This document shows, in pieces, positions 1 through 64,000 of a stretch of 64,000 nt of DNA (position 1 is its first letter; each line of letters starts with the position of its first letter). Source of the stretch: Chitinophagaceae bacterium (lineage in GTDB: Bacteria > Bacteroidota > Bacteroidia > Chitinophagales > Chitinophagaceae); contig JALHNJ010000002.1 of the NCBI GenBank assembly GCA_022843585.1, positions 248,001 to 312,000 of the forward strand. Reading direction: 5' to 3'. The notes beneath the pieces were generated by a model, which was not told the origin of the DNA, did not search any database, and was given only the letters and a program-made list of their open reading frames with translations. The position numbers and the translations under genes are program-made.

Positions 1-1
1 C

Positions 2-1429
2 GTTGGTGGGGTGATCCATATCATTACCAAAACATTTGCGCAGCAGCATCATAAAAATACTTTGTCAGTTTCAGCCACCGCCGGTGAATATGGTTTACTC
101 AATGTCAATGCCGGTGGTTATTATCACAACAATAAATTGTCTCTATCGGGAGGTATGCTGAGTAATAATGCAAAAGGGCAATTACAAAGAGGTATCAATG
201 GATATTTTCATAACAACTCTTTATCAGGTTCATTAAAGTATCAAATAAAGAAATGGCAAGTTGGTTTACAATCTTCCTATGATAAAAGAGATTTTGCTGC
301 ACAGAATTTTTATACGGCCTTCACCAGTGATACAGCGACTGAGAAAGTGACGACCTGGTGGAATCATATCAAAGCAGCCTATTCCCATAACAGGGATCAG
401 TTTAGTTTAGATGCAGGTTATAAAAAAGTAACCGATGAATATGATTTCAATAAAGCGGCTGCACCCAACCTGAATAAATCAACCGTCATTCAATCGGTCG
501 CTGTATATACCCGGACAATTACTCCAAGAACAAAATTGACAGTGGGCAGCCAGTTCATCAATCGTTCCATTAAATCTAATGACAGGGGTGATCATGCTGT
601 GAATACGCTTGCAGGATTTGTGATACTTCATCAGCAGTTCGGCAATCATTTTCAGTTCAGTCCTGCAGTACGCTTTGAAAAGGAATTTATCCCGCAACTA
701 AATCTGTCTTACAGGATCAAAAAAATATTGCTTCGTGCCAGTGGAGGGAAAACGATCCGGGATGCTGATTTTACGGAACGTTATAATAACTATGGAAAAG
801 CATTGGTGACTAGTGGTAATATTGGGAACGATGCATTAAATGCTGAAACATCCTGGACATTCGAGACTGGTGCAGATTATTTTGTTGCTGAAAAATTAAA
901 ATTTTCAGCCACTTTTTTTGCGAAGTATTATGAAGACCTGATTGATTGGGTGAATACTCCCTATGCGGATATGCCAAGAAAAGACAACCTCTCTCCTATT
1001 GGTAATTATTTTCTCGCAACCAATATTTCGGAACTCACCACGACAGGTATCGAAACAAGTGTGCAATATCAATCCAAATCATTCACGGGGAATATTGGTG
1101 CAACGGTTTTGAACAGCAGTGCTACCTCATCGCTGTATATTTCTTCCCATGCAAAATGGTTATTGAATTATTCATTGCTGTATCAGTATAAATTTCTCAG
1201 GGTATCGGTAAATGGTCTCTATAAAAAAAGACAAGCACAGCATGGTAGTGCATCACTGGCGGCATTAACTGCTGATTATCATATAATGAATGTAAGGCTG
1301 GTAGCGACGATAAGACAATTTCATTTATTTATGCAGGCTGATAATCTGCTCGACCGCCATTATGCAGACCGCTTCGGTGTACCGATGCCGGGGAGATGGT
1401 TGTCAGGAGGGATACAGTTTCAATTATAG
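2..1429 (+). CDS. TonB-dependent outer-membrane receptor, 3' part
   Basis: The reading frame is open from the window edge; its first residues (V-G-G-V-I-H-I-I-T-K) match the end of a TonB-dependent receptor plug domain, so the signal peptide, TonB box and most of the plug lie upstream. The rest is an outer-membrane beta-barrel: alternating polar/aromatic strands, repeated Y-x-N and F-x-A patterns, and a C-terminal strand ending G-G-I-Q-F-Q-L, the usual barrel terminus. Such receptors import siderophores, cobalamin or other ligands across the outer membrane using ExbB/ExbD/TonB energy; the substrate cannot be read from this part. The GTG at position 11 is internal, not a real start. The SAM riboswitch downstream belongs to the next operon, so any link to methionine or cobalamin is not shown. 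Confidence 0.9.
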   Translation, partial: VGGVIHIITKTFAQQHHKNTLSVSATAGEYGLLNVNAGGYYHNNKLSLSGGMLSNNAKGQLQRGINGYFHNNSLSGSLKYQIKKWQVGLQSSYDKRDFAAQNFYTAFTSDTATEKVTTWWNHIKAAYSHNRDQFSLDAGYKKVTDEYDFNKAAAPNLNKSTVIQSVAVYTRTITPRTKLTVGSQFINRSIKSNDRGDHAVNTLAGFVILHQQFGNHFQFSPAVRFEKEFIPQLNLSYRIKKILLRASGGKTIRDADFTERYNNYGKALVTSGNIGNDALNAETSWTFETGADYFVAEKLKFSATFFAKYYEDLIDWVNTPYADMPRKDNLSPIGNYFLATNISELTTTGIETSVQYQSKSFTGNIGATVLNSSATSSLYISSHAKWLLNYSLLYQYKFLRVSVNGLYKKRQAQHGSASLAALTADYHIMNVRLVATIRQFHLFMQADNLLDRHYADRFGVPMPGRWLSGGIQFQL

Positions 1430-1578
1430 ATAACAGGCTTTGCAGCAGGGCCAAATGTTAAAGTCAGAAAAAAAATTTTGACCCAATAGCAGCCGCTCTA
1501 CATTCGCCGCAGTTCTTACAAAATACTTATCAAGAAAGGTGGAGGGTTATGGCCCGTTGATACCTTGACAACCTGTTC

Positions 1579-1605
1579 GTCATCCTGAGCGCAAGCGAGG
1601 AATCT
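1579..1605 (+). repeat. Dispersed-type GTCATCCTGAGCG palindromic repeat, copy 1 (inside P3 of the riboswitch)
   Basis: A 27-base unit that folds as ATCC/GGAT arms around GAGC-GCAA-GCGA, that is a tandem G-A step closed by a GNRA-type tetraloop. It occupies the variable P3 arm of the SAM riboswitch. Units of this type (GTCATYCYGAGCG..AAGCGAGGRATCT) are familiar from intergenic DNA of many bacteria. The copy at 1631 differs at only four positions. Confidence 0.8.
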
Positions 1606-1630
1606 CTTACAAGGTGCCAATTCCATCCCT

Positions 1631-1657
1631 GTCATCCCGAGCGTAAGCGAGGGATCT
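1631..1657 (+). repeat. Same palindromic repeat, copy 2 (inside P4 of the riboswitch)
   Basis: Second copy of the same 27-base unit, with ATCCC/GGGAT arms and a GTAA tetraloop. It forms the apical part of the SAM riboswitch P4 helix, between AATTCC and the P1 right strand. The better stem and direct-repeat relation to copy 1 suggest both arms come from the same repeat family. Confidence 0.8.
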
Positions 1658-1707
1658 GGGACAGATAAGTCAGATTGTTAGCTGTCAAAAGTCCACATTA
1701 AATGGAG

Positions 1708-1742
1708 AAGCTCATCTGATTTTTCGGATGAGCTTTTTTTTT
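1708..1742 (+). terminator. Intrinsic terminator of the SAM riboswitch expression platform
   Basis: Perfect 9-bp stem AAGCTCATC/GATGAGCTT with a 10-base loop, followed by a run of T. It lies 39 bases past the aptamer and 21 bases before the met operon start, which is where a transcriptional riboswitch needs it. Confidence 0.9.
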
Positions 1743-1763
1743 GTAAACGATTAAACCAACGAT

Positions 1764-2906
1764 ATGAACCCAACAACAACATTGATTCATTCGATCCCGG
1801 TGGATGAACTCACCGGGGCGATTTCTGTGCCCATTTACCAGACCTCCACCTTTGTACAGGAAGCACCCGGTGTAAATAAAGGCTATGATTATGCAAGGAG
1901 CAATAATCCCACCCGGGCGGTGCTGGAAAATATGATTGCCCGGCTCGAAGAAGGGCATAGCGGCTATGCTTTTGCCAGCGGTTTGGCTGCTATTGATGCG
2001 GTGGTGAAATTATTAAAGTCGGGTGATGAGATCGTGGCGGTGGATGATATCTATGGCGGGGCGTTCCGGCAGTTCGATAAAATCTGGAAAAAATTCGGGA
2101 TCAAGGTCACCTATGTTGATACGACTAAAATTATCAATATAGTAAATGCCATAACAGCAAACACAAAGATGATCTGGATTGAATCGCCAACGAATCCAAC
2201 GTTAAAAGTGACGGACATTAGGGATGTGGCTTCGATCGCACATGCACATGATTGTTTGTTATGTGTAGACAATACGTTGGCTACGCCGGTTTTACAAAAG
2301 CCCTTATTACTGGGTGCAGACATTGTCCTACATTCAGCGACCAAATATTTGGGAGGACACAGTGACCTGATCGCAGGGCTCGTGGTGGTGAAAGATCCTT
2401 TGCTCGCCGAGCATATCAAATTTATTCAGAATGCCTGCGGTGCTATACTTTCCCCGCATGATAGCTGGCTTGTTATAAGAGGAATGGAAACCCTGCCGCT
2501 ACGGATGGAGCAGCACGGCCGAAATGCAAAATATATTGCTGATTACCTGGAAGACCACCCTGCGATTGATAAATTATACTATCCTTCGATCGGTGGCGGA
2601 ATTGTTTCTTTCACCCTGAAAGAAGATACGGAAGAAGCGGCCAAACGCTTTGTCACCAGCACCAAACTCTTCAAGCTGGCAGAGAGCCTCGGCGGGATAA
2701 AAAGTCTTTGCTGTCATCCGGCTTCAATGACACATAAATCCATACCGGCAGCACAACGGCAGGCAGCGGGAGTATCCGACAGCCTGGTACGCTTATCTGT
2801 TGGGCTGGAATATTTCAATGACCTGATTGCCGATATCGAACAGGCCTTTCCCAAAAAAGAAAAAACCATTTTTCAGCAGCATCAAAAAAATAGTACCGGA
2901 CAATGA
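1764..2906 (+). CDS. Trans-sulfuration PLP-dependent enzyme (cystathionine gamma-synthase / O-acylhomoserine sulfhydrylase / gamma-lyase family)
   Basis: Cytosolic Cys/Met-metabolism PLP enzyme of 380 residues. Visible family motifs are P-I-Y-Q-T-S-T-F near residue 23, Y-D-Y-A-R-S-N-N-P-T-R (41-51), E-S-P-T-N-P-T (140-146), the PLP aspartate in C-V-D-N-T (167-171) and the Schiff-base lysine in S-A-T-K194-Y-L-G-G-H-S-D. Placement behind a SAM riboswitch and before homoserine dehydrogenase fits homocysteine synthesis from an acylated homoserine (cystathionine gamma-synthase or sulfhydrylase), although methionine gamma-lyase cannot be excluded on motifs. Odd point: between L-Y-Y-P-S (about 229) and G-G-I-V-S-F about 16 residues present in E. 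coli MetB are missing. The stop overlaps the next start by four bases (ATGA), so the genes are probably translationally coupled. Confidence 0.88.
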   Translation: MNPTTTLIHSIPVDELTGAISVPIYQTSTFVQEAPGVNKGYDYARSNNPTRAVLENMIARLEEGHSGYAFASGLAAIDAVVKLLKSGDEIVAVDDIYGGAFRQFDKIWKKFGIKVTYVDTTKIINIVNAITANTKMIWIESPTNPTLKVTDIRDVASIAHAHDCLLCVDNTLATPVLQKPLLLGADIVLHSATKYLGGHSDLIAGLVVVKDPLLAEHIKFIQNACGAILSPHDSWLVIRGMETLPLRMEQHGRNAKYIADYLEDHPAIDKLYYPSIGGGIVSFTLKEDTEEAAKRFVTSTKLFKLAESLGGIKSLCCHPASMTHKSIPAAQRQAAGVSDSLVRLSVGLEYFNDLIADIEQAFPKKEKTIFQQHQKNSTGQ

Positions 2907-3178
2907 AATGGTTTTCCTTTTTATGGCCGGTTTCGCCTGGCATTGACAAGCAGTATGTGGATGAATATGTGACCCGGAACTATGACCGTTTCCGGCCGGG
3001 GGCGGAGATGTTTTACGTCGTCAATAACCGGCCGGTGAATGCGGAAGAGGTCAATGAAGCCCTGCAATACTGGACCGAAGCAACTCTCTACGGCATAACG
3101 GCCATGAGTACCAGCAATGCGTGGTTCATCTTTATCACTGGTACATGCGATCACAAAAAAAAGAAAAAACGAAAATGA
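2903..3178 (+). CDS. Small uncharacterised protein in the met operon
   Basis: Ninety-one residues, no family recognised. It begins in an ATGA overlap with the preceding PLP enzyme and ends in another ATGA overlap with homoserine dehydrogenase, which argues strongly that it is translated. It contains no cysteine pair or nucleotide-binding motif. The middle (P-V-N-A-E-E-V-N-E-A-L-Q-Y-W) looks helical and the last ten residues are nearly all lysine (H-K-K-K-K-K-R-K). There is no signal peptide or clear membrane span. Tight coupling to two methionine-pathway genes suggests an accessory role there, but the function is unknown. The lysine tail could simply come from the A-rich ribosome-binding region of the next gene. 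Confidence 0.6.
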   Translation: MKWFSFLWPVSPGIDKQYVDEYVTRNYDRFRPGAEMFYVVNNRPVNAEEVNEALQYWTEATLYGITAMSTSNAWFIFITGTCDHKKKKKRK

Positions 3179-4473
3179 GCAAGACAAACAAATTAACGAT
3201 TGGACTCTTTGGGTTTGGGGTGGTGGGTGAAGGGATCTACCAGGTATTGCAGCAAACACCGTCGCTGAATGCCACAATCAAAAAAGTATGTATCAAAGAC
3301 CCATTGAAGAAAAGGTCCATTCCGGATGAATTACTGACCACCGATCCGATGCTGATATTAAATGACCCGGAGATCAATATCGTGGTGGAACTGATCAATC
3401 ATGCCAGTGATGCGTATGCGATTGTTACCACGGCCCTGCGGAAAAAGAAAGCGGTCCTCAGTGCCAACAAAGCTATGATCGCTGAACACCTGGGTGAACT
3501 GCTGCAATTGCAAAAACTCTATGATGTGCCTTTGTTGTATGAAGCAGCGGTTTGCGGGAGTATTCCTATTATCCGTAACCTCGAAGAATATTACGACAAT
3601 GATCTTTTACAGGGGGTGTGCGGGATCGTCAATGGTTCGACGAATTACATACTCACGAAACTGATTGATGAAAAGATGGAGTATAAAACAGCTTTGCTCC
3701 AGGCACAGGCCAACGGTTTTGCGGAGACGGACCCGACACTGGATGTGAAAGGATTTGATGCGGTGAATAAATTAACTATCCTGTTACTGCATAGTTATGG
3801 TATTATCACTTCCCCGTTGAAATTATTACATGCTGGTATTGACCGCATCCATGCGCATGATGCCCTCTTTGCTGCTTCGAAGAACTGGCAGATTAAGTTA
3901 ACAGCACAGGCAAAAAAATTGTCTGAAAGTAAAGTGGCGGCTTTTGTATTACCGCAGTTTGTAACACAGGAGAGCCAGTTATTTGGGGTACGGAATGAAT
4001 ACAACGGGGTGGTCTTACAAAGCAGTTTTGCCGACAAGCAATTTTTATACGGGAAAGGGGCGGGCCGCTACCCGACTGCTTCCGCCGTACTCAGTGATAT
4101 ATCAGCTTTGCGTTTTGATTACCGCTACGAGTACCGCAAATACCACCGGGCAGTCACCGGAAGCGTACTTTGCAATGATTATTTTCTTTGCCTATATGTG
4201 AGCTTCGATGCGATCAGTGATATTGCGTTGCAGGATTTTGAACTCATCGAGGAATTCCGCACCCATCCCGAACGGAGTTATGTGGTGGGGATCATCAGCT
4301 ACGCAAAATTGCTCCGGTCAACTTGGGTGGCCCTTCCTACTGTCAGCATCATCGTATGCCCCGATGGCGTGATTGAAAACATGGAAGCCCTGAGCCTGAA
4401 AAAGAAAAGCCTCGAACTGGCCGGGGTGAAATTCAAAGAACCGGTGAAAGAGGCGATTGATTTAATAGAATGA
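3175..4473 (+). CDS. hom: Homoserine dehydrogenase
   Basis: Reduces aspartate semialdehyde to homoserine with NAD(P)H, the branch-point step toward methionine and threonine. The chosen ATG at 3175 overlaps the previous stop and places the Rossmann motif G-F-G-V-V-G-E-G at residues 12-19; a longer frame from GTG at 3121 would only add residues encoded inside the upstream gene. Further family motifs are S-A-N-K-A-M-I-A, E-A-A-V-C-G-S-I-P-I-I-R, G-I-V-N-G-S-T-N-Y-I-L and G-F-A-E-T-D-P-T-L-D-V-K-G-F-D-A. The protein is monofunctional: there is no aspartokinase domain, and the roughly 100-residue C-terminal segment shows no obvious ACT signature. As third gene of the SAM-riboswitch operon it should be repressed when S-adenosylmethionine is high. 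Confidence 0.93.
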   Translation: MSKTNKLTIGLFGFGVVGEGIYQVLQQTPSLNATIKKVCIKDPLKKRSIPDELLTTDPMLILNDPEINIVVELINHASDAYAIVTTALRKKKAVLSANKAMIAEHLGELLQLQKLYDVPLLYEAAVCGSIPIIRNLEEYYDNDLLQGVCGIVNGSTNYILTKLIDEKMEYKTALLQAQANGFAETDPTLDVKGFDAVNKLTILLLHSYGIITSPLKLLHAGIDRIHAHDALFAASKNWQIKLTAQAKKLSESKVAAFVLPQFVTQESQLFGVRNEYNGVVLQSSFADKQFLYGKGAGRYPTASAVLSDISALRFDYRYEYRKYHRAVTGSVLCNDYFLCLYVSFDAISDIALQDFELIEEFRTHPERSYVVGIISYAKLLRSTWVALPTVSIIVCPDGVIENMEALSLKKKSLELAGVKFKEPVKEAIDLIE

Positions 4474-4601
4474 ATATGCTAACGCTGTCAAATCTGCTCC
4501 CAAAAGGCCACTGGTGTATATTTTATATTTTCACCAGCCAAAGAACTATTCTCAGCAATTGCATTCCATCATTCAAAATTGAAAGACTTGCCAGCGATTT
4601 T

Positions 4602-5195
4602 TTAATGCTTATTTTCTTTATTAGGAAGTTTGCTGCTATCAGCACCCATTTCCTTTAATGCTTCCTGTATAAACAACTCATATTTTTGAATAGCAACATA
4701 AGTAGCCAGTTGCTTATCGAACAAGCAACGGAAAGGATCAACTTCCAGTCGTTTGAACCAACAGTGATCATTCACCGTACTGCCAGCAATCATATATTCA
4801 TAAAAAGCCAGGTTCTCCCGGCTGAATTTGTTTCGGCGTTGTAACTGCCTGCGGTAAAAAACTTCCAGTTCTGTTCTGCCTTGTTCACTGACCGAGTCTT
4901 TGAACATCACTGCATGATAACAATAGGTGAAATATTCTGCTTCGGCTGTAAATAAAGGTTTGATGGTTTTGAAGAATAATATTTCATCGGTTGGCGAACC
5001 AAATTGATACCCGCTGACATCCTTCGCCAGTTGGGTGATATAATTGGTGGCCATTTCAAAACAGGATTCCAGTTCTTCCTGCTCGTTCATTCCTTTGCGA
5101 CGGCAAAGCTTAATATCATTGAGCAAATCTTCATAGAAGCGGATGCTTCTTATGAGGAACGAACCCGAAGTTGAAGGAACCTGGATAGTTGCCAT
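4602..5195 (-). CDS. RteC-like domain protein
   Basis: About 197 residues, mostly helical. The segment F-K-T-I-K-P-L-F followed by aromatic spacing (Y-F-T-Y-C-Y) and the later A-F-Y-E-Y-M-I-A-G-S-T-V-N-D-H-C-W-F resemble RteC, the regulator of CTnDOT excision in Bacteroides, whose family has the pattern F-x-x-I-K-P then Y-Y-R-S-G-x-T-x-x-D. RteC-family proteins are often found beside regulators and receptors without any conjugative transposon, so a mobile-element role is not implied here. It lies 23 bases behind a LytTR gene on the same strand and is probably its operon partner. DNA binding is inferred from the family only. Confidence 0.65.
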   Translation of the reverse strand: MATIQVPSTSGSFLIRSIRFYEDLLNDIKLCRRKGMNEQEELESCFEMATNYITQLAKDVSGYQFGSPTDEILFFKTIKPLFTAEAEYFTYCYHAVMFKDSVSEQGRTELEVFYRRQLQRRNKFSRENLAFYEYMIAGSTVNDHCWFKRLEVDPFRCLFDKQLATYVAIQKYELFIQEALKEMGADSSKLPNKENKH

Positions 5196-5218
5196 ATTGC
5201 TGATCGTTGGTTAACGGT

Positions 5219-5611
5219 TTATTTGCTACTAAACCATCTATACTGCTGTTCCAATATCCTCCCCAATTTATTCTTCAGTAATTCTTTATAATAACCTGAC
5301 ATCGGTATTGACAGGTTATTTACAACAAGATGACATCGTTCAGTCTTTATTACATTACCCAGTGAAACGATATGTGAACGATGAACTCTTGCAAAATCAT
5401 TCTCCGGTAACTCCTGCAACAGTTCCTGTAAACTGTGATAGGTGATATATTCCCGGCATACTGTGTGAATCCTGGTTTCCATTCCATACTTTTCGATATG
5501 CACAATCAACTTCATCGGAATATTCTCCAGTCTTCCTTTGCTGATAAAGCAAATGGATTCCACCGGTTTATAGATCAGTACTTGTTTATTTCGCAATAAT
5601 TCCTTTTCCAT
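5219..5611 (-). CDS. LytTR-type DNA-binding protein
   Basis: A 130-residue stand-alone LytTR domain. The typical hallmarks run from the E-S-I-C-F-I-S strand, through an H-T-V-C-R-E-Y-I-T-Y-H-S-L-Q-E-L-L stretch, to the conserved F-A-R-V-H-R-S-H-I-V-S-L near residues 88-99. There is no receiver or membrane domain, so it is not a complete two-component regulator. It is transcribed with the RteC-like gene behind it and is separated from the second LytTR gene by a terminator-like hairpin and a palindromic repeat. Targets are unknown; autoregulation or control of the neighbouring SusCD locus is possible. Confidence 0.85.
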   Translation of the reverse strand: MEKELLRNKQVLIYKPVESICFISKGRLENIPMKLIVHIEKYGMETRIHTVCREYITYHSLQELLQELPENDFARVHRSHIVSLGNVIKTERCHLVVNNLSIPMSGYYKELLKNKLGRILEQQYRWFSSK

Positions 5612-5652
5612 TTTATTATCTATTCCATTTGCTCCCTTTAGGGGCCCGGGGC

Positions 5653-5686
5653 AAAAATGAGGGGAAGCTCTGCTCTACTTCCCCTC
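5653..5686 (-). terminator. Intrinsic terminator between the two LytTR genes
   Basis: Read on the minus strand: GAGGGGAAG, a 10-base loop, CTTCCCCTC (perfect 9-bp stem), then ATTTTTG. It should end transcripts of the SusCD-TlpA-LytTR operon. Confidence 0.75.
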
Positions 5687-5700
5687 TGCAAAAACTAACT

Positions 5701-5716
5701 TGCCTGCCGGCAGGCA
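5701..5716. repeat. TGCCTGCCGGCAGGCA palindrome (REP-like)
   Basis: Perfect 16-base palindrome followed by a partial decayed arm (GGCTGCCTGTCTGC). A related unit sits at 12456-12476, inside the susC 5' end. Palindromes of CCTGCC/GGCAGG words recur in Bacteroidota genomes. Confidence 0.75.
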
Positions 5717-5752
5717 GGCTGCCTGTCTGCTTCAGGCTATGTGCATGAGAAA

Positions 5753-6196
5753 TCATTCTTCCTCTAACTGACATTCCAGTAAAAATGCTGCGTTAGCCAC
5801 AATCCGCTTTACATTTTTATTCATCCGGTTAGGTATAATGGTTATACTGTTTCGTAAATTTTTCCGATACGCCTTTCCTACCGGCAATGCTGTTAAACTC
5901 GGTAATCCCGGACTGTATTGCTTTCCACCAGGCGGGTCACATAAATTGAGTTTGAACTGGTCAAAGGCAACGATCCTGTGCAATGCGACTATATACGAAC
6001 GGTGTGTACGGCAAAATAAATAGGGTGGTAAATACTTCTGTACTTCTTCAATTGTATTTAAAACAAAGTACACCTGGCTTTCTGTAACCAATTGCATATA
6101 ACCCCGCATGGCTTTCACAAAAAGCAGTTCTGAAAATTTTACCTGCTCATATCTTGCATTTTTTCTAACATAAAAGAACTCCTGCATAGTTATCAA
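5753..6196 (-). CDS. LytTR-type DNA-binding protein
   Basis: A 147-residue stand-alone LytTR domain protein. Motifs include Y-V-R-K-N-A-R-Y-E-Q-V at the N-terminus, L-L-F-V-K-A-M-R-G-Y-M-Q-L-V strand turns, and the family signature F-C-R-T-H-R-S-Y-I-V-A-L. The second half (V-G-K-A-Y-R-K-N-L) corresponds to the domain end, followed by a divergent 40-residue tail. It starts 16 bases after the TlpA-like gene on the same strand, so it is probably the last gene of the SusCD operon, before the hairpin at 5653-5686. No sensor is encoded nearby. It could give the operon feedback control, but this is inferred from position only. Confidence 0.85.
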   Translation of the reverse strand: MITMQEFFYVRKNARYEQVKFSELLFVKAMRGYMQLVTESQVYFVLNTIEEVQKYLPPYLFCRTHRSYIVALHRIVAFDQFKLNLCDPPGGKQYSPGLPSLTALPVGKAYRKNLRNSITIIPNRMNKNVKRIVANAAFLLECQLEEE

Positions 6197-6212
6197 CCGT
6201 TATACTTTGCTT

Positions 6213-7547
6213 TCAAAATCCTTTCTTTCCATCATTGCTATATAAAGGGCTGTCCCCAATGATCAACATATCAATTGCATAATCTTTTTCCACCAGGTCA
6301 AGATCATAGTTTTGAAGCGCTGTGCGCAATGATGCTATATCAGTAATATTGGCGTCGAGCAGCAAGTCAATTCCTTCTGTATATCCGGTGGCATCAATGA
6401 CCGGCATTTTCCGGCCCTGCAATAAATAATTCAACTGTGACACCAGGAGGGTAATCTTCGTATTTGTCATGGTGATACCATACGGATCAAAATTGCTTTT
6501 CGGTTCGCCGCCACCTGAACGTATCTTATCAGATGTTGAGGTTCTTTCCAGTACAAGACATTTTACTGGTCTCTTTTCAACCCGAACCGCATACTGCGGA
6601 AAAAACCGCTCCATGTCTGACCGCATGATAGCAAATGCATTGGCAGAAAGGTGTTCCGGTACGATCAGCTCATAAGTCCACGCATTCTCTTTTAACCAGT
6701 CTACAAATTTATCACCCGATTCACGGTTAATTATTTTAAGTGAATCTTTGGATTCGATGATGATCCGGGAGTTCGAAAAATACCTGGTCTCATCACTCCA
6801 TCCGATACGAAACAGGAATTGCAGGTAACCGTTCAGTATCGTTATTTTTTTTACTTTACCATTCTGCTGACGGACAACTTCCAGCCTTGTATTCAACCCT
6901 TCTTTAAATCCGGTAAACAGGGACTGAAATTGAACATCCTGCTGTGTATAATCCAGGTTTTGAAATAATACTGCTTTTTCCCTGTCATAGGGTTTGAAAT
7001 TATCCTTCTTTATTTTCAGGGATGCACTACCCTTCCCCAGCATCATTTTTATTGTATCAGCCGTGATCTGGTTATGTCCGGTAATGGCAATCACTTTTCC
7101 TGTGCTATCAATCCAGACATAATGCGGCAGTTCTTTATGCGGAAAATATTTATTCAGGGTTTCATCGGCAAACACGAATGGAAGTGTAATGCGCTTAAAC
7201 TTTGGAGACCTGTTCAAAAGCCGCTGTACATCAGCCTTTGTCTGGTAGGTAACGGGAAGTATCTGCACCTCCTTACTCATTAGTTGCTGAATTGAATCCA
7301 TTTTTGGCATCAACGTCACACAAGGGGTACACCAGGTTGCCCAGAAATCTAAGATTAGCATCTTGCCCCTGAAATCCCGGGTGTTTATAGATGCGTATTT
7401 TGTATTCACCAGGTTACTGATTAAAAGATCAGGTATCTTTTCTCCTATCCCAATCTCTTTAATACTATTGGTAAGGCTGTTGTTTTGACTCTGGCCATTG
7501 TATGCAAGAAATTGGAGCATAACAAGCCAGCACAAATATTTCTTCAT
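6213..7547 (-). CDS. Periplasmic TlpA-like thioredoxin-fold protein
   Basis: Signal peptide at residues 1-20 (M-K-K-Y-L-C-W-L-V-M-L-Q-F-L-A). A TlpA/ResA-type redoxin domain covers roughly 34-170, with the active site W72-C-T-P-C76 and the I-L-D-F-W-A-T strand before it. The following 270 residues have no domain I can name and include a C-terminal region found in many SusD-linked redoxins. Expected role: thiol-disulfide exchange on an exported protein or ligand in the periplasm. It stands between susD and a LytTR gene, with gaps of 28 and 16 bases. Redoxin genes beside SusC/SusD pairs are common in Bacteroidota and suggest a protein, peptide or metal ligand rather than a polysaccharide; that is inference. 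Confidence 0.85.
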   Translation of the reverse strand: MKKYLCWLVMLQFLAYNGQSQNNSLTNSIKEIGIGEKIPDLLISNLVNTKYASINTRDFRGKMLILDFWATWCTPCVTLMPKMDSIQQLMSKEVQILPVTYQTKADVQRLLNRSPKFKRITLPFVFADETLNKYFPHKELPHYVWIDSTGKVIAITGHNQITADTIKMMLGKGSASLKIKKDNFKPYDREKAVLFQNLDYTQQDVQFQSLFTGFKEGLNTRLEVVRQQNGKVKKITILNGYLQFLFRIGWSDETRYFSNSRIIIESKDSLKIINRESGDKFVDWLKENAWTYELIVPEHLSANAFAIMRSDMERFFPQYAVRVEKRPVKCLVLERTSTSDKIRSGGGEPKSNFDPYGITMTNTKITLLVSQLNYLLQGRKMPVIDATGYTEGIDLLLDANITDIASLRTALQNYDLDLVEKDYAIDMLIIGDSPLYSNDGKKGF

Positions 7548-7575
7548 GCTTTTTCTATTAGTTGTTGTTAGTTAA

Positions 7576-8937
7576 TTACTGTCTCGGATTTTGTTCTATC
7601 CCGCTCCTGTCTATTTCTTCCTGCGGTATAGGATACACATACTTTAAATCATTAGGAGCTAATGTATAGGTCTGACCATTCAATAGTCGGGTTAATGTAA
7701 CAGCATAATTGGGATCTTTATTCAATCTTCGCAAATCATTCCATCGTCTGCCACGGAAAGCAAGCTCTTTTCTTCTCTCTGTTAAAACCTTGTTCAAGGC
7801 TTCGGTTTGATTAGCAGCAGTCATATCAACATAAGTCCCCGTTCTCCACCTGGTTCTCAGCAATGTATTCAGGTCATTCATAGCAGCAGCAACATTATTC
7901 TTCCGGGCATTGCATTCGGCCCGGATAAGATAAAGTTCATCAGTAGCAATTCCTGAAAAGAAGGAAGAGCCCGACTGGTTATAACTTCCTTTAAAACTAT
8001 ATCCAACAGTCCTGTTTCTATAGAATAGAACTTTCCTTAAGTCATCGGCGTGGTAAGATTGATACAAGAGTGTATCCACATAGCCGGTTCCAAGAACTAT
8101 AATTCCGTATGATATTTGGACGGCATGGTAAATCACTTCACTGTTAAACCTCGTAAAGGGAGTATTAGAAGCAGCACTGAGGGTGTTGTAATTAAGCAAG
8201 CTGCTATATTTAGTTAATGCTGCATCTGCGTTCTCCAATGCAAGGTCGTAGTTTCCGATAGTGAGATAAACATCTGCCAATAATCCTTCCGCAGCAACCT
8301 TTGAAGGCCGGGTTTTGGCGACAACAGTAATTGGCAATAATTCCTTTGCTTCATTCAGGTCTGCCAGTATAAGATCATACACTGCTTGAACAGTCCCCCT
8401 TATTGCCGGTTCGTTTACATCAGCTGTTGTTTTAATTGGGATGCCTAAATCCGTAGTGGCTGTTGTCTGATCGTAAGGCTTTCCGAACAGCGAGACTAAA
8501 TTAAAATGCCCGGATGCCCGCAGAAAAAGAGCACTGCCTTTTATTGCATTCCATTCTGCCGAATTAGAAGAAGTAATTGCAATCTTCTCAAGGGTGCCCA
8601 ATACTGCATTGGCATAATAAATTTTTTCATACTCATTTCTCCATTCCGGGGATGGCTGGGCTCCATATATATCCGGCTGCCAGGTGTACATATTTCTTTC
8701 CGGCTCCTGTGCTGTTTGCCAGTCAGAAAAAAATTTGAAATAGTTATCTGCTCCGATTTCCCCGATGCCCGGCTCTCTCACATTCAACCGGCTATTGTTA
8801 TCTAACAGGATTTGACAATCTTCCAATGTTCCTGGCACAAATAAAGCTGTATTTGGTTTCTCGTCCAGCCAGTTCTTTTTGCAGGAAGGCAGTAATATTA
8901 TTGATACTGATAAGAATACTATTAATAGCTGTTTCAT
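7576..8937 (-). CDS. SusD/RagB-family outer-membrane lipoprotein
   Basis: Starts with a lipoprotein signal peptide, lipobox L-P-S-C19, then K-K-N-W-L-D-E-K-P-N-T, the usual SusD start. The middle contains tetratricopeptide-like helices (A-L-F-L-R-A-S-G-H-F-N-L-V and A-E-G-L-L-A-D-V-Y-L-T-I-G-N-Y). The C-terminus has the family signature L-T-E-R-R-K-E-L-A-F-R-G-R-R-W-N-D-L-R-R-L and ends Y-P-I-P-Q-E-E-I-D-R-S-G-I-E-Q-N-P. SusD proteins sit on top of the SusC barrel and act as a ligand-binding lid. At 453 residues the length is normal. Its gene follows susC by 21 bases. No carbohydrate-active enzyme gene is linked, so the ligand is open. Confidence 0.95.
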   Translation of the reverse strand: MKQLLIVFLSVSIILLPSCKKNWLDEKPNTALFVPGTLEDCQILLDNNSRLNVREPGIGEIGADNYFKFFSDWQTAQEPERNMYTWQPDIYGAQPSPEWRNEYEKIYYANAVLGTLEKIAITSSNSAEWNAIKGSALFLRASGHFNLVSLFGKPYDQTTATTDLGIPIKTTADVNEPAIRGTVQAVYDLILADLNEAKELLPITVVAKTRPSKVAAEGLLADVYLTIGNYDLALENADAALTKYSSLLNYNTLSAASNTPFTRFNSEVIYHAVQISYGIIVLGTGYVDTLLYQSYHADDLRKVLFYRNRTVGYSFKGSYNQSGSSFFSGIATDELYLIRAECNARKNNVAAAMNDLNTLLRTRWRTGTYVDMTAANQTEALNKVLTERRKELAFRGRRWNDLRRLNKDPNYAVTLTRLLNGQTYTLAPNDLKYVYPIPQEEIDRSGIEQNPRQ

Positions 8938-8958
8938 ATAATAATCTTTTTATACTGA

Positions 8959-11900
8959 TTAAAATGTTGTCCGGATACCCAACGCTATGGTTCTGGGATT
9001 TGGGTAATTTGAAATTATCGTTGGATAACTCGACACATCAGGGTCAATGTTATTTTTATTGGCCCGCCAGATTATACCCAGGTTATTCAGGTAACAATAA
9101 ACCTGCATGGACTTAAATGCTGTTTTCTTAAACAAATTATTATTCAACTGGTAGCTGAGCGAAATATCCTGTAACCGGATATGGTCAGCTTTCTCCACTA
9201 AAACTTCGGAGTTGCTATAAACTACATCCCGGTTGTTGGAAAAGGGTACCGAAGGCATGGAAGGGACAGTTGTAAAATTTTCATCCCCCGGTTTTTGCCA
9301 GCGTTTTGAATAATCGGCATGGCCTGACCATCCGGCAAAAAGCGAACCGTAATAGATAGACGGCCTTCGGAAATAATATCCTAATTTATACACCATGTTA
9401 ACGGACAATGCAAGTCCTTTCCAGGTAAAATTATTTCTGAATCCACCAAAGACCGTCGGTACGGCAGAGCCATGATAGATTAAATCTTCCGGCGTAGTGG
9501 TACTCAGAATAGCATTATAGTCTTTGCTCACCACGCCGTTAACATAGCCTTGCGGATCGCCGTTAACCGGGTCTAATCCGGCCGATCTCAAACTATACAG
9601 TGCGAATAGCGGAAACCCTTCTCTCGGGTGAAGTATGAAACCGTTTGCCCCATAACTGAGAAACTTATCTGCTGTGGATCTGATATCGTAGCTGATAACC
9701 TTATCCTTTACCCAACTGAACAAAAGGTTGGCTTCCCACTTAATCCCTTTGTTTATAATCGTTGAATGAAGATTTACATCAACTCCTCTCGTCCTTGTAC
9801 TGGCAAAATTTCCCCGTATCAGAAGATTGCCGGAGGATGGGGCAATATATTCATCTCCAAATAAATCCTGCCCGGATTTTATATAGTACTCAATGCTTCC
9901 GCTGATGATTTTTTTTTTCGATTCAAAGTCTGCCCCCAAATTAATTGTTCTGACCTTTTCCCACCTCAATTCTGCGTTGGGCGGGTTTAACAAGGCTCCG
10001 TAAGGAAGACCTGTCTGGCTTGCCGGAAAACCGAAAGCAATGGCGGTCAGGTAGGCAGTAACTGATTTGTCAATATTTCCGTTGTATCCGTAGGTGGCTC
10101 TTAGTTTAACAACAGGGAGAAAATTTGACTGATAAAATTGTTCATTGCTCAGGTTCCATAATCCGCCGACTGACCATAATGGCACCCCTTTCTGGTTGGT
10201 ATTGACTCCGAAAAGATTAGAGGCATCTTTTCTTGCGCTTGCAGAAAACGTGTACTTTTTTTTGAACGAATAAGCCCCGTTAAAAAAAACGGACGTAAAC
10301 CTGTCGGTAAGTCCCGATAAAGAATTGCCATTGGGTATGGTTGCAAAATTTCCTGTGTTATAGTACAACGGGAAAAAACTAATATAATCTACCTGTGCGG
10401 AAGAGGCTAAGTTATCATTATAGCCATAATACCGGCTGCTGTTAGTTTTTGCAAGTGTTTCCCGGGTTTCAAAACCTGCAATTGCATTTACATCATGGTT
10501 ATTATTCCAGGTCCTGTTAAAGTTAAGTTGGGCCCGCCCGGTGTGAGCATTCAATTCAGTCGAACCCAAATCAAGTACCCCGCCTGTTGGGACATGGCGG
10601 GTATAGGTGGTCCCGCTTACTTCTGTAAAACTGTTTACCAGATCCCTCGCAAAATAGGTGTCCTTACTCCGATGATTGCGTGATAAAACACTTTGCTTCT
10701 CATACTGGTATTTTATCTCAGCATCCAGCCCTTTTATAATTGAATACTTTGCACCGAGTTGCACTCTGGTATTATTCAGCGTGCTTGAGTTATCGGCCAT
10801 TTTTATTTCATCAACGGGATTATATTGCCAGTTCAGCATTTGGGATGGAAGACTTGTAATAAAGGAATTTCTGAATGTATTGAAAATGGGAAGTGAATTT
10901 CCATTTTCATCCGCCAGTCGGGCGTAGGGGTATAAAGATTTGGTGTTCCCGGATCTGATATTTTCATAGCCCGGATTATTTCTTTGATTATTGCTTTGGA
11001 CATAATTCAGACCTGCCGTGAAAATTAAAGCCTTTGAAACTCGAAAATTACTGATCGAATTAAAAGTGTACCGCTTATAATAATTCCCCACGTCATTCAT
11101 TTGGTTATTATCATAGCCGAGTGAGAAATTATAATTAATGCTTTCTCCGCCACCGCTCAGGTTAACTGAATGTTGCTGGTTAACACTTTTCCGGTGTATG
11201 TATTTTGTCAGGTCATTTCGAACGTCAATTCCATGCAGTGCATCAATTTGTGCATCCGCTTCTGCAGCACCTATCAACCCGTCTCTTCTTCTGATCAGGA
11301 TCTCAACAACAGGAGAAAGAACCGGCCGGTTTAAAGAAGCTTCATCAGCCGAATAATATCCCTGGCCGAATAATGTTTTCTCTACGTCAATAAAATCGGA
11401 AGTGTTCAGGAAGCTTTGACTGTAAAACAGGTCAGGCTTTTCGCCGAAGGTGATATTGTTATTCAACTCGATCCTTAATGGTTGATTAAACCTCCCTTTT
11501 TTTGTAACAATTACGATTACCCCATTCCCGGCCCTTGCCCCCCAGATGGAGGCAGCAGCAGCATCCTTTAATACATTGATACTTTCTATATCGTTTGGAT
11601 TAATATTATTAATGTCTCCTTCATAAGGAAAATTGTCCACCACAATCAGTGGTTTGTCATTGGCAAAAATGGTGCTGCGGCCCCTGATGCTGATATCATT
11701 GGCCTGCCTCCGGTTGGTGTTAAATATCAGGCCGTTGGTGATACCATCCAGCCTGCTTAATATATCCGTACTCACCCTTCTATTCACCAGTTCATTATCA
11801 ATTTTTACAAAAGAACCGGTGGCTCTTTCTTTGGGCAAATCCTGGTAGCCCGTGCTGACCAGCTGCACCTCCTGCCCTTGTACAATTCTTGTTTTTGTAC

Positions 11901-12525
11901 TGATTGTTGCCAGGTCATTTCTTCCACCCACTTTTATTTCATAGGTCTCAATATTCACACCTGTTATGACAAGGGTCGCATTTTCATCTACTCCTTTCAA
12001 TGCAAATACACCGTTTACATCCGTGCTGGTCGAGTTTTTTGTTCCTTTCACCGTAACAGTCGCCAGCACGGGTTCACCATTTTCATTGACCACCCGACCT
12101 TTAATATCAATGGGTGGAGGCGACAAATTTTCTTCCGCATTTGCCGGATCATCTTTACTTTTTACAGCGATAAAACTTTGGAAAATTTTGTAAGTAAGTG
12201 GTTGATCTTTGAAACAGAGATCAAGTACCTTTTGCAGGCTTGCATTCTTTACAGATACACTCACTTTACTGGCATGTTCCAGCACATCAGTCTTGTAAAC
12301 AAAATCGTAACCAGTTTGCTTCCTGATCTCTGTAAACACTTTCTCTAATGTCGCATCCTTTACGGTAAGCGTTACATTCTGTGAATGTCCATTGGCACTT
12401 GCCGCCAGGCAAGCCGATAGTAGTATGACAGCGGTTAACTTCATAATCCGCAACGCCTGCCTGACCGGCAGGCAGGTTTTAGTCAGGCCCACCTTATAGG
12501 GGGCATAAAGAGCCTTTAAAAACAT
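8959..12525 (-). CDS. SusC/RagA-type TonB-dependent transporter with STN domain
   Basis: Outer-membrane transporter of up to 1188 residues. In order: signal peptide (M-K-L-T-A-V-I-L-L-S-A-C-L-A), STN secretin/TonB domain about 48-120, carboxypeptidase-D-like regulatory domain about 140-215 (G-R-V-V-N-E-N-G-E-P-V), plug about 245-345 (I-R-G-R-S-T-I, then A-A-A-A-S-I-W-G-A-R-A-G-N-G-V-I), then the beta-barrel ending R-T-T-F. The STN domain is what receives or relays signal to a FecR-type anti-sigma factor, and fecR and the sigma gene stand directly upstream. ATG at 12525 is used; homologous N-termini also carry a short basic lead before M-K-L-T-A. ATG at 12444 is an alternative. A palindromic repeat is built into the lead, adding about eight residues in frame. 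Confidence 0.95.
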   Translation of the reverse strand: MFLKALYAPYKVGLTKTCLPVRQALRIMKLTAVILLSACLAASANGHSQNVTLTVKDATLEKVFTEIRKQTGYDFVYKTDVLEHASKVSVSVKNASLQKVLDLCFKDQPLTYKIFQSFIAVKSKDDPANAEENLSPPPIDIKGRVVNENGEPVLATVTVKGTKNSTSTDVNGVFALKGVDENATLVITGVNIETYEIKVGGRNDLATISTKTRIVQGQEVQLVSTGYQDLPKERATGSFVKIDNELVNRRVSTDILSRLDGITNGLIFNTNRRQANDISIRGRSTIFANDKPLIVVDNFPYEGDINNINPNDIESINVLKDAAAASIWGARAGNGVIVIVTKKGRFNQPLRIELNNNITFGEKPDLFYSQSFLNTSDFIDVEKTLFGQGYYSADEASLNRPVLSPVVEILIRRRDGLIGAAEADAQIDALHGIDVRNDLTKYIHRKSVNQQHSVNLSGGGESINYNFSLGYDNNQMNDVGNYYKRYTFNSISNFRVSKALIFTAGLNYVQSNNQRNNPGYENIRSGNTKSLYPYARLADENGNSLPIFNTFRNSFITSLPSQMLNWQYNPVDEIKMADNSSTLNNTRVQLGAKYSIIKGLDAEIKYQYEKQSVLSRNHRSKDTYFARDLVNSFTEVSGTTYTRHVPTGGVLDLGSTELNAHTGRAQLNFNRTWNNNHDVNAIAGFETRETLAKTNSSRYYGYNDNLASSAQVDYISFFPLYYNTGNFATIPNGNSLSGLTDRFTSVFFNGAYSFKKKYTFSASARKDASNLFGVNTNQKGVPLWSVGGLWNLSNEQFYQSNFLPVVKLRATYGYNGNIDKSVTAYLTAIAFGFPASQTGLPYGALLNPPNAELRWEKVRTINLGADFESKKKIISGSIEYYIKSGQDLFGDEYIAPSSGNLLIRGNFASTRTRGVDVNLHSTIINKGIKWEANLLFSWVKDKVISYDIRSTADKFLSYGANGFILHPREGFPLFALYSLRSAGLDPVNGDPQGYVNGVVSKDYNAILSTTTPEDLIYHGSAVPTVFGGFRNNFTWKGLALSVNMVYKLGYYFRRPSIYYGSLFAGWSGHADYSKRWQKPGDENFTTVPSMPSVPFSNNRDVVYSNSEVLVEKADHIRLQDISLSYQLNNNLFKKTAFKSMQVYCYLNNLGIIWRANKNNIDPDVSSYPTIISNYPNPRTIALGIRTTF
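12456..12476. repeat. CCTGCCTG/CAGGCAGG palindrome inside the susC 5' end
   Basis: Arms CCTGCCTG and CAGGCAGG around ACCGG, the same word family as the palindrome at 5701-5716. It is translated in frame as part of L-T-K-T-C-L-P-V-R-Q-A-L-R-I, just ahead of the hydrophobic signal peptide core. Confidence 0.7.
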
Positions 12526-12604
12526 AACTTTACGTTTAGTTTGGGTTTTACAATAAGCAGTCCGTCAGAACGATTGTTATAATTGGGTTAACCCAGGCTA
12601 TTCG

Positions 12605-12631
12605 CCGGGTAGTGCTAGTAACACTGCCCGG
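12605..12631. other. Hairpin in the fecR-susC spacer
   Basis: Stem CCGGGTAGTG/CACTGCCCGG with one mismatch and a 7-base loop, followed on the plus strand by TTTTC. On the minus strand, the direction of the operon, no T run follows, so it is more likely an attenuator or RNA-processing hairpin between fecR and susC than a full terminator. Confidence 0.45.
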
Positions 12632-12661
12632 TTTTCATTTGGATTAACCATAAGAACTCTG

Positions 12662-13825
12662 TTAAGGCCGCACAATGATCTTCTTTCCTTCTACACTGAA
12701 ATGTGCCCCGGTAAATTCCAGGCCTCTTAATACCTCTGATACATTGGCAGTCCGGGGAACACCTACATTGTATAACTGCACTGGTATATTTCCTTCATAA
12801 CTCACTTCTACATCATACCATCTTCCGATCTCCCGCATGATTACTTTCAAATCCGTGCGGGTAAATTTGAAATTTCCATTTTTCCAGGCCATCACTTCAG
12901 CCATATTCACTGCATCAACTATTTTAATTTCATTACTCACTTGAGCCTGCTGACCCGGCTTCAATAAACCGGATGTTGAACCCCTGATTATTTTTACAGC
13001 GCCTTCAAGCAATGTCACTTTCATTATAGGTTCATCCGCATAGGTATTCACATTAAAATGGGTTCCCAACACCTGTATGGCTGTACCCTTGTTGATTTCT
13101 TTTACGATGAATGGTCTTTTGACATCAGGTTTCACTTCAAAATAGCATTCACCGGTTATCTCAACTCTTCTGTCAATATTTCCGACGCTGGTAAAATATT
13201 TGAGCGTTGATTCAGCATTCATCCAAACCTTTGTTCCATCAGCCAATGTCAGGCTTTGGACAGGACTTCCTTTCGGATTGACAAGTGTATTGTATTCAAT
13301 TGCATTGTTTGTACCGTTATATACAATCCCGCCATTTTCATTTTTACTAATATTTACATCCCCTTGCATAGCAATTGTCCCGCTCGTAACACTATCCAGC
13401 GCAACGGTTGTTCCGTCAGCGAGTGTGATCATTGCTTTGGTAACTTTCGGAGCTTCCACATCTTTTGCAGGAATTGTCGTCTTTACCAGTTCATGTTGCC
13501 TGGTGGTCTGGTTAAAGAATAAAAAATAAGTTCCCAGACCAAGTACGATGATGATAGAAGCAGCAACAGCAATACGCCGCCAGGATAATGACCTGACGAT
13601 GGCGGGTTTTGCGACACTGATCTTTTGCCACAATTTCTCAACCTCCTCCTGCGTCAGCTCTTCCTTTCCCTCCTTCATTTTTTCCCAGTATTGTTGTTCA
13701 AGATTTTTAATCAACTGCGTGTGTTCTGTCATGAGTGCCAGTGCTGCCAGCTCAAGCCGTTCAGCTTCGGTGGCATTGCCATCCATATACCGGTCAAATA
13801 AAGTGCTGATGCGTTCTGCAGTCAT
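12662..13825 (-). CDS. FecR-family anti-sigma factor
   Basis: Inner-membrane anti-sigma factor of 388 residues. ATG at 13825 gives M-T-A-E-R-I-S-T-L-F-D-R-Y-M-D-G-N-A-T-E-A-E-R-L-E-L, the standard FecR start; a longer frame back to 13885 begins at a non-ATG codon and lacks homology. The cytoplasmic sigma-binding part comes first, then one transmembrane helix (I-A-V-A-A-S-I-I-I-V-L-G-L-G-T-Y-F-L-F-F). The periplasmic FecR domain follows with T-L-A-D-G-T-K-V-W-M-N-A-E-S-T-L-K-Y and V-L-G-T-H-F-N-V-N-T-Y, and then the C-terminal DUF4974 region that contacts the SusC STN domain. It lies between the sigma gene and susC, completing a sigma/anti-sigma/transporter signalling set. Confidence 0.94.
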   Translation of the reverse strand: MTAERISTLFDRYMDGNATEAERLELAALALMTEHTQLIKNLEQQYWEKMKEGKEELTQEEVEKLWQKISVAKPAIVRSLSWRRIAVAASIIIVLGLGTYFLFFNQTTRQHELVKTTIPAKDVEAPKVTKAMITLADGTTVALDSVTSGTIAMQGDVNISKNENGGIVYNGTNNAIEYNTLVNPKGSPVQSLTLADGTKVWMNAESTLKYFTSVGNIDRRVEITGECYFEVKPDVKRPFIVKEINKGTAIQVLGTHFNVNTYADEPIMKVTLLEGAVKIIRGSTSGLLKPGQQAQVSNEIKIVDAVNMAEVMAWKNGNFKFTRTDLKVIMREIGRWYDVEVSYEGNIPVQLYNVGVPRTANVSEVLRGLEFTGAHFSVEGKKIIVRP

Positions 13826-13910
13826 GACAATAAATTCATTAAAAAATAATGTTCCCTTTATATGAGACACGCCGGGAAAGCCCAACTACTGGAAAAAAGA
13901 AAATTTATTT

Positions 13911-14516
13911 TTAACCAAGCCCGTGCAGTACAATAATGGCTATTGCGTATGAGCCATAAGCGGCATCGATTTCGTTCCGCAGGAACCGCAGAGCATCGGA
14001 AAGGTGGTTGCTGACTGTTTGGGAATTAACACCCAATCGTTGTGCAATTGCTGCATGGCTCAACCCCTCGTGGCGACTGAGCAAGAATATCTTTTTTTGC
14101 TGTGGCGTCAGCTTGTCAACAGCCTGCCGGATGAATTTCCGGACTTCTTCACTGGTAATCCGGTCTTCGCCTTCAAAAGCGACAGCCAAGCCTTGTTCTT
14201 TAAGCAGTTCGTGGAGGATCAAAGACTCTTTAGCCTGCCGTTCAAAACTCCGGTGTGCCCGGTTATGGACCGCCCGGAACAGGTAGGGCTTGAACTGTTC
14301 AATTCCGGTGAGCTGCTCCCGGTTTTTCCATAGTTCAAGAAAAACATCATGGACAATATCCTCCGCTGTTTCCTTCGAACGGGATAGTTTCAGCAGGTAG
14401 GTTTTGAGCATCGGGCCATAGTGCAAAAACAAGATCCGGAAAGCATCGCCGTTGCCTTCGCCTACCTGTCGCAGCAGGTCTGATTCATTGTATGAAGCGT
14501 ATTGTTGCAGTGTAAT
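13911..14516 (-). CDS. ECF-type RNA polymerase sigma factor
   Basis: Sigma-70 region 2 is seen as A-E-D-I-V-H-D-V-F-L-E-L-W and region 4 as L-T-P-Q-Q-K-K-I-F-L-L-S-R-H-E-G-L-S-H-A-A-I-A-Q-R-L-G-V, followed by N-S-Q-T-V-S-N-H-L. It should direct polymerase to the SusCD operon when FecR releases it. The start is a problem. The conserved N-terminus (Y-N-E-S-D-L-L-R-Q-V-G-E-G-N-G-D-A-F-R) is encoded in frame, but between the upstream stop at 14523-14525 and that region there is no ATG, GTG or TTG. Only ATT (14516) and CTG (14510) are available. TTG at 14432 would remove part of region 2. I list the ATT start, which may be a mutated ATG. Confidence 0.85.
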   Translation of the reverse strand: MTLQQYASYNESDLLRQVGEGNGDAFRILFLHYGPMLKTYLLKLSRSKETAEDIVHDVFLELWKNREQLTGIEQFKPYLFRAVHNRAHRSFERQAKESLILHELLKEQGLAVAFEGEDRITSEEVRKFIRQAVDKLTPQQKKIFLLSRHEGLSHAAIAQRLGVNSQTVSNHLSDALRFLRNEIDAAYGSYAIAIIVLHGLG

Positions 14517-14757
14517 GAGAGATTACCCCAAAGGCTAAAGTATGAAAACCTGACAAATGTTAGACGCTTTAATAAAAGTAGTTGCTGCGTGGCAGTTGTA
14601 TAAATAAAAGAAACACAGGGTACCATAGATGACAGTAGGGATGCAATCCGGTGAAATAGCAAATCACTAAAAAAAGTAAATTTGCGTTCGCTGTTCTTTT
14701 ACTTGTTTTCCAGTAATGGCTATGCCTGAAATTACAAATCTTTAGTACCTTTTCCCT

Positions 14758-15000
14758 ATGACAATGGAGCAATTTAAAATGGCGGACGAGATGGAACAGA
14801 CCGAAGCACTCTGGGAGAAAGGTGTGCATATTGCCGAAAGGGAGGATGACATCCACCGCTTTATTTTATACCAGCTCGATGCTTTTTATGTTGAAGCATG
14901 GTATCATAAGGAATACAATGTGCTGCGTAAATTCAATGTCTTTGATGATACAACTCAACTGAAACCCTACCTAGACCAGCTAAAGATCGATGTCCGCTGA
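14758..15000 (+). CDS. Small uncharacterised protein
   Basis: Eighty residues, acidic, predicted mostly helical. Two closely spaced ATG codons (14758, 14764) could start it. The sequence F-I-L-Y-Q-L-D-A-F-Y-V-E-A-W-Y-H-K-E-Y-N-V-L-R-K-F is amphipathic and aromatic-rich; similar short proteins occur widely in Bacteroidota without known function. There is no membrane span, cysteine cluster or signal peptide. It stands alone between the sigma factor (divergent) and the HEPN-like gene 70 bases downstream. I do not recognise a family with certainty. Confidence 0.65.
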   Translation: MTMEQFKMADEMEQTEALWEKGVHIAEREDDIHRFILYQLDAFYVEAWYHKEYNVLRKFNVFDDTTQLKPYLDQLKIDVR

Positions 15001-15070
15001 ATTCTGATCAGAGAAATCCTCAAAATTATTTCAATCAATTGGCGACACCCGGATTAATTAATTTTAGACA

Positions 15071-15856
15071 ATGAAACACCTCAAAAAAAAATTTGTCCTG
15101 CATTTCCAGTTCAATGAAAAGCAACAGAAGGAAATGAATCAAATTCCGGATGCTAGAGAAGAATTTCGACAGTTACCTGATTCGGAAAAAGAGGAGATGA
15201 ACGCATTTCTATTTACGGAAGAAGGTGAGATATTCCAGGCGTTCCGCTACCGGGCAAACGGCAAGACGATCATGATTCCTGAACCCAACCCGGTCGTTAT
15301 CTATTTTGATTCCGCAAGAAACTATTCCCAGCAACTCAAAAAATACAGGGAGAAAGTATTTGAGAACGCAAGATCCTTTGAAGAAAACTTTGTAGGGGTC
15401 AACGGTGATTTTTACTGGTATTTTTCAATGGCAAGTTCCTATGCTATTTTTTTATTTACGGCGCTGGAAGCTTTTGTCAACAAATCCATACCTCCTGATT
15501 TTGAATACCGCAGAGAAATACAGGATAAGAGAGTGGAGCTATTTAACCGGGCCCAGGTACAGCGTGAAATACAATTCCTGGAAAAAGTGAAATCAGTCTT
15601 GCCCCAGGTCAAGGGAAAAAATTTCGTGTCAGAATTTACGCACAAGTTCGAGTATATAAAAAAGCTCAAAGAATTTCGGGATGAAGTGGCGCACACCAAA
15701 TCCTACGAAGGGGGACCTACAGCCAACTCCTACGAAAATTTGTATGTAATGAGCCTTGAGTTTGAATACGAGAAAACATTGCTCTTTATGCGGGATTTCA
15801 TTAATTATTATGAGCCGGGCCTGATCGAGGAGTGCAACTGCGGAAGGGAGGACTGA
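15071..15856 (+). CDS. HEPN-like protein
   Basis: A 261-residue protein whose second half resembles HEPN domains. It has a hydrophobic helix A-I-F-L-F-T-A-L-E-A-F-V-N-K-S-I-P (125-141), like the A-L-E-A-L-x-N helix of many HEPN proteins, then F-R203-D-E-V-A-H208-T-K, the R-X4-H catalytic signature of HEPN ribonucleases. The N-terminal 100 residues are charged and unassigned, and the tail ends C-N-C-G-R-E-D. HEPN proteins commonly cut RNA in toxin-antitoxin and abortive-infection systems. Its stop lies 20 bases from the stop of a caspase-like gene on the other strand, so the two converge. Classification rests on the motif and helix context; nuclease activity is inference. Confidence 0.7.
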   Translation: MKHLKKKFVLHFQFNEKQQKEMNQIPDAREEFRQLPDSEKEEMNAFLFTEEGEIFQAFRYRANGKTIMIPEPNPVVIYFDSARNYSQQLKKYREKVFENARSFEENFVGVNGDFYWYFSMASSYAIFLFTALEAFVNKSIPPDFEYRREIQDKRVELFNRAQVQREIQFLEKVKSVLPQVKGKNFVSEFTHKFEYIKKLKEFRDEVAHTKSYEGGPTANSYENLYVMSLEFEYEKTLLFMRDFINYYEPGLIEECNCGRED

Positions 15857-15876
15857 AACTGCATTCTCAAGAGTTC

Positions 15877-17376
15877 TCAATCAATTTCCAAAAGCCGAAG
15901 ACTCTGCTGGCTTAAACGCTTGATATCTTCAATGGATTCCTTGATAAGTGCAAGAGGTTTGCTGAAGCCATATTTTGTAACAACAAGCTCGTTTGTGTTT
16001 ATGTCAACCTTCATTGCTGTATGCGTATTTGTGGTATACTCAATGAATCCATGTAACCTGTCAACTTCTAAAGTGCCCTTTTCTTTGTCGTGAAAATTCT
16101 CAAACTTGTGGATCAGGTCATCAACATTTATTTTTCCATCGATCGGAATAATAAGTTCGTCCATCCTGTTCGGGAAAATATCATCAAATTCAGTGGGAAG
16201 ATTATTCATGGCGACAAGGGGGTGAAGTTCGCGGCGGATTACAGCCAGGGAAGGATCATTACCATGCTGATCAACGCTCAGGTAAAACCGGAAATACTCG
16301 CATTCCACCCGGCCTCCTTCGCGGCTGCTGTCATAATTGATTTCAACATCTCTGAGTCCGAATATTTTCTTTGTACTGTCAACGATTTCAGCGATCTCAT
16401 TTCTGGAATCTTCCACAAATAAATCCTGGACGAACCGGCGGGTCGTCTGATTAACGAACTTCGGAACACTCCAGCCTTTACCTTTCGGTAATGAACGTTT
16501 GAGCTCGCTCTCCGATATTTTACGGAGGTGTATATCCCCCAGCCTGAATGTAAGTGAAGGAAGACTGTCATCTATGGGCTCATCCTCGATCTCCCGGATT
16601 GCAAATTCGTTTTTCGCGGCAATCTTGGCATAAGGAGTTTGACGGGAAAATTTTTCCTTTTGTTCGCGGATGAACTTTGGTATGGCGTGGCTTAAATAAT
16701 TCTGAAGCGAATTGCTGGTGATGAACTGGTCCTTTATGATCGCACCGGGAGCGTCTCCCGCCAATGCTTTTATAAGATGATACGTCCATACCCCATGCTG
16801 AATTACGGAGCTTGATGAAGATTTTTCTCCTGGTGAGCAGGATAAGTACATCGCATCATATTGACCTGTTTTTACAAATTCATCAAATTCTTTCTGGTCC
16901 ATGTCTGATATCACATCTCTTCCGTCTTTCAGTTGGTCAGTAAGAACGGTAGAACAGCAATCCATAAAGACCAGTGAACGCTGGCACCCGGATTTTTCTA
17001 GTGGATCAAATAATATATCTTTTAGTGAAACAGTTGTACCAGTCAGATTATAGGGATGCGAATCCCAGCAAGTTAACCGGTTATGTCCATCCTGGAAGAA
17101 ACCGTGTCCCGCATAGTAAAATATAAATTCATCTTCCTTGGTTAATTGCTGGATCTGGTAAGGCAGGTCGTTCTCCAGTGTGTTCTGAACAGCATCATTG
17201 TCTATCCAGTAAATGATGTCATCCTCCATATAATCAAAATGCTCAATCAGCATTTCCTTAAATGCTTTTGCATCATTACCGGCATATTGGACAGATGGTA
17301 TCTGAGGCTTGTTTCTATAGTCCTCGATAGCAATGATAACGGCCAGGCGTCTGGATGGAGGTGGTTGTGTTTCCAT
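15877..17376 (-). CDS. Caspase-like (peptidase C14) protein with unknown C-terminal region
   Basis: Residues 10-240 form a caspase-like fold: R-L-A-V-I-I-A-I-E-D-Y at the first strand, E-F-I-F-Y-Y-A-G-H91-G-F with the catalytic histidine, and L-V-F-M-D-C-C141-S-T with the catalytic cysteine. The remaining 260 residues carry no domain I know and probably sense or bind something. It is a soluble protein without signal peptide or membrane span. Bacterial caspase-like proteases act in several anti-phage systems, where cleavage of host proteins or of a partner toxin follows activation. It converges with the HEPN-like gene and is divergent from the DnaE-like gene across 94 bases. Protease activity is expected because both catalytic residues are present. 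Confidence 0.88.
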   Translation of the reverse strand: METQPPPSRRLAVIIAIEDYRNKPQIPSVQYAGNDAKAFKEMLIEHFDYMEDDIIYWIDNDAVQNTLENDLPYQIQQLTKEDEFIFYYAGHGFFQDGHNRLTCWDSHPYNLTGTTVSLKDILFDPLEKSGCQRSLVFMDCCSTVLTDQLKDGRDVISDMDQKEFDEFVKTGQYDAMYLSCSPGEKSSSSSVIQHGVWTYHLIKALAGDAPGAIIKDQFITSNSLQNYLSHAIPKFIREQKEKFSRQTPYAKIAAKNEFAIREIEDEPIDDSLPSLTFRLGDIHLRKISESELKRSLPKGKGWSVPKFVNQTTRRFVQDLFVEDSRNEIAEIVDSTKKIFGLRDVEINYDSSREGGRVECEYFRFYLSVDQHGNDPSLAVIRRELHPLVAMNNLPTEFDDIFPNRMDELIIPIDGKINVDDLIHKFENFHDKEKGTLEVDRLHGFIEYTTNTHTAMKVDINTNELVVTKYGFSKPLALIKESIEDIKRLSQQSLRLLEID

Positions 17377-17470
17377 AAAAAGAGTGTAAAGGTCAGATTT
17401 TGATGCTGATAATCAATATCTAATATTTTTAGTTTAATATAGCTAAATTATTTAGTAATGTTGTAGCGAC

Positions 17471-20428
17471 ATGTACCTCAACTGCAAGACATATTTCAGC
17501 TTTAAATACGGCACTTTTTCGACCCGGGAACTCGTGGAAATGGCTGTGGAGAAAGGCGTGACGGCGTTGGCACTGACCAATATTAATGCGACCTGCGATG
17601 TGTGGCCCTTCGTGAAGATCTGCCGGGAGCAGAAAGTAAAACCGATCGTCGGGGTTGAAATCCGAAACGGTGACAGGTTGTTGTATATCCTGATCGCCGC
17701 CAATAATAAAGGCTATGCCTGGATCAATCAATTTCTCTCTGAACACCTGATGGCAAAGAAAGATTTTCCGCAAGCATCGGAAGAGCTTCAATTTTTCGAG
17801 AATGGCTGGGACGGGTTTGTGATCTATCCTGTCGGCGCAAAACAATTAAAGAATTTACGGAGCAATGAACGGATCGGTGTAAAGCCCCCGGAGCTGACGA
17901 AATTATTCGGTACGGACTGGCGGAATTATGAAGAGAAATTCGTGATCCGTCAACCCGTCACAGTGCAGAATAAAAAATATCATTCACTGCATCGCTTGCT
18001 TAGGGCAATCGACAAAAATGTTTTGTTATCCCAGTTGCCCAAAGAAACGCAGTGTGCGGAAGATGAAATTTTTCCGGAACCCCTGCACCTGATGAACCAG
18101 TTCCGGCAATACCCGTTCATGATCGCCAACACGTACAAACTGATGGACGCCTGCAGGATTGAGATGGAATTTCACAAGGACAAAACCAAAAAAAACTATA
18201 CAGGAAGTTTGGAGGGTGACAGGATATTACTCGAGAAACTCGCGATGGATGGTATGCCGCAGCGATATGGGAAAAGGAATAAAGTTGCATTGGAACGATT
18301 GCAGAAAGAACTGAAGATCATCGGTGACATGGGATTTAATTTTTATTTCCTGAGTAACTATGATTTAGTGCGGCATGCACAGTCAAGAGGATTCCCGCAT
18401 GTGGGGCGTGGTAGCGGTGCTAATTCGATTGTCGCTTATTGTATGGGCATTACCGATGTAGATCCTATTGAACTGAATTTATATTTTGAACGGTTCCTGA
18501 ATCCGGAACGAACCTCACCGCCCGACTTCGATATTGATTTTTCCCATCATGACCGGGATGAAGTGATGGATTATGTGTTCAAGCGCTACGGCCCCGCCCA
18601 TGTAAGCCTGGTCGGCAACTTTACCACTTACAAGTATGATTCGATCATAAGAGAACTGGGTAAAGTGTTCGGGCTCCCGGATGCAGAGATCAAAGAACTG
18701 CAACGTTCGCATACACCCCGCGATCAAAATCAAAAACTCATCATGCAGTACGGAAGGTTGATGAAGAACTTTCCCAATAACTGTTCTGTTCATGCCTGCG
18801 GGATGTTTGTTTCCGAAGAACCGGTCACGGATCACTTCGCCCTTTTCCTGCCGCCCAAAGGAATGCCGACCGCGCAACTCGATATGTATGCGGCGGAAGA
18901 AATCGGGTTGAATAAATATGATATACTGAGTCAAAGAGGGTTGAGTCATATCCGGGAATCACTCCAGCTGATCAAAAAGAACAAAGGCATCGACATCAAT
19001 ATCCATGATACCAACAAATTCAAGAAGGATCCCAATGTCAATTTGCAAATTAAAAATGCGAACAGTATCGGTTGTTTTTATATCGAGTCGCCGGCAATGC
19101 GGCATTTATTAATGAAATTAAAATGCGATGATTATTTAACACTGGTGGCAGCATCATCTATTATACGACCAGGCGTGGCTGAATCGGGCATGATGCGGGA
19201 GTATATTAATCGTTATCACAACCGTGATAAAATCCAATACCTGCACCCCATTTTTGAGGAACATTTATCGGAAACATTTGGTGTGATGGTGTTCCAGGAA
19301 GATGTGATCAAGATCGCACATTTCTTTGCGGGGCTCTCGCTGGGTGATGCAGATGTACTTCGCAGGGCGATGAACTCGGCCAAATATATTGAGAACAGCA
19401 GTTTCGATATTATTCAAAATAAATACTTCGAAGGATGTAAAGCGAAAGGACATTCCAGGGAACTCGCAGAAGAGGTCTGGCGGCAGATGAAAAGTTTCGC
19501 AGGGTATAGTTTCTGCAAGGCGCACTCGGCCAGCTTCGCGGTGGAAAGTTATATGTCGCTCTACCTGAAAACTTATTACCCGAAAGAATTCATGGTGGCC
19601 GTGATCAATAATTTCGGCGGGTTTTATTCTACGGAATTGTATTTCATTGAACTCTACAAAGCAGGCGGGCACATACAAGCACCCTGCATCAATCACAGTG
19701 ATGAGTACACGAATATCACCGGCGATGAAGTGTATGTTGGGCTGATCCATATCAAAAGTTTACGGTCCGAACTCCGGGATGGGATACTGGATGAACGACA
19801 GCGAAACGGATCGTTCCTGCATGTACAGGATTTCATTGAAAGGGTACACTGTGGGATCGAGCAACTGACCTTACTCATTAAGGTGGGGTGCTTCCGCTTT
19901 ACCGGGAAAACAAAGAAGCAACTGCTCTGGGAAGCACATAGCCTGCTGAAGAAGCATCAACTCCAATTGCAACATACTAATGCCTTATTCCATGAACCTG
20001 CTCTTCAATTTAAACTGCCTGATCTGTCCGATCATCCGCTGGATGATATTTATTATCAACTACAGCACCTGGGGTTTCCGCTATGCAATCCGTTTGATTT
20101 AGCGGATGATGACCCGGCAAACTATGTTGCTGCGAAAGAGCTGATCAATCATGCGAATAAGTATGTAACCGTGCTGGTGTATTTTATCACGCATAAGCAT
20201 GTGCCAACGAAGAATGGGGAACAAATGTATTTCGGGACTTTTCTTGATAGCCATTTAGATTGGGTGGATACGGTGCATTTTCCTGAGTCGGCTAAACGAT
20301 ACCCGCTCGACAAATCGGGATTCTTTAAAGCAACAGGTAAAGTAACGCTGGACTTCGGCGTGGTCAGTCTGGAAGTGAGTAAAATGGAAACCGTGAGCTA
20401 TAAGACAAGACAGTATGCTGACCTATGA
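17471..20428 (+). CDS. Second DNA polymerase III alpha subunit (DnaE2/ImuC-like)
   Basis: A C-family DNA polymerase of 985 residues, shorter than replicative DnaE (about 1150-1200). The N-terminal PHP domain has lost the H-x-H metal motif; the matching position reads L-N-C-K-T-Y-F-S. The polymerase core is intact: G-R-G-S-G-A-N-S-I-V-A-Y, then P-P-D352-F-D354-I-D-F carrying the catalytic aspartates, and later H-A-C-G-M-F-V-S and G-Y-S-F-C-K-A-H-S-A-S-F. The C-terminus lacks the long tail used for tau binding. The stop overlaps the dinB start by 14 bases, so the two are coupled. In Bacteroidota such a pair acts in error-prone repair synthesis; the main replicative DnaE is presumably elsewhere. 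Confidence 0.92.
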   Translation: MYLNCKTYFSFKYGTFSTRELVEMAVEKGVTALALTNINATCDVWPFVKICREQKVKPIVGVEIRNGDRLLYILIAANNKGYAWINQFLSEHLMAKKDFPQASEELQFFENGWDGFVIYPVGAKQLKNLRSNERIGVKPPELTKLFGTDWRNYEEKFVIRQPVTVQNKKYHSLHRLLRAIDKNVLLSQLPKETQCAEDEIFPEPLHLMNQFRQYPFMIANTYKLMDACRIEMEFHKDKTKKNYTGSLEGDRILLEKLAMDGMPQRYGKRNKVALERLQKELKIIGDMGFNFYFLSNYDLVRHAQSRGFPHVGRGSGANSIVAYCMGITDVDPIELNLYFERFLNPERTSPPDFDIDFSHHDRDEVMDYVFKRYGPAHVSLVGNFTTYKYDSIIRELGKVFGLPDAEIKELQRSHTPRDQNQKLIMQYGRLMKNFPNNCSVHACGMFVSEEPVTDHFALFLPPKGMPTAQLDMYAAEEIGLNKYDILSQRGLSHIRESLQLIKKNKGIDINIHDTNKFKKDPNVNLQIKNANSIGCFYIESPAMRHLLMKLKCDDYLTLVAASSIIRPGVAESGMMREYINRYHNRDKIQYLHPIFEEHLSETFGVMVFQEDVIKIAHFFAGLSLGDADVLRRAMNSAKYIENSSFDIIQNKYFEGCKAKGHSRELAEEVWRQMKSFAGYSFCKAHSASFAVESYMSLYLKTYYPKEFMVAVINNFGGFYSTELYFIELYKAGGHIQAPCINHSDEYTNITGDEVYVGLIHIKSLRSELRDGILDERQRNGSFLHVQDFIERVHCGIEQLTLLIKVGCFRFTGKTKKQLLWEAHSLLKKHQLQLQHTNALFHEPALQFKLPDLSDHPLDDIYYQLQHLGFPLCNPFDLADDDPANYVAAKELINHANKYVTVLVYFITHKHVPTKNGEQMYFGTFLDSHLDWVDTVHFPESAKRYPLDKSGFFKATGKVTLDFGVVSLEVSKMETVSYKTRQYADL

Positions 20429-21596
20429 CAGACATATCGCGCACCTGGATATGGATCAGTTTTTCATATCGGTCGAAAGGCTTCGTAATTCGAGGCTTAA
20501 TAATAAACCTATACTAATTGGTGGTAGTAATGACCGCGGTATTGTCGCCGCCTGCAGCGAGGAAGCACAAAAATTCGGTATTCATGTGGCGATGCCGATG
20601 CGGATTGCGCAACGCTTATGCAAACATGCAACGATTGTCAGGGCCGACTTTGAAGAATACAGCAAGCAATCCAAGCTCATTACAGAGATAATTAAGGAGG
20701 CTGTACCTCTTGTAGAGAAATCAAGTATAGATGAGTTCTATGTTGATCTCACCGGTATGGATAAATTCTTTGGATGTGTAAAGTTTACAAAGGAACTTAA
20801 AAATAAAATCTATCAGCATAGCGGGCTTGTATCGAGCTACGGCCTCGCCAGTAATAAAGTAGTGAGTAAGGTGGCAGCGAACCAGGTCACACCCAACGGG
20901 CAGTTGGAGATTCCTTTCGGCAATGAGAAGTTATTTCTTGCACCGCTGAGTGTGGTGAAGTTGCCCGGCGTCGGTAAGGAAACGGCATTTAAGCTAATTG
21001 ATATGGGCGTGGAAACCATTTCATCGCTGAGTGATATTCCTCCGGAAATGTTATGTGATGTGGTGGGTAAATCAGGTAATGAGTTATGGAGAAGGGCCAA
21101 TGGTATTGATGAATCGCCGGTCGTGCCGTTCCAGGAACAAAAATCAATTGCTACGGAATTTACTTTTCAGCAGGATACGATCGATATGAATATCCTTCTA
21201 GCGCAACTGGCCGCCATGACACAGACACTTGCATTTCAACTGCGGCAGCAGAATAAAGTAACGGGCTGCGTGGTATTGAAGCTTCGTTACTCCGATGGCG
21301 ATACGCATACGGTTCAGCGGTCCATTGCTTATTGCAATACGGATCATGTATTACTAAATGTCGCAAAAGAATTATTCCGGAAATTATTTACACGTAGATT
21401 GCTGGTGAGATTACTCGGGATACGGTTCACAAATCTTATCCCCGGCACTTACCAGATCGACCTGTTCCAGGACTCCCAGGAAACGATCAAACTCTACCAG
21501 GCAATTGACAGTATAAAAAAACAGTTCGGAGAAACACTACTGGGAAGAAGCATAGCTCTTCCTATCAGGCGACAGTCAGGATATAAAAAGACATAG
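20415..21596 (+). CDS. dinB: Y-family DNA polymerase (DinB / Pol IV-like)
   Basis: Translesion DNA polymerase of 393 residues. Catalytic carboxylates are seen in H-L-D12-M-D14-Q-F-F and in S-S-I-D106-E107-F-Y-V-D-L. The helix-hairpin-helix V-V-K-L-P-G-V-G-K-E-T-A-F-K-L of the thumb and a little-finger domain follow. It is translated from an overlap with the DnaE-like gene, which supports a joint mutasome. A clamp-binding motif is plausible near the C-terminus (Q-I-D-L-F), matching the usual Q-L-x-L-F type only loosely. In the absence of an ImuB-like inactive polymerase, this active DinB probably takes that partner role; that is inference. Confidence 0.94.
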   Translation: MLTYDRHIAHLDMDQFFISVERLRNSRLNNKPILIGGSNDRGIVAACSEEAQKFGIHVAMPMRIAQRLCKHATIVRADFEEYSKQSKLITEIIKEAVPLVEKSSIDEFYVDLTGMDKFFGCVKFTKELKNKIYQHSGLVSSYGLASNKVVSKVAANQVTPNGQLEIPFGNEKLFLAPLSVVKLPGVGKETAFKLIDMGVETISSLSDIPPEMLCDVVGKSGNELWRRANGIDESPVVPFQEQKSIATEFTFQQDTIDMNILLAQLAAMTQTLAFQLRQQNKVTGCVVLKLRYSDGDTHTVQRSIAYCNTDHVLLNVAKELFRKLFTRRLLVRLLGIRFTNLIPGTYQIDLFQDSQETIKLYQAIDSIKKQFGETLLGRSIALPIRRQSGYKKT

Positions 21597-21641
21597 CAAA
21601 CCGAACAAATGTAGCGTGGCCACAATTTTGAGTAACTTTCA

Positions 21642-22919
21642 ATGTTAAACGTCACCACGATGGAAAGAATTCACTTACTATACAAAAAAATAAAAGACGA
21701 CATTGAAGCAGAGATCAACTCACTTGATGAGCTCTATATAGCCAATACCGATACAAAAGAGTTCTTAAACTACTTGTGTGCTCATCGAATTATCACACCA
21801 GTTGAAAGGGACAATTCACTAGACATGCGTTCTGAATTTAAATCGCGAACCGATACGGACTTACCAAATGATTATAAAGCCTTTCAGAATTTGATAGCCA
21901 AGAAGAAAGTGCCTAAAATTGAAATTCTTTATATCGATATTCCTCTGAAACTATCTCCGAATAATAAAGTTCTATGCGAGTACGTCACATTTATAGATGA
22001 AGACAAATCAGTCAAATTGTTTGAAGATCGTATCATAATTAAAATGATAATAAGCAAACATTCTCAACAAAAAAACCCTGACGAAGTTGAGAAGGAAACA
22101 GAGAAGAAAAAAAGACAGGCATTCGAATGGATTAATCTTGCTCAACAAACAATTGCGATGCTGAATAGTCACTTAACCACAGATATAGAAGCTCAGATTG
22201 AAAAAATCAAATCATCTGTCCTGCTAAACCAGAAAAGGAAAGATGAAATCATTAAAAAGATAAATATTCCCCTTAAAAGAAAGGAGGATGAAGTAATCAA
22301 ACGAATAAATCTTGATAAATCTCCTCTCATTAGTCGTATCCTACCATCAGCTAAACAGAAAGAAGATTATGTCCTCGATAGACAAAAGCTGCTGGACATC
22401 ATTAGTGTAATTGACAACCAGGGACGCCAGTTTGAAAAAACACCGATGAGCTATAAAAGGTTAAATGAGGAGGATTTGCGAAATATTTTACTGGTAAATC
22501 TCAATGCCATATTTGAAGGAAAGGCAGTTGGCGAAGCTTTTTCCAATGTGGGTAAAACTGATATTACATTGAATATCGACAAAGGAAATATTTTGATTAT
22601 AGAATGTAAGGTGTGGTCAGGTCCCCAAAATCATTTAGCGGCCATCTCACAACTAATATCTTATCTTACATGGCGTCAAAATTTCGGTATTGTTATTAGT
22701 TTTTGCCGGATTAAAGATTTATCAGCCGTAATAAAAAACTTACCCGAAGAAATAAAATCTCATCCGACATATAGTAAACAAGGTGCTACTACAGATCCAA
22801 CCCACTTTTCAACTTTTCACCAATCACCCGCAGACAAAGAAAGGAATATAGAAATCCATCATGTATTCTACAATCTTTATACAGCAGATAAACAAAAAAA
22901 GGTACCTACTCAGGAATGA
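21642..22919 (+). CDS. Uncharacterised protein with C-terminal PD-(D/E)XK nuclease domain
   Basis: A 425-residue protein of no named family. The N-terminal 140 residues are unassigned. Residues 145-270 are highly charged and probably helical or coiled (E-K-E-T-E-K-K-K-R-Q, then two K-R-K-x-E/D-E-V/I-I-K repeats). The C-terminal part has the nuclease pattern V-G-K-T-D307-I-T-L, then I-L-I-I-E321-C-K323-V-W, with an upstream glutamate-rich helix. This is the PD-(D/E)XK core, and it is followed by I-S-Q-L-I-S-Y-L-T-W. It begins 45 bases after dinB on the same strand and converges with the Mrr-type gene (27-base gap). ATG at 21660 is an alternative start. Likely a DNA-cleaving defence effector, inferred from domain and context. 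Confidence 0.72.
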   Translation: MLNVTTMERIHLLYKKIKDDIEAEINSLDELYIANTDTKEFLNYLCAHRIITPVERDNSLDMRSEFKSRTDTDLPNDYKAFQNLIAKKKVPKIEILYIDIPLKLSPNNKVLCEYVTFIDEDKSVKLFEDRIIIKMIISKHSQQKNPDEVEKETEKKKRQAFEWINLAQQTIAMLNSHLTTDIEAQIEKIKSSVLLNQKRKDEIIKKINIPLKRKEDEVIKRINLDKSPLISRILPSAKQKEDYVLDRQKLLDIISVIDNQGRQFEKTPMSYKRLNEEDLRNILLVNLNAIFEGKAVGEAFSNVGKTDITLNIDKGNILIIECKVWSGPQNHLAAISQLISYLTWRQNFGIVISFCRIKDLSAVIKNLPEEIKSHPTYSKQGATTDPTHFSTFHQSPADKERNIEIHHVFYNLYTADKQKKVPTQE

Positions 22920-22945
22920 ATACCCAGCTACCGCACAAATTCAGT

Positions 22946-23797
22946 TCAATTTTCCATGATAAACCCATTCTCAGAAATACTAAATGATCTCTCTTCAAAA
23001 AGTGATTTCATGATTAACCAGACTTTGTCTACAACCGAAATAATATGATTGGAATTCGAATTGATCATATGCAATACTCCTGTAAAAACAATACTCTTGA
23101 TTTTAGCAGCAGGATAACCTCTTTTCTGTAGTAAACCTCCCCCGGCAATTTCATAACGCCTGGTAATGGTTTCACCGATTTTATTATGGTTGTGAAGGTC
23201 GTCATGAAATAGTTTGGTATAGTCAGTAAAAGGCTTCCGGCTTTCATCTGGCAGAATTATAGATGTGCTGTATATATTCGTTGTACCATCTACGGTTGTT
23301 CTGTTGTCAACATATTCGAAGGCAACGCCTGATATTTCAGGGCGACGTATAGTGATTGAGCTCGAAATCTGAATAGTAGCGATTTCAAATTGTCGTTCCT
23401 CTAGATCCTGAGCTGCCTCACCTATTTCCCTTAGTTCAACAATACCTATATTCTTATATTTAGCGAATTCGGCACCATCTTTTGTAAAACCGTTCTTTGA
23501 AACAATTACACCTTTTTCTATACCGGCATCTGCAATTATTTCAGCCACCTTCATTACTATGTCCTTATCAATTTTATCCTTCCAATACTTACATTCAATT
23601 GCAGTCCGATAAGAATGGATTCCATCAGAATGACTGGTTAGTATATCTATTTGATGATTGACTCCTGATTTACCTTGAACCCTGCAGCTGCTTCCGTAAC
23701 CCAATACCTTAACGCCCGACCTACTGCCTAAATTTTCGTAAATGTATTTTGTAATGGATTCGTAGGTTTTCCAGTCAAGGTCAGTCTTTAAAGGCAT
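22946..23797 (-). CDS. Mrr-like restriction endonuclease
   Basis: A 283-residue protein whose first 130 residues form an Mrr_cat-type nuclease: Q-I-D51-I-L-T, then T-A-I-E68-C-K70-Y-W-K, then G-V-I-V-S-K-N-G-F-T-K-D-G-A-E-F-A, a sequence order typical of type IV or Mrr-family restriction enzymes. The second half (about 140-283) is a separate beta-rich domain without known motifs, where Mrr would instead have a winged helix. It is the last gene in a minus-strand run with a 190-residue unknown and SRAP upstream (gaps of 29 and 21 bases). It should act on foreign or modified DNA; what modification it reads is unknown. Confidence 0.85.
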   Translation of the reverse strand: MPLKTDLDWKTYESITKYIYENLGSRSGVKVLGYGSSCRVQGKSGVNHQIDILTSHSDGIHSYRTAIECKYWKDKIDKDIVMKVAEIIADAGIEKGVIVSKNGFTKDGAEFAKYKNIGIVELREIGEAAQDLEERQFEIATIQISSSITIRRPEISGVAFEYVDNRTTVDGTTNIYSTSIILPDESRKPFTDYTKLFHDDLHNHNKIGETITRRYEIAGGGLLQKRGYPAAKIKSIVFTGVLHMINSNSNHIISVVDKVWLIMKSLFEERSFSISENGFIMEN

Positions 23798-23826
23798 AAA
23801 ACATAGTGTTAAAGGTTGGCTTCTGG

Positions 23827-24399
23827 CTATTTTCCAGCTAGAAATTTAAAAATGTTATTGATATTGATTCCAAACCCTGCAATGTTAGGTTCCAAGATTA
23901 TTGCATTGTTTAGAATTTTCCCAACGCCTGATTTCAACTCTTTTTTAATTTTAAAGTCCTTTATCTCCTTTTTCTCTTGTATATCCTTAAATATCTTTTG
24001 TAAAAGTTTTATAACGTCTTGAGGCGTTTTACAAACTTTACCAATTTCAATAAAGATTATATTGTCTTTCGGGGGCTTTTCGTTTCGTATTTCCTTGTTA
24101 TTTCTTTCTAAAAAATATGTTGGATGAATTGTTGTTATCATTAGTGCCGGTAACAAATCTTTCGGATCTATTCCATTAACCGATTCCCACGATAATAACT
24201 CTGAATAGAAATGGCTTTCGCCAACTCCTTGAATTACGACAGCATCATTTTTTGAAGCGAACTCAGCAATCTTATCAAAGCTATTTCGCAATGTATTCCC
24301 AATTGGTTCGTCCCAATTATAATAATCTAAAATGTACAAGTAATAGCTTCTTGAAACATTTTCAGGTATTTCTGCAATTGAATGAATTTTTAGACCCAT
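23827..24399 (-). CDS. Uncharacterised protein between SRAP and Mrr genes
   Basis: A 190-residue soluble protein, no family recognised. The pattern of short beta strands and helices (V-V-I-Q-G-V-G-E-S-H-F-Y-S-E-L-L, then L-L-P-A-L-M-I-T-T-I-H-P, then I-I-F-I-E-I-G-K) suggests an alpha/beta fold. The C-terminal third is rich in lysine and isoleucine. No catalytic signature is evident; H97-like residues beside G-E-S are suggestive but unproven. Gaps of 21 bases upstream and 29 bases downstream, all on one strand, put it in a unit with the Mrr-like nuclease. A regulatory or effector role in the same defence unit is possible. Confidence 0.6.
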   Translation of the reverse strand: MGLKIHSIAEIPENVSRSYYLYILDYYNWDEPIGNTLRNSFDKIAEFASKNDAVVIQGVGESHFYSELLSWESVNGIDPKDLLPALMITTIHPTYFLERNNKEIRNEKPPKDNIIFIEIGKVCKTPQDVIKLLQKIFKDIQEKKEIKDFKIKKELKSGVGKILNNAIILEPNIAGFGININNIFKFLAGK

Positions 24400-24420
24400 G
24401 CTAATCTTTTATGGTAAATT

Positions 24421-25305
24421 TTAAAATAACTCTATCTGCCCTCCCCCATTGTCTCCATTTGCAGCTACAGCAATATTCATATCTCCTCCCGGCACATCCA
24501 GTAGCGGCAAATCTGCATAGAAATGCGGTTGCAAAGGATCAGTTGAATTTAAAAAGTCTTTCTTGAGTGTATAATAACTCATATCCTGATATGGAATTTG
24601 CCATTGCGCAAGTGCCGTAATTTCTTTTTCATTCATCGGCTTGAATAGCCAGTCAAAGGCCAGGTCATCGGTCAGCATGGTAGGCATCCGCTTCTTACTA
24701 TTGTGTATCTGCTCCATCACTTCATTGGCCGCAGGAGTAACAATTGCACAACTCTCCACATATTCACCTGTATCGGCGTCTTCGAATGGATTCCAGATAC
24801 CTGCCATCCAGAAATATTCACGGCCATTGAGCATTACCCGGTAAGGATATTTCTCTGCTGTCTTGCGGGGTTCACCGGTTCGCTTATTTAAAGGGAAAAT
24901 ATGGCGCCAATCATAAAAGCCGGTGGACAGGATAATACATCGCCGTTCCAGTGCAGCTCTTCTATACACTTTATTTTTAAAGAGCAGTTCTTCCGATACG
25001 GCATTGAGAAAATCATACTTGACGAATTTTCCACGGGCATCGGTGAACCCGCGCCGGAAATTATTGAGCTGTTCTCTGGTTTCAATAAAGGGCCAGGCAA
25101 GGGGATCGGGAATGAAACCCCATTCCATCGTTACGATTTCAAAATCTTGCTTGCCGGGGATGGGCTTCAGAACGACAGTAGGGCCAAAATCAAAACCTAC
25201 TTCCACATCACGATTGAGGAATTTATAATTGGCCACCAGCTTTTCGAGATTCTTTAGCCGGATGTATTCATCGCGTGTAACTTTTTGCCCGTTATAATAA
25301 CACAT
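24421..25305 (-). CDS. SRAP-domain protein (YedK/HMCES family, abasic-site crosslinker)
   Basis: Crosslinks to abasic sites in single-stranded DNA through the N-terminal cysteine. C2 directly follows the start methionine (M-C-Y-Y-N-G). The asparagine of the N-A-R-x-E motif corresponds to N101 in N-A-V-S-E-E, and the active-site histidine is H201 in I-H-N-S-K-K-R-M-P. The usual glutamate of G-F-Y-E-W is aspartate here (G-F-Y-D132-W). A 30-residue glycine-rich tail ends in G-G-G-Q-I-E-L-F, which resembles a sliding-clamp-binding motif. At 294 residues it is longer than E. coli YedK (about 222). It follows two small unknown genes on the same strand (3-base gap). The DnaE/DinB pair nearby suggests a shared DNA-damage response. 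Confidence 0.93.
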   Translation of the reverse strand: MCYYNGQKVTRDEYIRLKNLEKLVANYKFLNRDVEVGFDFGPTVVLKPIPGKQDFEIVTMEWGFIPDPLAWPFIETREQLNNFRRGFTDARGKFVKYDFLNAVSEELLFKNKVYRRAALERRCIILSTGFYDWRHIFPLNKRTGEPRKTAEKYPYRVMLNGREYFWMAGIWNPFEDADTGEYVESCAIVTPAANEVMEQIHNSKKRMPTMLTDDLAFDWLFKPMNEKEITALAQWQIPYQDMSYYTLKKDFLNSTDPLQPHFYADLPLLDVPGGDMNIAVAANGDNGGGQIELF

Positions 25306-25308
25306 GGT

Positions 25309-25566
25309 TTATTCTTTATCGAGTAAATATCCTTCAATTAATTTTCCCACTCCTTCTGCTTCTTTTTGTCTTCCTTCCGGGATGGATGTCCAGAAAAAGG
25401 GTCGTTCCATTCCTTTGGCCCTGGCGACCACGATCGGCTCCCGCTCACTGCTGAAATTTACATGAAATGCAACATAGCCCGGAAGGTTTAGCCGCTCGCA
25501 GGAAAGTGTAACACTATGCGAGACAAACTCGAATTTCTGATCGTTCTGTTTGAATAGTTCAGGCAT
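25309..25566 (-). CDS. Small uncharacterised protein upstream of SRAP gene
   Basis: An 85-residue protein starting M-P-E-L-F, with beta-type segments (H-V-N-F-S-S-E-R-E-P-I-V-V-A-R-A) and a helical end (A-E-G-V-G-K-L-I-E-G-Y-L). No recognised domain. It overlaps the previous small gene by eight bases and ends three bases before the SRAP start, so the three genes are likely co-transcribed. Similar short proteins near SRAP, DinB and DnaE genes are seen in other Bacteroidota, but I cannot name them. A role in the damage response is inference from position. Confidence 0.65.
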   Translation of the reverse strand: MPELFKQNDQKFEFVSHSVTLSCERLNLPGYVAFHVNFSSEREPIVVARAKGMERPFFWTSIPEGRQKEAEGVGKLIEGYLLDKE

Positions 25567-25777
25567 CGCGGTGCAAAATTAGTTCACTGAAACGGGCAAC
25601 CAGTGGTAATGCCCTGGTGTTGCCGAGTGCAAAATCCAGCGGTGAGAGACTAAAACCAAAAAGGCCGGGCACCAGCCTGCACACATAACCTTCCTCGTCG
25701 AGAACCTCAAAATTGACCTCCCGTTCCGTTTCCACGGTTCTAATCTGGAATTCATCAAAAACCACCCTGCTTTGCAT
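25559..25777 (-). CDS. Small uncharacterised protein, first gene of the SRAP unit
   Basis: A 72-residue acidic protein made mainly of beta segments (V-V-F-D-E-F-Q-I-R-T-V and V-N-F-E-V-L-D-E-E-G-Y-V-C-R-L-V-P-G). No recognised family. It opens the minus-strand run toward SRAP, and its start overlaps nothing upstream. The 98-base divergent spacer to the four-gene nuclease operon must contain its promoter. A 12-base AT-rich word AATATTTTTAGT stands 14 bases before its start and also in front of the DnaE-like gene. Confidence 0.6.
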   Translation of the reverse strand: MQSRVVFDEFQIRTVETEREVNFEVLDEEGYVCRLVPGLFGFSLSPLDFALGNTRALPLVARFSELILHRDA

Positions 25778-25875
25778 GGGCTAATTTACTAAAAATATTG
25801 GCATTTTGATTAGAGATGTAGTAAATTCGTAATGCTTGAATTTTTCAATTAAACTTATTAACAAAGGAAAATCGC

Positions 25876-26898
25876 ATGTTTGGAGAGATTTTTAAGATAC
25901 TTTCTGATGAACCGGAAAAGATAGAAAAGGCCGTATTACGGGCTATTAAGCTTGCTCTTACCATGTTGATCGCTGTACAGATTTATAAATGGGTTTTCGG
26001 ACCTTTTATCATTTTCCCATTAGACAGCTACGATGACTGGACTGATTTTTTTCTTAGTGGTAAAGTTTTCATTTGTCTCCTGTTTTATTTTATAAGTGAC
26101 TACTTGATCACACCATTGATTCATCTGTTAGCTTATGGCATCGCCATTCTCCTCACAAGGTTCAATGCCAATCCAACTACGGACGACTTTAGGCTTTTAC
26201 TAAAAACATTAAGAGTTGTAAATTATCAAGAAGCTAATGAAATCCCACAACCAGGCCGAAACATTGATCTTTTATATAAATTGTCGCAGGCTTTTGCAAA
26301 CGAAGACGCACGAAATGAAATAGATTCATTGAAAGACACCTACATAGGCAATGTCCTCAATCTGTATTCTCTATTTTGTCTGGTTTATTTTACGCTTTTT
26401 AGCTCCGAACTCAGGACACCAGCTTTGAATATTATTATCATAACAGTACTCGTTTTGGTCTTAATAATATATGCGGTGCTGCATGGCATATTGGATTACA
26501 TGTCAAAGCATCATCAGGAAATTATTACTGGCCTTTCTTTTATTAAAACAAATGCTGTAATAATGTCGATATTGGGTTCCTACGCAATATTCCCTGCGTG
26601 GGGTACTAAAGAAAACAGGCTTCACCGGGTGAAATTCTTTATCATTAATAACAAAGAATATGCAATTATCCCAGGTCTTAATGGAAGGAGAATACGCCCA
26701 GGAGAAATTGAAAAATTTATAGACAGAAGATCCAAAGAAGGGCGCATATTTCTACTGGTTATCGAAAAGGGTTTGATAGCTAACAGCCAGGAATTACTCT
26801 TGAAGTATTTTGATAGTTTATTATTAATTGAATTTAGTGACGAAAAGAATCTGAGAGACCAGCTTAAAAACACATTAGAAAGTTTATTGCCAAGGTAA
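25876..26898 (+). CDS. Uncharacterised membrane protein, first gene of a nuclease operon
   Basis: A 340-residue protein. Four to five transmembrane helices are visible: about 27-52 (L-A-L-T-M-L-I-A-V-Q-I), 66-98 (V-F-I-C-L-L-F-Y-F and L-L-A-Y-G-I-A-I-L-L), 163-180 (L-F-C-L-V-Y-F-T-L-F) and 188-206 (I-I-I-I-T-V-L-V-L-V-L-I-I-Y). A soluble C-terminal region of about 120 residues follows. That region alternates strand and helix (I-F-L-L-V-I-E-K-G-L-I, then S-L-L-L-I-E-F-S-D-E) and faintly recalls the second half of Mrr-type domains, but no catalytic D/E-x-K is seen. It leads a unit with a zinc ribbon gene and two nucleases (gaps of 35, 2 and 33 bases). Family and function are unknown; membrane sensor or anchor is my inference. 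Confidence 0.72.
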   Translation: MFGEIFKILSDEPEKIEKAVLRAIKLALTMLIAVQIYKWVFGPFIIFPLDSYDDWTDFFLSGKVFICLLFYFISDYLITPLIHLLAYGIAILLTRFNANPTTDDFRLLLKTLRVVNYQEANEIPQPGRNIDLLYKLSQAFANEDARNEIDSLKDTYIGNVLNLYSLFCLVYFTLFSSELRTPALNIIIITVLVLVLIIYAVLHGILDYMSKHHQEIITGLSFIKTNAVIMSILGSYAIFPAWGTKENRLHRVKFFIINNKEYAIIPGLNGRRIRPGEIEKFIDRRSKEGRIFLLVIEKGLIANSQELLLKYFDSLLLIEFSDEKNLRDQLKNTLESLLPR

Positions 26899-26933
26899 AT
26901 TTCCCCATATCACCAGAATTAACTTTGTACATT

Positions 26934-27155
26934 ATGCTTTTCGATCTGTCTAAATCATGGATTGCCATCGATTGCCCAAATTGTGGATATAGTCTCGATA
27001 TTCAGGTAAGAGATGTCAAGCTTGAAGAAACAGTTATTTGCAATAATTGTAAAACCAACATTCATCTGCAAGATGCAGATGCCAGTGCACACAATTCTGT
27101 TAGAGATATTAATAAAGGTATGAGCGACTTAGACGACCTCTTAAAATCATTTTAA
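26934..27155 (+). CDS. Small zinc-ribbon protein
   Basis: A 73-residue protein with two C-x-x-C knuckles: I-D-C-P-N-C-G-Y-S near residue 15 and V-I-C-N-N-C-K-T-N near residue 38, a treble-clef or zinc-ribbon arrangement. The tail is acidic and helical (D-I-N-K-G-M-S-D-L-D-D-L-L-K-S-F). ATG at 26934 is preferred over TTG at 26925. It is two bases upstream of the first PD-(D/E)XK gene, so the two are surely co-translated. It may bind nucleic acid or bridge the nucleases to the membrane protein; its role is unknown. Confidence 0.72.
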   Translation: MLFDLSKSWIAIDCPNCGYSLDIQVRDVKLEETVICNNCKTNIHLQDADASAHNSVRDINKGMSDLDDLLKSF

Positions 27156-27157
27156 TT

Positions 27158-28123
27158 ATGTACTACAGCCACAATCTTCGAAGTAATTTACAAGAATGGA
27201 GGAACCGATTATATAAATCCACCTACGAAAATATTAATAACAATTATCGCTTTTTTATTTCACGACTTGAAGAAACAGCGATAATTCAGGCAATTCTTCA
27301 GAATGCCCTCGACAATAATCCACTAAGTGATGAAGAGCTACAAACTTTTTATGATACATTAACGGACGGCGGCGATATGGGATATCGTGACGAGGCTGAT
27401 CAAGCTGCTTTTCTTTACCGCTTGCATAAAAAATTCAAGGCAGAGAACAGCGAAGGTAAAGCTCTGGCATTTACATTAGGCAGTGGACGGGAATTCAGCG
27501 ATCAACTTGATAATTTTCTGGATATCTATGTCCAACCGATTTGTACATACATACACGAGCAATTGGAAGAAAGCAATTCAACGCTTTTTCTCATTGAAAA
27601 GTATAAAAGAAGAATTGAGTGGTTTTACAGAACCGATTTAAAAACTAAATATGAGAACGCGGCTTCCAACTACGAAAAGATATTTGAAGATGATCTGCGG
27701 CTATTTTTATTCGACCAGGGCATAGATTATCCCTTTTCTACACCATCATCAGCATCAGGCAGAGCAGATATTGTAGGACTAATAGATACAAAAAACCCAT
27801 TAGTCCTGGAAATAAAAATCTATGACACAACTAAAGGATACCGAAAAAATAGAATATCGGAAGGGTTCGCTCAAACCGTTAAATACGCTAATGATTATAA
27901 TAAAAATGTTGGCTACCTGGTAGTTTTCAATCTCGATGATATACAAATAGAGATAGAATCTGGCGATGCAGATAACAATTTTCCTAACCGCATTGTTTTT
28001 AACAACAAAGTCTTCTACATTGTCATAATCAATCTTTACAATGATGCAACTGCCAGTAAAGCAGGTTCGTTAAAATATGAAATCATCACAAAAGAAGATT
28101 TAATAGCGGTGACGTCGCAATAA
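27158..28123 (+). CDS. PD-(D/E)XK nuclease-domain protein
   Basis: A 321-residue protein. Residues 1-190 are helical and unassigned. The C-terminal third has the restriction-like core: S-G-R-A-D204-I-V-G-L, then L-V-L-E218-I-K220-I-Y-D, followed by a helix with Q-T-V-K-Y-A-N-D-Y and a strand G-Y-L-V-V-F-N. The upstream helix N-Y-E-K-I-F-E-D-D-L-R supplies a likely first acidic residue. Such cores occur in defence nucleases where the helical region recognises a partner or trigger. It is flanked by the zinc-ribbon gene (2 bases) and a second, different PD-(D/E)XK protein (33 bases). Nuclease activity is inferred from intact motif residues. Confidence 0.75.
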   Translation: MYYSHNLRSNLQEWRNRLYKSTYENINNNYRFFISRLEETAIIQAILQNALDNNPLSDEELQTFYDTLTDGGDMGYRDEADQAAFLYRLHKKFKAENSEGKALAFTLGSGREFSDQLDNFLDIYVQPICTYIHEQLEESNSTLFLIEKYKRRIEWFYRTDLKTKYENAASNYEKIFEDDLRLFLFDQGIDYPFSTPSSASGRADIVGLIDTKNPLVLEIKIYDTTKGYRKNRISEGFAQTVKYANDYNKNVGYLVVFNLDDIQIEIESGDADNNFPNRIVFNNKVFYIVIINLYNDATASKAGSLKYEIITKEDLIAVTSQ

Positions 28124-28156
28124 TTGTTGCTCGTTTCCTTTAAAGTAAATGTTGCA

Positions 28157-29116
28157 ATGTCAAATGATGGAAAATATTTAGAAAGGCTAGTACAAATAAT
28201 TGAGCAATCTATTTTACCAGACTCGATTGTTGAGCATGATGTATGGCTACCCATACTTAACTCTCCTTCAGGGGAGAAAGCACAATGCGATATTGTTATT
28301 CGCACTGGAACAGAATCCAGGCAAACGGTAACAATAGTAGAAGTGCAGGATAGGAACAAACCTGTCGAAATAAACGATTTCAGGGGTTGGCTCACTAAAA
28401 TGACCGCAGTTGGAGCGCAGCATTTATACTGCGTATCAAGAAAAGATTTTCCCAAAAGTGTCAAGGAGCAGGCTACTCTAGGTGGCCATACCGTAAAATT
28501 GATTACAATCAGAGATCTCGATTCAGAATCCATACCGATCAATTTTTTCGAACTAACCTCTGTCTTTCATGATATTGATATTCCAGGCGTAAAATTGAAA
28601 CAAGTAATTATTGATCCGAATGAATGTGCCGCACTTGGACTAAATTTTGATCAGGTGAAAGTAAGAATCGATAATTTAAAATCAAACGATAGACTATTTT
28701 CAAACGACCGGATTGAACTAAAAGCCTTGTCTACTTTTTGTATTGAAAATACCCCAACAGACAAAGGCAATTATGGTACAAACCATCTTCGCCTCGGTTT
28801 TGACAGGTTCAAACCATTATTTCTTTATTTCAATGGGACATTCGTTAACATTCAGGTAATACTTGAATACTCATGGACTTTTAAAGAAGTTAGAATGATG
28901 CCTACTGTTCTTTCGTACGATCAAAATGAACACGGGGCCCTGGCATGGGTACTTGAACTTTTTTATCACGCTCCGAGAGGTCCGCTTTGGTGCAAGATGC
29001 CGGTGATAAAAAACAAAGACGGAACCTATGGATTGAGTGGGGTCTTACTAGAAATGCCTCAGGACACTGAGCTATTATTTAAATTAGAAAACATTAAGAA
29101 ACCATATGTCCCATAG
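28157..29116 (+). CDS. Second PD-(D/E)XK-like protein of the same operon
   Basis: A 319-residue protein from the ATG at 28157; a TTG at 28124 abutting the previous stop is less likely. An N-terminal nuclease-like core is visible: A-Q-C-D45-I-V-I-R, then V-T-I-V-E62-V-Q64-D-R, then a helix F-R-G-W-L-T-K-M and a strand H-L-Y-C-V-S-R-K-D-F, with E-x-Q in place of E-x-K as in some restriction enzymes. The C-terminal 200 residues are beta-rich and unassigned (for example F-F-E-L-T-S-V-F-H-D-I-D-I). This is unlike the preceding nuclease in domain order, so the two are not duplicates. It is the last gene of the operon; 50 bases on lies a broken yraN gene. Confidence 0.72.
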   Translation: MSNDGKYLERLVQIIEQSILPDSIVEHDVWLPILNSPSGEKAQCDIVIRTGTESRQTVTIVEVQDRNKPVEINDFRGWLTKMTAVGAQHLYCVSRKDFPKSVKEQATLGGHTVKLITIRDLDSESIPINFFELTSVFHDIDIPGVKLKQVIIDPNECAALGLNFDQVKVRIDNLKSNDRLFSNDRIELKALSTFCIENTPTDKGNYGTNHLRLGFDRFKPLFLYFNGTFVNIQVILEYSWTFKEVRMMPTVLSYDQNEHGALAWVLELFYHAPRGPLWCKMPVIKNKDGTYGLSGVLLEMPQDTELLFKLENIKKPYVP

Positions 29117-29168
29117 AGGCTATCAGAATTATGAAAGGCGTTTTCTATAAAAGTGAAATGTTTGGAAA

Positions 29169-29504
29169 ATGAATCTTGATAAGAATGCTAAAGACTTGGC
29201 CGTATCATATTTCATACAACGTGCTTACATAATCCTCCACCGCAATTACCGCTTCTCGCGGTTCGAAATCGACATCATCGCCACCAAAGACGAAACCCTT
29301 CATTTTATCGAAGTGAAATCACTCAGCAATGATGCCGTAACAAATCCTGAAGTGAATGTACCATCAAAGAAATTTTAATCACTGAAAAAAGCCGGCAGTC
29401 ATTTCCTGTCACAGCAACCAACATACAAGCATGTGCAATTTGACGTGCTTTCTATTATAATGAAAAAAGACAAAGACCCTGAATTTCTTTTGATCGAAGA
29501 CGTT
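29169..29504 (+). pseudogene. yraN: Broken yraN (UPF0102) gene
   Basis: The frame starts as an ordinary YraN nuclease-fold protein (F-E-I-D-I-I-A, then H-F-I-E-V-K-S) but meets TAA at 29376-29378. The same frame continues past the stop with the rest of the family (Q-F-D-V-L-S-I-I, then D-P-E-F-L-L-I-E-D-V), so one nonsense change split the gene. After about 29504 homology ends and antisense AraC-like sequence begins. YraN is a core protein of unclear role, often beside comM, rnhB or methyltransferase genes. An intact copy may exist elsewhere. Confidence 0.82.
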
Positions 29505-29508
29505 TTAT

Positions 29509-29562
29509 CTGACCGGCTTTCCGGAACTCCACCGGTGTCATACCCACCGCCTTCTTAAATTC
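29509..29562 (-). pseudogene. AraC-family regulator C-terminal remnant
   Basis: On the minus strand this short stretch reads E-F-K-K-A-V-G-M-T-P-V-E-F-R-K, the end of the second helix-turn-helix of AraC-type regulators. It has no continuing gene on either side, being fused to antisense yraN downstream and to antisense comM upstream. It is too short for a domain and best explained as a leftover of recombination. Confidence 0.6.
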
Positions 29563-29583
29563 AGTTCCTGCAGTCCTGCATCG

Positions 29584-30042
29584 GTGTACTGGTCCAAGAA
29601 GAAAATATCCGGGCCCTTGCTTGACCGGATTGATCTGCATGTGGAAGTTGATCCGATACTTTCCGATGAGATGTTTGATTGTAAACCGGGTGAAACTTCC
29701 GCTGCTATCCGTGAGCGGGTGATCAGGGCTACCGGGATACAAAGTCAACGATACCATAAATATGCTGGTATCTATAACAATTCCCAGATTCCGGACGAGG
29801 CCATTGACAGCATCTGTAAACTGGATGAGATCGAGAACCGCTTCTTCTTAAAAAGTATCGACTCCCATCAGCTATCTGTACGTTCCTATGCCAGGATCAA
29901 GAAAGTGGCCCGCACGATAGCCGATTTGGATGGCAAGGAAAAAATTGAACTCAGTCATATTGCGGAAGCCATTCATTACCGCTGCCTGGATAAACCTGCC
30001 GTCATTGCACATAAGAGTAAGAAGGCTAACCGGAAAATTTGA
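29584..30042 (+). pseudogene. comM: comM C-terminal fragment (Mg-chelatase-like ATPase)
   Basis: The frame begins inside the family at K-I-S-G-P-L-L-D-R-I-D-L-H-V-E-V and runs to the normal end: L-S-V-R-S-Y-A-R-I-K-K-V-A-R-T-I-A-D-L, then A-E-A-I-H-Y-R-C-L-D. The Walker A and B region, about two thirds of a roughly 510-residue ComM, is absent, so ATPase and branch-migration function are lost. GTG at 29584 is only a fortuitous start. ComM helps integrate incoming DNA in natural transformation. Confidence 0.85.
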
Positions 30043-30083
30043 TGGATGGATGAATGGGTATTAATCATATTCCACGAAGCTCG

Positions 30084-30137
30084 GCTGCTGGCTGCAAAGG
30101 CGGACAAGGAGTTCGGCATAAACACAAAGCCAGCAGC
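30084..30137. other. Long-spaced inverted repeat upstream of radC
   Basis: GCTGCTGGCT (30084-30093) and AGCCAGCAGC (30128-30137), perfect 10-base arms 34 bases apart, in the otherwise gene-free stretch between the comM fragment and radC. It could be a recombination-associated or regulatory structure near the left side of the mobile element. Confidence 0.4.
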
Positions 30138-30236
30138 ACGATGCCAGCATTTATTCCGCATCCTCCTTGCGCTGATGCATCCGGCAGCCGGGGAAGGTTC
30201 CATAATTAATTTTTTAAACTATTAAAACATTGAGTT

Positions 30237-30704
30237 ATGGAAAGCGTATTGCAACAAGACTGGAAAAAAGTAGCCGAGGTGGAACTGATCTACAAATCAA
30301 AAGTAAAAGCTTCTGAAAGACCGTTGATTGGAACGTCAAAGGATGCGGCGAGTTTATTGATGGAGTTATGGAATGAAGACAAGATTGATTTTGTTGAGCA
30401 ATTCAAAATTTTATTACTGAACCGGGCTAACCGGGTATTAGGTATTGTGGAGATTTCAAGTGGGGGTGTCACGGGTACGGTAGCTGATCCCAAATTGATT
30501 TTTGCCGCTGCCATCAAAGCAAATGCCTGCGGGATCATTATTTCACACAACCATCCGAGTTCGAGTCTCAAACCGAGCAGGGCCGATGAACAACTGACGC
30601 AGAAAATAAAACAGGCCGGTCAGTTCCTTGACATTACACTACTCGATCATGTAATTGTAACCAGTGAAGGGTATTATTCATTCGCTGATGAAGGGCTGCT
30701 ATAA
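30237..30704 (+). CDS. radC: RadC-like JAB/MPN-domain protein
   Basis: A 155-residue JAMM-type metal-binding protein with the motif I-I-S-H-N-H-P-S-S-S-L-K-P-S-R-A-D, that is H-x-H-P followed by S-x-x-D, and a conserved acidic residue earlier. Full RadC has an N-terminal helix-hairpin-helix part that is missing here. This short form is a frequent passenger of Bacteroidota integrative and conjugative elements. It may help the element in DNA processing or act against host defence; no biochemical role is established. ATG at 30237 follows an AT-rich leader. Its stop lies inside a terminator hairpin (30691-30716). I take it as the first gene of the mobilizable element. Confidence 0.9.
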   Translation: MESVLQQDWKKVAEVELIYKSKVKASERPLIGTSKDAASLLMELWNEDKIDFVEQFKILLLNRANRVLGIVEISSGGVTGTVADPKLIFAAAIKANACGIIISHNHPSSSLKPSRADEQLTQKIKQAGQFLDITLLDHVIVTSEGYYSFADEGLL

Positions 30705-30716
30705 GCCCTTTTTTTT
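30691..30716 (+). terminator. Intrinsic terminator of radC
   Basis: AAGGGCT, a six-base loop, AGCCCTT with a following T run. The radC stop codon (30702-30704) is within the hairpin. Confidence 0.85.
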
Positions 30717-30784
30717 ATACCCCACTATAAAACCGGTATGACAACAGCCACTATAAATTGCAACAGCTTCCACCCCGTACTTCC

Positions 30785-30914
30785 GGCCTGTTTGCTATGC
30801 AGCCTCTGGCCAAACAGGGCCGTAACAACGTGGCTACATAAAACTGCATTGTGTAGTTCAATTCGTCCCGGCTGATGATTCTTTTTATTACGGCAGCCAT
30901 GCAGCCGGGACGAA
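30785..30914. other. Two hairpins in the radC downstream gap
   Basis: The roughly 300 bases between radC and the next gene hold no convincing gene. They contain CCTGTTTG/CAAACAGG (within 30785-30821) and the stronger TTCGTCCCGGCTG (30862-30874) with CAGCCGGGACGAA (30902-30914), a perfect 13-bp stem with a 27-base loop. No T run follows the second stem. Possibilities are a single-strand initiation site, a replication or transfer element, or an RNA. Confidence 0.5.
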
Positions 30915-31012
30915 ATCAACTACCAGCTACTGCGAGGCTTCATTTCACTATCTGCTACAATGCAAAAAAAAGTTGAAGCAATTTTTTTAAAACATTGTTT
31001 AGCAAGTCAGGG

Positions 31013-31294
31013 CTAAAATGATTTCAGCTTCTCATTCATTTCTGTAAGTCCTGCCTTTTGTAATAACTGTCCACCGATATCACCTAACTCCTGTAATGTT
31101 TCTTTCGAAACGGTATCCAGCACACTGATGGATTTATCTTCACTTTCTTTTCCATTCAGTCCCCGTTCAATCACTTTGTTCAGCAACAATAGATTCTTTC
31201 TGGAAATCTTCAGGCTGATTTTCACTTCATCGTTCATGCCGGGGATGCTCAGTACTGTGTCATAGACTTTTGCCACGTCATTTTTTGCAAGCAT
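31013..31294 (-). CDS. Small uncharacterised protein of the mobile element
   Basis: A 93-residue protein, mostly helical: M-L-A-K-N-D-V-A-K-V-Y-D-T-V-L-S-I-P, then I-S-R-K-N-L-L-L-L-N-K-V-I-E-R-G-L. No known domain. It is read opposite to the primase gene across a 160-base spacer that contains a palindrome. Codon use and a clean ATG start suggest a real gene. Regulator or antitoxin-like roles are possible from size and position only. Confidence 0.6.
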   Translation of the reverse strand: MLAKNDVAKVYDTVLSIPGMNDEVKISLKISRKNLLLLNKVIERGLNGKESEDKSISVLDTVSKETLQELGDIGGQLLQKAGLTEMNEKLKSF

Positions 31295-31360
31295 AATTTC
31301 TATTTTTCTGGTTCACGAAATCATTTTCACCGGTCAAAATTAAATCGCTGTTCCGGATTC

Positions 31361-31385
31361 ATCCCCTACCAAATTGACAGGGGAT
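31361..31385. promoter_or_regulatory. ATCCCCT/AGGGGAT inverted repeat in a divergent spacer
   Basis: Seven-base arms (31361-31367 and 31379-31385) 11 bases apart, in the spacer between the 93-residue gene and the primase gene. Operator-like spacing. It also argues that the primase does not start at the ATG at 31374, which lies in the loop. Confidence 0.4.
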
Positions 31386-31454
31386 ATAAAAGCACGAAAA
31401 GGAGTTAATACTTTTACAGCGTGTTTGCATTGTGTGGGGTTGAAAATAGTGTGT

Positions 31455-32327
31455 ATGAATATTGCAGCGGCGAAGAAGATTGACCTGGTGGAGTACCTGG
31501 CTTCCAAAGGTTATAAACCGGCCAAAATAAAAAGGGCTGACTACTGGTATTGCTCCCCGCTCCGGGAGGAAAAGACCGCTTCCTTTAAAGTGAACCGGCA
31601 GCAAAATGTCTGGTACGATCACGGGCTCGGTAAAGGCGGTAATTTTATTGACTTTGGAATTTTATTTCACCATTGCACGGTAAAAGAGCTGCTGGAAAAA
31701 CTAAACAGCAATTTTTCTTTTCACCAGCAACGGCTTATTCCTCAGCCGGGATTGCCTGAAGAATCCCTGATAAAAATCAATGCCGAAAAAAATCTCAGCT
31801 CCCTTTCTTTACTCAGGTATGTAAGACAGCGAAGGATAGCGGAGAGTATTGCCAGGAAATATTGCCGTGAAGTTATCTTTTCACTGCATGATAAAAAATA
31901 TACTGCGATAGGATTTAAGAACGATGAAGGGGGCTATGAACTGCGCAATCAATGGTTCAAAGGGAGCAGTTCACCGAAGGCTATTACGAGTATTGAAAAC
32001 CATTCAAAAGAGCTTGAAGTTTTTGAAGGCTTTTTTAATTTTTTATCCCACCAGACTATCCACCAGCATCAAACAGTTTCACCAACGAATATTATAGTGT
32101 TGAACTCCACTTCTTTTTTTGAAAGGAGCAGGGCGGTGATGGAGGCGCACGAAACGATCCGGTTATTTCTTGACCGGGATAAGACCGGGCAAAAATGCAC
32201 GGCGGAGGCTTTAGGCTGGAGCAACAAATACAAAGATGAAAGCAATTTATATAAGGGCTACAATGATTTGAATGAATGGCAGCAACAAATAGGCAAATCG
32301 ATAAAGAAGACATTAAAGCCGACATAA
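31455..32327 (+). CDS. CHC2 zinc-finger/Toprim primase-like protein
   Basis: A 290-residue DnaG-type primase fragment. The zinc-binding region Y-W-Y-C-S-P-L-R-E-E-K-T-A-S-F-K-V is the family's C-P-F-H-x-E-x-x-P-S-F equivalent, then G-G-N-F-I-D-F. The Toprim part is I-E-N-H-S-K-E-L-E-V-F-E-G-F-F-N-F-L and the D-R-D-K-T-G-Q metal motif near the end. Elements of this kind use such a primase to convert transferred single strands. ATG at 31455 is chosen because the longer frame begins in a palindrome and adds non-conserved residues. It starts the plus-strand unit leading to the mob genes. Confidence 0.9.
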   Translation: MNIAAAKKIDLVEYLASKGYKPAKIKRADYWYCSPLREEKTASFKVNRQQNVWYDHGLGKGGNFIDFGILFHHCTVKELLEKLNSNFSFHQQRLIPQPGLPEESLIKINAEKNLSSLSLLRYVRQRRIAESIARKYCREVIFSLHDKKYTAIGFKNDEGGYELRNQWFKGSSSPKAITSIENHSKELEVFEGFFNFLSHQTIHQHQTVSPTNIIVLNSTSFFERSRAVMEAHETIRLFLDRDKTGQKCTAEALGWSNKYKDESNLYKGYNDLNEWQQQIGKSIKKTLKPT

Positions 32328-32357
32328 CAAGGAGGCTTAATGCTCATCTTACAGCAT

Positions 32358-32395
32358 GGTAAAATGTACGTTTGTCGGACAAACGAAATTTTACC
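32358..32395. other. Candidate oriT palindrome
   Basis: Two nearly identical inverted arms: GGTAAAAT-GTA-CGTTTGTC and its complement GACAAACG-A-AATTTTACC around a single G. It stands 50 bases upstream of the mobC-like gene, the usual place of the transfer origin in Bacteroidota mobilizable elements, between the primase and mob genes. Nicking is not shown. Confidence 0.6.
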
Positions 32396-32444
32396 CTTTC
32401 ACTCCGGAGTCGTTTCGGGGAATTGAAAAAGATAATGTGAGGAT

Positions 32445-32837
32445 ATGAAACGTGAAAAAATAAACCTATCAAGGAAAGTAACCGTTCGTTTCAAACCGGA
32501 CGAATACAATAAAGTGAATATTTCCTTTAAAGCCACTACCAAGAAAAAGCTAAGCGAATACATCCGTTATGTGTTGCTGGAAAAACCGGTTACAGTTTAT
32601 ACAAGAGATCAATCTGTTGATCAATTAATGTCTGAATTAGTGTTGTTGCGAAATGAATTATCTGCCATCGGCAGCAACTTTAATCAGCTCGTAAAAAGAT
32701 TGCACACAGCAAGCCATTTCCAGGAAATAAAAGCACTCGCTTTACAGGCCGAAAACGATAAAGAAAAATTCTTGAATAAGGCAAATGAAATCAATTTAAA
32801 AATTGGTGAAATGTCGGGCAAATGGTTGCAAGAATAA
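32445..32837 (+). CDS. MobC-like relaxosome accessory protein
   Basis: A 130-residue protein with a ribbon-helix-helix-like start (K-V-T-V-R-F-K-P-D-E-Y-N-K-V) and the MobC hallmark L-L-R-N-E-L-S-A-I-G-S-N-F-N-Q-L-V-K-R-L. It binds the origin of transfer and assists the relaxase. The last 16 bases overlap the relaxase start. The candidate oriT is directly upstream. Confidence 0.88.
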   Translation: MKREKINLSRKVTVRFKPDEYNKVNISFKATTKKKLSEYIRYVLLEKPVTVYTRDQSVDQLMSELVLLRNELSAIGSNFNQLVKRLHTASHFQEIKALALQAENDKEKFLNKANEINLKIGEMSGKWLQE

Positions 32838-34099
32838 ATACAGGAAAAAGTATCAGCAAAGCACTTAATTATAACGAGAAAAAAGTGCAGCAAGGCCAGG
32901 CAGAAATTTTGTCAGCAAATAACTTTTTAAAAGATGCTGTCAAGATGAATTTTTATGAAAAGCTGACAACTTTTGAAAAACTTACTTCCCTTAATGAAAG
33001 AACAACTACGAATACATTGCATGTGTCGCTGAATTTCGATCCTTCGGAGAATCTTGACAACGAAAAGATGATTGCAATAGCCACTAGTTATATGAATCGA
33101 ATTGGTTTTGGCGACCAACCCTGTTTGGTCTACCGCCATTTTGATACGGGACATCCACATATACATATCGTCAGTACCAATATCCAACGGGATGGGAATC
33201 GTATCTCTATGCACAACATGGGGCGTAACCAATCTGAGGTTGCGAGAAAGGAAATCGAAATAGAGTTTGGACTGGTGAAAGCCGAAAGTAAACAATTGAC
33301 AGATGCATTGAAGCTATCGCCAGTCAATGCACAAAAAATCAATCAGGGGAAGCGTTCGACTAAAGCAGCTATTTCAAATATTCTTGGCATTGTCATACCG
33401 CAATACAAATACAGTTCGCTGCCTGAATTGAATGCAGTGCTTAAACTATACAATGTTACAGCCGACAGGTGTGGCGAAGATTCGCATACTTATAAACACA
33501 ATGGCTTATTGTTCCGGGTGCTGGATGAAAAGGGAAATAAAATTGGAACGCCTATTAAAGCAAGCCTGTTTTATATGAAGCCCACCCTTAAAAATCTGGA
33601 GCAACGTTTTGATGACAATGAGCTGCTGAAACAACCATTGGCCAAACGGTTGCGGACAGTAATTGATTTTGTCTTGTTGAAAAAATCAGGTTTGAGCCTT
33701 GAGCAGCTGATAAATGAATTGAATAAGGAAAAGATAAGCGTGGTACTCCGGCAAAATAAAGAAGGTACGATCTATGGAATTACCTATGTGGATCACAAGA
33801 CCAAATGCGTGTTCAATGGAAGTGATCTCGGCAAATCATACAGTGCGAAGATGATGCTTGAAAGGGTAAGTGCGAATAGTCCGGTGGTCGCTCCCTCATT
33901 GGCGGATGAAAAGAAAAAGTCGCTGTCATCCGAAAATTCATCCGGGGATGCGACTATTCTTTCTCCGCAGCCTTCCTACGCTGATAGTGGGGCAACAGCA
34001 ATACTGGAGGTGGTAACAGGAACGGCAAGCGGGCCAGATTATATTCCCTTTCAGCTACGAAAAAAGAAACGAAAAAAAAGACAGCAGTTAAAACGATAA
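32822..34099 (+). CDS. Relaxase (MobA/MOBP-type mobilization nuclease)
   Basis: A 425-residue relaxase. The N-terminal motif S-I-S-K-A-L-N-Y17-N-E-K-K-V carries the probable nicking tyrosine, and the metal site is R-H106-F-D-T-G-H111-P-H113-I-H115-I-V. Together these are the standard signature of Bacteroidota mobilization relaxases. It nicks oriT and leads the strand to the coupling protein. The C-terminus (about 330-425) is charged and ends in a K-K-R-K-K-R-Q run. It overlaps mobC and ends four bases before the coupling-protein gene, so mobC-relaxase-coupling form one operon. Confidence 0.94.
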   Translation: MVARINTGKSISKALNYNEKKVQQGQAEILSANNFLKDAVKMNFYEKLTTFEKLTSLNERTTTNTLHVSLNFDPSENLDNEKMIAIATSYMNRIGFGDQPCLVYRHFDTGHPHIHIVSTNIQRDGNRISMHNMGRNQSEVARKEIEIEFGLVKAESKQLTDALKLSPVNAQKINQGKRSTKAAISNILGIVIPQYKYSSLPELNAVLKLYNVTADRCGEDSHTYKHNGLLFRVLDEKGNKIGTPIKASLFYMKPTLKNLEQRFDDNELLKQPLAKRLRTVIDFVLLKKSGLSLEQLINELNKEKISVVLRQNKEGTIYGITYVDHKTKCVFNGSDLGKSYSAKMMLERVSANSPVVAPSLADEKKKSLSSENSSGDATILSPQPSYADSGATAILEVVTGTASGPDYIPFQLRKKKRKKRQQLKR

Positions 34100-34103
34100 A
34101 CAC

Positions 34104-36089
34104 ATGAGTACCGGTGAAAACGAACAAGGGCTAAGAAAGATAACGGACATGACAAGGCTGATGAGTATAGTATTACTCGGCTTACATTTTTATTACTATT
34201 GTTACCAGGCTTTTGAAGGTTGGGAACTTACAGCTGATTTATCCGACCGGCTGTTAACCAATATTCAAAACACTGGTTTATTCAGCTCGTTCAATACTGC
34301 AAAATTGATAGCATTGGCCTTATTGATTATATCACTATTAGGAGCAAAAGGTAAAAAAGATGAACACATCAATCATCGGATTGCTTTTGCCTACATCATT
34401 ACAGGATTGCTCATATATTTCTTGAGCTATTTCAGCTTGCATTTTCCGGCAGCACCTGAAACCCGTGCAATTACTTATATGCTTATAACAGCAACAGGTT
34501 ATATACTCGTATTAACCGGCGGTAATCTAATATCAAGAGTCATCCGGCAAAAACTCAATAACAAGGACATATTCAATAAAGAAAATGAAACCTTCCCGCA
34601 GGAAGAACGATTGCTGCAAAATGAGTATTCTATTAACCTGCCTGCACAATATCAATTGAAAGGAAAAATTCGTAATAGTTGGATCAATATTATCAATCCC
34701 TTTCGTTCCCTGTTAGTGCTGGGTTCACCCGGTGCTGGTAAATCCTATTTTGTGATCCGTCATGTGATCACACAGCATATCAAAAAAGGGTTCTCGATGT
34801 TTGTGTATGACTTTAAGTTTGATGATTTGTCAGTCATTACCTACAACCATTATTTAAAATGCCGTCACCACTACCCTGTTCCTCCCTCCTTTTATGTGAT
34901 CAATTTTGAAGACCTGTCCAGAACCCATCGCTGCAATCCCCTGGATAAAGAAAACATGCTGGATATTACGGACGCTTCAGAATCGGCCCGCACCATTTTA
35001 ATGGGATTGAACCGGGAATGGATCAAACGCCAGGGCGATTTTTTTGTGGAGTCGCCAATTAATTTTTTGACTGCCATTATCTGGTTTCTTCGCCGCTATA
35101 ATGATGGGGAGTTTTGTACCCTTCCACATGTGATTGAATTGATGCAGGTTGACTATGATAAGTTATTTACAATCCTGAAAACCGAAAAAGAAATCGAAGC
35201 ATTGATCAATCCATTTGTATCGGCGTACATGAATGATGTGATGGAACAACTCGAAGGACAAATAGCAGCAGCTAAAGTGGCGATGGCCCGCTTGTCATCA
35301 CCGCAGCTTTATTATGTGTTATCGGGTAATGATTTTACACTGGATATTAATAACCCGGATGAACCGAAAATTGTTTGCATGGGAAATAATCCGCAGAAGA
35401 TCCAGGTTTATGGTGCAGTGCTATCGTTGTATATATCCCGGCTAATAAAAATGGTGAATAAAAAAGGGAAGATGAAAAGCAGTCTGGTCTTCGATGAATT
35501 CCCAACTGTTTATCTCAACAACATGGATAGCCTGATTGCAACAGCAAGAAGTAATAAAGTAGCCACTACGTTAGGCGTGCAGGACTTCAGCCAGTTAAAA
35601 AAAGATTATGGCAAAGACCAGGCAGATGTTATCATGAATATCACTGGTAATATTATTTCGGGGCAAGTCACTGGTGAAACGGCCAAACAATTATCGGAAC
35701 GGGTCGGAAAAATTATGCAGGACCGAACAAGTTTATCTATCAACCGGAATGATACTTCCATCAGTAAATCAAAACAGCTTGATTCAGCGGTTCCCCCATC
35801 CAAAATATCAACATTAAGTTCAGGAGAATTTGTAGGCATGGTAGCAGATGACCCGGATAATAAAATTGATTTGAAAATATTTCATAGTTCTATCATAAAC
35901 AATCATGAGGCTCTTAAAAAAGAGCAACAGAGTTATAAACCAGTACCGGTTGTCCGACAAGTGACTCCTTCCATTGTTCAGGTAAATTATGAACAGATCA
36001 AACAGGAGGTGGAGGATTTGGTAAACGCAGAGATGGAGCGGATATTAAATGATCCTGGGATGGAAGGAACAGTTCTAAAAAAGAGCTAA
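34104..36089 (+). CDS. VirD4/TraG-type coupling protein
   Basis: An inner-membrane ATPase of 661 residues linking relaxosome to a secretion channel. The N-terminus has four hydrophobic segments (about 18-34, 66-80, 92-112, 123-140), then Walker A G-S-P-G-A-G-K-S (207-214) and Walker B L-V-F-D-E-F-P-T-V-Y-L. T-T-L-G-V-Q-D-F-S-Q-L follows, as expected for the family. Its presence is unusual for a small mobilizable element, since many use the helper's coupling protein. There are no other type IV secretion genes in the window, so it must plug into an external apparatus. It is the last gene of the mob operon. Confidence 0.93.
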   Translation: MSTGENEQGLRKITDMTRLMSIVLLGLHFYYYCYQAFEGWELTADLSDRLLTNIQNTGLFSSFNTAKLIALALLIISLLGAKGKKDEHINHRIAFAYIITGLLIYFLSYFSLHFPAAPETRAITYMLITATGYILVLTGGNLISRVIRQKLNNKDIFNKENETFPQEERLLQNEYSINLPAQYQLKGKIRNSWINIINPFRSLLVLGSPGAGKSYFVIRHVITQHIKKGFSMFVYDFKFDDLSVITYNHYLKCRHHYPVPPSFYVINFEDLSRTHRCNPLDKENMLDITDASESARTILMGLNREWIKRQGDFFVESPINFLTAIIWFLRRYNDGEFCTLPHVIELMQVDYDKLFTILKTEKEIEALINPFVSAYMNDVMEQLEGQIAAAKVAMARLSSPQLYYVLSGNDFTLDINNPDEPKIVCMGNNPQKIQVYGAVLSLYISRLIKMVNKKGKMKSSLVFDEFPTVYLNNMDSLIATARSNKVATTLGVQDFSQLKKDYGKDQADVIMNITGNIISGQVTGETAKQLSERVGKIMQDRTSLSINRNDTSISKSKQLDSAVPPSKISTLSSGEFVGMVADDPDNKIDLKIFHSSIINNHEALKKEQQSYKPVPVVRQVTPSIVQVNYEQIKQEVEDLVNAEMERILNDPGMEGTVLKKS

Positions 36090-36182
36090 TTATTGCTAAA
36101 TCACTGGCAACCAGTATTCTCCAAAGTCCGCCTGTTGATTAGTGGTGTTCAATAATGTCGGCTCAAGTGGTTATCTTTCAAA

Positions 36183-36215
36183 TTATTAGATTAAAATTGC
36201 GAGAAAATCTAATAA
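36183..36215. promoter_or_regulatory. Inverted repeat before the restriction-modification gene
   Basis: Perfect 10-base arms TTATTAGATT (36183-36192) and AATCTAATAA (36206-36215), 13 bases apart, ending 31 bases before the methyltransferase start. It is typical in size and place for an operator or autoregulatory site of a restriction cassette. No controller gene is seen next to it. Confidence 0.55.
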
Positions 36216-36246
36216 CAATAGACTACTTTTACTAAAATACTTAGTA

Positions 36247-39200
36247 TTGAATGCTTCGTTAAAATATGGTTTAGAACAACTTGAAATGATTGACAGCAAT
36301 GGTCTATCAACAGGTTTAGTTGAAGTAAAAAAGCTCGATAGTCTCGATTTGACAAAGCTCTCTGTTGATGAAATTATTGCTATTGAAAACGCACTGACAT
36401 ATGGCGTTCAGTATGTCTATTTTCGTAGATTTAAAGACCGTGCCTCTATTCCACAAGTTTATATATACGATTACACCTCTGCTCCAATCAATAGTGACGA
36501 TCTAATTACACTCCATCAGCGGTTATATAGTTCGGGACATGTCCCAATGTTTTTTGTTTTTACAAACCAGGATGTCAGGATTTTTAATTGTTACGAAAAA
36601 CCTGCAAAAGGAAATCGTTTAATTTATAAACCCCTTACAATTCTTAGGCTGGCCAGTCAGGTTTCTAACCTATTTAATGAGCAAGATTCTAAACTTGCAG
36701 AAGCATTTAGAGCTTTTTCAGGCCGTTCTTTTGATAACGGATCTTTTTGGGAAAGCTCTCCATTTAGCAAAGATTTTCAGTTTGCTAATAGTGCTTATGA
36801 AAAACTATTAACCGAGCTGAAACAATCCTTAAATGATATTATTGAAAAAAAGATATTGCCTGCTGCAATTGCTAGGAAAATCATGGTTATATCTATTCTT
36901 ATCAAATATCTAGAAGAAAGAACTGATGAACATCAAAATTCAGTATTCCCTAAAGCAGGTCAAGAAAGAACTTCCGTAATAAACGGTAAACGAAAAAAAG
37001 TAAAATTCGACAAAGACTTCTTTGACCAGTTTGCAAAAGGAGCCGAGTGTTTTACTGATGTATTAAAAAAGAGGGGAGCAGGTTTAAAATTATTAAAATA
37101 TTTAGCTACTCACTTTAATGGAGGTATTTTTAAGCTAAGCGAAAAAGAAAAAGCTTCCCTTGAAAAAACTGATTTAACTCGCTTTGGACTTTTTTTAGAA
37201 GGAAATTTAGAGGGGGTTCAATATGTTTTTTGGCGACTTTATTCATTCAATGATCTCCCAGTTGAACTAATTAGCAATATCTACGAAGAATTTTTGGAAA
37301 AAAGTCCGGGAGTTGTTTATACTCCGCCTTACCTGGTAAATTTCTTGTTAGATGAAACAATGCCCCTTAAAGAAGATAGAATTGATTATAAAGTATTAGA
37401 TCCCGCATGCGGTTCGGGAGTTTTTCTTGTAGGGGCATATAGAAGACTTATTTATAGATGGCGAAAAATTAATGGGTGGAAACGACCAAAACTTACTCTT
37501 TTAAAAAAGATTCTTAAGGAAAATATTTATGGCGCTGATAAAGATGCTGAAGCGGTAAACCTTACAGTTTTCAGTTTAAGTCTTGCGTTATGTGATGAAT
37601 TGACACCTCTGGAGATTTGGGAAAATCTTCAATTTGATGATTTGACAGAAGAAAATATTTTTGCCCAAGATTTTTTTGAATTAATTCTTAATCATAAATT
37701 CTCAAAAGGGTATTTTGACCTTGTTATTGGCAACCCTCCCTTCGAAGCTAAATTAACTCCTTCTGCAATTATCATTGAATCCCAAAAGCAAAAGGAAAGA
37801 GCAAATTCAATTGTACGAAAAAATAATACAGGAAACGCAATTAAGCTACCTGACAATCAAATATCTCTTTTGTTTCTTGAGCAGTCGATAGCTTTATGCA
37901 AACCCGGGCAGCTTGTTTGTTTAATACAACCTTCTGGTCCGTTTCTTTATAACAACACCTCTTTTCAATTCAGAAAATATTTGATGGAAAGGTTCAATAT
38001 TCCACAAATTATAGATTTCACTCACATAAGCAGGGTATTGTTTGGGAAAAATGGGGATGTTGCCACAGCCGCAATATTTATTAGAAATGAAAAAGCAACT
38101 AGCAAAGGTTTGTTACACTTAACTATTAGAAGAAGCAAACCCAATAAAGAGAAAATTTATTTTGAGCTCGATAGTTATGACTTTCATTATGTTCCTAAGA
38201 AACTTGCAATTGACGATCCTTTAATTTGGAAATCAAATCTGCTTACAGGTAGCAGAAGTCATCAAATAATATCAAGATTATCTAGTTTAAAAACTATTGG
38301 TAAGTTTCTCAAAGAGCAAAAAGACAATGGGTGGGTTGTAAGCGAAGGATTTACTGCAGCTACAAAAAAAGATCTTGCAACATTGAAAAAATTAAATGAC
38401 CGTAAAAAACTCTCTGCTGAAAATAAAACTGAATACATTACTTTTCTGAAAAAATTATCAGCACCACATATAACAGGAAACCGGTTTTTGCCTACTAATG
38501 CGTTTCTTGAAAAGGGCATTACAAATTCCAAGATTGTTCCAACATTAGATTTAAAATATTTCCACAGCAAAGGTGATCCTAAAATTTATGAACCTCCACA
38601 TCTATTAATCAAAGAAATCGCCGGAGATAATGTAATTCCTATAGAATTTCGTAATGATTACCTGTCATTCAGAAATGAGATAATCGGCATTCATGCTCCG
38701 AAAAAACGAATATCTGATCTCAAGAACTTTTTTCAGCAGTTTCAAGAGCATCAACAACTATTTCTTTTCTATTTGGCTGGCGCAAGCGGTAGATACATGG
38801 TTAATAAAGCAACAGCTTTATTAAAGGATGATATTATGAATCTACCTTATCCTGGGCAAGATGAAATAAACTCATTGGAACTTGATGACAATGAAAAAAT
38901 CGTGGTAGAAGATGTTTTAAATCATCTAATAGAATTTAGAAGAAACGGGGAAAAATCTACAATTGCAATGCAAGATGCAAATAGCGCAGACTTAGAGGCG
39001 TTTGCATCTACTTTTTGTAATGTTTTAAACACTGTGTATTCAACTTTAAAAACACATACGCCTTTCGAAACAAGTTCTTATATATGCTTTCCTTTTTATT
39101 TTAAAGACAAACCAGAAATAAAATTTGAGAACACTGAAACTGCTGAAGAGCAAATTGATAAACTTGTGAAAAAGGTGGCCGGCGTAAGCTTACGGCTAAC

Positions 39201-39333
39201 TCGTGTAGTGAGACTTTATGAAGGAAATGTAATATATATTATTAAGCCTAAAAAACTCAGATACTGGCTTCGTTCAGTTGCTTTACGAGATGCTGATGAA
39301 ACTTTTTCTGATCTAAGAAAACAAGGATTTTAA
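36247..39333 (+). CDS. Adenine-specific DNA methyltransferase of an Eco57I/type IIG-like system
   Basis: A 1028-residue protein. The SAM-binding motif is D-P-A-C-G-S-G-V-F-L beginning at residue 385 and the catalytic N-P-P-F motif is at 496-499, as for N6-adenine methyltransferases of the gamma class. Residues 1-130 have the beta-rich start seen in type IIG-like enzymes, the stretch to 340 is helical, and residues from about 650 form the target recognition and C-terminal region. No clear nuclease motif was found in the N-terminus, so cutting may depend on the next gene. TTG at 36247 is used because no in-frame ATG lies upstream; ATG at 36286 is the alternative. A-T rich compared with the mob genes, which suggests a separate origin. 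Confidence 0.88.
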   Translation: MNASLKYGLEQLEMIDSNGLSTGLVEVKKLDSLDLTKLSVDEIIAIENALTYGVQYVYFRRFKDRASIPQVYIYDYTSAPINSDDLITLHQRLYSSGHVPMFFVFTNQDVRIFNCYEKPAKGNRLIYKPLTILRLASQVSNLFNEQDSKLAEAFRAFSGRSFDNGSFWESSPFSKDFQFANSAYEKLLTELKQSLNDIIEKKILPAAIARKIMVISILIKYLEERTDEHQNSVFPKAGQERTSVINGKRKKVKFDKDFFDQFAKGAECFTDVLKKRGAGLKLLKYLATHFNGGIFKLSEKEKASLEKTDLTRFGLFLEGNLEGVQYVFWRLYSFNDLPVELISNIYEEFLEKSPGVVYTPPYLVNFLLDETMPLKEDRIDYKVLDPACGSGVFLVGAYRRLIYRWRKINGWKRPKLTLLKKILKENIYGADKDAEAVNLTVFSLSLALCDELTPLEIWENLQFDDLTEENIFAQDFFELILNHKFSKGYFDLVIGNPPFEAKLTPSAIIIESQKQKERANSIVRKNNTGNAIKLPDNQISLLFLEQSIALCKPGQLVCLIQPSGPFLYNNTSFQFRKYLMERFNIPQIIDFTHISRVLFGKNGDVATAAIFIRNEKATSKGLLHLTIRRSKPNKEKIYFELDSYDFHYVPKKLAIDDPLIWKSNLLTGSRSHQIISRLSSLKTIGKFLKEQKDNGWVVSEGFTAATKKDLATLKKLNDRKKLSAENKTEYITFLKKLSAPHITGNRFLPTNAFLEKGITNSKIVPTLDLKYFHSKGDPKIYEPPHLLIKEIAGDNVIPIEFRNDYLSFRNEIIGIHAPKKRISDLKNFFQQFQEHQQLFLFYLAGASGRYMVNKATALLKDDIMNLPYPGQDEINSLELDDNEKIVVEDVLNHLIEFRRNGEKSTIAMQDANSADLEAFASTFCNVLNTVYSTLKTHTPFETSSYICFPFYFKDKPEIKFENTETAEEQIDKLVKKVAGVSLRLTRVVRLYEGNVIYIIKPKKLRYWLRSVALRDADETFSDLRKQGF

Positions 39334-40055
39334 TGCTTTCAGATTCACTAATACATAAAAGTAGTGGTTTAATATCCTCAGGTATTGAGCATGAGGAATC
39401 GTTGAAAGCAGTGATCCTATTCTTAAGAAATCACTGCAAAATATTTGCAACATTGAATAAGGGAGCGACAGATTTGAACGAAAAGGGATTAAGTCAAAAG
39501 CTTTGCATTCTTTTAAATAGAAAAGCAAAGAGCTATCCTTTTTTCTTTCATCCCGAATTTATGGAAGATGTGAAAAGCGGTGTTAGCCCTCAAATAGATA
39601 TTGGTACTATTTCACAAGATGAAAAGATTGAGATTTCTGACCGAGAATATAATGAAGAAGACAGTTTCTTTTCTTTGGAGGCAAAAAGACTTCCTACTCC
39701 CGGTACAAACAGAGAAAAAGAATATGTAACCGGCCATAACACCGTTTGTGGTGCAATGGAAAGGTTTAAGAAAGGAGTACATGGCTCACGTTTAAAATAT
39801 GCAGCTATTATCGGATATGTTCAAGCCAAAACTTTTGAACATTGGTTTCTGGAAATCAATACCTGGATAGCGGAATTAGCATCTAATAAAGATCAACCTC
39901 TTTGGACAACTAATGATTCAATTAAAAAAATACCTAATGGTAATGATGACTTTTTAATTGAGTTATCTTCCGAAAACTCAAGGCATCTTGATGGAATTGA
40001 AAAAGATAGAATAAGAATTTTTCACTTTTGGATAAACTTGGAAGAAAAAGAATAA
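39333..40055 (+). CDS. Partner protein of the methyltransferase, PD-(D/E)XK-like
   Basis: A 240-residue protein starting at the last base of the methyltransferase stop (TAATG), so expression is coupled. The pattern P-Q-I-D-I-G-T-I, then F-F-S-L-E-A-K-R-L fits a restriction-type PD-(D/E)XK active site with D, E and K in order; then come G-H-N-T-V-C-G-A-M-E-R-F and Y-A-A-I-I-G-Y-V-Q. No family name is recognised. As the only other gene of the cassette it is the best candidate for the nuclease subunit. The integrase gene converges with it after 19 bases. Confidence 0.75.
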   Translation: MLSDSLIHKSSGLISSGIEHEESLKAVILFLRNHCKIFATLNKGATDLNEKGLSQKLCILLNRKAKSYPFFFHPEFMEDVKSGVSPQIDIGTISQDEKIEISDREYNEEDSFFSLEAKRLPTPGTNREKEYVTGHNTVCGAMERFKKGVHGSRLKYAAIIGYVQAKTFEHWFLEINTWIAELASNKDQPLWTTNDSIKKIPNGNDDFLIELSSENSRHLDGIEKDRIRIFHFWINLEEKE

Positions 40056-40074
40056 AAAAACATCGTTTCAAAGT

Positions 40075-41175
40075 TTATAGTTTTATCCTATTGGCCGCTT
40101 CTTGCTTTTTATGGTCGATCACTTTTGCATACACTTCGGTTGTCTTCATGTGCTTATGACCTAATAACTTAGACACAGTATAAATATCAGTGCCCAATGT
40201 GATTTGCAAGGTGGCATAGGTATGACGGGCACAATGAAAAGTTATGTGTTTAATAATACCGGCCTTCGATATCCACTCTCTCAGTTTCTGATTATGCCAG
40301 GCACTATATTGCAAACCATCAAACACTTTATCTGCAGGTGATTTTCTTTCGCCTAATAGTTGAAATGCTTGTTCGGAAATAGGAAGTGTTTCAGCACCTT
40401 TAGTTTTCTTCTGCCGGAAGCGAATATAATAGCCTGATATATCTGACTGCTGGACTTCAGACCAAACCAATTTTTCTATATCTGACCAGCGAAGACCCGT
40501 GAGGGTTGAAAAGAGAAAAGCTGTTTTTAACAGTGGAAGTTCGCATTCTTCTTTTGCAACAGCCTGCAACTCTTCAAGCGTTAAGAATTCTCTATTAGGA
40601 TCATCAGGTTTTATTCCTTGTACCTGATCAGCTGGATTGTTTTGGAGAATGCCATCTTTGACCGCCTCTTTTAAAGCAGCCAACACTTTGCTGAAATAAG
40701 ATGACTGGGAATTTTGAGAAAGTCCTTTTTTACTCCTGTTTTTAACCTCGTTTTGCAAATAATCCTTGAAGCCCTCCAGCCATTGCTTGTCAATTTCCTT
40801 AAATGTTATGCCACGGGGCGCAAATTTTTTTAAGTGCTTTAGGGCACTATCCCAGTTTCCCCAATTGCCAAGGCTATTTTTTCGCTTCCTTGTTTGTTGT
40901 TCAAAATAAATTAAAAAGCTTCCTTTAACTTTTTCAGTATCTCTAAAACCAAATTCATCATTCTTAATTTCTATAAGCCGTTTTGCACGGATCGCTTCTG
41001 CCATTGCCAGATTTTTCCTATTGTCGTCCTTTTGCTGCTTAGTCAGTTTACCGGATTCGGATTCCGGAGTAAGGTATAAATTCAAATACTCATACTCTCT
41101 TTTACCGCTATTATAATAATCCAGGTAAAGACTTATTTTATTTCCTTTCACTCTTTGTCTTAATGTTACATTCAT
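40075..41175 (-). CDS. Tyrosine recombinase/integrase
   Basis: A 366-residue site-specific integrase. The N-terminal arm-binding domain (V-T-L-R-Q-R-V-K-G-N-K-I-S-L-Y-L-D-Y) and the SAM-like core-binding domain (about 85-180) precede the catalytic domain. Catalytic residues visible: R229 in T-G-L-R-W-S-D-I, lysine near 256, H314-x-x-R317 in H-C-A-R-H-T-Y, H340 in L-L-G-H-K, and Y349 in T-E-V-Y-A-K. It should integrate and excise the element. It is preceded by an excisionase-like gene (two-base gap) and an array of short repeats likely to be its arm sites. Confidence 0.95.
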   Translation of the reverse strand: MNVTLRQRVKGNKISLYLDYYNSGKREYEYLNLYLTPESESGKLTKQQKDDNRKNLAMAEAIRAKRLIEIKNDEFGFRDTEKVKGSFLIYFEQQTRKRKNSLGNWGNWDSALKHLKKFAPRGITFKEIDKQWLEGFKDYLQNEVKNRSKKGLSQNSQSSYFSKVLAALKEAVKDGILQNNPADQVQGIKPDDPNREFLTLEELQAVAKEECELPLLKTAFLFSTLTGLRWSDIEKLVWSEVQQSDISGYYIRFRQKKTKGAETLPISEQAFQLLGERKSPADKVFDGLQYSAWHNQKLREWISKAGIIKHITFHCARHTYATLQITLGTDIYTVSKLLGHKHMKTTEVYAKVIDHKKQEAANRIKL

Positions 41176-41177
41176 AA

Positions 41178-41531
41178 TTAAGTCAGTTTGAAAAGTTCAT
41201 TAATTGCTGTTCGAGGTATCCGGGTATTACGACCGACTTTACCGGCTTTTATTTGACCATTATCGATAAGTCGATAAATAGTCCAGCGGCTTGCATTAAT
41301 TAACTGGCAGACTTCTCCGATGGTGAGAAATTCCTTTTGAGATAGAGCCGGGTCGTAAATCGCCTTTTCTATTTCAGATTCAATAGCGACTTCCATCTTT
41401 TCACACCTCTTTCTTTTCTTGTAAGCTTTCTTAGCACAGTTATCGGAGCAGAACTGGGTAACAGTAGTCTTTGCAGTGAATCGTTCACCGCAAAACTGAC
41501 AAGTCTTTTGAAGTCTGATATGACTGCTCAT
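41178..41531 (-). CDS. Excisionase-like helix-turn-helix protein with a zinc knuckle
   Basis: A 117-residue protein in two parts. Residues 10-40 have C-Q-F-C-G and F-C-S-D-N-C, a four-cysteine zinc knuckle. Residues 68-115 are an HTH_17/excisionase-type helix-turn-helix (L-T-I-G-E-V-C-Q-L-I-N-A-S-R-W-T-I-Y-R-L-I). Such proteins act as recombination directionality factors or repress the integrase. It starts at the edge of the repeat array (41531) and is read into the integrase gene. Confidence 0.88.
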   Translation of the reverse strand: MSSHIRLQKTCQFCGERFTAKTTVTQFCSDNCAKKAYKKRKRCEKMEVAIESEIEKAIYDPALSQKEFLTIGEVCQLINASRWTIYRLIDNGQIKAGKVGRNTRIPRTAINELFKLT

Positions 41532-41590
41532 TGTTGCCTGTTGTAGCTGGTTGTTGCAGAATGTAGCTTGATGTAGCTGTATGTAGCATC
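41531..41590. repeat. Six 10-base phased repeats upstream of the excisionase gene
   Basis: Contiguous decamers beginning at 41531, 41541, 41551, 41561, 41571 and 41581: TTGTTGCCTG, TTGTAGCTGG, TTGTTGCAGA, ATGTAGCTTG, ATGTAGCTGT, ATGTAGCATC, consensus WTGTWGC. The 10-base period places each unit on the same helix face, as for cooperative protein binding. Confidence 0.85.
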
Positions 41591-41598
41591 ATCTCGCT

Positions 41599-41680
41599 TT
41601 GTTGCCCGAACTTGTTGCCCGTCTCATATGGGCAACAACTGGGCAACAAATATATGCAAATAAGGAGGGTTGGGCAACAA
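41599..41680. repeat. Five TTGTTGCCC units in two orientations
   Basis: TTGTTGCCC at 41599-41607 and 41612-41620, and its complement GGGCAACAA at 41630-41638, 41641-41649 and 41672-41680. Together with the phased decamers, which share the TTGTTGC core, these look like integrase arm-type sites or operators at the right end of the element. Confidence 0.85.
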
Positions 41681-41745
41681 AAAAGAGGAAGAATAATTTG
41701 TTAAAACAAAGAAAAACAATCAGTTAACAAACAAAAGAAAACAAG

Positions 41746-41763
41746 TTACTTTCCGATACAGAA
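41746..41763. other. Candidate attachment site at the mnmE 3' end
   Basis: The last 18 bases of mnmE (TTCTGTATCGGAAAGTAA on its coding strand, F-C-I-G-K-stop) correspond to the segment used by SGI1-family elements for insertion. The integrase side of the element lies directly beyond. The proposal is positional; no matching copy was identified at the other end. Confidence 0.4.
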
Positions 41764-43125
41764 TTTTGAAAAAATGTAATCTAACTGATCATCATTAGTT
41801 ATTTCACCGGTTATTTCACCGAGATAATGCAAGCATCGACGGATATCCAATGCAAGTAAATCGCCAGATAGATTATCATTTAATCCATTTTTTATATCCA
41901 TTAAAGATTTTTCCACTTCTTTTAATGCATGGTAATGACGGGCATTTGTAACTATTGTGCTTTCCGTATTTATCTGGCCTTGTAATACGGTATCTACCAT
42001 TCGTTCTTTCAACACTTCTGTATGCAGATTTTTCTTTGCAGATATAAATACAGTGTTATAATTGGCAAATTTCTCCCGTGATTTTTCTTCGCCAACTTCA
42101 TCAATTTTATTAGCAACCAGAAGGTATTGAAGCTGCTTATTGTCAAGTTCAGATTTGAGGCTTTCTATAGCTGACTTAGGTTCCGCCGCATCAAAAAGAT
42201 ATAAAACAAGATCTGCCTGGTTCATCTTTTCAAAACTTCTTTCTATACCTGCACTTTCAATACTATCAGTGGAATGCTGACGGATACCTGCTGTATCAAT
42301 TAAACGGAAAAGTATTCCATCTATATTAATTATTTCTTCAATTGTATCTCTTGTGGTGCCGGCAATATCGCTAACGATAGCTCTATTCTCATTCAACAAA
42401 CTATTTAGTAAAGTAGATTTTCCCGCATTGGGTTTTCCAATAATGGCTACACTTACTCCATTCTTAATCACATTCCCCAATTGAAAAGAGTCTGTCAATT
42501 GCTTTGTAGATTTGGTGAGTTCATCAATCAATTCATAAAACTTTTTTCTATCTGCAAACTCCACATCCTCTTGCGAGAAATCTAACTCTAATTCTATTAA
42601 TGCAGAAAACGTAATTAGTCGGTCCCGTAAGACTTTTAGATTATCTGAAAACCCACCCCGCATAGTGTGTAGTGCTGATTTTTGGGATGCGGCCGTATTA
42701 GAAGCGATCAGATCGGCCACTGCCTCTGCCTGTGCAAGATCAAGTTTACCATTTAAAAAGGCCCGTTGTGTAAATTCTCCCGGCTTAGCCAGCCTTGCTC
42801 CTTGTCTTATACAAGCATCTATAATTTGCTGTTGAATATAGGGAGAACCATGACAACCAATTTCTATCACATCTTCTCCTGTATATGATTTCGGTGTTTT
42901 AAAAATGGATACCACCGCCTCATCCAGCAGCTTGTCATTTTCTTTTAAATACCCTACATGAATAGTATGTGATGTTTGCTGCGATAAATCTTTTCCAGAA
43001 AATAAATTATTCGCAATAGACAACGCCATTTTTCCACTCAACCGTATTACGCCAATAGCTCCCACACCCGGCGGCGTAGCCAATGCTACAATGGTATCAT
43101 CCCAACCTGAAAGAGAATTCAACAT
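41746..43125 (-). CDS. mnmE: tRNA modification GTPase MnmE
   Basis: With MnmG it makes the cmnm5 modification of uridine 34 in several tRNAs. The 459-residue protein has the folate-binding N-terminus (T-I-V-A-L-A-T-P-P-G-V-G-A-I-G-V-I-R-L-S-G), a helical middle, and the inserted GTPase domain with G1 G-K-P-N-A-G-K-S-T (230-238), G-T-T-R-D-T and N-K-I-D. It ends in the invariant C-I-G-K. It appears intact, so insertion of the neighbouring element did not harm the gene. Likely has its own promoter in the 75 bases before the tonB terminator. Confidence 0.98.
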   Translation of the reverse strand: MLNSLSGWDDTIVALATPPGVGAIGVIRLSGKMALSIANNLFSGKDLSQQTSHTIHVGYLKENDKLLDEAVVSIFKTPKSYTGEDVIEIGCHGSPYIQQQIIDACIRQGARLAKPGEFTQRAFLNGKLDLAQAEAVADLIASNTAASQKSALHTMRGGFSDNLKVLRDRLITFSALIELELDFSQEDVEFADRKKFYELIDELTKSTKQLTDSFQLGNVIKNGVSVAIIGKPNAGKSTLLNSLLNENRAIVSDIAGTTRDTIEEIINIDGILFRLIDTAGIRQHSTDSIESAGIERSFEKMNQADLVLYLFDAAEPKSAIESLKSELDNKQLQYLLVANKIDEVGEEKSREKFANYNTVFISAKKNLHTEVLKERMVDTVLQGQINTESTIVTNARHYHALKEVEKSLMDIKNGLNDNLSGDLLALDIRRCLHYLGEITGEITNDDQLDYIFSKFCIGK

Positions 43126-43198
43126 GTTTCAAAAATAAATCAATTACGGTGTTTCGCAGGCGAATTGTATGTGCGGCATTATTTACAAACTAAATCGC

Positions 43199-43230
43199 AA
43201 AAAAAATCCTCTCCTTTGCAGAAGAGGATT
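43199..43230 (-). terminator. Intrinsic terminator of the tonB operon
   Basis: On the minus strand: AATCCTCT, 10-base loop, AGAGGATT, then a run of T (43198-43206 read as A on the plus strand). It lies 22 bases after the tonB stop. Confidence 0.88.
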
Positions 43231-43252
43231 TATAAAATTCTATTACTTAAAA

Positions 43253-44083
43253 TTATTCGCTTTGTACCTGGAAGGTGATGGGCTGCTTACGGAAAGCTTT
43301 TACCTGGCGACCATTTTGTACAGCAGGAGTCCATTTAGGTCCTTTTTTAATTACCCTTACGGCTTCTTGCTCCATGCCATACCCATGGTTAGTCAATGCT
43401 TTTACATCACTAATGTTTCCTTCTTTATCCACTACAAATTGAACCACTGTTGTGTAAGTACCTTCTGGAGCTCCGTTATCGGTTGCAACTTGTCCGTTTG
43501 CATTTTGCTCCAAAAAGCGTCTCCATTTAGCATCTCCACCAGGGAAAGAAGCTTCGATCTCAACTTTGTCAAAGATCTTATTTTCATCTTCAACTGGTTT
43601 CTCTTCTACAATTTGCTTACCCTCGTCGATTACTGTTGGAGCTACGATACCTTCATCTTTAATACCTTCCTGATTTACCACATCAATTTTTGCTTCTTTT
43701 AATTCTTCTTGTGGTGGTGGTGGTTTTTCCACTTCTTCATCCTTCTTAATTACAGGAGGTGTGAACTGTTTCATTTCCACTTTTGGTGGCTCCTGTTTTG
43801 GCGGAGGTGGAGGCGGAGGCGGAGGTGGTTCTTTTTTCTCCTCCTGCTTCACATCCTGAATGGTCATTTCGTTCATCTTAACTTTTTTGTCTTCTTTCCC
43901 CTTCATAGCACTTGACAATAAAGAACCTCCTAATGCTAAAACAGCAATAGAGGCAGTAATAACAAGTGCCCGGGTAATACGGCGATTGTACGTCTTGCGT
44001 AAATCGTATGCACCGTAATCTTTGTTCCTGCCTTCGAAGACCAGGTCAAGAACATCTGCGGATAAAATTTTGTTGGCTTCCAT
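43253..44083 (-). CDS. tonB: TonB energy-transducer protein
   Basis: A 276-residue inner-membrane protein: cytoplasmic start (D-V-L-D-L-V-F-E-G-R-N-K-D-Y-G-A-Y-D-L-R), one transmembrane helix about 33-52, then a proline/lysine/glutamate-rich spacer with nine consecutive prolines near residue 88. The C-terminal TonB domain (A-S-F-P-G-G-D-A-K-W, then T-V-V-Q-F-V-V-D-K-E-G-N-I) follows. It transmits proton-motive energy from ExbB/ExbD to receptors such as the two in this window. Last gene of exbB-exbD-exbD-tonB, 56 bases after the second exbD. Confidence 0.95.
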   Translation of the reverse strand: MEANKILSADVLDLVFEGRNKDYGAYDLRKTYNRRITRALVITASIAVLALGGSLLSSAMKGKEDKKVKMNEMTIQDVKQEEKKEPPPPPPPPPPKQEPPKVEMKQFTPPVIKKDEEVEKPPPPQEELKEAKIDVVNQEGIKDEGIVAPTVIDEGKQIVEEKPVEDENKIFDKVEIEASFPGGDAKWRRFLEQNANGQVATDNGAPEGTYTTVVQFVVDKEGNISDVKALTNHGYGMEQEAVRVIKKGPKWTPAVQNGRQVKAFRKQPITFQVQSE

Positions 44084-44139
44084 GACTTAAGCGTTTTTAA
44101 TTAGATGCTGTCTTTGTTTATATTCCATAAACATGACTT

Positions 44140-44766
44140 TTATTTTATACCGGCGCTAGCCTCAGTCCTTTGAATCAGTTCATATTCCTGATCCAATAAC
44201 TTTACCATAGCATAGGTTCTTACCTGATTGATGGTCATCTCATCCAGTATATCAACGGTATTTTTATATGTAGCATCTTTTGAAGGTTTAATAATAACCA
44301 CAAAATCCTTGTCGGCACAATTACTAATCGGTTTTCCTTTCGCTTTTGCTTCAGCCTCGCATGCAGGATCCGGGGCAGATGCATAACGATCCATTACCTC
44401 TTTCTTTTTATTGATGATAATATCACGGATGCCTTTGAAGGTTGTTTGTTTAAAGTTGTTGCCTTCTGCATCAACTTTTAATTGCCCCTCATAGTAATAA
44501 ACCTGGTTGCCTTTACCCAACATAACAGTAAGAACACCTGATTCTTTAACTTCAGTTTCTTCTTTCTTGTCTTTAATATCTTTAGGCATATTAAGGTCCA
44601 GCGTAGTAGGTGTACTCATAGTTGCTGTGAAAACGAAAAACGTAATTAACAGAAACCCAAGATCCACCATCGGAGTCATATCTACACGAGTAGAAAGTTT
44701 TTTGGCTTTCTTAACCCCCGGGCCTTTTTTGTGGCCGCCATCGCCACCGGTATCTATACTTGCCAT
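44140..44766 (-). CDS. exbD: ExbD/TolR-family protein (second copy)
   Basis: A 208-residue ExbD with the hallmark M-T-P-M-V-D-L-G-F-L-L-I-T-F-F-V-F, whose aspartate is the proton-binding residue, in a single transmembrane helix at about 32-50. A periplasmic domain follows, longer than in E. coli (141 residues), with an inserted segment of about 40 residues containing two cysteines. Bacteroidota commonly carry two ExbD genes in tandem, so a heteromer is possible. It is 26 bases after the first exbD. Confidence 0.93.
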   Translation of the reverse strand: MASIDTGGDGGHKKGPGVKKAKKLSTRVDMTPMVDLGFLLITFFVFTATMSTPTTLDLNMPKDIKDKKEETEVKESGVLTVMLGKGNQVYYYEGQLKVDAEGNNFKQTTFKGIRDIIINKKKEVMDRYASAPDPACEAEAKAKGKPISNCADKDFVVIIKPSKDATYKNTVDILDEMTINQVRTYAMVKLLDQEYELIQRTEASAGIK

Positions 44767-44792
44767 AAAAAATGGTTTAAGTTTTTAAAAAA

Positions 44793-45449
44793 TTAATTGG
44801 CTGGGTTTTTAAGTGATTTATCCAGAGCCGATCCCGCAGGAATATCATCCAGAGCTGTTACCAGATTATACTTATACTCCTCATTTCTTTTTAACGAAGC
44901 AATTACAGCTTCAAAAGCAGGGTATTTAGAATTACCGTCCCCTTTAATAAGGTAGTTTAATTTTTGCCCGGCAAAGGCCTTTTTGGCTTCCTGTATCCAC
45001 CATACCAATTGGTTAGTGGCAGAGTCCAGCACTGGAATACCTGGCTGCTTAAGAGAACCTTGCTCTTTTGCATCGGTAGCCAGTAATTGTTTTAGACCAC
45101 CAAAAGGCACACCCACCATTACTGTTTTTCTGAAATTGCTCATTTCAGCTGGCGAAAGCCCTAAATTTTGGCTTGTATTAATTCCACTAATTATCTCATC
45201 AAACTTACTTTGATCCTTTTCAGAAAGAAGTGAAAAGTAAACCTTGTCGGTAGAGTCGATAGAAATCAATACAGAGTTATTATCAGGTAATTTCTGCGAT
45301 AAAACAGACCCCGGAGTTTTAATTTCAACGGGTTCTGGGGGTTTGAATTTGGTAGCCATAATGAAAAAGGAAAGGATCAGAAAGGCTATGTCCACAAAGG
45401 GGGTCATATCCGTATCCGTACTTTTCTTTTGAATTTTAGCATGTCCCAT
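44793..45449 (-). CDS. exbD: ExbD/TolR-family protein (first copy)
   Basis: A 218-residue ExbD with M-T-P-F-V-D-I-A-F-L-I-L-S-F-F-I-M at about 15-31, the aspartate-containing helix. The periplasmic part includes a strand-rich domain ending with L-N-Y-L-I-K-G-D-G-N-S-K-Y-P-A-F. It differs from the second copy in sequence, so they are old paralogues. Between exbB and the second exbD. Confidence 0.93.
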   Translation of the reverse strand: MGHAKIQKKSTDTDMTPFVDIAFLILSFFIMATKFKPPEPVEIKTPGSVLSQKLPDNNSVLISIDSTDKVYFSLLSEKDQSKFDEIISGINTSQNLGLSPAEMSNFRKTVMVGVPFGGLKQLLATDAKEQGSLKQPGIPVLDSATNQLVWWIQEAKKAFAGQKLNYLIKGDGNSKYPAFEAVIASLKRNEEYKYNLVTALDDIPAGSALDKSLKNPAN

Positions 45450-45517
45450 TTTTTTCTACTTTTTAATTAGATGAATTCATTACAAAATTCCATACCCAAT
45501 TACGGGTATTTACTGTA

Positions 45518-46378
45518 TTATTTATACAGTGAAGCAAAGCTTTGAGTAAGCGTAAAGCCAGACTCATCAATGCCGTAAGTAATAGAATCTATCTTAGTAG
45601 TGAAAACGTTATACATAATCAAGGCTAAAGCTGAAGTACCGATACCCAAAGCCGTATTATAAAGGGCCTCAGAGATACCTACCGCAAGGTCGCCTGCTGC
45701 ACCAGCACCACCGTCTTCACCTAATGCGGCAAATGACCTGATCATACCTAATACCGTACCTAACAAGGCTACAAGTGTACCTACAGATGTAATAGTAGAG
45801 AGGAATACCAGGTTTTTCTGCAACATAGGTAATTCAAGAGCTGTAGCTTCTTCTACTTCTTTTTGAATAGAAACCACTTTTTGTTCTGTATTTAAACCGC
45901 CTTCGTTAATCATTTCTTTGTAACGACGAAGACCTGCTTTCATTACATTACCCACAGAACCACGTTGTTTGTCACACTCAGAAAGTGCAGCATCAACATT
46001 GCGATTAGCAAGGTGGTATTGTACTTTCCTGATAAAATCAGAGATAGAACCATTACCCAATGCCTTACGAATAGTGAGGAAACGCTCAATAGAAAACACT
46101 ACAACAATCAAAAACATTCCAATCAATAATGGAACGATGATACCACCCTCATAAATTGCATGAAGGGCATCTTTTGGTTTGTGGTGCTTAGGCCAAAAAC
46201 CGCCATCAGAAGAAGGTTCTTCAAAACCTGATGGTGCACCTAAAATAAAACGCCAAAACGCATACCCTGCCACAATACAAAATACCGGAGCAATCCATGA
46301 AATAATGTTACTGCTCTTTTTCGGTTGAACTGATGTCGCCTTAACTGATGCTGTTGCAGTTGGTTTAATCTCTGCCAT
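45518..46378 (-). CDS. exbB: ExbB/TolQ/MotA-family proton channel protein
   Basis: A 286-residue membrane protein with four hydrophobic segments. An N-terminal one or two come first (I-I-S-W-I-A-P-V-F-C-I-V-A-G-Y), then G-G-I-I-V-P-L-L-I-G-M-F-L-I-V, then the conserved channel pair N-L-V-F-L-S-T-I-T-S-V-G-T-L-V-A-L-L-G-T-V-L-G-M-I and A-L-Y-N-T-A-L-G-I-G-T-S. It forms the proton channel with ExbD. First gene of the operon. The 224-base spacer upstream holds no gene and should contain the promoter. Confidence 0.94.
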   Translation of the reverse strand: MAEIKPTATASVKATSVQPKKSSNIISWIAPVFCIVAGYAFWRFILGAPSGFEEPSSDGGFWPKHHKPKDALHAIYEGGIIVPLLIGMFLIVVVFSIERFLTIRKALGNGSISDFIRKVQYHLANRNVDAALSECDKQRGSVGNVMKAGLRRYKEMINEGGLNTEQKVVSIQKEVEEATALELPMLQKNLVFLSTITSVGTLVALLGTVLGMIRSFAALGEDGGAGAAGDLAVGISEALYNTALGIGTSALALIMYNVFTTKIDSITYGIDESGFTLTQSFASLYK

Positions 46379-46602
46379 GTTCGTAATTTTTAATTTTTAA
46401 AATGTTAGATACTAATCCGTCTTTTTTAAGAGTCACAATGCTAAGAAAAAATCATTAAAATAGACTTTTTCCTTCCAATTTTTAAATAGGAAGGGTCAAG
46501 TTAAGGATTTTTTCAAACGGAACAACTCCCTGATAAATAATTTGATAAGAATTTCATGCAAATTCTACAGAATTGAATTGCAATCAATATTAGGCCTTTT
46601 TT

Positions 46603-47877
46603 TTATTCGTATCGCAAAGCCTCTATGGGATTAAGTTTTCCAGCCTTAATTGCAGGATACAGGCCCGCCAGCAACCCTACCAGGGTGCAAATAATAATTC
46701 CATACAAAACCCAGTTCCACGGAACCACAAAACCAGTTCCTAACACAATGGAGAAAAGATTGCCTACCAGGATACCAAGAGCTATTCCAAATATGGCACC
46801 TGCAACACTTATTATCATAGCCTCTAGTAAAAATTGCCGGCTCACCATTTCTCTTTTGCCACCTATGGCTTTTATTAAACCTACTTCTCTTGTTCGTTCA
46901 GAAACAGATACCAGCATTATATTCATTAAGCCAATAGCAGCTCCAATTAATGTAATTAGTCCAATTACTGTTGCAGAAACTGTAAGAAAGCGAAGACTGT
47001 TCATTGCTTTTGCTGCAATACTATCACTACGATCTAAAATAAAATTATTGTCTTCCGTAGTATTAAGCTTCCGAACAGACCTGAATGTACCCTCGGCCTC
47101 TCCCATTGCCTCGTTTACTTTTAAAAGGTCGCCTGACATTACAGCTATTACAAAAGAAAAGTTGGAAGGAAAATTTCTATCTACATTATTATAAGTAGTG
47201 ATGATAATGTTATCACGGCTAAACCCAAATGTGGAACCACGGCTTTCTAAAACACCAATTACTCGATAAGGAATATTATTTAAACGAATAACTGTGTTAA
47301 TTGATTTATCTAACCCCTCTCTAAATAATTTTTTTGCTACATCATACCCAAGCACACAAACATTATGACCCGTTTCTACATCAAGATGATTTAGATTTCG
47401 ACCATATTGTAATGAGAAACCATTGAGTAATAAATAATTTTCATCGCCCCCAAATACGGTTACGTTGGGACTTGTTTTTCTATTTTGATATAAAGCTGTG
47501 TTAGCTCTGCCACCAAATATGGACACACTTTTTATTGATGGGAAATTGTAGCGACTGATAAATTGCTCTGCCTCATCTTTAGTAATATTTTTCCCCAGGC
47601 TTGATTTTTTTTCTTTTCGGGATGCTTTTTTGGAAACTTCAATCTCCCTGCTATTGCCGCCAAAACGAAGACTTCTTTCTTTGAACCGGATAGTAAAAGC
47701 ATTTGCTCCCATGGTAGAAAAGCTCTCCGTTAACTTTTGATTCATTGCTTTAATAGCGGTGATAATGCCTACTAAAGCCATAATGCCAAATGCTATAATA
47801 GAAACAGTAAGTCCCGTCCGCAATTTATTGCTGCGGATAGTTCGGAAAGCAAGGAGAAAAACATCACGGAACTTCAT
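46603..47877 (-). CDS. MacB/FtsX-type ABC transporter permease
   Basis: A 424-residue inner-membrane permease: N-terminal helix (L-R-T-G-L-T-V-S-I-I-A-F-G-I-M-A-L-V-G-I), a large periplasmic MacB_PCD-like domain of about 240 residues, then three helices at the C-terminus with the FtsX motif S-V-S-E-R-T-R-E-V-G-L-I-K-A-I-G. It is typical of MacB-type mechanotransmission transporters. No ATPase gene is adjacent; the matching ATP-binding subunit is probably elsewhere. It is not tied to the nuo operon beyond strand and distance of 53 bases. Confidence 0.9.
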   Translation of the reverse strand: MKFRDVFLLAFRTIRSNKLRTGLTVSIIAFGIMALVGIITAIKAMNQKLTESFSTMGANAFTIRFKERSLRFGGNSREIEVSKKASRKEKKSSLGKNITKDEAEQFISRYNFPSIKSVSIFGGRANTALYQNRKTSPNVTVFGGDENYLLLNGFSLQYGRNLNHLDVETGHNVCVLGYDVAKKLFREGLDKSINTVIRLNNIPYRVIGVLESRGSTFGFSRDNIIITTYNNVDRNFPSNFSFVIAVMSGDLLKVNEAMGEAEGTFRSVRKLNTTEDNNFILDRSDSIAAKAMNSLRFLTVSATVIGLITLIGAAIGLMNIMLVSVSERTREVGLIKAIGGKREMVSRQFLLEAMIISVAGAIFGIALGILVGNLFSIVLGTGFVVPWNWVLYGIIICTLVGLLAGLYPAIKAGKLNPIEALRYE

Positions 47878-47930
47878 ACCTGTAGCCGAAATTAAGGAAA
47901 GTTGTTTCGATGCTACCAGATTGGTAGAAA

Positions 47931-49307
47931 TCAGAAATAAAGCCAGCTAAGTAAAAGGTTGGGGAAAATGCCTAATAGTATAATCAGCGCAGCTAACAGA
48001 ACCAGCGTCCATTTAAAAGATTTAGACACTTCCATTGGCTGCTTTTCTCCCTCTTTAAAATACATGGCCTGAATAACTCTGAAGTAGTAATAAACACTAA
48101 CTGCTGCCATTAGTACAGCCACTATAACAAGCCATAGATGTTTGCCTGTACCTAATGCCGCTTTCAACATATAGAATTTAGAAAGAAATCCTGCTGTTAA
48201 TGGAATACCTGCCAACGATAAAAGGAATACAGTGGTTGTAGCGGCTAGCAAAGGTTGGTGCTTTGCAAACCCATTAAAGCCATCAAACGTATAATCACTC
48301 ATTTTTATCAGTACTGCAAAAATTCCAATTGTAGCAAGACTATAAGCGGCTACATACAGCATCAGGCCTTCTTTAGCTTCAGCATTCATTGCATATAAGG
48401 AAAGCATCATAAATCCGGCTTGCGCAATGCTGGAGTAGGCCAACATTCTTTTTACACTTTGCTGGAATACAGCGGTAATATTTCCAACGAATAATGTTAA
48501 TGCGGTTATAATTGCTACCAGCAATTTCCATCGCAAATGCAATAAACCAAATGCATCATCAAACAAACGTATGAAAGCAATAAATACAGCTGCCTTTACG
48601 ATGGTGGCCATAAAGGATGTAAAAACAGTTGGGGCACCATCATAAACATCTGGTGTCCAGAAATGAAAGGGTGCAGCAGATACTTTAAATGACATAGAGA
48701 AGAAGAGCAGGAGCATACCTGCTATCAATAAAGCAGAAGGTGTTTCTCCGGCAATATTACTAATACCCACGGAATAGAAGGAACCTTGTGCGCCGTAGAT
48801 GAGTGCAATACCCATCAGCATTAACCCTGTAGAAAAAGTACCTAATAAAAAATATTTTAATGCTGCTTCGTTACTTTTCAGATTTCGCTTATCGCTTCCA
48901 GTTAAAATGTACAATGGAATGGAAATAATTTCAATGCCCAGGAATAGAATTAATAACGACTTGAATGATGACACCAACATAACACCACACAGAATAAAAA
49001 AGATCAGTGCCAGGTAATCGGCAAAGTACACCCCTACTTTCGCCATATCTTTTGCGGAGAGTAAAACATAAAGTAAGGTAGAGAAAATAGCAATTGTATT
49101 GAACAATAACGCAAAACGGTCAAAAGCAATCATGTCACGGGTGTTGACATTAAAAAATTCAACCCCGTTCATTTCCAGAATATTTATTATCAGCAATATC
49201 AGCAAACCGCCAATGGCAATATTGCGAACGGTACTTCTTTTGTTCAACAGAAAACTGCTGAACATCATAACTACCCCTAATACAGCCGATATGATTAATG
49301 CATTCAT
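47931..49307 (-). CDS. nuoN: NADH-quinone oxidoreductase subunit N
   Basis: A 458-residue antiporter-like subunit with about 14 hydrophobic helices. The family lysine-containing region is seen as P-F-H-F-W-T-P-D-V-Y-D-G-A-P-T. It conducts protons in the membrane arm of complex I. It begins 11 bases after nuoM and ends the operon. Confidence 0.95.
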   Translation of the reverse strand: MNALIISAVLGVVMMFSSFLLNKRSTVRNIAIGGLLILLIINILEMNGVEFFNVNTRDMIAFDRFALLFNTIAIFSTLLYVLLSAKDMAKVGVYFADYLALIFFILCGVMLVSSFKSLLILFLGIEIISIPLYILTGSDKRNLKSNEAALKYFLLGTFSTGLMLMGIALIYGAQGSFYSVGISNIAGETPSALLIAGMLLLFFSMSFKVSAAPFHFWTPDVYDGAPTVFTSFMATIVKAAVFIAFIRLFDDAFGLLHLRWKLLVAIITALTLFVGNITAVFQQSVKRMLAYSSIAQAGFMMLSLYAMNAEAKEGLMLYVAAYSLATIGIFAVLIKMSDYTFDGFNGFAKHQPLLAATTTVFLLSLAGIPLTAGFLSKFYMLKAALGTGKHLWLVIVAVLMAAVSVYYYFRVIQAMYFKEGEKQPMEVSKSFKWTLVLLAALIILLGIFPNLLLSWLYF

Positions 49308-49318
49308 GTCTTGAGTTC

Positions 49319-50794
49319 TTATTTCTTTTTGAACAGTTCAGATAAATCCGTCTGCTCAGTTATGGTCTGCGATATTCCGTCAGTAATATTTAGTATTGCT
49401 TGTGGATACACGCCTATCCAGAAAATCAACGCTACAATTATTCCGAGTGCCAGTTTCTCATTCAATTTTAAATCTTGTGCTGCTTCTGTTACTTCATTAG
49501 TAACCCCATAAAATATTTTTCGAATCATATTTAAGGTATAGACAGCTGCTAATATTATTCCCAAGCCGGCAAATACGGTGAACCATAAATAATATTGCGA
49601 TTTTGCATTGAGCAATCCATTGAACATTAAAAACTCACCGGCAAATGCATTGGTCAATGGTAATGCAATATTGGCTAATGCAATTATTACAAAGAAGATA
49701 GCCATCACTGGTGCTTTTTGTGCCAACCCTCCTAATTCAGACATTTTACGGGTACCAAAACGTTTTTCAATTATTTCTACAATGATCCACAACCCAATAA
49801 TATTGATTCCGTGATTGAACATCTGTATCATCACTCCTTGTGTACCACTTTTATTTTCTGCGAAAATTGCGGCACACATTAAACCAATATGTGCAATAGA
49901 AGAATAGGCTACTAATCGCTTAATATCATCCTGGCGAATTGCAATCAATGATGCATATATAATACCTGTTATTGCTAACGACATTGTTACATCGCCCCAT
50001 GAATAAGATGCTATTGGCAGAACTGGCAATAGCCAACGTAACAATCCCAGCAATCCCATTTTAACCATTATACCGCTTAGCACCATTGTTGTTGCGGTCG
50101 GAGATTGCTCATATGCATCTGGTTGCCAGGTATGGAAAGGGAATATAGGCATTTTAATAGCAAAGGCTATAAAGAATAACCAGAATATCCATGACTCGGT
50201 TTTACCCGTTAACTCAAGATTATAAAAGTCTTGTATAGCAAAAGAGTCATTAGGAGTTTGTGATTGAAGGTATAAAATACCAATCAGCATTAATACAGAA
50301 CCCAAAAAAGTATAGATGAAAAACTTGAAAGTAACCCGGATCCTTTTTTCTCCACCCCATTGTGAGCAGATAAAATAAACAGGAATTAATGCCAACTCCC
50401 AGAAGAAATAAAAAAGTAAGGCATCCATTGCAACAAACACACCCATCAAACCAGCCTGTGCTAATAACATCAATGCAAAAAAGTTCTTCGCATTTTTATA
50501 TTGACTGTTCCAGGTCCCGATGAAAATCAAAGGATAAGCAATGCCGGTCAACAGGCAAAGTAATTGTCCCATTCCATCCAACTTCACAGAAAAACTGGCA
50601 CCCAGTGCCGGCATCCAATCGCATTGATGTGCCAGGTATTTATTTTCTTTTAACACTGTTACCGCCAATACAGAAACAACAACAGTAAGTAAGGAAGAAA
50701 ACAACGCCCAGGAACGGGCTGCCTTATCATTCTTAATAAAGAAAGAAGCCAGACCAGTAAGCAATGGAATCAATATCAGTAAAACAGGAATCAT
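49319..50794 (-). CDS. nuoM: NADH-quinone oxidoreductase subunit M
   Basis: A 491-residue antiporter-like subunit, about 14 helices. Motif P-F-H-T-W-Q-P-D-A-Y-E-Q-S-P and the glutamate helix F-F-W-E-L-A-L-I-P-V-Y-F are the conserved proton-path features. It is separated from nuoL by one base. Confidence 0.96.
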   Translation of the reverse strand: MIPVLLILIPLLTGLASFFIKNDKAARSWALFSSLLTVVVSVLAVTVLKENKYLAHQCDWMPALGASFSVKLDGMGQLLCLLTGIAYPLIFIGTWNSQYKNAKNFFALMLLAQAGLMGVFVAMDALLFYFFWELALIPVYFICSQWGGEKRIRVTFKFFIYTFLGSVLMLIGILYLQSQTPNDSFAIQDFYNLELTGKTESWIFWLFFIAFAIKMPIFPFHTWQPDAYEQSPTATTMVLSGIMVKMGLLGLLRWLLPVLPIASYSWGDVTMSLAITGIIYASLIAIRQDDIKRLVAYSSIAHIGLMCAAIFAENKSGTQGVMIQMFNHGINIIGLWIIVEIIEKRFGTRKMSELGGLAQKAPVMAIFFVIIALANIALPLTNAFAGEFLMFNGLLNAKSQYYLWFTVFAGLGIILAAVYTLNMIRKIFYGVTNEVTEAAQDLKLNEKLALGIIVALIFWIGVYPQAILNITDGISQTITEQTDLSELFKKK

Positions 50795-50795
50795 A

Positions 50796-52688
50796 CTATC
50801 GTTTCAAAAAAAATTGTAATACAAAAATCAGCACCATACTTCCCACCATCAGTAAAATATAATTGGCAACCTGGCCACTTTGCAATAAACGGAATTTACT
50901 ACTGGTATAACTAACCGCTCTGCCAACTCCATTTACAATACCATCTACCACTTTGCTTTCAAATATGGAATTGAAAAAGCCGCCCAGTTTGTGCAACGGA
51001 TTCACAATTACTTTGTCATACAGTTCATCCACATACCATTTGTTCTCCAGCACTTTTCCAAATCCTTTCTCTTCTGTACGCTGATAGTTTTTAAATTTAA
51101 ACCAGGCGAAAGCTATCATACCAAGAACAAGTACTGTTGACAACCCCATCAACATATATTCTGTGGAATGAGAAACATGGCCTTCGCTATGATTTGTAAT
51201 TACTGGTGATAAAAATTCTCCGAGCTTATCTCCTCCGTGCATAAACACTTCTGGGATGCCTACAAAACCACCAATGATAGATAGTACTGCTAATATTACC
51301 AATGGAATAGTCATTGGTGCAGGACTTTCATGCAAATGATGTTGTTGCTCATGTGTTCCCCTGAACTTTCCAGTGAAAGTGATGAACAACAAACGGAACA
51401 TATAAAATGCAGTAAGCAATGCAGTAAATAATGCAATGCCATACAGCACTGGGTTTTTTGCAAATGCACTTAACAGTATCGCATCTTTAGAAAAGAATCC
51501 ACTAAATGGTGGAATACCTGCGATTGCTATACATCCAATCAGGAATGTGATAAAAGTGATCTTTAAATTCTTACTCAATCCACCCATGTTTCTAATATCC
51601 TGTTCTCCTCCCATCGCATGTATCACACTGCCGCTACCCAAGAACATGAGGGCTTTGAAAAAGGCATGGGTCATTACATGAAATACAGCAGCCGTGTATG
51701 CACCGCAACCCAACGCCAGGAACATAAATCCTAACTGGCTGACTGTAGAATAGGCCAATACTTTTTTAATGTCATTTTGCTTCAATGCAATTGTTGCTGC
51801 AAATAAAGCTGTGGCTAAACCAACATAGGCTATAATATCCATTGTGAATGGAGCCAATGAATAAAGAAGATTGCTACGGGCAATCATATAAATACCAGCC
51901 GTAACCATCGTTGCAGCATGTATCAATGCAGAAACTGGTGTTGGACCCGCCATGGCATCCGGCAGCCAGGTATATAAAGGTATCTGTGCACTTTTACCAG
52001 TAGCACCTACAAATAGTAATAATGTAATAACCGAAATGTCAGTTGCATTTAGCTTCGCCAGGTTAGCCGCAATGAATACTTCGCTGTAGGTAACTGTTCC
52101 CAATTTTTGTATCAGCCAGAAAATAGCGATCAGAAAAGCAAGATCACCAATTCGGTTCATGATGAATGCCTTGTTGGCAGCTTTGTTGTATTCCGTTTTC
52201 TTAAACCAATATCCAATCAATAAATAAGAGCAAAGCCCCACACCTTCCCAACCGATGAACATGATAACGAAGTTTGCTCCCATCACAAGCAACAACATGG
52301 AAAAGATGAAGAGATTGAGGTAAGCGAAATATCTTCCAAAGTGTTCTGTCTTTTCTTCATGCATGTACGAAGTGGAATATACATGGATCAAAAAACCAAC
52401 TCCCGTTATTATCAAGAGGAATAAAGATGATAGCTGGTCAATTTTAAAGGCAAATGGAATTTTTAAATCACCAACTGAGATGAAATCAAAATAATGAACT
52501 TCATGTGTGTTGCCACCTTTTACCTGTAAGAACACCCAAATGCTAATGGCAAAAGATGCCAGCACCACTCCACTACCAATTACACCAATAACTGATTTGG
52601 ACAAATGCTTTCTTCCTAAACCATTAATAAGAAATCCTATTAATGGCAAAAGGGGAATCAGGTAAACTATTTGTAAAGCGTTCTGCAT
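50796..52688 (-). CDS. nuoL: NADH-quinone oxidoreductase subunit L
   Basis: A 630-residue subunit with about 16 helices and the long C-terminal lateral helix. Conserved G-W-E-G-V-G-L-C-S-Y-L-L-I-G-Y-W and P-L-Y-T-W-L-P-D-A-M-A-G-P-T-P-V-S-A-L-I-H-A motifs are present. Follows nuoK by 19 bases. Confidence 0.97.
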   Translation of the reverse strand: MQNALQIVYLIPLLPLIGFLINGLGRKHLSKSVIGVIGSGVVLASFAISIWVFLQVKGGNTHEVHYFDFISVGDLKIPFAFKIDQLSSLFLLIITGVGFLIHVYSTSYMHEEKTEHFGRYFAYLNLFIFSMLLLVMGANFVIMFIGWEGVGLCSYLLIGYWFKKTEYNKAANKAFIMNRIGDLAFLIAIFWLIQKLGTVTYSEVFIAANLAKLNATDISVITLLLFVGATGKSAQIPLYTWLPDAMAGPTPVSALIHAATMVTAGIYMIARSNLLYSLAPFTMDIIAYVGLATALFAATIALKQNDIKKVLAYSTVSQLGFMFLALGCGAYTAAVFHVMTHAFFKALMFLGSGSVIHAMGGEQDIRNMGGLSKNLKITFITFLIGCIAIAGIPPFSGFFSKDAILLSAFAKNPVLYGIALFTALLTAFYMFRLLFITFTGKFRGTHEQQHHLHESPAPMTIPLVILAVLSIIGGFVGIPEVFMHGGDKLGEFLSPVITNHSEGHVSHSTEYMLMGLSTVLVLGMIAFAWFKFKNYQRTEEKGFGKVLENKWYVDELYDKVIVNPLHKLGGFFNSIFESKVVDGIVNGVGRAVSYTSSKFRLLQSGQVANYILLMVGSMVLIFVLQFFLKR

Positions 52689-52707
52689 AACTATCTTCTA
52701 AACAGCA

Positions 52708-53043
52708 TCAATGTTTTAAACGATTCAAAAAATTCACATCTACAGAATGTATATTTCTATACATCATTACAATTATTGCCAGCCCCACAGTTACCTCGGC
52801 CGCTGCTACCACCATGATAAAAAATACAAATAGCTGTCCGTCTGTTCCAACAGTTGTCGCTGCATCTGTAGCCAATGCTTTCATATGATGCATTTTTGAA
52901 AATGCTACCAACAATAAATTCACAGCATTTAACATTAACTCAATGCACATGAAAATAATGATCGCATTACGACGGGTCAATACACCTACAATGCCAATGG
53001 CAAATAAGGCGATAGACAGAAATATGTAATAATTAATCGGCAT
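52708..53043 (-). CDS. nuoK: NADH-quinone oxidoreductase subunit K
   Basis: A 111-residue, three-helix subunit with the glutamates expected in [11 protein letters not shown] and [11 protein letters not shown]. It is in the proton path between NuoJ and NuoN. An 83-base spacer with word-like inverted repeats separates it from nuoJ. Confidence 0.95.
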
Positions 53044-53050
53044 AAACCAA

Positions 53051-53124
53051 GTTTTGAGTTTTGAGTTCAGAGTTCGGAGCAGAGTCTTTTAACTCGCAGC
53101 TCATAACTCTACACTCGTAACTTT
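53051..53124. repeat. Word-like inverted repeat in the nuoJ-nuoK spacer
   Basis: Left half is a run of GAGTT words and right half a run of AACTC words, so the two halves pair imperfectly. The 15-base stretch AACTCGCAGCTCATA (53091-53105) returns with one change at 60931-60945 in the nuoB-nuoC spacer. Confidence 0.6.
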
Positions 53125-53126
53125 TC

Positions 53127-53627
53127 TTATTCTTTCTTTCCAATTACCACCGCACCTACCATGGCACTCAAAAACAAAATACTGCTTATCTCAAACGGCA
53201 CTACATATGTAGTGAATAATTCCTTTCCTAAGTTTTTGATCAACCCGATGTTTCCACCATTCGTCATTGCCAGCTGTTGCTTCATATCCGTATCTTTCAA
53301 CGCAGCCACCAATACCAGCAATAAACAACCACCCGCAATTGCGCCGGCCATTCGCAACCAACGATTTTTTTGTGGCTCCGTTTCTTTATTCAAGTTCATC
53401 AGCATTATTACAAAAAGAAATAATACCATTATGGCACCGGCATAAACAATAACATTTACGATGGCGAGAAACTGTGCATTTAATAATATATAATGACCGG
53501 AAATAGCAAAGAAAGTAACGATTAACCAAAGTACACTGTACACAGGGTTCTTGTTGGTAATCACCATCAAGGCACTAAAAAGTGCTACCACTGAAAGAAA
53601 CCAAAAAAGTATTGTCGTAATGTTCAT
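53127..53627 (-). CDS. nuoJ: NADH-quinone oxidoreductase subunit J
   Basis: A 166-residue, five-helix subunit with N-V-I-V-Y-A-G-A-I-M-V-L-F-L-F-V-I-M-L near residues 57-75, the family pi-bulge helix. It starts 22 bases after nuoI. Confidence 0.95.
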   Translation of the reverse strand: MNITTILFWFLSVVALFSALMVITNKNPVYSVLWLIVTFFAISGHYILLNAQFLAIVNVIVYAGAIMVLFLFVIMLMNLNKETEPQKNRWLRMAGAIAGGCLLLVLVAALKDTDMKQQLAMTNGGNIGLIKNLGKELFTTYVVPFEISSILFLSAMVGAVVIGKKE

Positions 53628-53649
53628 TCCCTTAAGCCGTTAATCGTTC

Positions 53650-54189
53650 TTAGTTTTTTGCTGGTTTATCTCCCAATGCTGCTTCATACGCTTCTTTATT
53701 CTCTATTGGGTGAGGTATCAGTAAATCATCTTTCTTATATATAAACCCTTTTCTTCCATAATTGGCCGGTGCAAAAGTTTGTGATAAATAAATCGCATCT
53801 TTCGGACAAGCCTCTTCACACAATCCACAAAAAATACAACGCAGCATATTGATCTCATACTTCGCTGCATATTTTTCTTCTCTATACAAATGCTCCTCAC
53901 CCGGTAATCTTTCCGCACCTTCCATCGTAATCGCTTCGGCAGGACAAGCCACTGCACACAAACCACAGGCCGTACAATTTTCTCTTCCCTCTGCATCTCT
54001 GTTCAACACATGCAATCCACGAAACACTTTGGAAAAAGTTCTTGTTTGCTCCGGGTAATTGATTGTCGCCTTCTTTTTAAATAAGTGACTGATCGTAATA
54101 CCCATGCCTTTAACAATATTCCAGAGATAAATACTCTCCAGAAAAGTCATTGGTTTACGATCTACTTCTTTTGCTCTTTGTGTTAACAT
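53650..54189 (-). CDS. nuoI: NADH-quinone oxidoreductase subunit I
   Basis: A 179-residue ferredoxin-like subunit with two [4Fe-4S] motifs: C-T-A-C-G-L-C-A-V-A-C-P and C-I-F-C-G-L-C-E-E-A-C-P. It carries clusters N6a and N6b between the peripheral arm and quinone site. A 128-base spacer with inverted repeats precedes it after nuoH. Confidence 0.96.
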   Translation of the reverse strand: MLTQRAKEVDRKPMTFLESIYLWNIVKGMGITISHLFKKKATINYPEQTRTFSKVFRGLHVLNRDAEGRENCTACGLCAVACPAEAITMEGAERLPGEEHLYREEKYAAKYEINMLRCIFCGLCEEACPKDAIYLSQTFAPANYGRKGFIYKKDDLLIPHPIENKEAYEAALGDKPAKN

Positions 54190-54221
54190 ACTTTATAAAA
54201 GTTCGCAAATATATTGTTATC

Positions 54222-54319
54222 AGTCCGAATGTCGGAAGACCGAAAGACGGAAAGAATATTTCTTTATAATCGACAAATCTTTCAGACTTCCAGACTTTTG
54301 GTCTTTCGGACTTCAGACT
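54222..54319. repeat. Word-like inverted repeat in the nuoH-nuoI spacer
   Basis: GTCCGAATGTCGGAAGACCG and AAGACGG words on the left face GTCTTTCGGAC and AGACTTCCAGAC words on the right, making a long imperfect hairpin. Its right end touches the nuoH stop codon. Confidence 0.65.
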
Positions 54320-55376
54320 ATTTATTCAACAACAACATCACCGCCGCTGATATAATCATATTTATCAACGCCAGCGGTATTAATTTTTTCCAACCCAAAT
54401 TCATTAATTGGTCGTAACGGAAACGGGGAATCGTCCACCGAATCCATAAAAACACAAATAACATGAATGAGATTTTTGCCATTATCACAGCAAAGCTTAT
54501 CGCAGTCATCCAGAAAGAACTTAATCCCCACGATGCTTCATTTACAAATGGAATATCATAACCACCAAAGAATAATGTCACCATCACTGCACTGCTGATA
54601 AACATATTGATATATTCTGCAAACAGGTAAAAGCCCAGCTTCATAGAAGAATATTCCTGGTGATAACCAAAGTTCAATTCGTTTTCCGCTTCTGGCAAAT
54701 CGAATGGAGTACGGTTACATTCTGCCAATGCACATACAAAAAAAATGATAAAGCCCAATGGTTGATAAATGATATGCCAGCCATTCTGTACCTGGTTTGC
54801 AACAATCTCACTCATTTTTAAAGAGCCTGTCATAAATAATACAGCAATCAGGCAAAGACCCATTGGCAACTCATACGATACCATTTGAGAGGCACCCCGA
54901 ATGGCCGCCATCAATGAAAACTTATTGTTAGATGCCCAGCCGCCGATCATAATTCCATATACACCCACACTCACAATACTGAAAACTAATAAAATGCCCA
55001 TATCCACATCAGCCACCTGTATTGGTATTACATTTCCACCCTGTGTTACAAAGGGTGCAGCCCATGGAATAACTGTGCTGGTCAGCAATGCCGTTATCAT
55101 CGCCAATGCCGGACCAAGAATAAATAAAAACTTATTCGACGCTAATGGGATAATCTCTTCTTTGAAAAATAATTTGCCGCCATCTGCTAAAGGTTGAAAA
55201 ATACCAAATGGACCTGCCCTGTTTGGTCCACGCCGGTCTTGCAGCCATGCCGCAACTTTCCTTTCTGCTAATGTGGTGTACATAGCAATAAAGAATGACA
55301 AGCCGATAATGCCGCCAATCAGCAGTGCTTTTTCTAAAATAAACCACCAGTCTATAACTAATAACGTCATGTTCAT
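54318..55376 (-). CDS. nuoH: NADH-quinone oxidoreductase subunit H
   Basis: A 352-residue membrane subunit with about eight to nine helices and the conserved R-R-G-P-N-R-A-G-P-F-G-I-F-Q-P-L-A-D-G and N-R-T-P-F-D-L-P-E-A-E-N-E-L motifs that line the quinone chamber. Separated from nuoG by a 62-base repeat-like spacer. Confidence 0.97.
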   Translation of the reverse strand: MNMTLLVIDWWFILEKALLIGGIIGLSFFIAMYTTLAERKVAAWLQDRRGPNRAGPFGIFQPLADGGKLFFKEEIIPLASNKFLFILGPALAMITALLTSTVIPWAAPFVTQGGNVIPIQVADVDMGILLVFSIVSVGVYGIMIGGWASNNKFSLMAAIRGASQMVSYELPMGLCLIAVLFMTGSLKMSEIVANQVQNGWHIIYQPLGFIIFFVCALAECNRTPFDLPEAENELNFGYHQEYSSMKLGFYLFAEYINMFISSAVMVTLFFGGYDIPFVNEASWGLSSFWMTAISFAVIMAKISFMLFVFLWIRWTIPRFRYDQLMNLGWKKLIPLALINMIISAAVMLLLNK

Positions 55377-55386
55377 CTATAATTAT

Positions 55387-55446
55387 TGGTCAATAGTCAA
55401 TGGTGAGTGGTCAATCAGAGACCGCCATTGACCATTCACTATTCAC
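55387..55446. repeat. Word-like inverted repeat in the nuoG-nuoH spacer
   Basis: GGTCAATAGTCAATGGTGAG words and their complement ATTGACCATTCACTATTCAC form an imperfect hairpin. The right arm covers the nuoG stop codon (55439-55441). Confidence 0.65.
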
Positions 55447-56560
55447 TTTTTTCAAATGTTTTACTCGTTGCGGGCCCCGGTAGTGATGCTATTTCCACAC
55501 TATTAACATCACTGATGCTATGAATATCCATCAGCAATTTCGGTTCTCTACCGCCCATTACTTCTGCTATTGTTTCTTTTGGTTTTTGCAAACCAACATA
55601 ATGTCCTTGCGAAATAACTGAATGCCTGCTGATGCTTGTTGGCCCTTCAATTACCCAATCATTGGCTTTCTTTTTATCAAAACGACAAGTATTGCAGATC
55701 CAACCAGGTTTGCCATCATAGCTTTGCACTTCACCCCATTCATCTTTACGAGATGTTACCCGCAACACATCATCTCCCCGTTGCCAAAGAGTTACCTTAC
55801 CGCAACATTTTTCATTTTCACAATCACGGTGTGCATCTACAGGTTTTGTAAACCATACCCTGTTTTTAAACCGGAAAGTTTTATCTGTCAATGCTCCAAC
55901 AGGGCAAACATCGATCATGTTGCCGCTGAAGTCATTATCAATTGCTTTTGAAATGTAAGTGGAGATTTCTGCATGATCGCCTCTTTCCAATATGCCATGC
56001 ACCCTGTTATCTGTTAACTGGTCAGCAACATAAGTGCAACGATAACAAAGAATACATCTTGTCATGTGCAATTGTATGTAAGGACCTATATCTTCTTTCT
56101 CAAATGTTCTTCTCTTGAATTCGTAACGGGTGCCTTCTTTACCATGCTCGTAACCTAAATCCTGCAGGTGACATTCGCCAGCCTGATCGCAAATCGGACA
56201 ATCCAACGGATGATTCAATAACAAAAATTCCACCACCCCTGCTCTTGCATCCTGCACTCTTTCGCTGGTAATATTTTTTACGATCATACCATCCATTACA
56301 TTAGTACGGCATGATGCAACGAGTTTCGGCATTGGTCTTGGATCGGCAGTAGAACCAGCGGCCACTTCCACTAAACAAGTACGGCATTTACCACCGCTAC
56401 CTTTTAGCTTACTGTAAAAGCACATAGCAGGCGGGGTTACATCACCTCCAATCTGCCTTGCGGCAGTTAAAATAGATGTACCCGGAGCCACTTCGATAGT
56501 AATGTTATCGATAGTGACCTTGAAATTTGCAGGTGGTTCTTTTTTTACTTCGTCAGCCAT
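55439..56560 (-). CDS. nuoG: NADH-quinone oxidoreductase subunit G, short form
   Basis: A 373-residue protein with the [2Fe-2S] ferredoxin domain at the N-terminus, then C-P-I-C-D-Q-A-G-E-C-x-L-Q-D and T-R-C-I-L-C-Y-R-C cluster-binding segments, as in NuoG. Canonical NuoG has about 700-900 residues because of a molybdopterin-oxidoreductase-like half. Here that part is missing and the end is short. Short NuoG proteins are usual in Bacteroidota, so this is likely the full gene. It is 23 bases after nuoF. Confidence 0.92.
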   Translation of the reverse strand: MADEVKKEPPANFKVTIDNITIEVAPGTSILTAARQIGGDVTPPAMCFYSKLKGSGGKCRTCLVEVAAGSTADPRPMPKLVASCRTNVMDGMIVKNITSERVQDARAGVVEFLLLNHPLDCPICDQAGECHLQDLGYEHGKEGTRYEFKRRTFEKEDIGPYIQLHMTRCILCYRCTYVADQLTDNRVHGILERGDHAEISTYISKAIDNDFSGNMIDVCPVGALTDKTFRFKNRVWFTKPVDAHRDCENEKCCGKVTLWQRGDDVLRVTSRKDEWGEVQSYDGKPGWICNTCRFDKKKANDWVIEGPTSISRHSVISQGHYVGLQKPKETIAEVMGGREPKLLMDIHSISDVNSVEIASLPGPATSKTFEKSE

Positions 56561-56583
56561 ATTAAAAATTCATTCTTTCTTTT

Positions 56584-57942
56584 TTATGCCGTTGTTGGAA
56601 TATGAATCGGATCTGCATAATGCATCAATCCATAATTCCTTCTTTGTGCTTCATCCGCATTGGTGATATGCCATTCAAACTCATCCCTGAAATGCCGTAT
56701 CGCTGCTGCTACCGGCCATGCCGCCGCATCACCTAATGGACAAATCGTATTCCCTTCAATCTTTCTTTGTATATCCCAGAGCAAATCAATATCACTCATC
56801 TTTCCTTTTCCGTTCTCAATGTTCAGCAAAATCTTTTCCATCCAGCCTGTTCCTTCACGGCAAGGAGAACATTGTCCGCAACTTTCATGGCGATAAAATC
56901 TTGCCAAAGTGTATGTGTGTTTTACTACACACTGTGTATCATCCAACACAATGAATCCACCAGAACCCATCATTGAGCCTGTTGCAAATCCACCATCCGC
57001 TAAACTCTCATAGGTCATCATTCTTTTTTCTCCCTTGGCTGTGGTCAATAGCAAGTTGGCGGGTAAAATAGGAACAGATGAACCACCTGGAATACAAGCT
57101 TTCAACTTTCGTCCGTTAGCAATACCACCACAATATTCATCACTGTAAATAAATTCTTCAACACTGATAGTCATATCAATTTCATACACACCCTGCTTTT
57201 TGATATTACCACAAGCACTTATCAATTTCGTACCGGTTGATTTACCAATACCAATTTTTGCATATTCTTCCCCACCTTCATTGATGATGGGAACAACAGC
57301 AGCAATTGTTTCTACATTGTTTACCACCGTCGGGCAGTCCCACAAACCTTTTACCGCAGGGAAAGGAGGTTTAATTCTTGGATTACCTCTTTTACCTTCT
57401 AAGCTTTCAAGCAAAGCTGTTTCTTCTCCGCATATATAGGCACCAGCCCCACGCTGCACATAAATCTCACAATCAAAACCGCTGCCTAAAATATTCTTTC
57501 CCAGGAAACCATTGTTCTTTGCTTCCTGTATTGCTTGCTCTAAAATATCAACGATCCATGCATATTCGCCACGGATATAGATGTATGCTCTGTTAGATCC
57601 TAATGCATAAGATGAAGTGATCATTCCTTCGATCAACAAATGCGGAATGAACTCCATTAAATAACGATCCTTAAAAGTTCCGGGTTCAGACTCATCAGCA
57701 TTCACTACTAAGTAACGAGGCACTCCTTCAGGTTTAGCAAGAAAACTCCATTTCATGCCTGTAGGAAAACCTGCACCACCACGACCACGGAGTCCGCTTT
57801 TCTTTACTTCTTCCGTCACAGCATCAGGACTCATTGTTTTCAATGCCTTCTCCACACTACGATAACCACCTTCACGGCGGTACACATCATAGAGTCTGAT
57901 GTTTTCAATGTGAGCTTTGTCTAATAATAATTTTCTTCCCAT
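56584..57942 (-). CDS. nuoF: NADH-quinone oxidoreductase subunit F
   Basis: A 452-residue NADH- and FMN-binding subunit. G-R-G-G-A-G-F-P-T-G-M-K-W is the nucleotide-binding region and E-S-C-G-Q-C-S-P-C-R-E-G-T-G-W plus a later cysteine bind cluster N3. It accepts electrons from NADH. It is separated from the preceding NTF2-like gene by a 56-base AT-repeat spacer. Confidence 0.97.
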   Translation of the reverse strand: MGRKLLLDKAHIENIRLYDVYRREGGYRSVEKALKTMSPDAVTEEVKKSGLRGRGGAGFPTGMKWSFLAKPEGVPRYLVVNADESEPGTFKDRYLMEFIPHLLIEGMITSSYALGSNRAYIYIRGEYAWIVDILEQAIQEAKNNGFLGKNILGSGFDCEIYVQRGAGAYICGEETALLESLEGKRGNPRIKPPFPAVKGLWDCPTVVNNVETIAAVVPIINEGGEEYAKIGIGKSTGTKLISACGNIKKQGVYEIDMTISVEEFIYSDEYCGGIANGRKLKACIPGGSSVPILPANLLLTTAKGEKRMMTYESLADGGFATGSMMGSGGFIVLDDTQCVVKHTYTLARFYRHESCGQCSPCREGTGWMEKILLNIENGKGKMSDIDLLWDIQRKIEGNTICPLGDAAAWPVAAAIRHFRDEFEWHITNADEAQRRNYGLMHYADPIHIPTTA

Positions 57943-57966
57943 TGACCTGAATCCTCAAAAGAGTAT

Positions 57967-57994
57967 TTAATTATTAATTACTAATTATTAATTC
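57967..57994. repeat. AT-word repeat in the nuoF upstream spacer
   Basis: TTAATTATTAATTACTAATTATTAATT: near-palindromic repetition of the TAATTA word. Confidence 0.55.
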
Positions 57995-57998
57995 TTCC

Positions 57999-58421
57999 TT
58001 ACCCTCTCACAGCTTGCCTCGCAAACAACAACCACCTCTTCCCTTTCTTCACCCAAACTTCTAATACTTTCAGGTGATAAATAACTGTATTTCCACCATT
58101 CAATGAAACTTCGTAATCACCAACAAATCTTGCATTCGCCACATTTCCACTTATCACTATCTGTAAGCTATCTTCTTTTATACTTTTATAACTCGTATAA
58201 CCTGTTTCCAGATTCTTGATCATTTCTGCTTTTGTTTCTACCCAGCCGTTGCTATGTCCATAACTCAACGCCTTATCAGTTTGCTGGTTAATAGAAACCG
58301 TATTCTTCTTTACCAGCATCTGGTGAAATTCTTTTATAGTTGTTGTCAGTTTTGCTTCATCTGTTTGCGCAACAACTATCAGACTTGTAAAGAACAATGC
58401 TATGGTAAGCAGAAGCCTCAA
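57999..58421 (-). CDS. NTF2-like (DUF4440/SnoaL-type) exported protein
   Basis: A 140-residue protein with a signal peptide (M-R-L-L-L-T-I-A-L-F-F-T-S-L-I-V-V-A-Q) and an NTF2-like cone fold: A-L-S-Y-G-H-S-N-G-W-V-E-T-K-A-E-M and V-L-E-V-W-V-K-K-G-K-R-W-L-L. Not part of complex I as known. It sits between nuoE (4-base gap) and nuoF, inside the operon and in the same direction. Its export to the periplasm makes direct participation in the cytosolic arm unlikely. Whether its insertion has a functional reason is unknown. Confidence 0.82.
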   Translation of the reverse strand: MRLLLTIALFFTSLIVVAQTDEAKLTTTIKEFHQMLVKKNTVSINQQTDKALSYGHSNGWVETKAEMIKNLETGYTSYKSIKEDSLQIVISGNVANARFVGDYEVSLNGGNTVIYHLKVLEVWVKKGKRWLLFARQAVRG

Positions 58422-58425
58422 AGCA

Positions 58426-58932
58426 TCAATTTTTTATGGCCACTGCCTCGTTTCTGCACTCATTAATTATCGCATCCACTTTTTCTTTCGTCAGATGCTC
58501 CCGGTAATATTTTCCCATCTGCATCATTGGGGCATAACCACAAGCACCCAAACACTCTACAGTCTTCAAGGTAAATAATCCATCTGCACTTGTTTCGCCG
58601 GGTTTAATTCCGAGTTTGTCGTAAATGTATTTTACTATATCATCACTGCCGTTCAGCATACAAGGTCCGGTTTGGCAAACTTCAAACATGTATTTACCAA
58701 CTGGTTTTAAATTATACATGCTATAGAAAGTGGCTACTTCATACACTTCAATAGGAGCCAACTTTAATAAAGATGCCACATAGTCCATTGTTTCTGTACT
58801 AAGCCAGCCACCAAATTCCTGTTGTGCCAAATGCAGTACCGGAAGAACAGCACTCTTCTGCTTTCCATCTGGATAAAAACTAATTATCCGTTGAACTTCC
58901 TGTAATGACTTTTCTGAAAACTGAACACTCAT
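58426..58932 (-). CDS. nuoE: NADH-quinone oxidoreductase subunit E
   Basis: A 168-residue thioredoxin-like [2Fe-2S] subunit. C-Q-T-G-P-C-M-L-N-G and C-L-G-A-C-G-Y-A-P supply the four cluster cysteines. Ten bases after nuoD. Confidence 0.96.
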   Translation of the reverse strand: MSVQFSEKSLQEVQRIISFYPDGKQKSAVLPVLHLAQQEFGGWLSTETMDYVASLLKLAPIEVYEVATFYSMYNLKPVGKYMFEVCQTGPCMLNGSDDIVKYIYDKLGIKPGETSADGLFTLKTVECLGACGYAPMMQMGKYYREHLTKEKVDAIINECRNEAVAIKN

Positions 58933-58942
58933 TTTTTATTCT

Positions 58943-60166
58943 TTATGCGTCTAATTCTCCTGCAATTAAGTTTAATGAACTCATTGTCATGATCGCATCA
59001 CTCAACATGGCACCTTTCGTTAATTCTTCGTAAGCCTGGTAATAAATAAAACAAGGTCTGCGGAAATGTAACCGATAGGGCGAACGACCACCATCACTAA
59101 TTAAATAAAACCCTAACTCACCATTTCCACCTTCTACAGATTGATATACTTCACCGGCAGGTATATCTGTTTCTCCCATGATGATCTTAAAATGATAGAT
59201 CAATGCTTCCATCTTTGTATATACATCTGCCTTCTCCGGCAAATAATATTCCGGTACATCTGCATGATAAATATCTGCATCTGTTCCTTTAAACTCCTGC
59301 ACTTTTTGATAAGCCTGTTCAATAATGCTCAGGCTTTGCCACATTTCTTGCTCCCGAACCAACCAGCGGTCATAATTATCGCCAGTTGTTCCAACAGGTA
59401 TATTAAATTGAAAATCTTCGTAACTACTATAAGGAGAATGAACTCTTACATCATAATCCACTCCGGCAGCCCTCAGGTTAGGACCAGTAAATCCATAGTT
59501 CAATGCCCTGTCTGCACTAATAGCTCCAGTGCCTTTTGTTCTGTCCATGAAAATCCGGTTACGTTGAAAAAGATTCTCAAACTCTTTCAACACTTTTGGA
59601 TATTCTGCTAAGAATTTTTCTATTTTTTCAAAAGCAATATTGTTGAAGTTTCTTTCAAAACCACCAATACGGCCCATATTCGTTGTTAATCTTGCACCGC
59701 AAACTTCTTCATAAATTTCATAGATCAATTCACGGTATTGCATCACATATAAGAAGCCAGTGTATGCGCCTGCATCCACACCAACAATAGAATTACAAAT
59801 CAAATGGTCGGAAATTCTCGACAATTCCATGATAATGACACGGAGATAGTCAACCCTCTTCGGCGTTTTTACACCCAACAATTTTTCACAAGTCAGGTGC
59901 CAGCCCATATTGTTGATGGGAGATGAACAATAGTTCAACCTATCGGTCAATGTAGTGATTTGTGCCAGCGGTCTTCTCTCAGCAATTTTTTCAAATGCCC
60001 GATGAATGTACCCGATGGTTTGTTCGGTAGATACAATTCTTTCCCCGTCCAGTTCAAGGATATTCTGCATCACACCATGTGTAGCAGGATGGGTTGGCCC
60101 CAGGTTCAGCGTAGTGGTTGTTTTCTCAATCGAGCCTTCCGGTAATTTGATATGTTGTTCTGACAT
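58943..60166 (-). CDS. nuoD: NADH-quinone oxidoreductase subunit D
   Basis: A 407-residue subunit related to hydrogenase large chains, bearing [13 protein letters not shown] at the N-terminus, where the histidine lines the quinone site, and the C-terminal G-E-L-D-A end. It is separate from NuoC, not fused as in E. coli. Confidence 0.96.
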
Positions 60167-60262
60167 TGCTGTCTTATAAATTATTTTTATTTACCAAACT
60201 GCACTGCTACTATCATCGTCTGTTGCGTCGCACACTTGTACTTTTTGTTCGCTATTCAACAA

Positions 60263-60868
60263 TTACACAATTGGCCTTCCTGTTTCATCAGGTTTATCCG
60301 CTTCGGCAGTTACAGAATTTCGATTATCTTCTTCTCTTGTGTCTGTTCCATATCCTGTTTCTCCGCCTCTTCCAAACATCTCATCATCCTTATCAATCCT
60401 TGTCTGATCTTCCAATGGAAATTCTTTTCTCATCGGAAAATAATCCATCTCATCCACATTCAATATTCTTTTCAACTTTGGGTGACCAACGAAATTCACT
60501 CCGTAAAAATCATAGGTTTCTCTTTCCATCCAGTTAGCCGCAGAAAATAGTCCGGTGGCTGTATAAATATCCGGTTGATTAATATCTGCGAACACTTTGA
60601 AACGAATACGGATATTATCTTCCAGGTTATGTAAATGATAAACAACAGCGATCTCCCTCCTTTTATTTGCCGGATAATGAACACCACATAAATCGGTCAT
60701 AAAACGAAACTTTAACACCTCGTCATCATAAAGAAAATTCAACACTTTCAAGTTGAGTTCTTTGGGTGCTTCAAATGTGAGCATACCATAAGGCTCTTCA
60801 AAATTGGAAACTTGCTCTCCAAATTTTCCAGTTAGTTTTTGTTTTACTATTTCGTTGGTCAAGGCCAT
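60263..60868 (-). CDS. nuoC: NADH-quinone oxidoreductase subunit C
   Basis: A 201-residue subunit with the family motif L-F-S-A-A-N-W-M-E-R-E-T-Y-D-F-Y-G-V-N-F-V-G-H-P. The tail of about 40 residues after F-P-L-E-D-Q is extra and charged. A 96-base spacer to nuoD contains no other gene. Confidence 0.94.
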   Translation of the reverse strand: MALTNEIVKQKLTGKFGEQVSNFEEPYGMLTFEAPKELNLKVLNFLYDDEVLKFRFMTDLCGVHYPANKRREIAVVYHLHNLEDNIRIRFKVFADINQPDIYTATGLFSAANWMERETYDFYGVNFVGHPKLKRILNVDEMDYFPMRKEFPLEDQTRIDKDDEMFGRGGETGYGTDTREEDNRNSVTAEADKPDETGRPIV

Positions 60869-60871
60869 CTT

Positions 60872-60969
60872 TAGCTCCGAGTCCCGAGTTATAAGCTGCG
60901 GGACATTTATAATTTGATTGTTGCTTTAAGAACTCGTAGCTCATAGCTCATAGCTCATAGTTCATAGCT
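60872..60969. repeat. Word-like inverted repeat in the nuoB-nuoC spacer
   Basis: Contains a fourfold TAGCTCA-type tandem (60937-60969) and a degenerate complementary part at 60872-60900. AACTCGTAGCTCATA (60931-60945) matches the nuoJ-nuoK spacer except for one base. Confidence 0.65.
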
Positions 60970-60974
60970 TTCTA

Positions 60975-61559
60975 TTATTGTATTCCGTAACTATCCATTA
61001 ACGCTTTATAATGCTCTCCATTTCTTCTTCTCAAACTTTCCCTCCCTACCAGATCCTGTATTCTCATCACCCCATCAATTATCGCTTCTGGTCTTGGCGG
61101 GCAACCGGGTACATAAACATCCACAGGTATAACCTGGTCAATTCCTTGTAATACACTGTAAGTATCAAAAATTCCACCGCTGCTGGCGCAAGCACCTACA
61201 GCAATCACCCAACGAGGTTCTGCCATTTGCAGGTATACTTGTTTTACAACTGGGCCCATTTTTTTGGCTATTGTCCCCATCACCATCAACAGATCACACT
61301 GTCGGGGAGAAAAGCCCACTCTTTCTGATCCAAATCTTGCCAAATCGTAATGAGACCCCATGGTAGCCATGAATTCAATACCGCAGCAGGAAGTTGCAAA
61401 AGGTAAAGGCCATATGGAATTCTTTCTTGCCAAACCGATCACATCATTCAACTTGGTGGCGAAGAAGCCTTCGCCCATGCTGCCTTCCGGCATATCCACC
61501 ATGCTGATGTCGCTTTCCAGCGGTTTTTTTATTAAGTTATATGATACAGGACGAGCCAT
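60975..61559 (-). CDS. nuoB: NADH-quinone oxidoreductase subunit B
   Basis: A 194-residue subunit holding cluster N2: F-A-T-S-C-C-G-I-E-F-M, later cysteines in V-G-A-C-A and V-P-G-C-P-P-R-P-E-A-I. Flanked on both sides by 105-114 base spacers that carry word-like repeats. Confidence 0.96.
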   Translation of the reverse strand: MARPVSYNLIKKPLESDISMVDMPEGSMGEGFFATKLNDVIGLARKNSIWPLPFATSCCGIEFMATMGSHYDLARFGSERVGFSPRQCDLLMVMGTIAKKMGPVVKQVYLQMAEPRWVIAVGACASSGGIFDTYSVLQGIDQVIPVDVYVPGCPPRPEAIIDGVMRIQDLVGRESLRRRNGEHYKALMDSYGIQ

Positions 61560-61569
61560 AGAATTAATT

Positions 61570-61665
61570 TGAAAATTGAAGGATTTGGAAATTTGGAAAT
61601 GCCATACTTATAAACAGTTTTACCTCTTTAAAGTTTCATTTTCAAATTGTTTAATATCCAAATCA
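61570..61665. repeat. Word-like inverted repeat in the nuoA-nuoB spacer
   Basis: GAAGGATTTGGAAATTTGG words (left) oppose CATTTTCAAATTG and ATCCAAATC words (right), forming an imperfect long hairpin. Confidence 0.55.
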
Positions 61666-61673
61666 TCACATTT

Positions 61674-62069
61674 TTAATCTTCCCACTTCAAAGCACCTTT
61701 TTTCAATATATATGTAAATCCACAAAGGAAAAAGCCCACGAACATCAATACGGCCCAAAAACCATCCCAGCCTAAATCTTTAAAGTTAACGGCGTAAGGA
61801 TAAAAGAAAATCACCTCTACATCAAACAACACGAATAAAATAGCAGTAAGGAAGTATTTAATTGCCATTGGCTGACGGGCATCTCCATGGCTTTCAATAC
61901 CACTGGCAAAATTCTGAAGTTTATCAGAAGTCTTTCTTTTGGGACCCAGCAAATGGGTAACAAAGGTTAAAAAAACCACCAGTCCAACAGCAAATGCTAC
62001 CTGTAATGCTACGGGCAAATAGGAGCTGGCTTCCGAACTGTTTATATTGGTTTGAAGAAAATAAATCAT
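61674..62069 (-). CDS. nuoA: NADH-quinone oxidoreductase subunit A
   Basis: A 131-residue, three-helix subunit with the motif Y-E-S-G type replaced by F-A-S-G-I-E-S-H-G-D-A-R, and F-L-T-A-I-L-F-V-L-F-D-V-E-V-I-F-F-Y-P-Y. First gene of the nuo operon; promoter expected in the 239 bases upstream. Confidence 0.95.
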   Translation of the reverse strand: MIYFLQTNINSSEASSYLPVALQVAFAVGLVVFLTFVTHLLGPKRKTSDKLQNFASGIESHGDARQPMAIKYFLTAILFVLFDVEVIFFYPYAVNFKDLGWDGFWAVLMFVGFFLCGFTYILKKGALKWED

Positions 62070-62086
62070 AGGTTTTTCTCTATCGG

Positions 62087-62094
62087 CAAAAATA
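62087..62094 (-). promoter_or_regulatory. Possible Bacteroidota -7 element for the nuo operon
   Basis: On the minus strand TATTTTTG matches the TAnnTTTG -7 consensus, 18 bases before the nuoA start. No well spaced -33 TTTG was found, so this is tentative. The rest of the 62070-62252 spacer shows no gene. Confidence 0.35.
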
Positions 62095-62252
62095 AGGTGG
62101 TGGGTTCAAAATACCTTAACTAAAATAACCTTAAAATGACTATAGACTCTCCTTGAAGCTAATACATTTTTAGCCGTGCAAAAGCTGAAACATATAGAGA
62201 CTATTTATTTTACATGCTCTCCACTGTCCTTGTTACTTATATTAACAAAATG

Positions 62253-62284
62253 AAAAATCCCCTGCCAAAAGGCAAAGGATTTTT
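62253..62284 (-). terminator. Intrinsic terminator after the TPR gene
   Basis: AAAAATCCTTTGCC and GGCAGGGGATTTTT around TTTT on the minus strand; it has A and T runs on both sides and could work in both directions. It separates the TPR gene from nuoA. Confidence 0.8.
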
Positions 62285-62308
62285 CTTGTAAAAGAAGAAA
62301 ACCGAGTT

Positions 62309-64000
62309 TTATGCTTTGGAATACATAGTTTTTATAGTTGGCACCTTAGCCACAGGTTTGGTCTGTGTATTTGTAGGCTTTGCTGATGTGGCACCAGGCT
62401 TACTGCCGCTGGCAGTTTGCTTAGGCGCAGGCATTTTCCTTATTTGTTCCATATAGCTATTAATTGCATCCGCATTTGCAGGATCCACTTCAAGCCATTT
62501 GGCAAAATACTCAAGTGATTTTTCCTTGTCTTTAGCTATGTTATAAGAGTATTGCGCTAAAAACCTTATAGAACTCAAATATTGCTTTCTATATTTCACC
62601 GTATCTGCCTTTGTAAAGTCAAACATTTTTAAAGCATCTGGTGCAGTCCACGCAACTTTTATTGAATCTCTTGTAGCTTCTGTTTTTAATGTGTCAGTAG
62701 CCATTGTGATACTTGCATTATAAGCCCATTCATACCCATATATCTGGTCAGGATACATTTCAATCATTTTTAATGCTGTCTCCCTTGTTTTCTCATAATT
62801 AGGAGTAAAATAATGTGCTAAAGCCATATCAAAATAATCGTTAATGATCGGCTTAGGTTTTGTAGCAATTAGCTTTTCTATTACTATAGCCTCTTCTGCT
62901 CTCCATTTCTTTTCCTTAAAATCTGCTGCAGCCTTTTTAAGAAAATCAATTTTATCAGCTACTGTAGTATCCAACTCAACACCTTGTATATAGTTATTAA
63001 GTATCTCTTCTTTAGTACCACCCGTTTTTGACAATACTTCAGCTCTCAACTTATGGTCATAAGAGATGTAATCATCCGGATTCTTTTTTACAAAAAACAA
63101 ATCACTATATTTTTTTGCAGCAGTAAAATCTCCTTTTTGAAAATTTGCGTCCGCTAACAATCTATACACTTTAGGTTTTGTTTTTTCGCCCAACGCTGCT
63201 ATTACACTTTCTCCTTTAGTAATAGCACAAGGGAAATCTTTACGAACCCAGCAAAGCTGTGCATACAAAAACTCGTCCTGAATATCTTTGTCGGGCTTAC
63301 TATTGATGTATTTATTTAACTGTACTTCTGCCTCTTCATTTTTTTGACGTAAGAAGTAGTAATAAAACAATTCATAATAACCAGCAGTAAACTGAGGATC
63401 TCTTGTTACAGACTCATTCAGGTATTCCAGGATAAGCTCATGGTTTTTTTGCGATTCAAACAACTGCGCTAATCGTAAACTTGCCGGAGCAAATTTTGGA
63501 TCTATTTCCAAGGCTTTTTTGTAACTTTTAAAAGCATCGCCACCACCTTCTCCGGGTCTGGCTTTACGATAGGCGTTACCCAGCTCTAAAAATACTTCCG
63601 CACTTTTTTCACCTTTATCAGCTGCAGCTTGCAATTTATCTATCGCATATTGAAAATCGCCATTCTTAGCATCTACATTGGCACGGCCAATAGCTGTAAG
63701 AATAACCGGGTCATCACCTTTTTTAGTTTTTGTCATAGTAAGAGCTGTCTCAAACTTCTGACGAGCATCTGCAGGCCTATTTTCCAACAAGTCTACATGT
63801 CCCATTCCCACTAATATTAGCGGTGCATTTGATGTTGTTTGTAAGGCTTTTGAATATAGCTGTCCGGCAGCAGCCCTACGGGAACTGGCAATTTCATCCA
63901 TTTCCAAAATAGACTGACCTAACCAATATGTAGCTTCAATACTATTTGGATTAACAGCTAATAATTTTTCGAACACTGACTTGGCACTGTTGTACCTTTT
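62309..64000 (-). CDS. TPR-repeat protein, 5' end outside the window
   Basis: At least 562 residues; the frame runs through the window edge (K-S-V-F-E-K-L-L-A-V-N-P-N-S), and the GTG at 63976 is not a genuine start. It is made of many degenerate tetratricopeptide repeats, for example A-S-L-R-L-A-Q-L-F-E-S-Q-K-N-H-E and A-G-Y-Y-E-L-F-Y-Y-Y-F-L-R-Q-K-N, with a low-complexity T/K/P-rich end. Its signal peptide is not visible because the N-terminus is missing. Likely a scaffold for protein interaction. No function can be named. Confidence 0.85.
   Translation of the reverse strand, partial: KRYNSAKSVFEKLLAVNPNSIEATYWLGQSILEMDEIASSRRAAAGQLYSKALQTTSNAPLILVGMGHVDLLENRPADARQKFETALTMTKTKKGDDPVILTAIGRANVDAKNGDFQYAIDKLQAAADKGEKSAEVFLELGNAYRKARPGEGGGDAFKSYKKALEIDPKFAPASLRLAQLFESQKNHELILEYLNESVTRDPQFTAGYYELFYYYFLRQKNEEAEVQLNKYINSKPDKDIQDEFLYAQLCWVRKDFPCAITKGESVIAALGEKTKPKVYRLLADANFQKGDFTAAKKYSDLFFVKKNPDDYISYDHKLRAEVLSKTGGTKEEILNNYIQGVELDTTVADKIDFLKKAAADFKEKKWRAEEAIVIEKLIATKPKPIINDYFDMALAHYFTPNYEKTRETALKMIEMYPDQIYGYEWAYNASITMATDTLKTEATRDSIKVAWTAPDALKMFDFTKADTVKYRKQYLSSIRFLAQYSYNIAKDKEKSLEYFAKWLEVDPANADAINSYMEQIRKMPAPKQTASGSKPGATSAKPTNTQTKPVAKVPTIKTMYSKA

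Follow-up and report, generated by a model that had tools for sequence, protein, structure and literature searches.

Shedu (SduA, DUF4263) is a single-gene system in which a variable N-terminal part is followed by a PD-(D/E)XK domain, and cores of the RecB/Cas4-like branch of the PD-(D/E)XK superfamily carry a QxxxY motif. A two-gene arrangement is found in PDC-M14 (PDC-M14A/B), an untested PADLOC candidate; PDC genes are termed 'phage defence candidate' in PMC11514479, and our literature search found no paper naming PDC-M14 or PDC-M14B.

We analysed a stretch of 64,000 nucleotides (the window; contig JALHNJ010000002.1, positions 248,001-312,000) from a 4.49 Mb genome, which the closest relatives of C place in the Bacteroidota, and in which a first-pass annotation had proposed a four-gene system consisting of a membrane protein (A), a zinc ribbon (B) and two nucleases (C and D). 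The part that recurs elsewhere is the pair B-C, which, like PDC-M14, comprises two genes. As in Shedu, the PD-(D/E)XK domain of C follows an N-terminal part, but unlike Shedu B-C has a zinc partner, and DUF4263 was found neither in C (E up to 1) nor in the list of 18 families matched by 18 C proteins (E up to 0.5). C shares E173...D204...E/D218-x-K220...Q239xxxY243 with the RecB/Cas4-like PD-(D/E)XK nucleases (24/24 sequences) and differs from the superfamily in having its own N-terminal helical domain in addition to the zinc-ribbon partner. We hold, at about even confidence, that B and C make up a closely linked nuclease module of two genes that moves horizontally and probably acts against phages or plasmids, and in which B would be the recognition or control subunit. 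The four-gene proposal is thereby reduced to a compact unit of two genes and ∼1.2 kb with defined residues, which has apparently moved between phyla and, as the annotation had supposed of the locus, is not covered by any named system in the libraries searched (Pfam, NCBIfam, PADLOC and PHROGs).

Gene content of the locus

All four predicted open reading frames are present on the plus strand: A (25876-26898, 340 aa, a membrane protein), B (26934-27155, 73 aa, a CPxC...CxxC zinc ribbon that agrees with its earlier description as a double C-x-x-C protein), C (27158-28123, 321 aa, with a PD-(D/E)XK-type C-terminal domain) and D (28157-29116, 319 aa from its ATG, nuclease-like), with A and D falling outside the conserved module. 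The intergenic gaps of 35, 2 and 33 bases are reproduced with the starts used here, which for D is the ATG; the open frame of D also permits a TTG start at 28124, and the ATG agrees with the start of a D homolog. The catalytic residues assigned to C (D204, E218 and K220) and to D (D45, E62 and Q64) are likewise found at the positions given for them. For A, four or five membrane helices and a soluble tail had been predicted, and a Kyte-Doolittle analysis (threshold 1.4) recovers four hydrophobic clusters (∼16-49, 55-96, 156-175 and 176-211) followed by a soluble tail, while the fifth (216-234) is weak. Because every one of the four has relatives outside the window (best E values of 1.6e-32 for A, 3e-27 for B, 7.5e-58 for D and, relative to candidate stretches, 1e-115 for C), these reading frames are more than chance.

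None of the four proteins has a match above the curated cut-offs of Pfam and NCBIfam (for B, among the best 25 of 26 Pfam matches). With PHROGs, B has weak matches of zinc type only and D has a single match at 0.23, and PADLOC returned a partial match of C to PDC-M14B, weak matches of B to three profiles and no match for A or D. The GC content is 36-38% at 26-29 kb compared with 43-46% at 17-21 kb. A recombination scar reported beside the genes is real insofar as positions 29169-29378 hold a UPF0102 (yraN) remnant, after which we read a putative comM remnant in the translation.

C resembles PD-(D/E)XK nucleases

C consists of a helical N-terminal domain (residues 1-110), a long helix (113-167) and the PD-(D/E)XK-type C-terminal domain. 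In an alignment of 24 C sequences E154, E173, D204, K220, Q239 and Y243 are kept throughout, 19 sequences have E and the other 5 have D at position 218, and the catalytic signature stands in the expected order in 24/24. An AlphaFold2 model built from 18 sequences (pLDDT 80.8, pTM 0.57) continues past the long helix with a helix at 172-186, a strand at 217-223, a helix at 230-246, a strand at 251-258 and further strands, and is poor in the loop 195-211, which carries D204. This predicted order of helices and strands fits a core of the PD-(D/E)XK type that carries QxxxY. The fold is assigned from the motif and this order, since a Foldseek search of the model against the PDB gave no match at E ≤0.001 (the EcoT38I restriction enzyme is listed at 0.56, not significant) and no Pfam nuclease family rose above its cut-off among 18 C members, the best being PDDEXK_3 at 0.076 in one member. 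We take C to be a probable nuclease of the PD-(D/E)XK type with an intact signature.

B and C recur as a pair

Relatives of C were found in other Bacteroidota, in five plasmid records, in one viral contig and at 22 loci of the species-genome collection. The comparison comprises 23 full-length C loci, 19 from the species-genome collection and 4 from plasmids. Left out were the partial C genes of L037, L040, L044 and L013, the locus L045/L008, whose B-C DNA is identical to that of L025, and as repeats the loci of G044, G078, G171 and G804 (the contigs of L036, L034, L043 and L033, respectively); the C genes of L034 and L035, and likewise those of L029 and L030, were counted separately although nearly identical. 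B lies directly upstream of C in 19/23 of these other loci, with the B profile and tblastn in agreement, which upholds the proposed tie between the zinc protein and the first nuclease. The distance from the B stop to the C start is -4 to +9 bases in 20/20 pairs, window included, and all four zinc-ribbon cysteines (C14, C17, C36 and C39) are kept in the 20 B sequences, whose C-terminal tail is predicted to be helical in B of the window. The B and C distance matrices are correlated (Spearman 0.855, with 0/2000 permutations equally high), although part of this correlation can come from host relatedness alone. In viral contigs, phages and plasmids B was never seen without C: its relatives were detected in one viral contig, which matches Larkinella, and among plasmids only in that of Polaromonas, with C present in both cases, and none was found in phages.

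B is small, lies upstream of C and overlaps it or nearly so, the pair sits on plasmids and mobile elements, and no methyltransferase recurs beside it, all of which would also suit a toxin-antitoxin system in which B restrains the nuclease C, the pair stabilises mobile elements and defence is secondary. Four of the 23 loci speak against this, as they hold a full-length C without detectable B: plasmids of Kitasatospora and Streptomyces canus (L011 and L012) and two Flavobacteriaceae (L039 and L041), in all of which C retains every catalytic residue. Because C exists without B, an obligate antitoxin is disfavoured, unless B is located elsewhere or has diverged in these genomes. The toxin-antitoxin reading is thus weakened but still standing, and we consider it rather unlikely.

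A and D occur apart from B-C

Neither A nor D was found at any of the 23 C loci (0/23 for each, in stretches of 9.5 to 19 kb), and the order of four genes expected to recur in distant genomes does not, as B is the only one of the companions of C to do so. A is present in 2/395 phylum genomes and 3/176 family genomes, its own included in both counts. It has two relatives, in L020 (23% identical) and L057 (25%), and all three A proteins show the four hydrophobic clusters. The L020 relative is flanked by a SIR2-like gene (PADLOC Aga_SIR2 at 6e-14, Pfam SIR2_2 slightly under the cut-off) and a 1243-aa ORF, and that of L057 has HsdR- and HsdM-domain genes on its two sides, inside a type I restriction operon. 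To judge by its surroundings, A appears to be a rare gene for a membrane protein that takes up places in defence operons.

D occurs in 3/395 phylum genomes, its own included. One relative (L019) is 35% identical, conserves D45, E62 and Q64 and lies near an integrase-bearing element; the second (L016) is weak, with an E value of 2.7e-5. D recurs, and it does so alone; the relatives of A and of D lie away from B-C as well as from one another, and neither gene was detected in the viral scans or in plasmids. A model of D from its single sequence is unusable (pLDDT 33). A kinship of D with Mrr was considered and is a reading of motifs only, because D shows no BLASTP similarity to the Mrr-like protein of the window.

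These distributions bear directly on the scheme originally put forward, in which a membrane sensor, A, would control the nucleases C and D through B. The shared strand and short gaps in the window agree with such a four-gene system, as does the presence of A relatives in defence operons. However, the membrane-sensor model is left unsupported because A and D are absent from the 23 C loci and keep other company elsewhere, and we judge it highly improbable. Going by where they occur, A and D are best explained as two independent genes that share one low-GC island with B-C.

Distribution and mobility of B-C

C was found in five phyla, with some copies on plasmids or near integrases, and it is sparse within each set examined: it occurs in 3/395 phylum genomes, and its profile in 2/176 family genomes, own genome included in both. 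In the tree of C the Bacteroidota group takes in a Spirochaetota copy from a metagenome bin, and the copy on the Polaromonas plasmid groups with that of an Ignavibacteriota, the latter carrying a long-branch warning. No C was found in phages. This spread fits horizontal transfer, and B-C is likely to move in this way.

Integrase, relaxase or primase genes are located near B-C in L024, L027 and L023. In L027 B-C has an integrase no more than 2 kb away and adjoins a primase gene beside mnmE; the mobile element of the window is also beside mnmE, with tonB/exb-like genes beyond, and no direct repeat of at least 13 bases was found flanking it there. In L023 relatives of the relaxase and coupling protein of the window are ∼4-8 kb from B-C. 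Such surroundings, together with the QxxxY motif of C, a motif typical of RecB/Cas4-type nucleases, would be expected if B-C were a DNA-processing nuclease of integrative elements or of recombination rather than an immune one. Against this, no mobility gene recurs next to B-C and several loci show none nearby; a role in mobile-element processing or repair is in our estimate unlikely.

Genes neighbouring B-C

We catalogued 113 neighbour ORFs for 20 loci and found that the neighbours of B-C vary between them. The best 25 of 168 PADLOC families matched by these ORFs include Lamassu, type IIG, OLD, GajA/GajB and PDC profiles. Protein-by-protein tests of hand-picked promising neighbours at 8/20 loci, run without a random-gene control, confirmed defence genes beside B-C at 4/20: LmuB and a Cap4-type nuclease in L025, ABC-3C CTD2 in L026, AbiH in L031, and MmeI-type and OLD/GajA-like genes in L032. 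The defence-island setting claimed for the locus holds to this extent, that some B-C loci adjoin known defence genes. Among the neighbours listed only B stood out as a shared family, and in distinction to restriction-modification no cognate methyltransferase recurs beside the pair; the MmeI-type gene downstream of B-C in L032 is non-recurring. The DUF4062, DUF4238 and ThiF neighbours (L024, L034 and L036) are little informative. At several loci we read only host-like genes around B-C.

Relationship of C to PDC-M14

Residues 13-145 of C match positions 17-146 of the 267 positions of PDC-M14B (PADLOC, E 8.4e-8), a profile that is matched by 4/9 C relatives. In eight genomes or records searched at E ≤0.1 there are six with a match, four of them on the C gene and in one register (L024 at 1.2e-6, L032 at 1.3e-4, L009 and L010 at ∼0.002-0.004); in the genomes of L043 and L023 the match is elsewhere, and in those of L042 and L031 there is none. 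Profile positions 137-255 match not the nuclease part of C, but a Spirochaetota protein (L059, E 7.1e-11) with a tail ending in a hydrophobic stretch. The PDC-M14B profile and C thus seem to share their front half and to differ in their back half, and membership of C in PDC-M14 was rejected as only the N-terminal half matches and a full-length match is absent.

Weak PDC-M14B matches alone are unspecific, because some control genomes match at E 0.001; at 1e-5 only Methanosarcina acetivorans does. In 148 Bacteroidota genomes the sole find of the profile is C of the window itself, 198 genomes of the G450 phylum hold none at 1e-5, and among 50 genomes of the G451 phylum it finds the C of G451 itself and the tail-bearing L059. 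Plasmid proteins with the L059 tail (5/37 matching records) have neither the N-terminal domain of C nor B, their best match, at 0.0071, covering a different region. For the partner gene, the PDC-M14A profile (152 positions) does not match B of the window at E up to 1; one of seven B proteins reaches a weak 0.0012, and a zinc ORF unrelated to B reaches 0.0058. The PDC-M14A match in G451 falls on an ORF in another place, which is unrelated to B.

It is possible, though we lean against it, that the zinc ribbon and the N-terminal domain of C form an immune front end with exchangeable effectors, PD-(D/E)XK here and a hydrophobic tail in PDC-M14, and that B-C represents the nuclease branch of a modular defence family, as yet without a name, that consists of two genes and is present in at least five phyla. 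If the N-terminal domain of C is truly shared with PDC-M14B, a single zinc-ribbon sensing scheme would serve differing killing domains.

A proposed mode of action

For B-C as a two-gene nuclease module we propose that B binds C, most likely through the C-terminal helix of B and the helical N-terminal domain of C, with the zinc ribbon serving in recognition or control. When such a complex encounters some feature of the nucleic acid of an invading phage or plasmid, it would let the PD-(D/E)XK core of C cut that nucleic acid. Since no methyltransferase recurs beside the pair, self-protection would probably be achieved by B-gated activity or non-self recognition and not by a dedicated modification gene.

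Upstream of B, the plus-strand octamer TAACTTTG (26920..26927) matches TAnnTTTG, the Bacteroidota -7 promoter consensus, and is a weak candidate for a promoter of B-C's own. Such an octamer occurs within 120 bases upstream of B in 4/16 other loci, compared with a mean of 0.99 and a maximum of 4 in shuffles.

The membrane protein gene that neighbours the zinc ribbon-nuclease pair (window 25876-26898, plus strand) has one relative within a type I restriction operon (L057:8407-9339) and another adjoining a SIR2-like gene (L020:7279-8304), and its family looks like one of rare membrane proteins found in dissimilar defence operons. A further likeness concerns PDC-M14B, the PADLOC candidate-defence profile whose front half matches the N-terminal domain of the nuclease: its back half has in common with a Spirochaetota protein (L059:1459-2130, minus strand) and with plasmid proteins (L061-L065) a C-terminal tail that ends in a hydrophobic stretch. 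We take these tail-bearing plasmid proteins to resemble AbiTii.

Downstream of the pair, a yraN (UPF0102) remnant followed by an apparent comM C-terminal remnant (window 29169-30042) reads as a deletion or recombination scar. Further on, a mobile element encoding a primase, relaxase, coupling protein and integrase (window 31374-43125) adjoins mnmE, as does the integrase and primase element of Chitinophaga barathri that carries the zinc ribbon-nuclease pair within it (L027:4099-13305), and mnmE may be an integration hot spot shared by the two elements. A search for a bounding repeat of at least 13 bases at the mnmE element found none. Within the window's element lies an Eco57I/N6-type methylase gene (36247-39333), which is likely restriction cargo.

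Five genes upstream of the membrane protein gene, 21642-22919 matches the PADLOC candidate PDC-S54 over nearly its full length (E 1.7e-69) and has no Pfam family; it shares a low-GC stretch with a Mrr-type restriction endonuclease gene (22946-23797, minus strand; Mrr_cat 3.3e-11). Finally, 15877-17376 encodes a caspase-like protein, with Pfam Peptidase_C14 at 4.9e-11 and, as closest NCBIfam family, caspase_w_EACC1 at 7.2e-17, which is under that family's cut-off.
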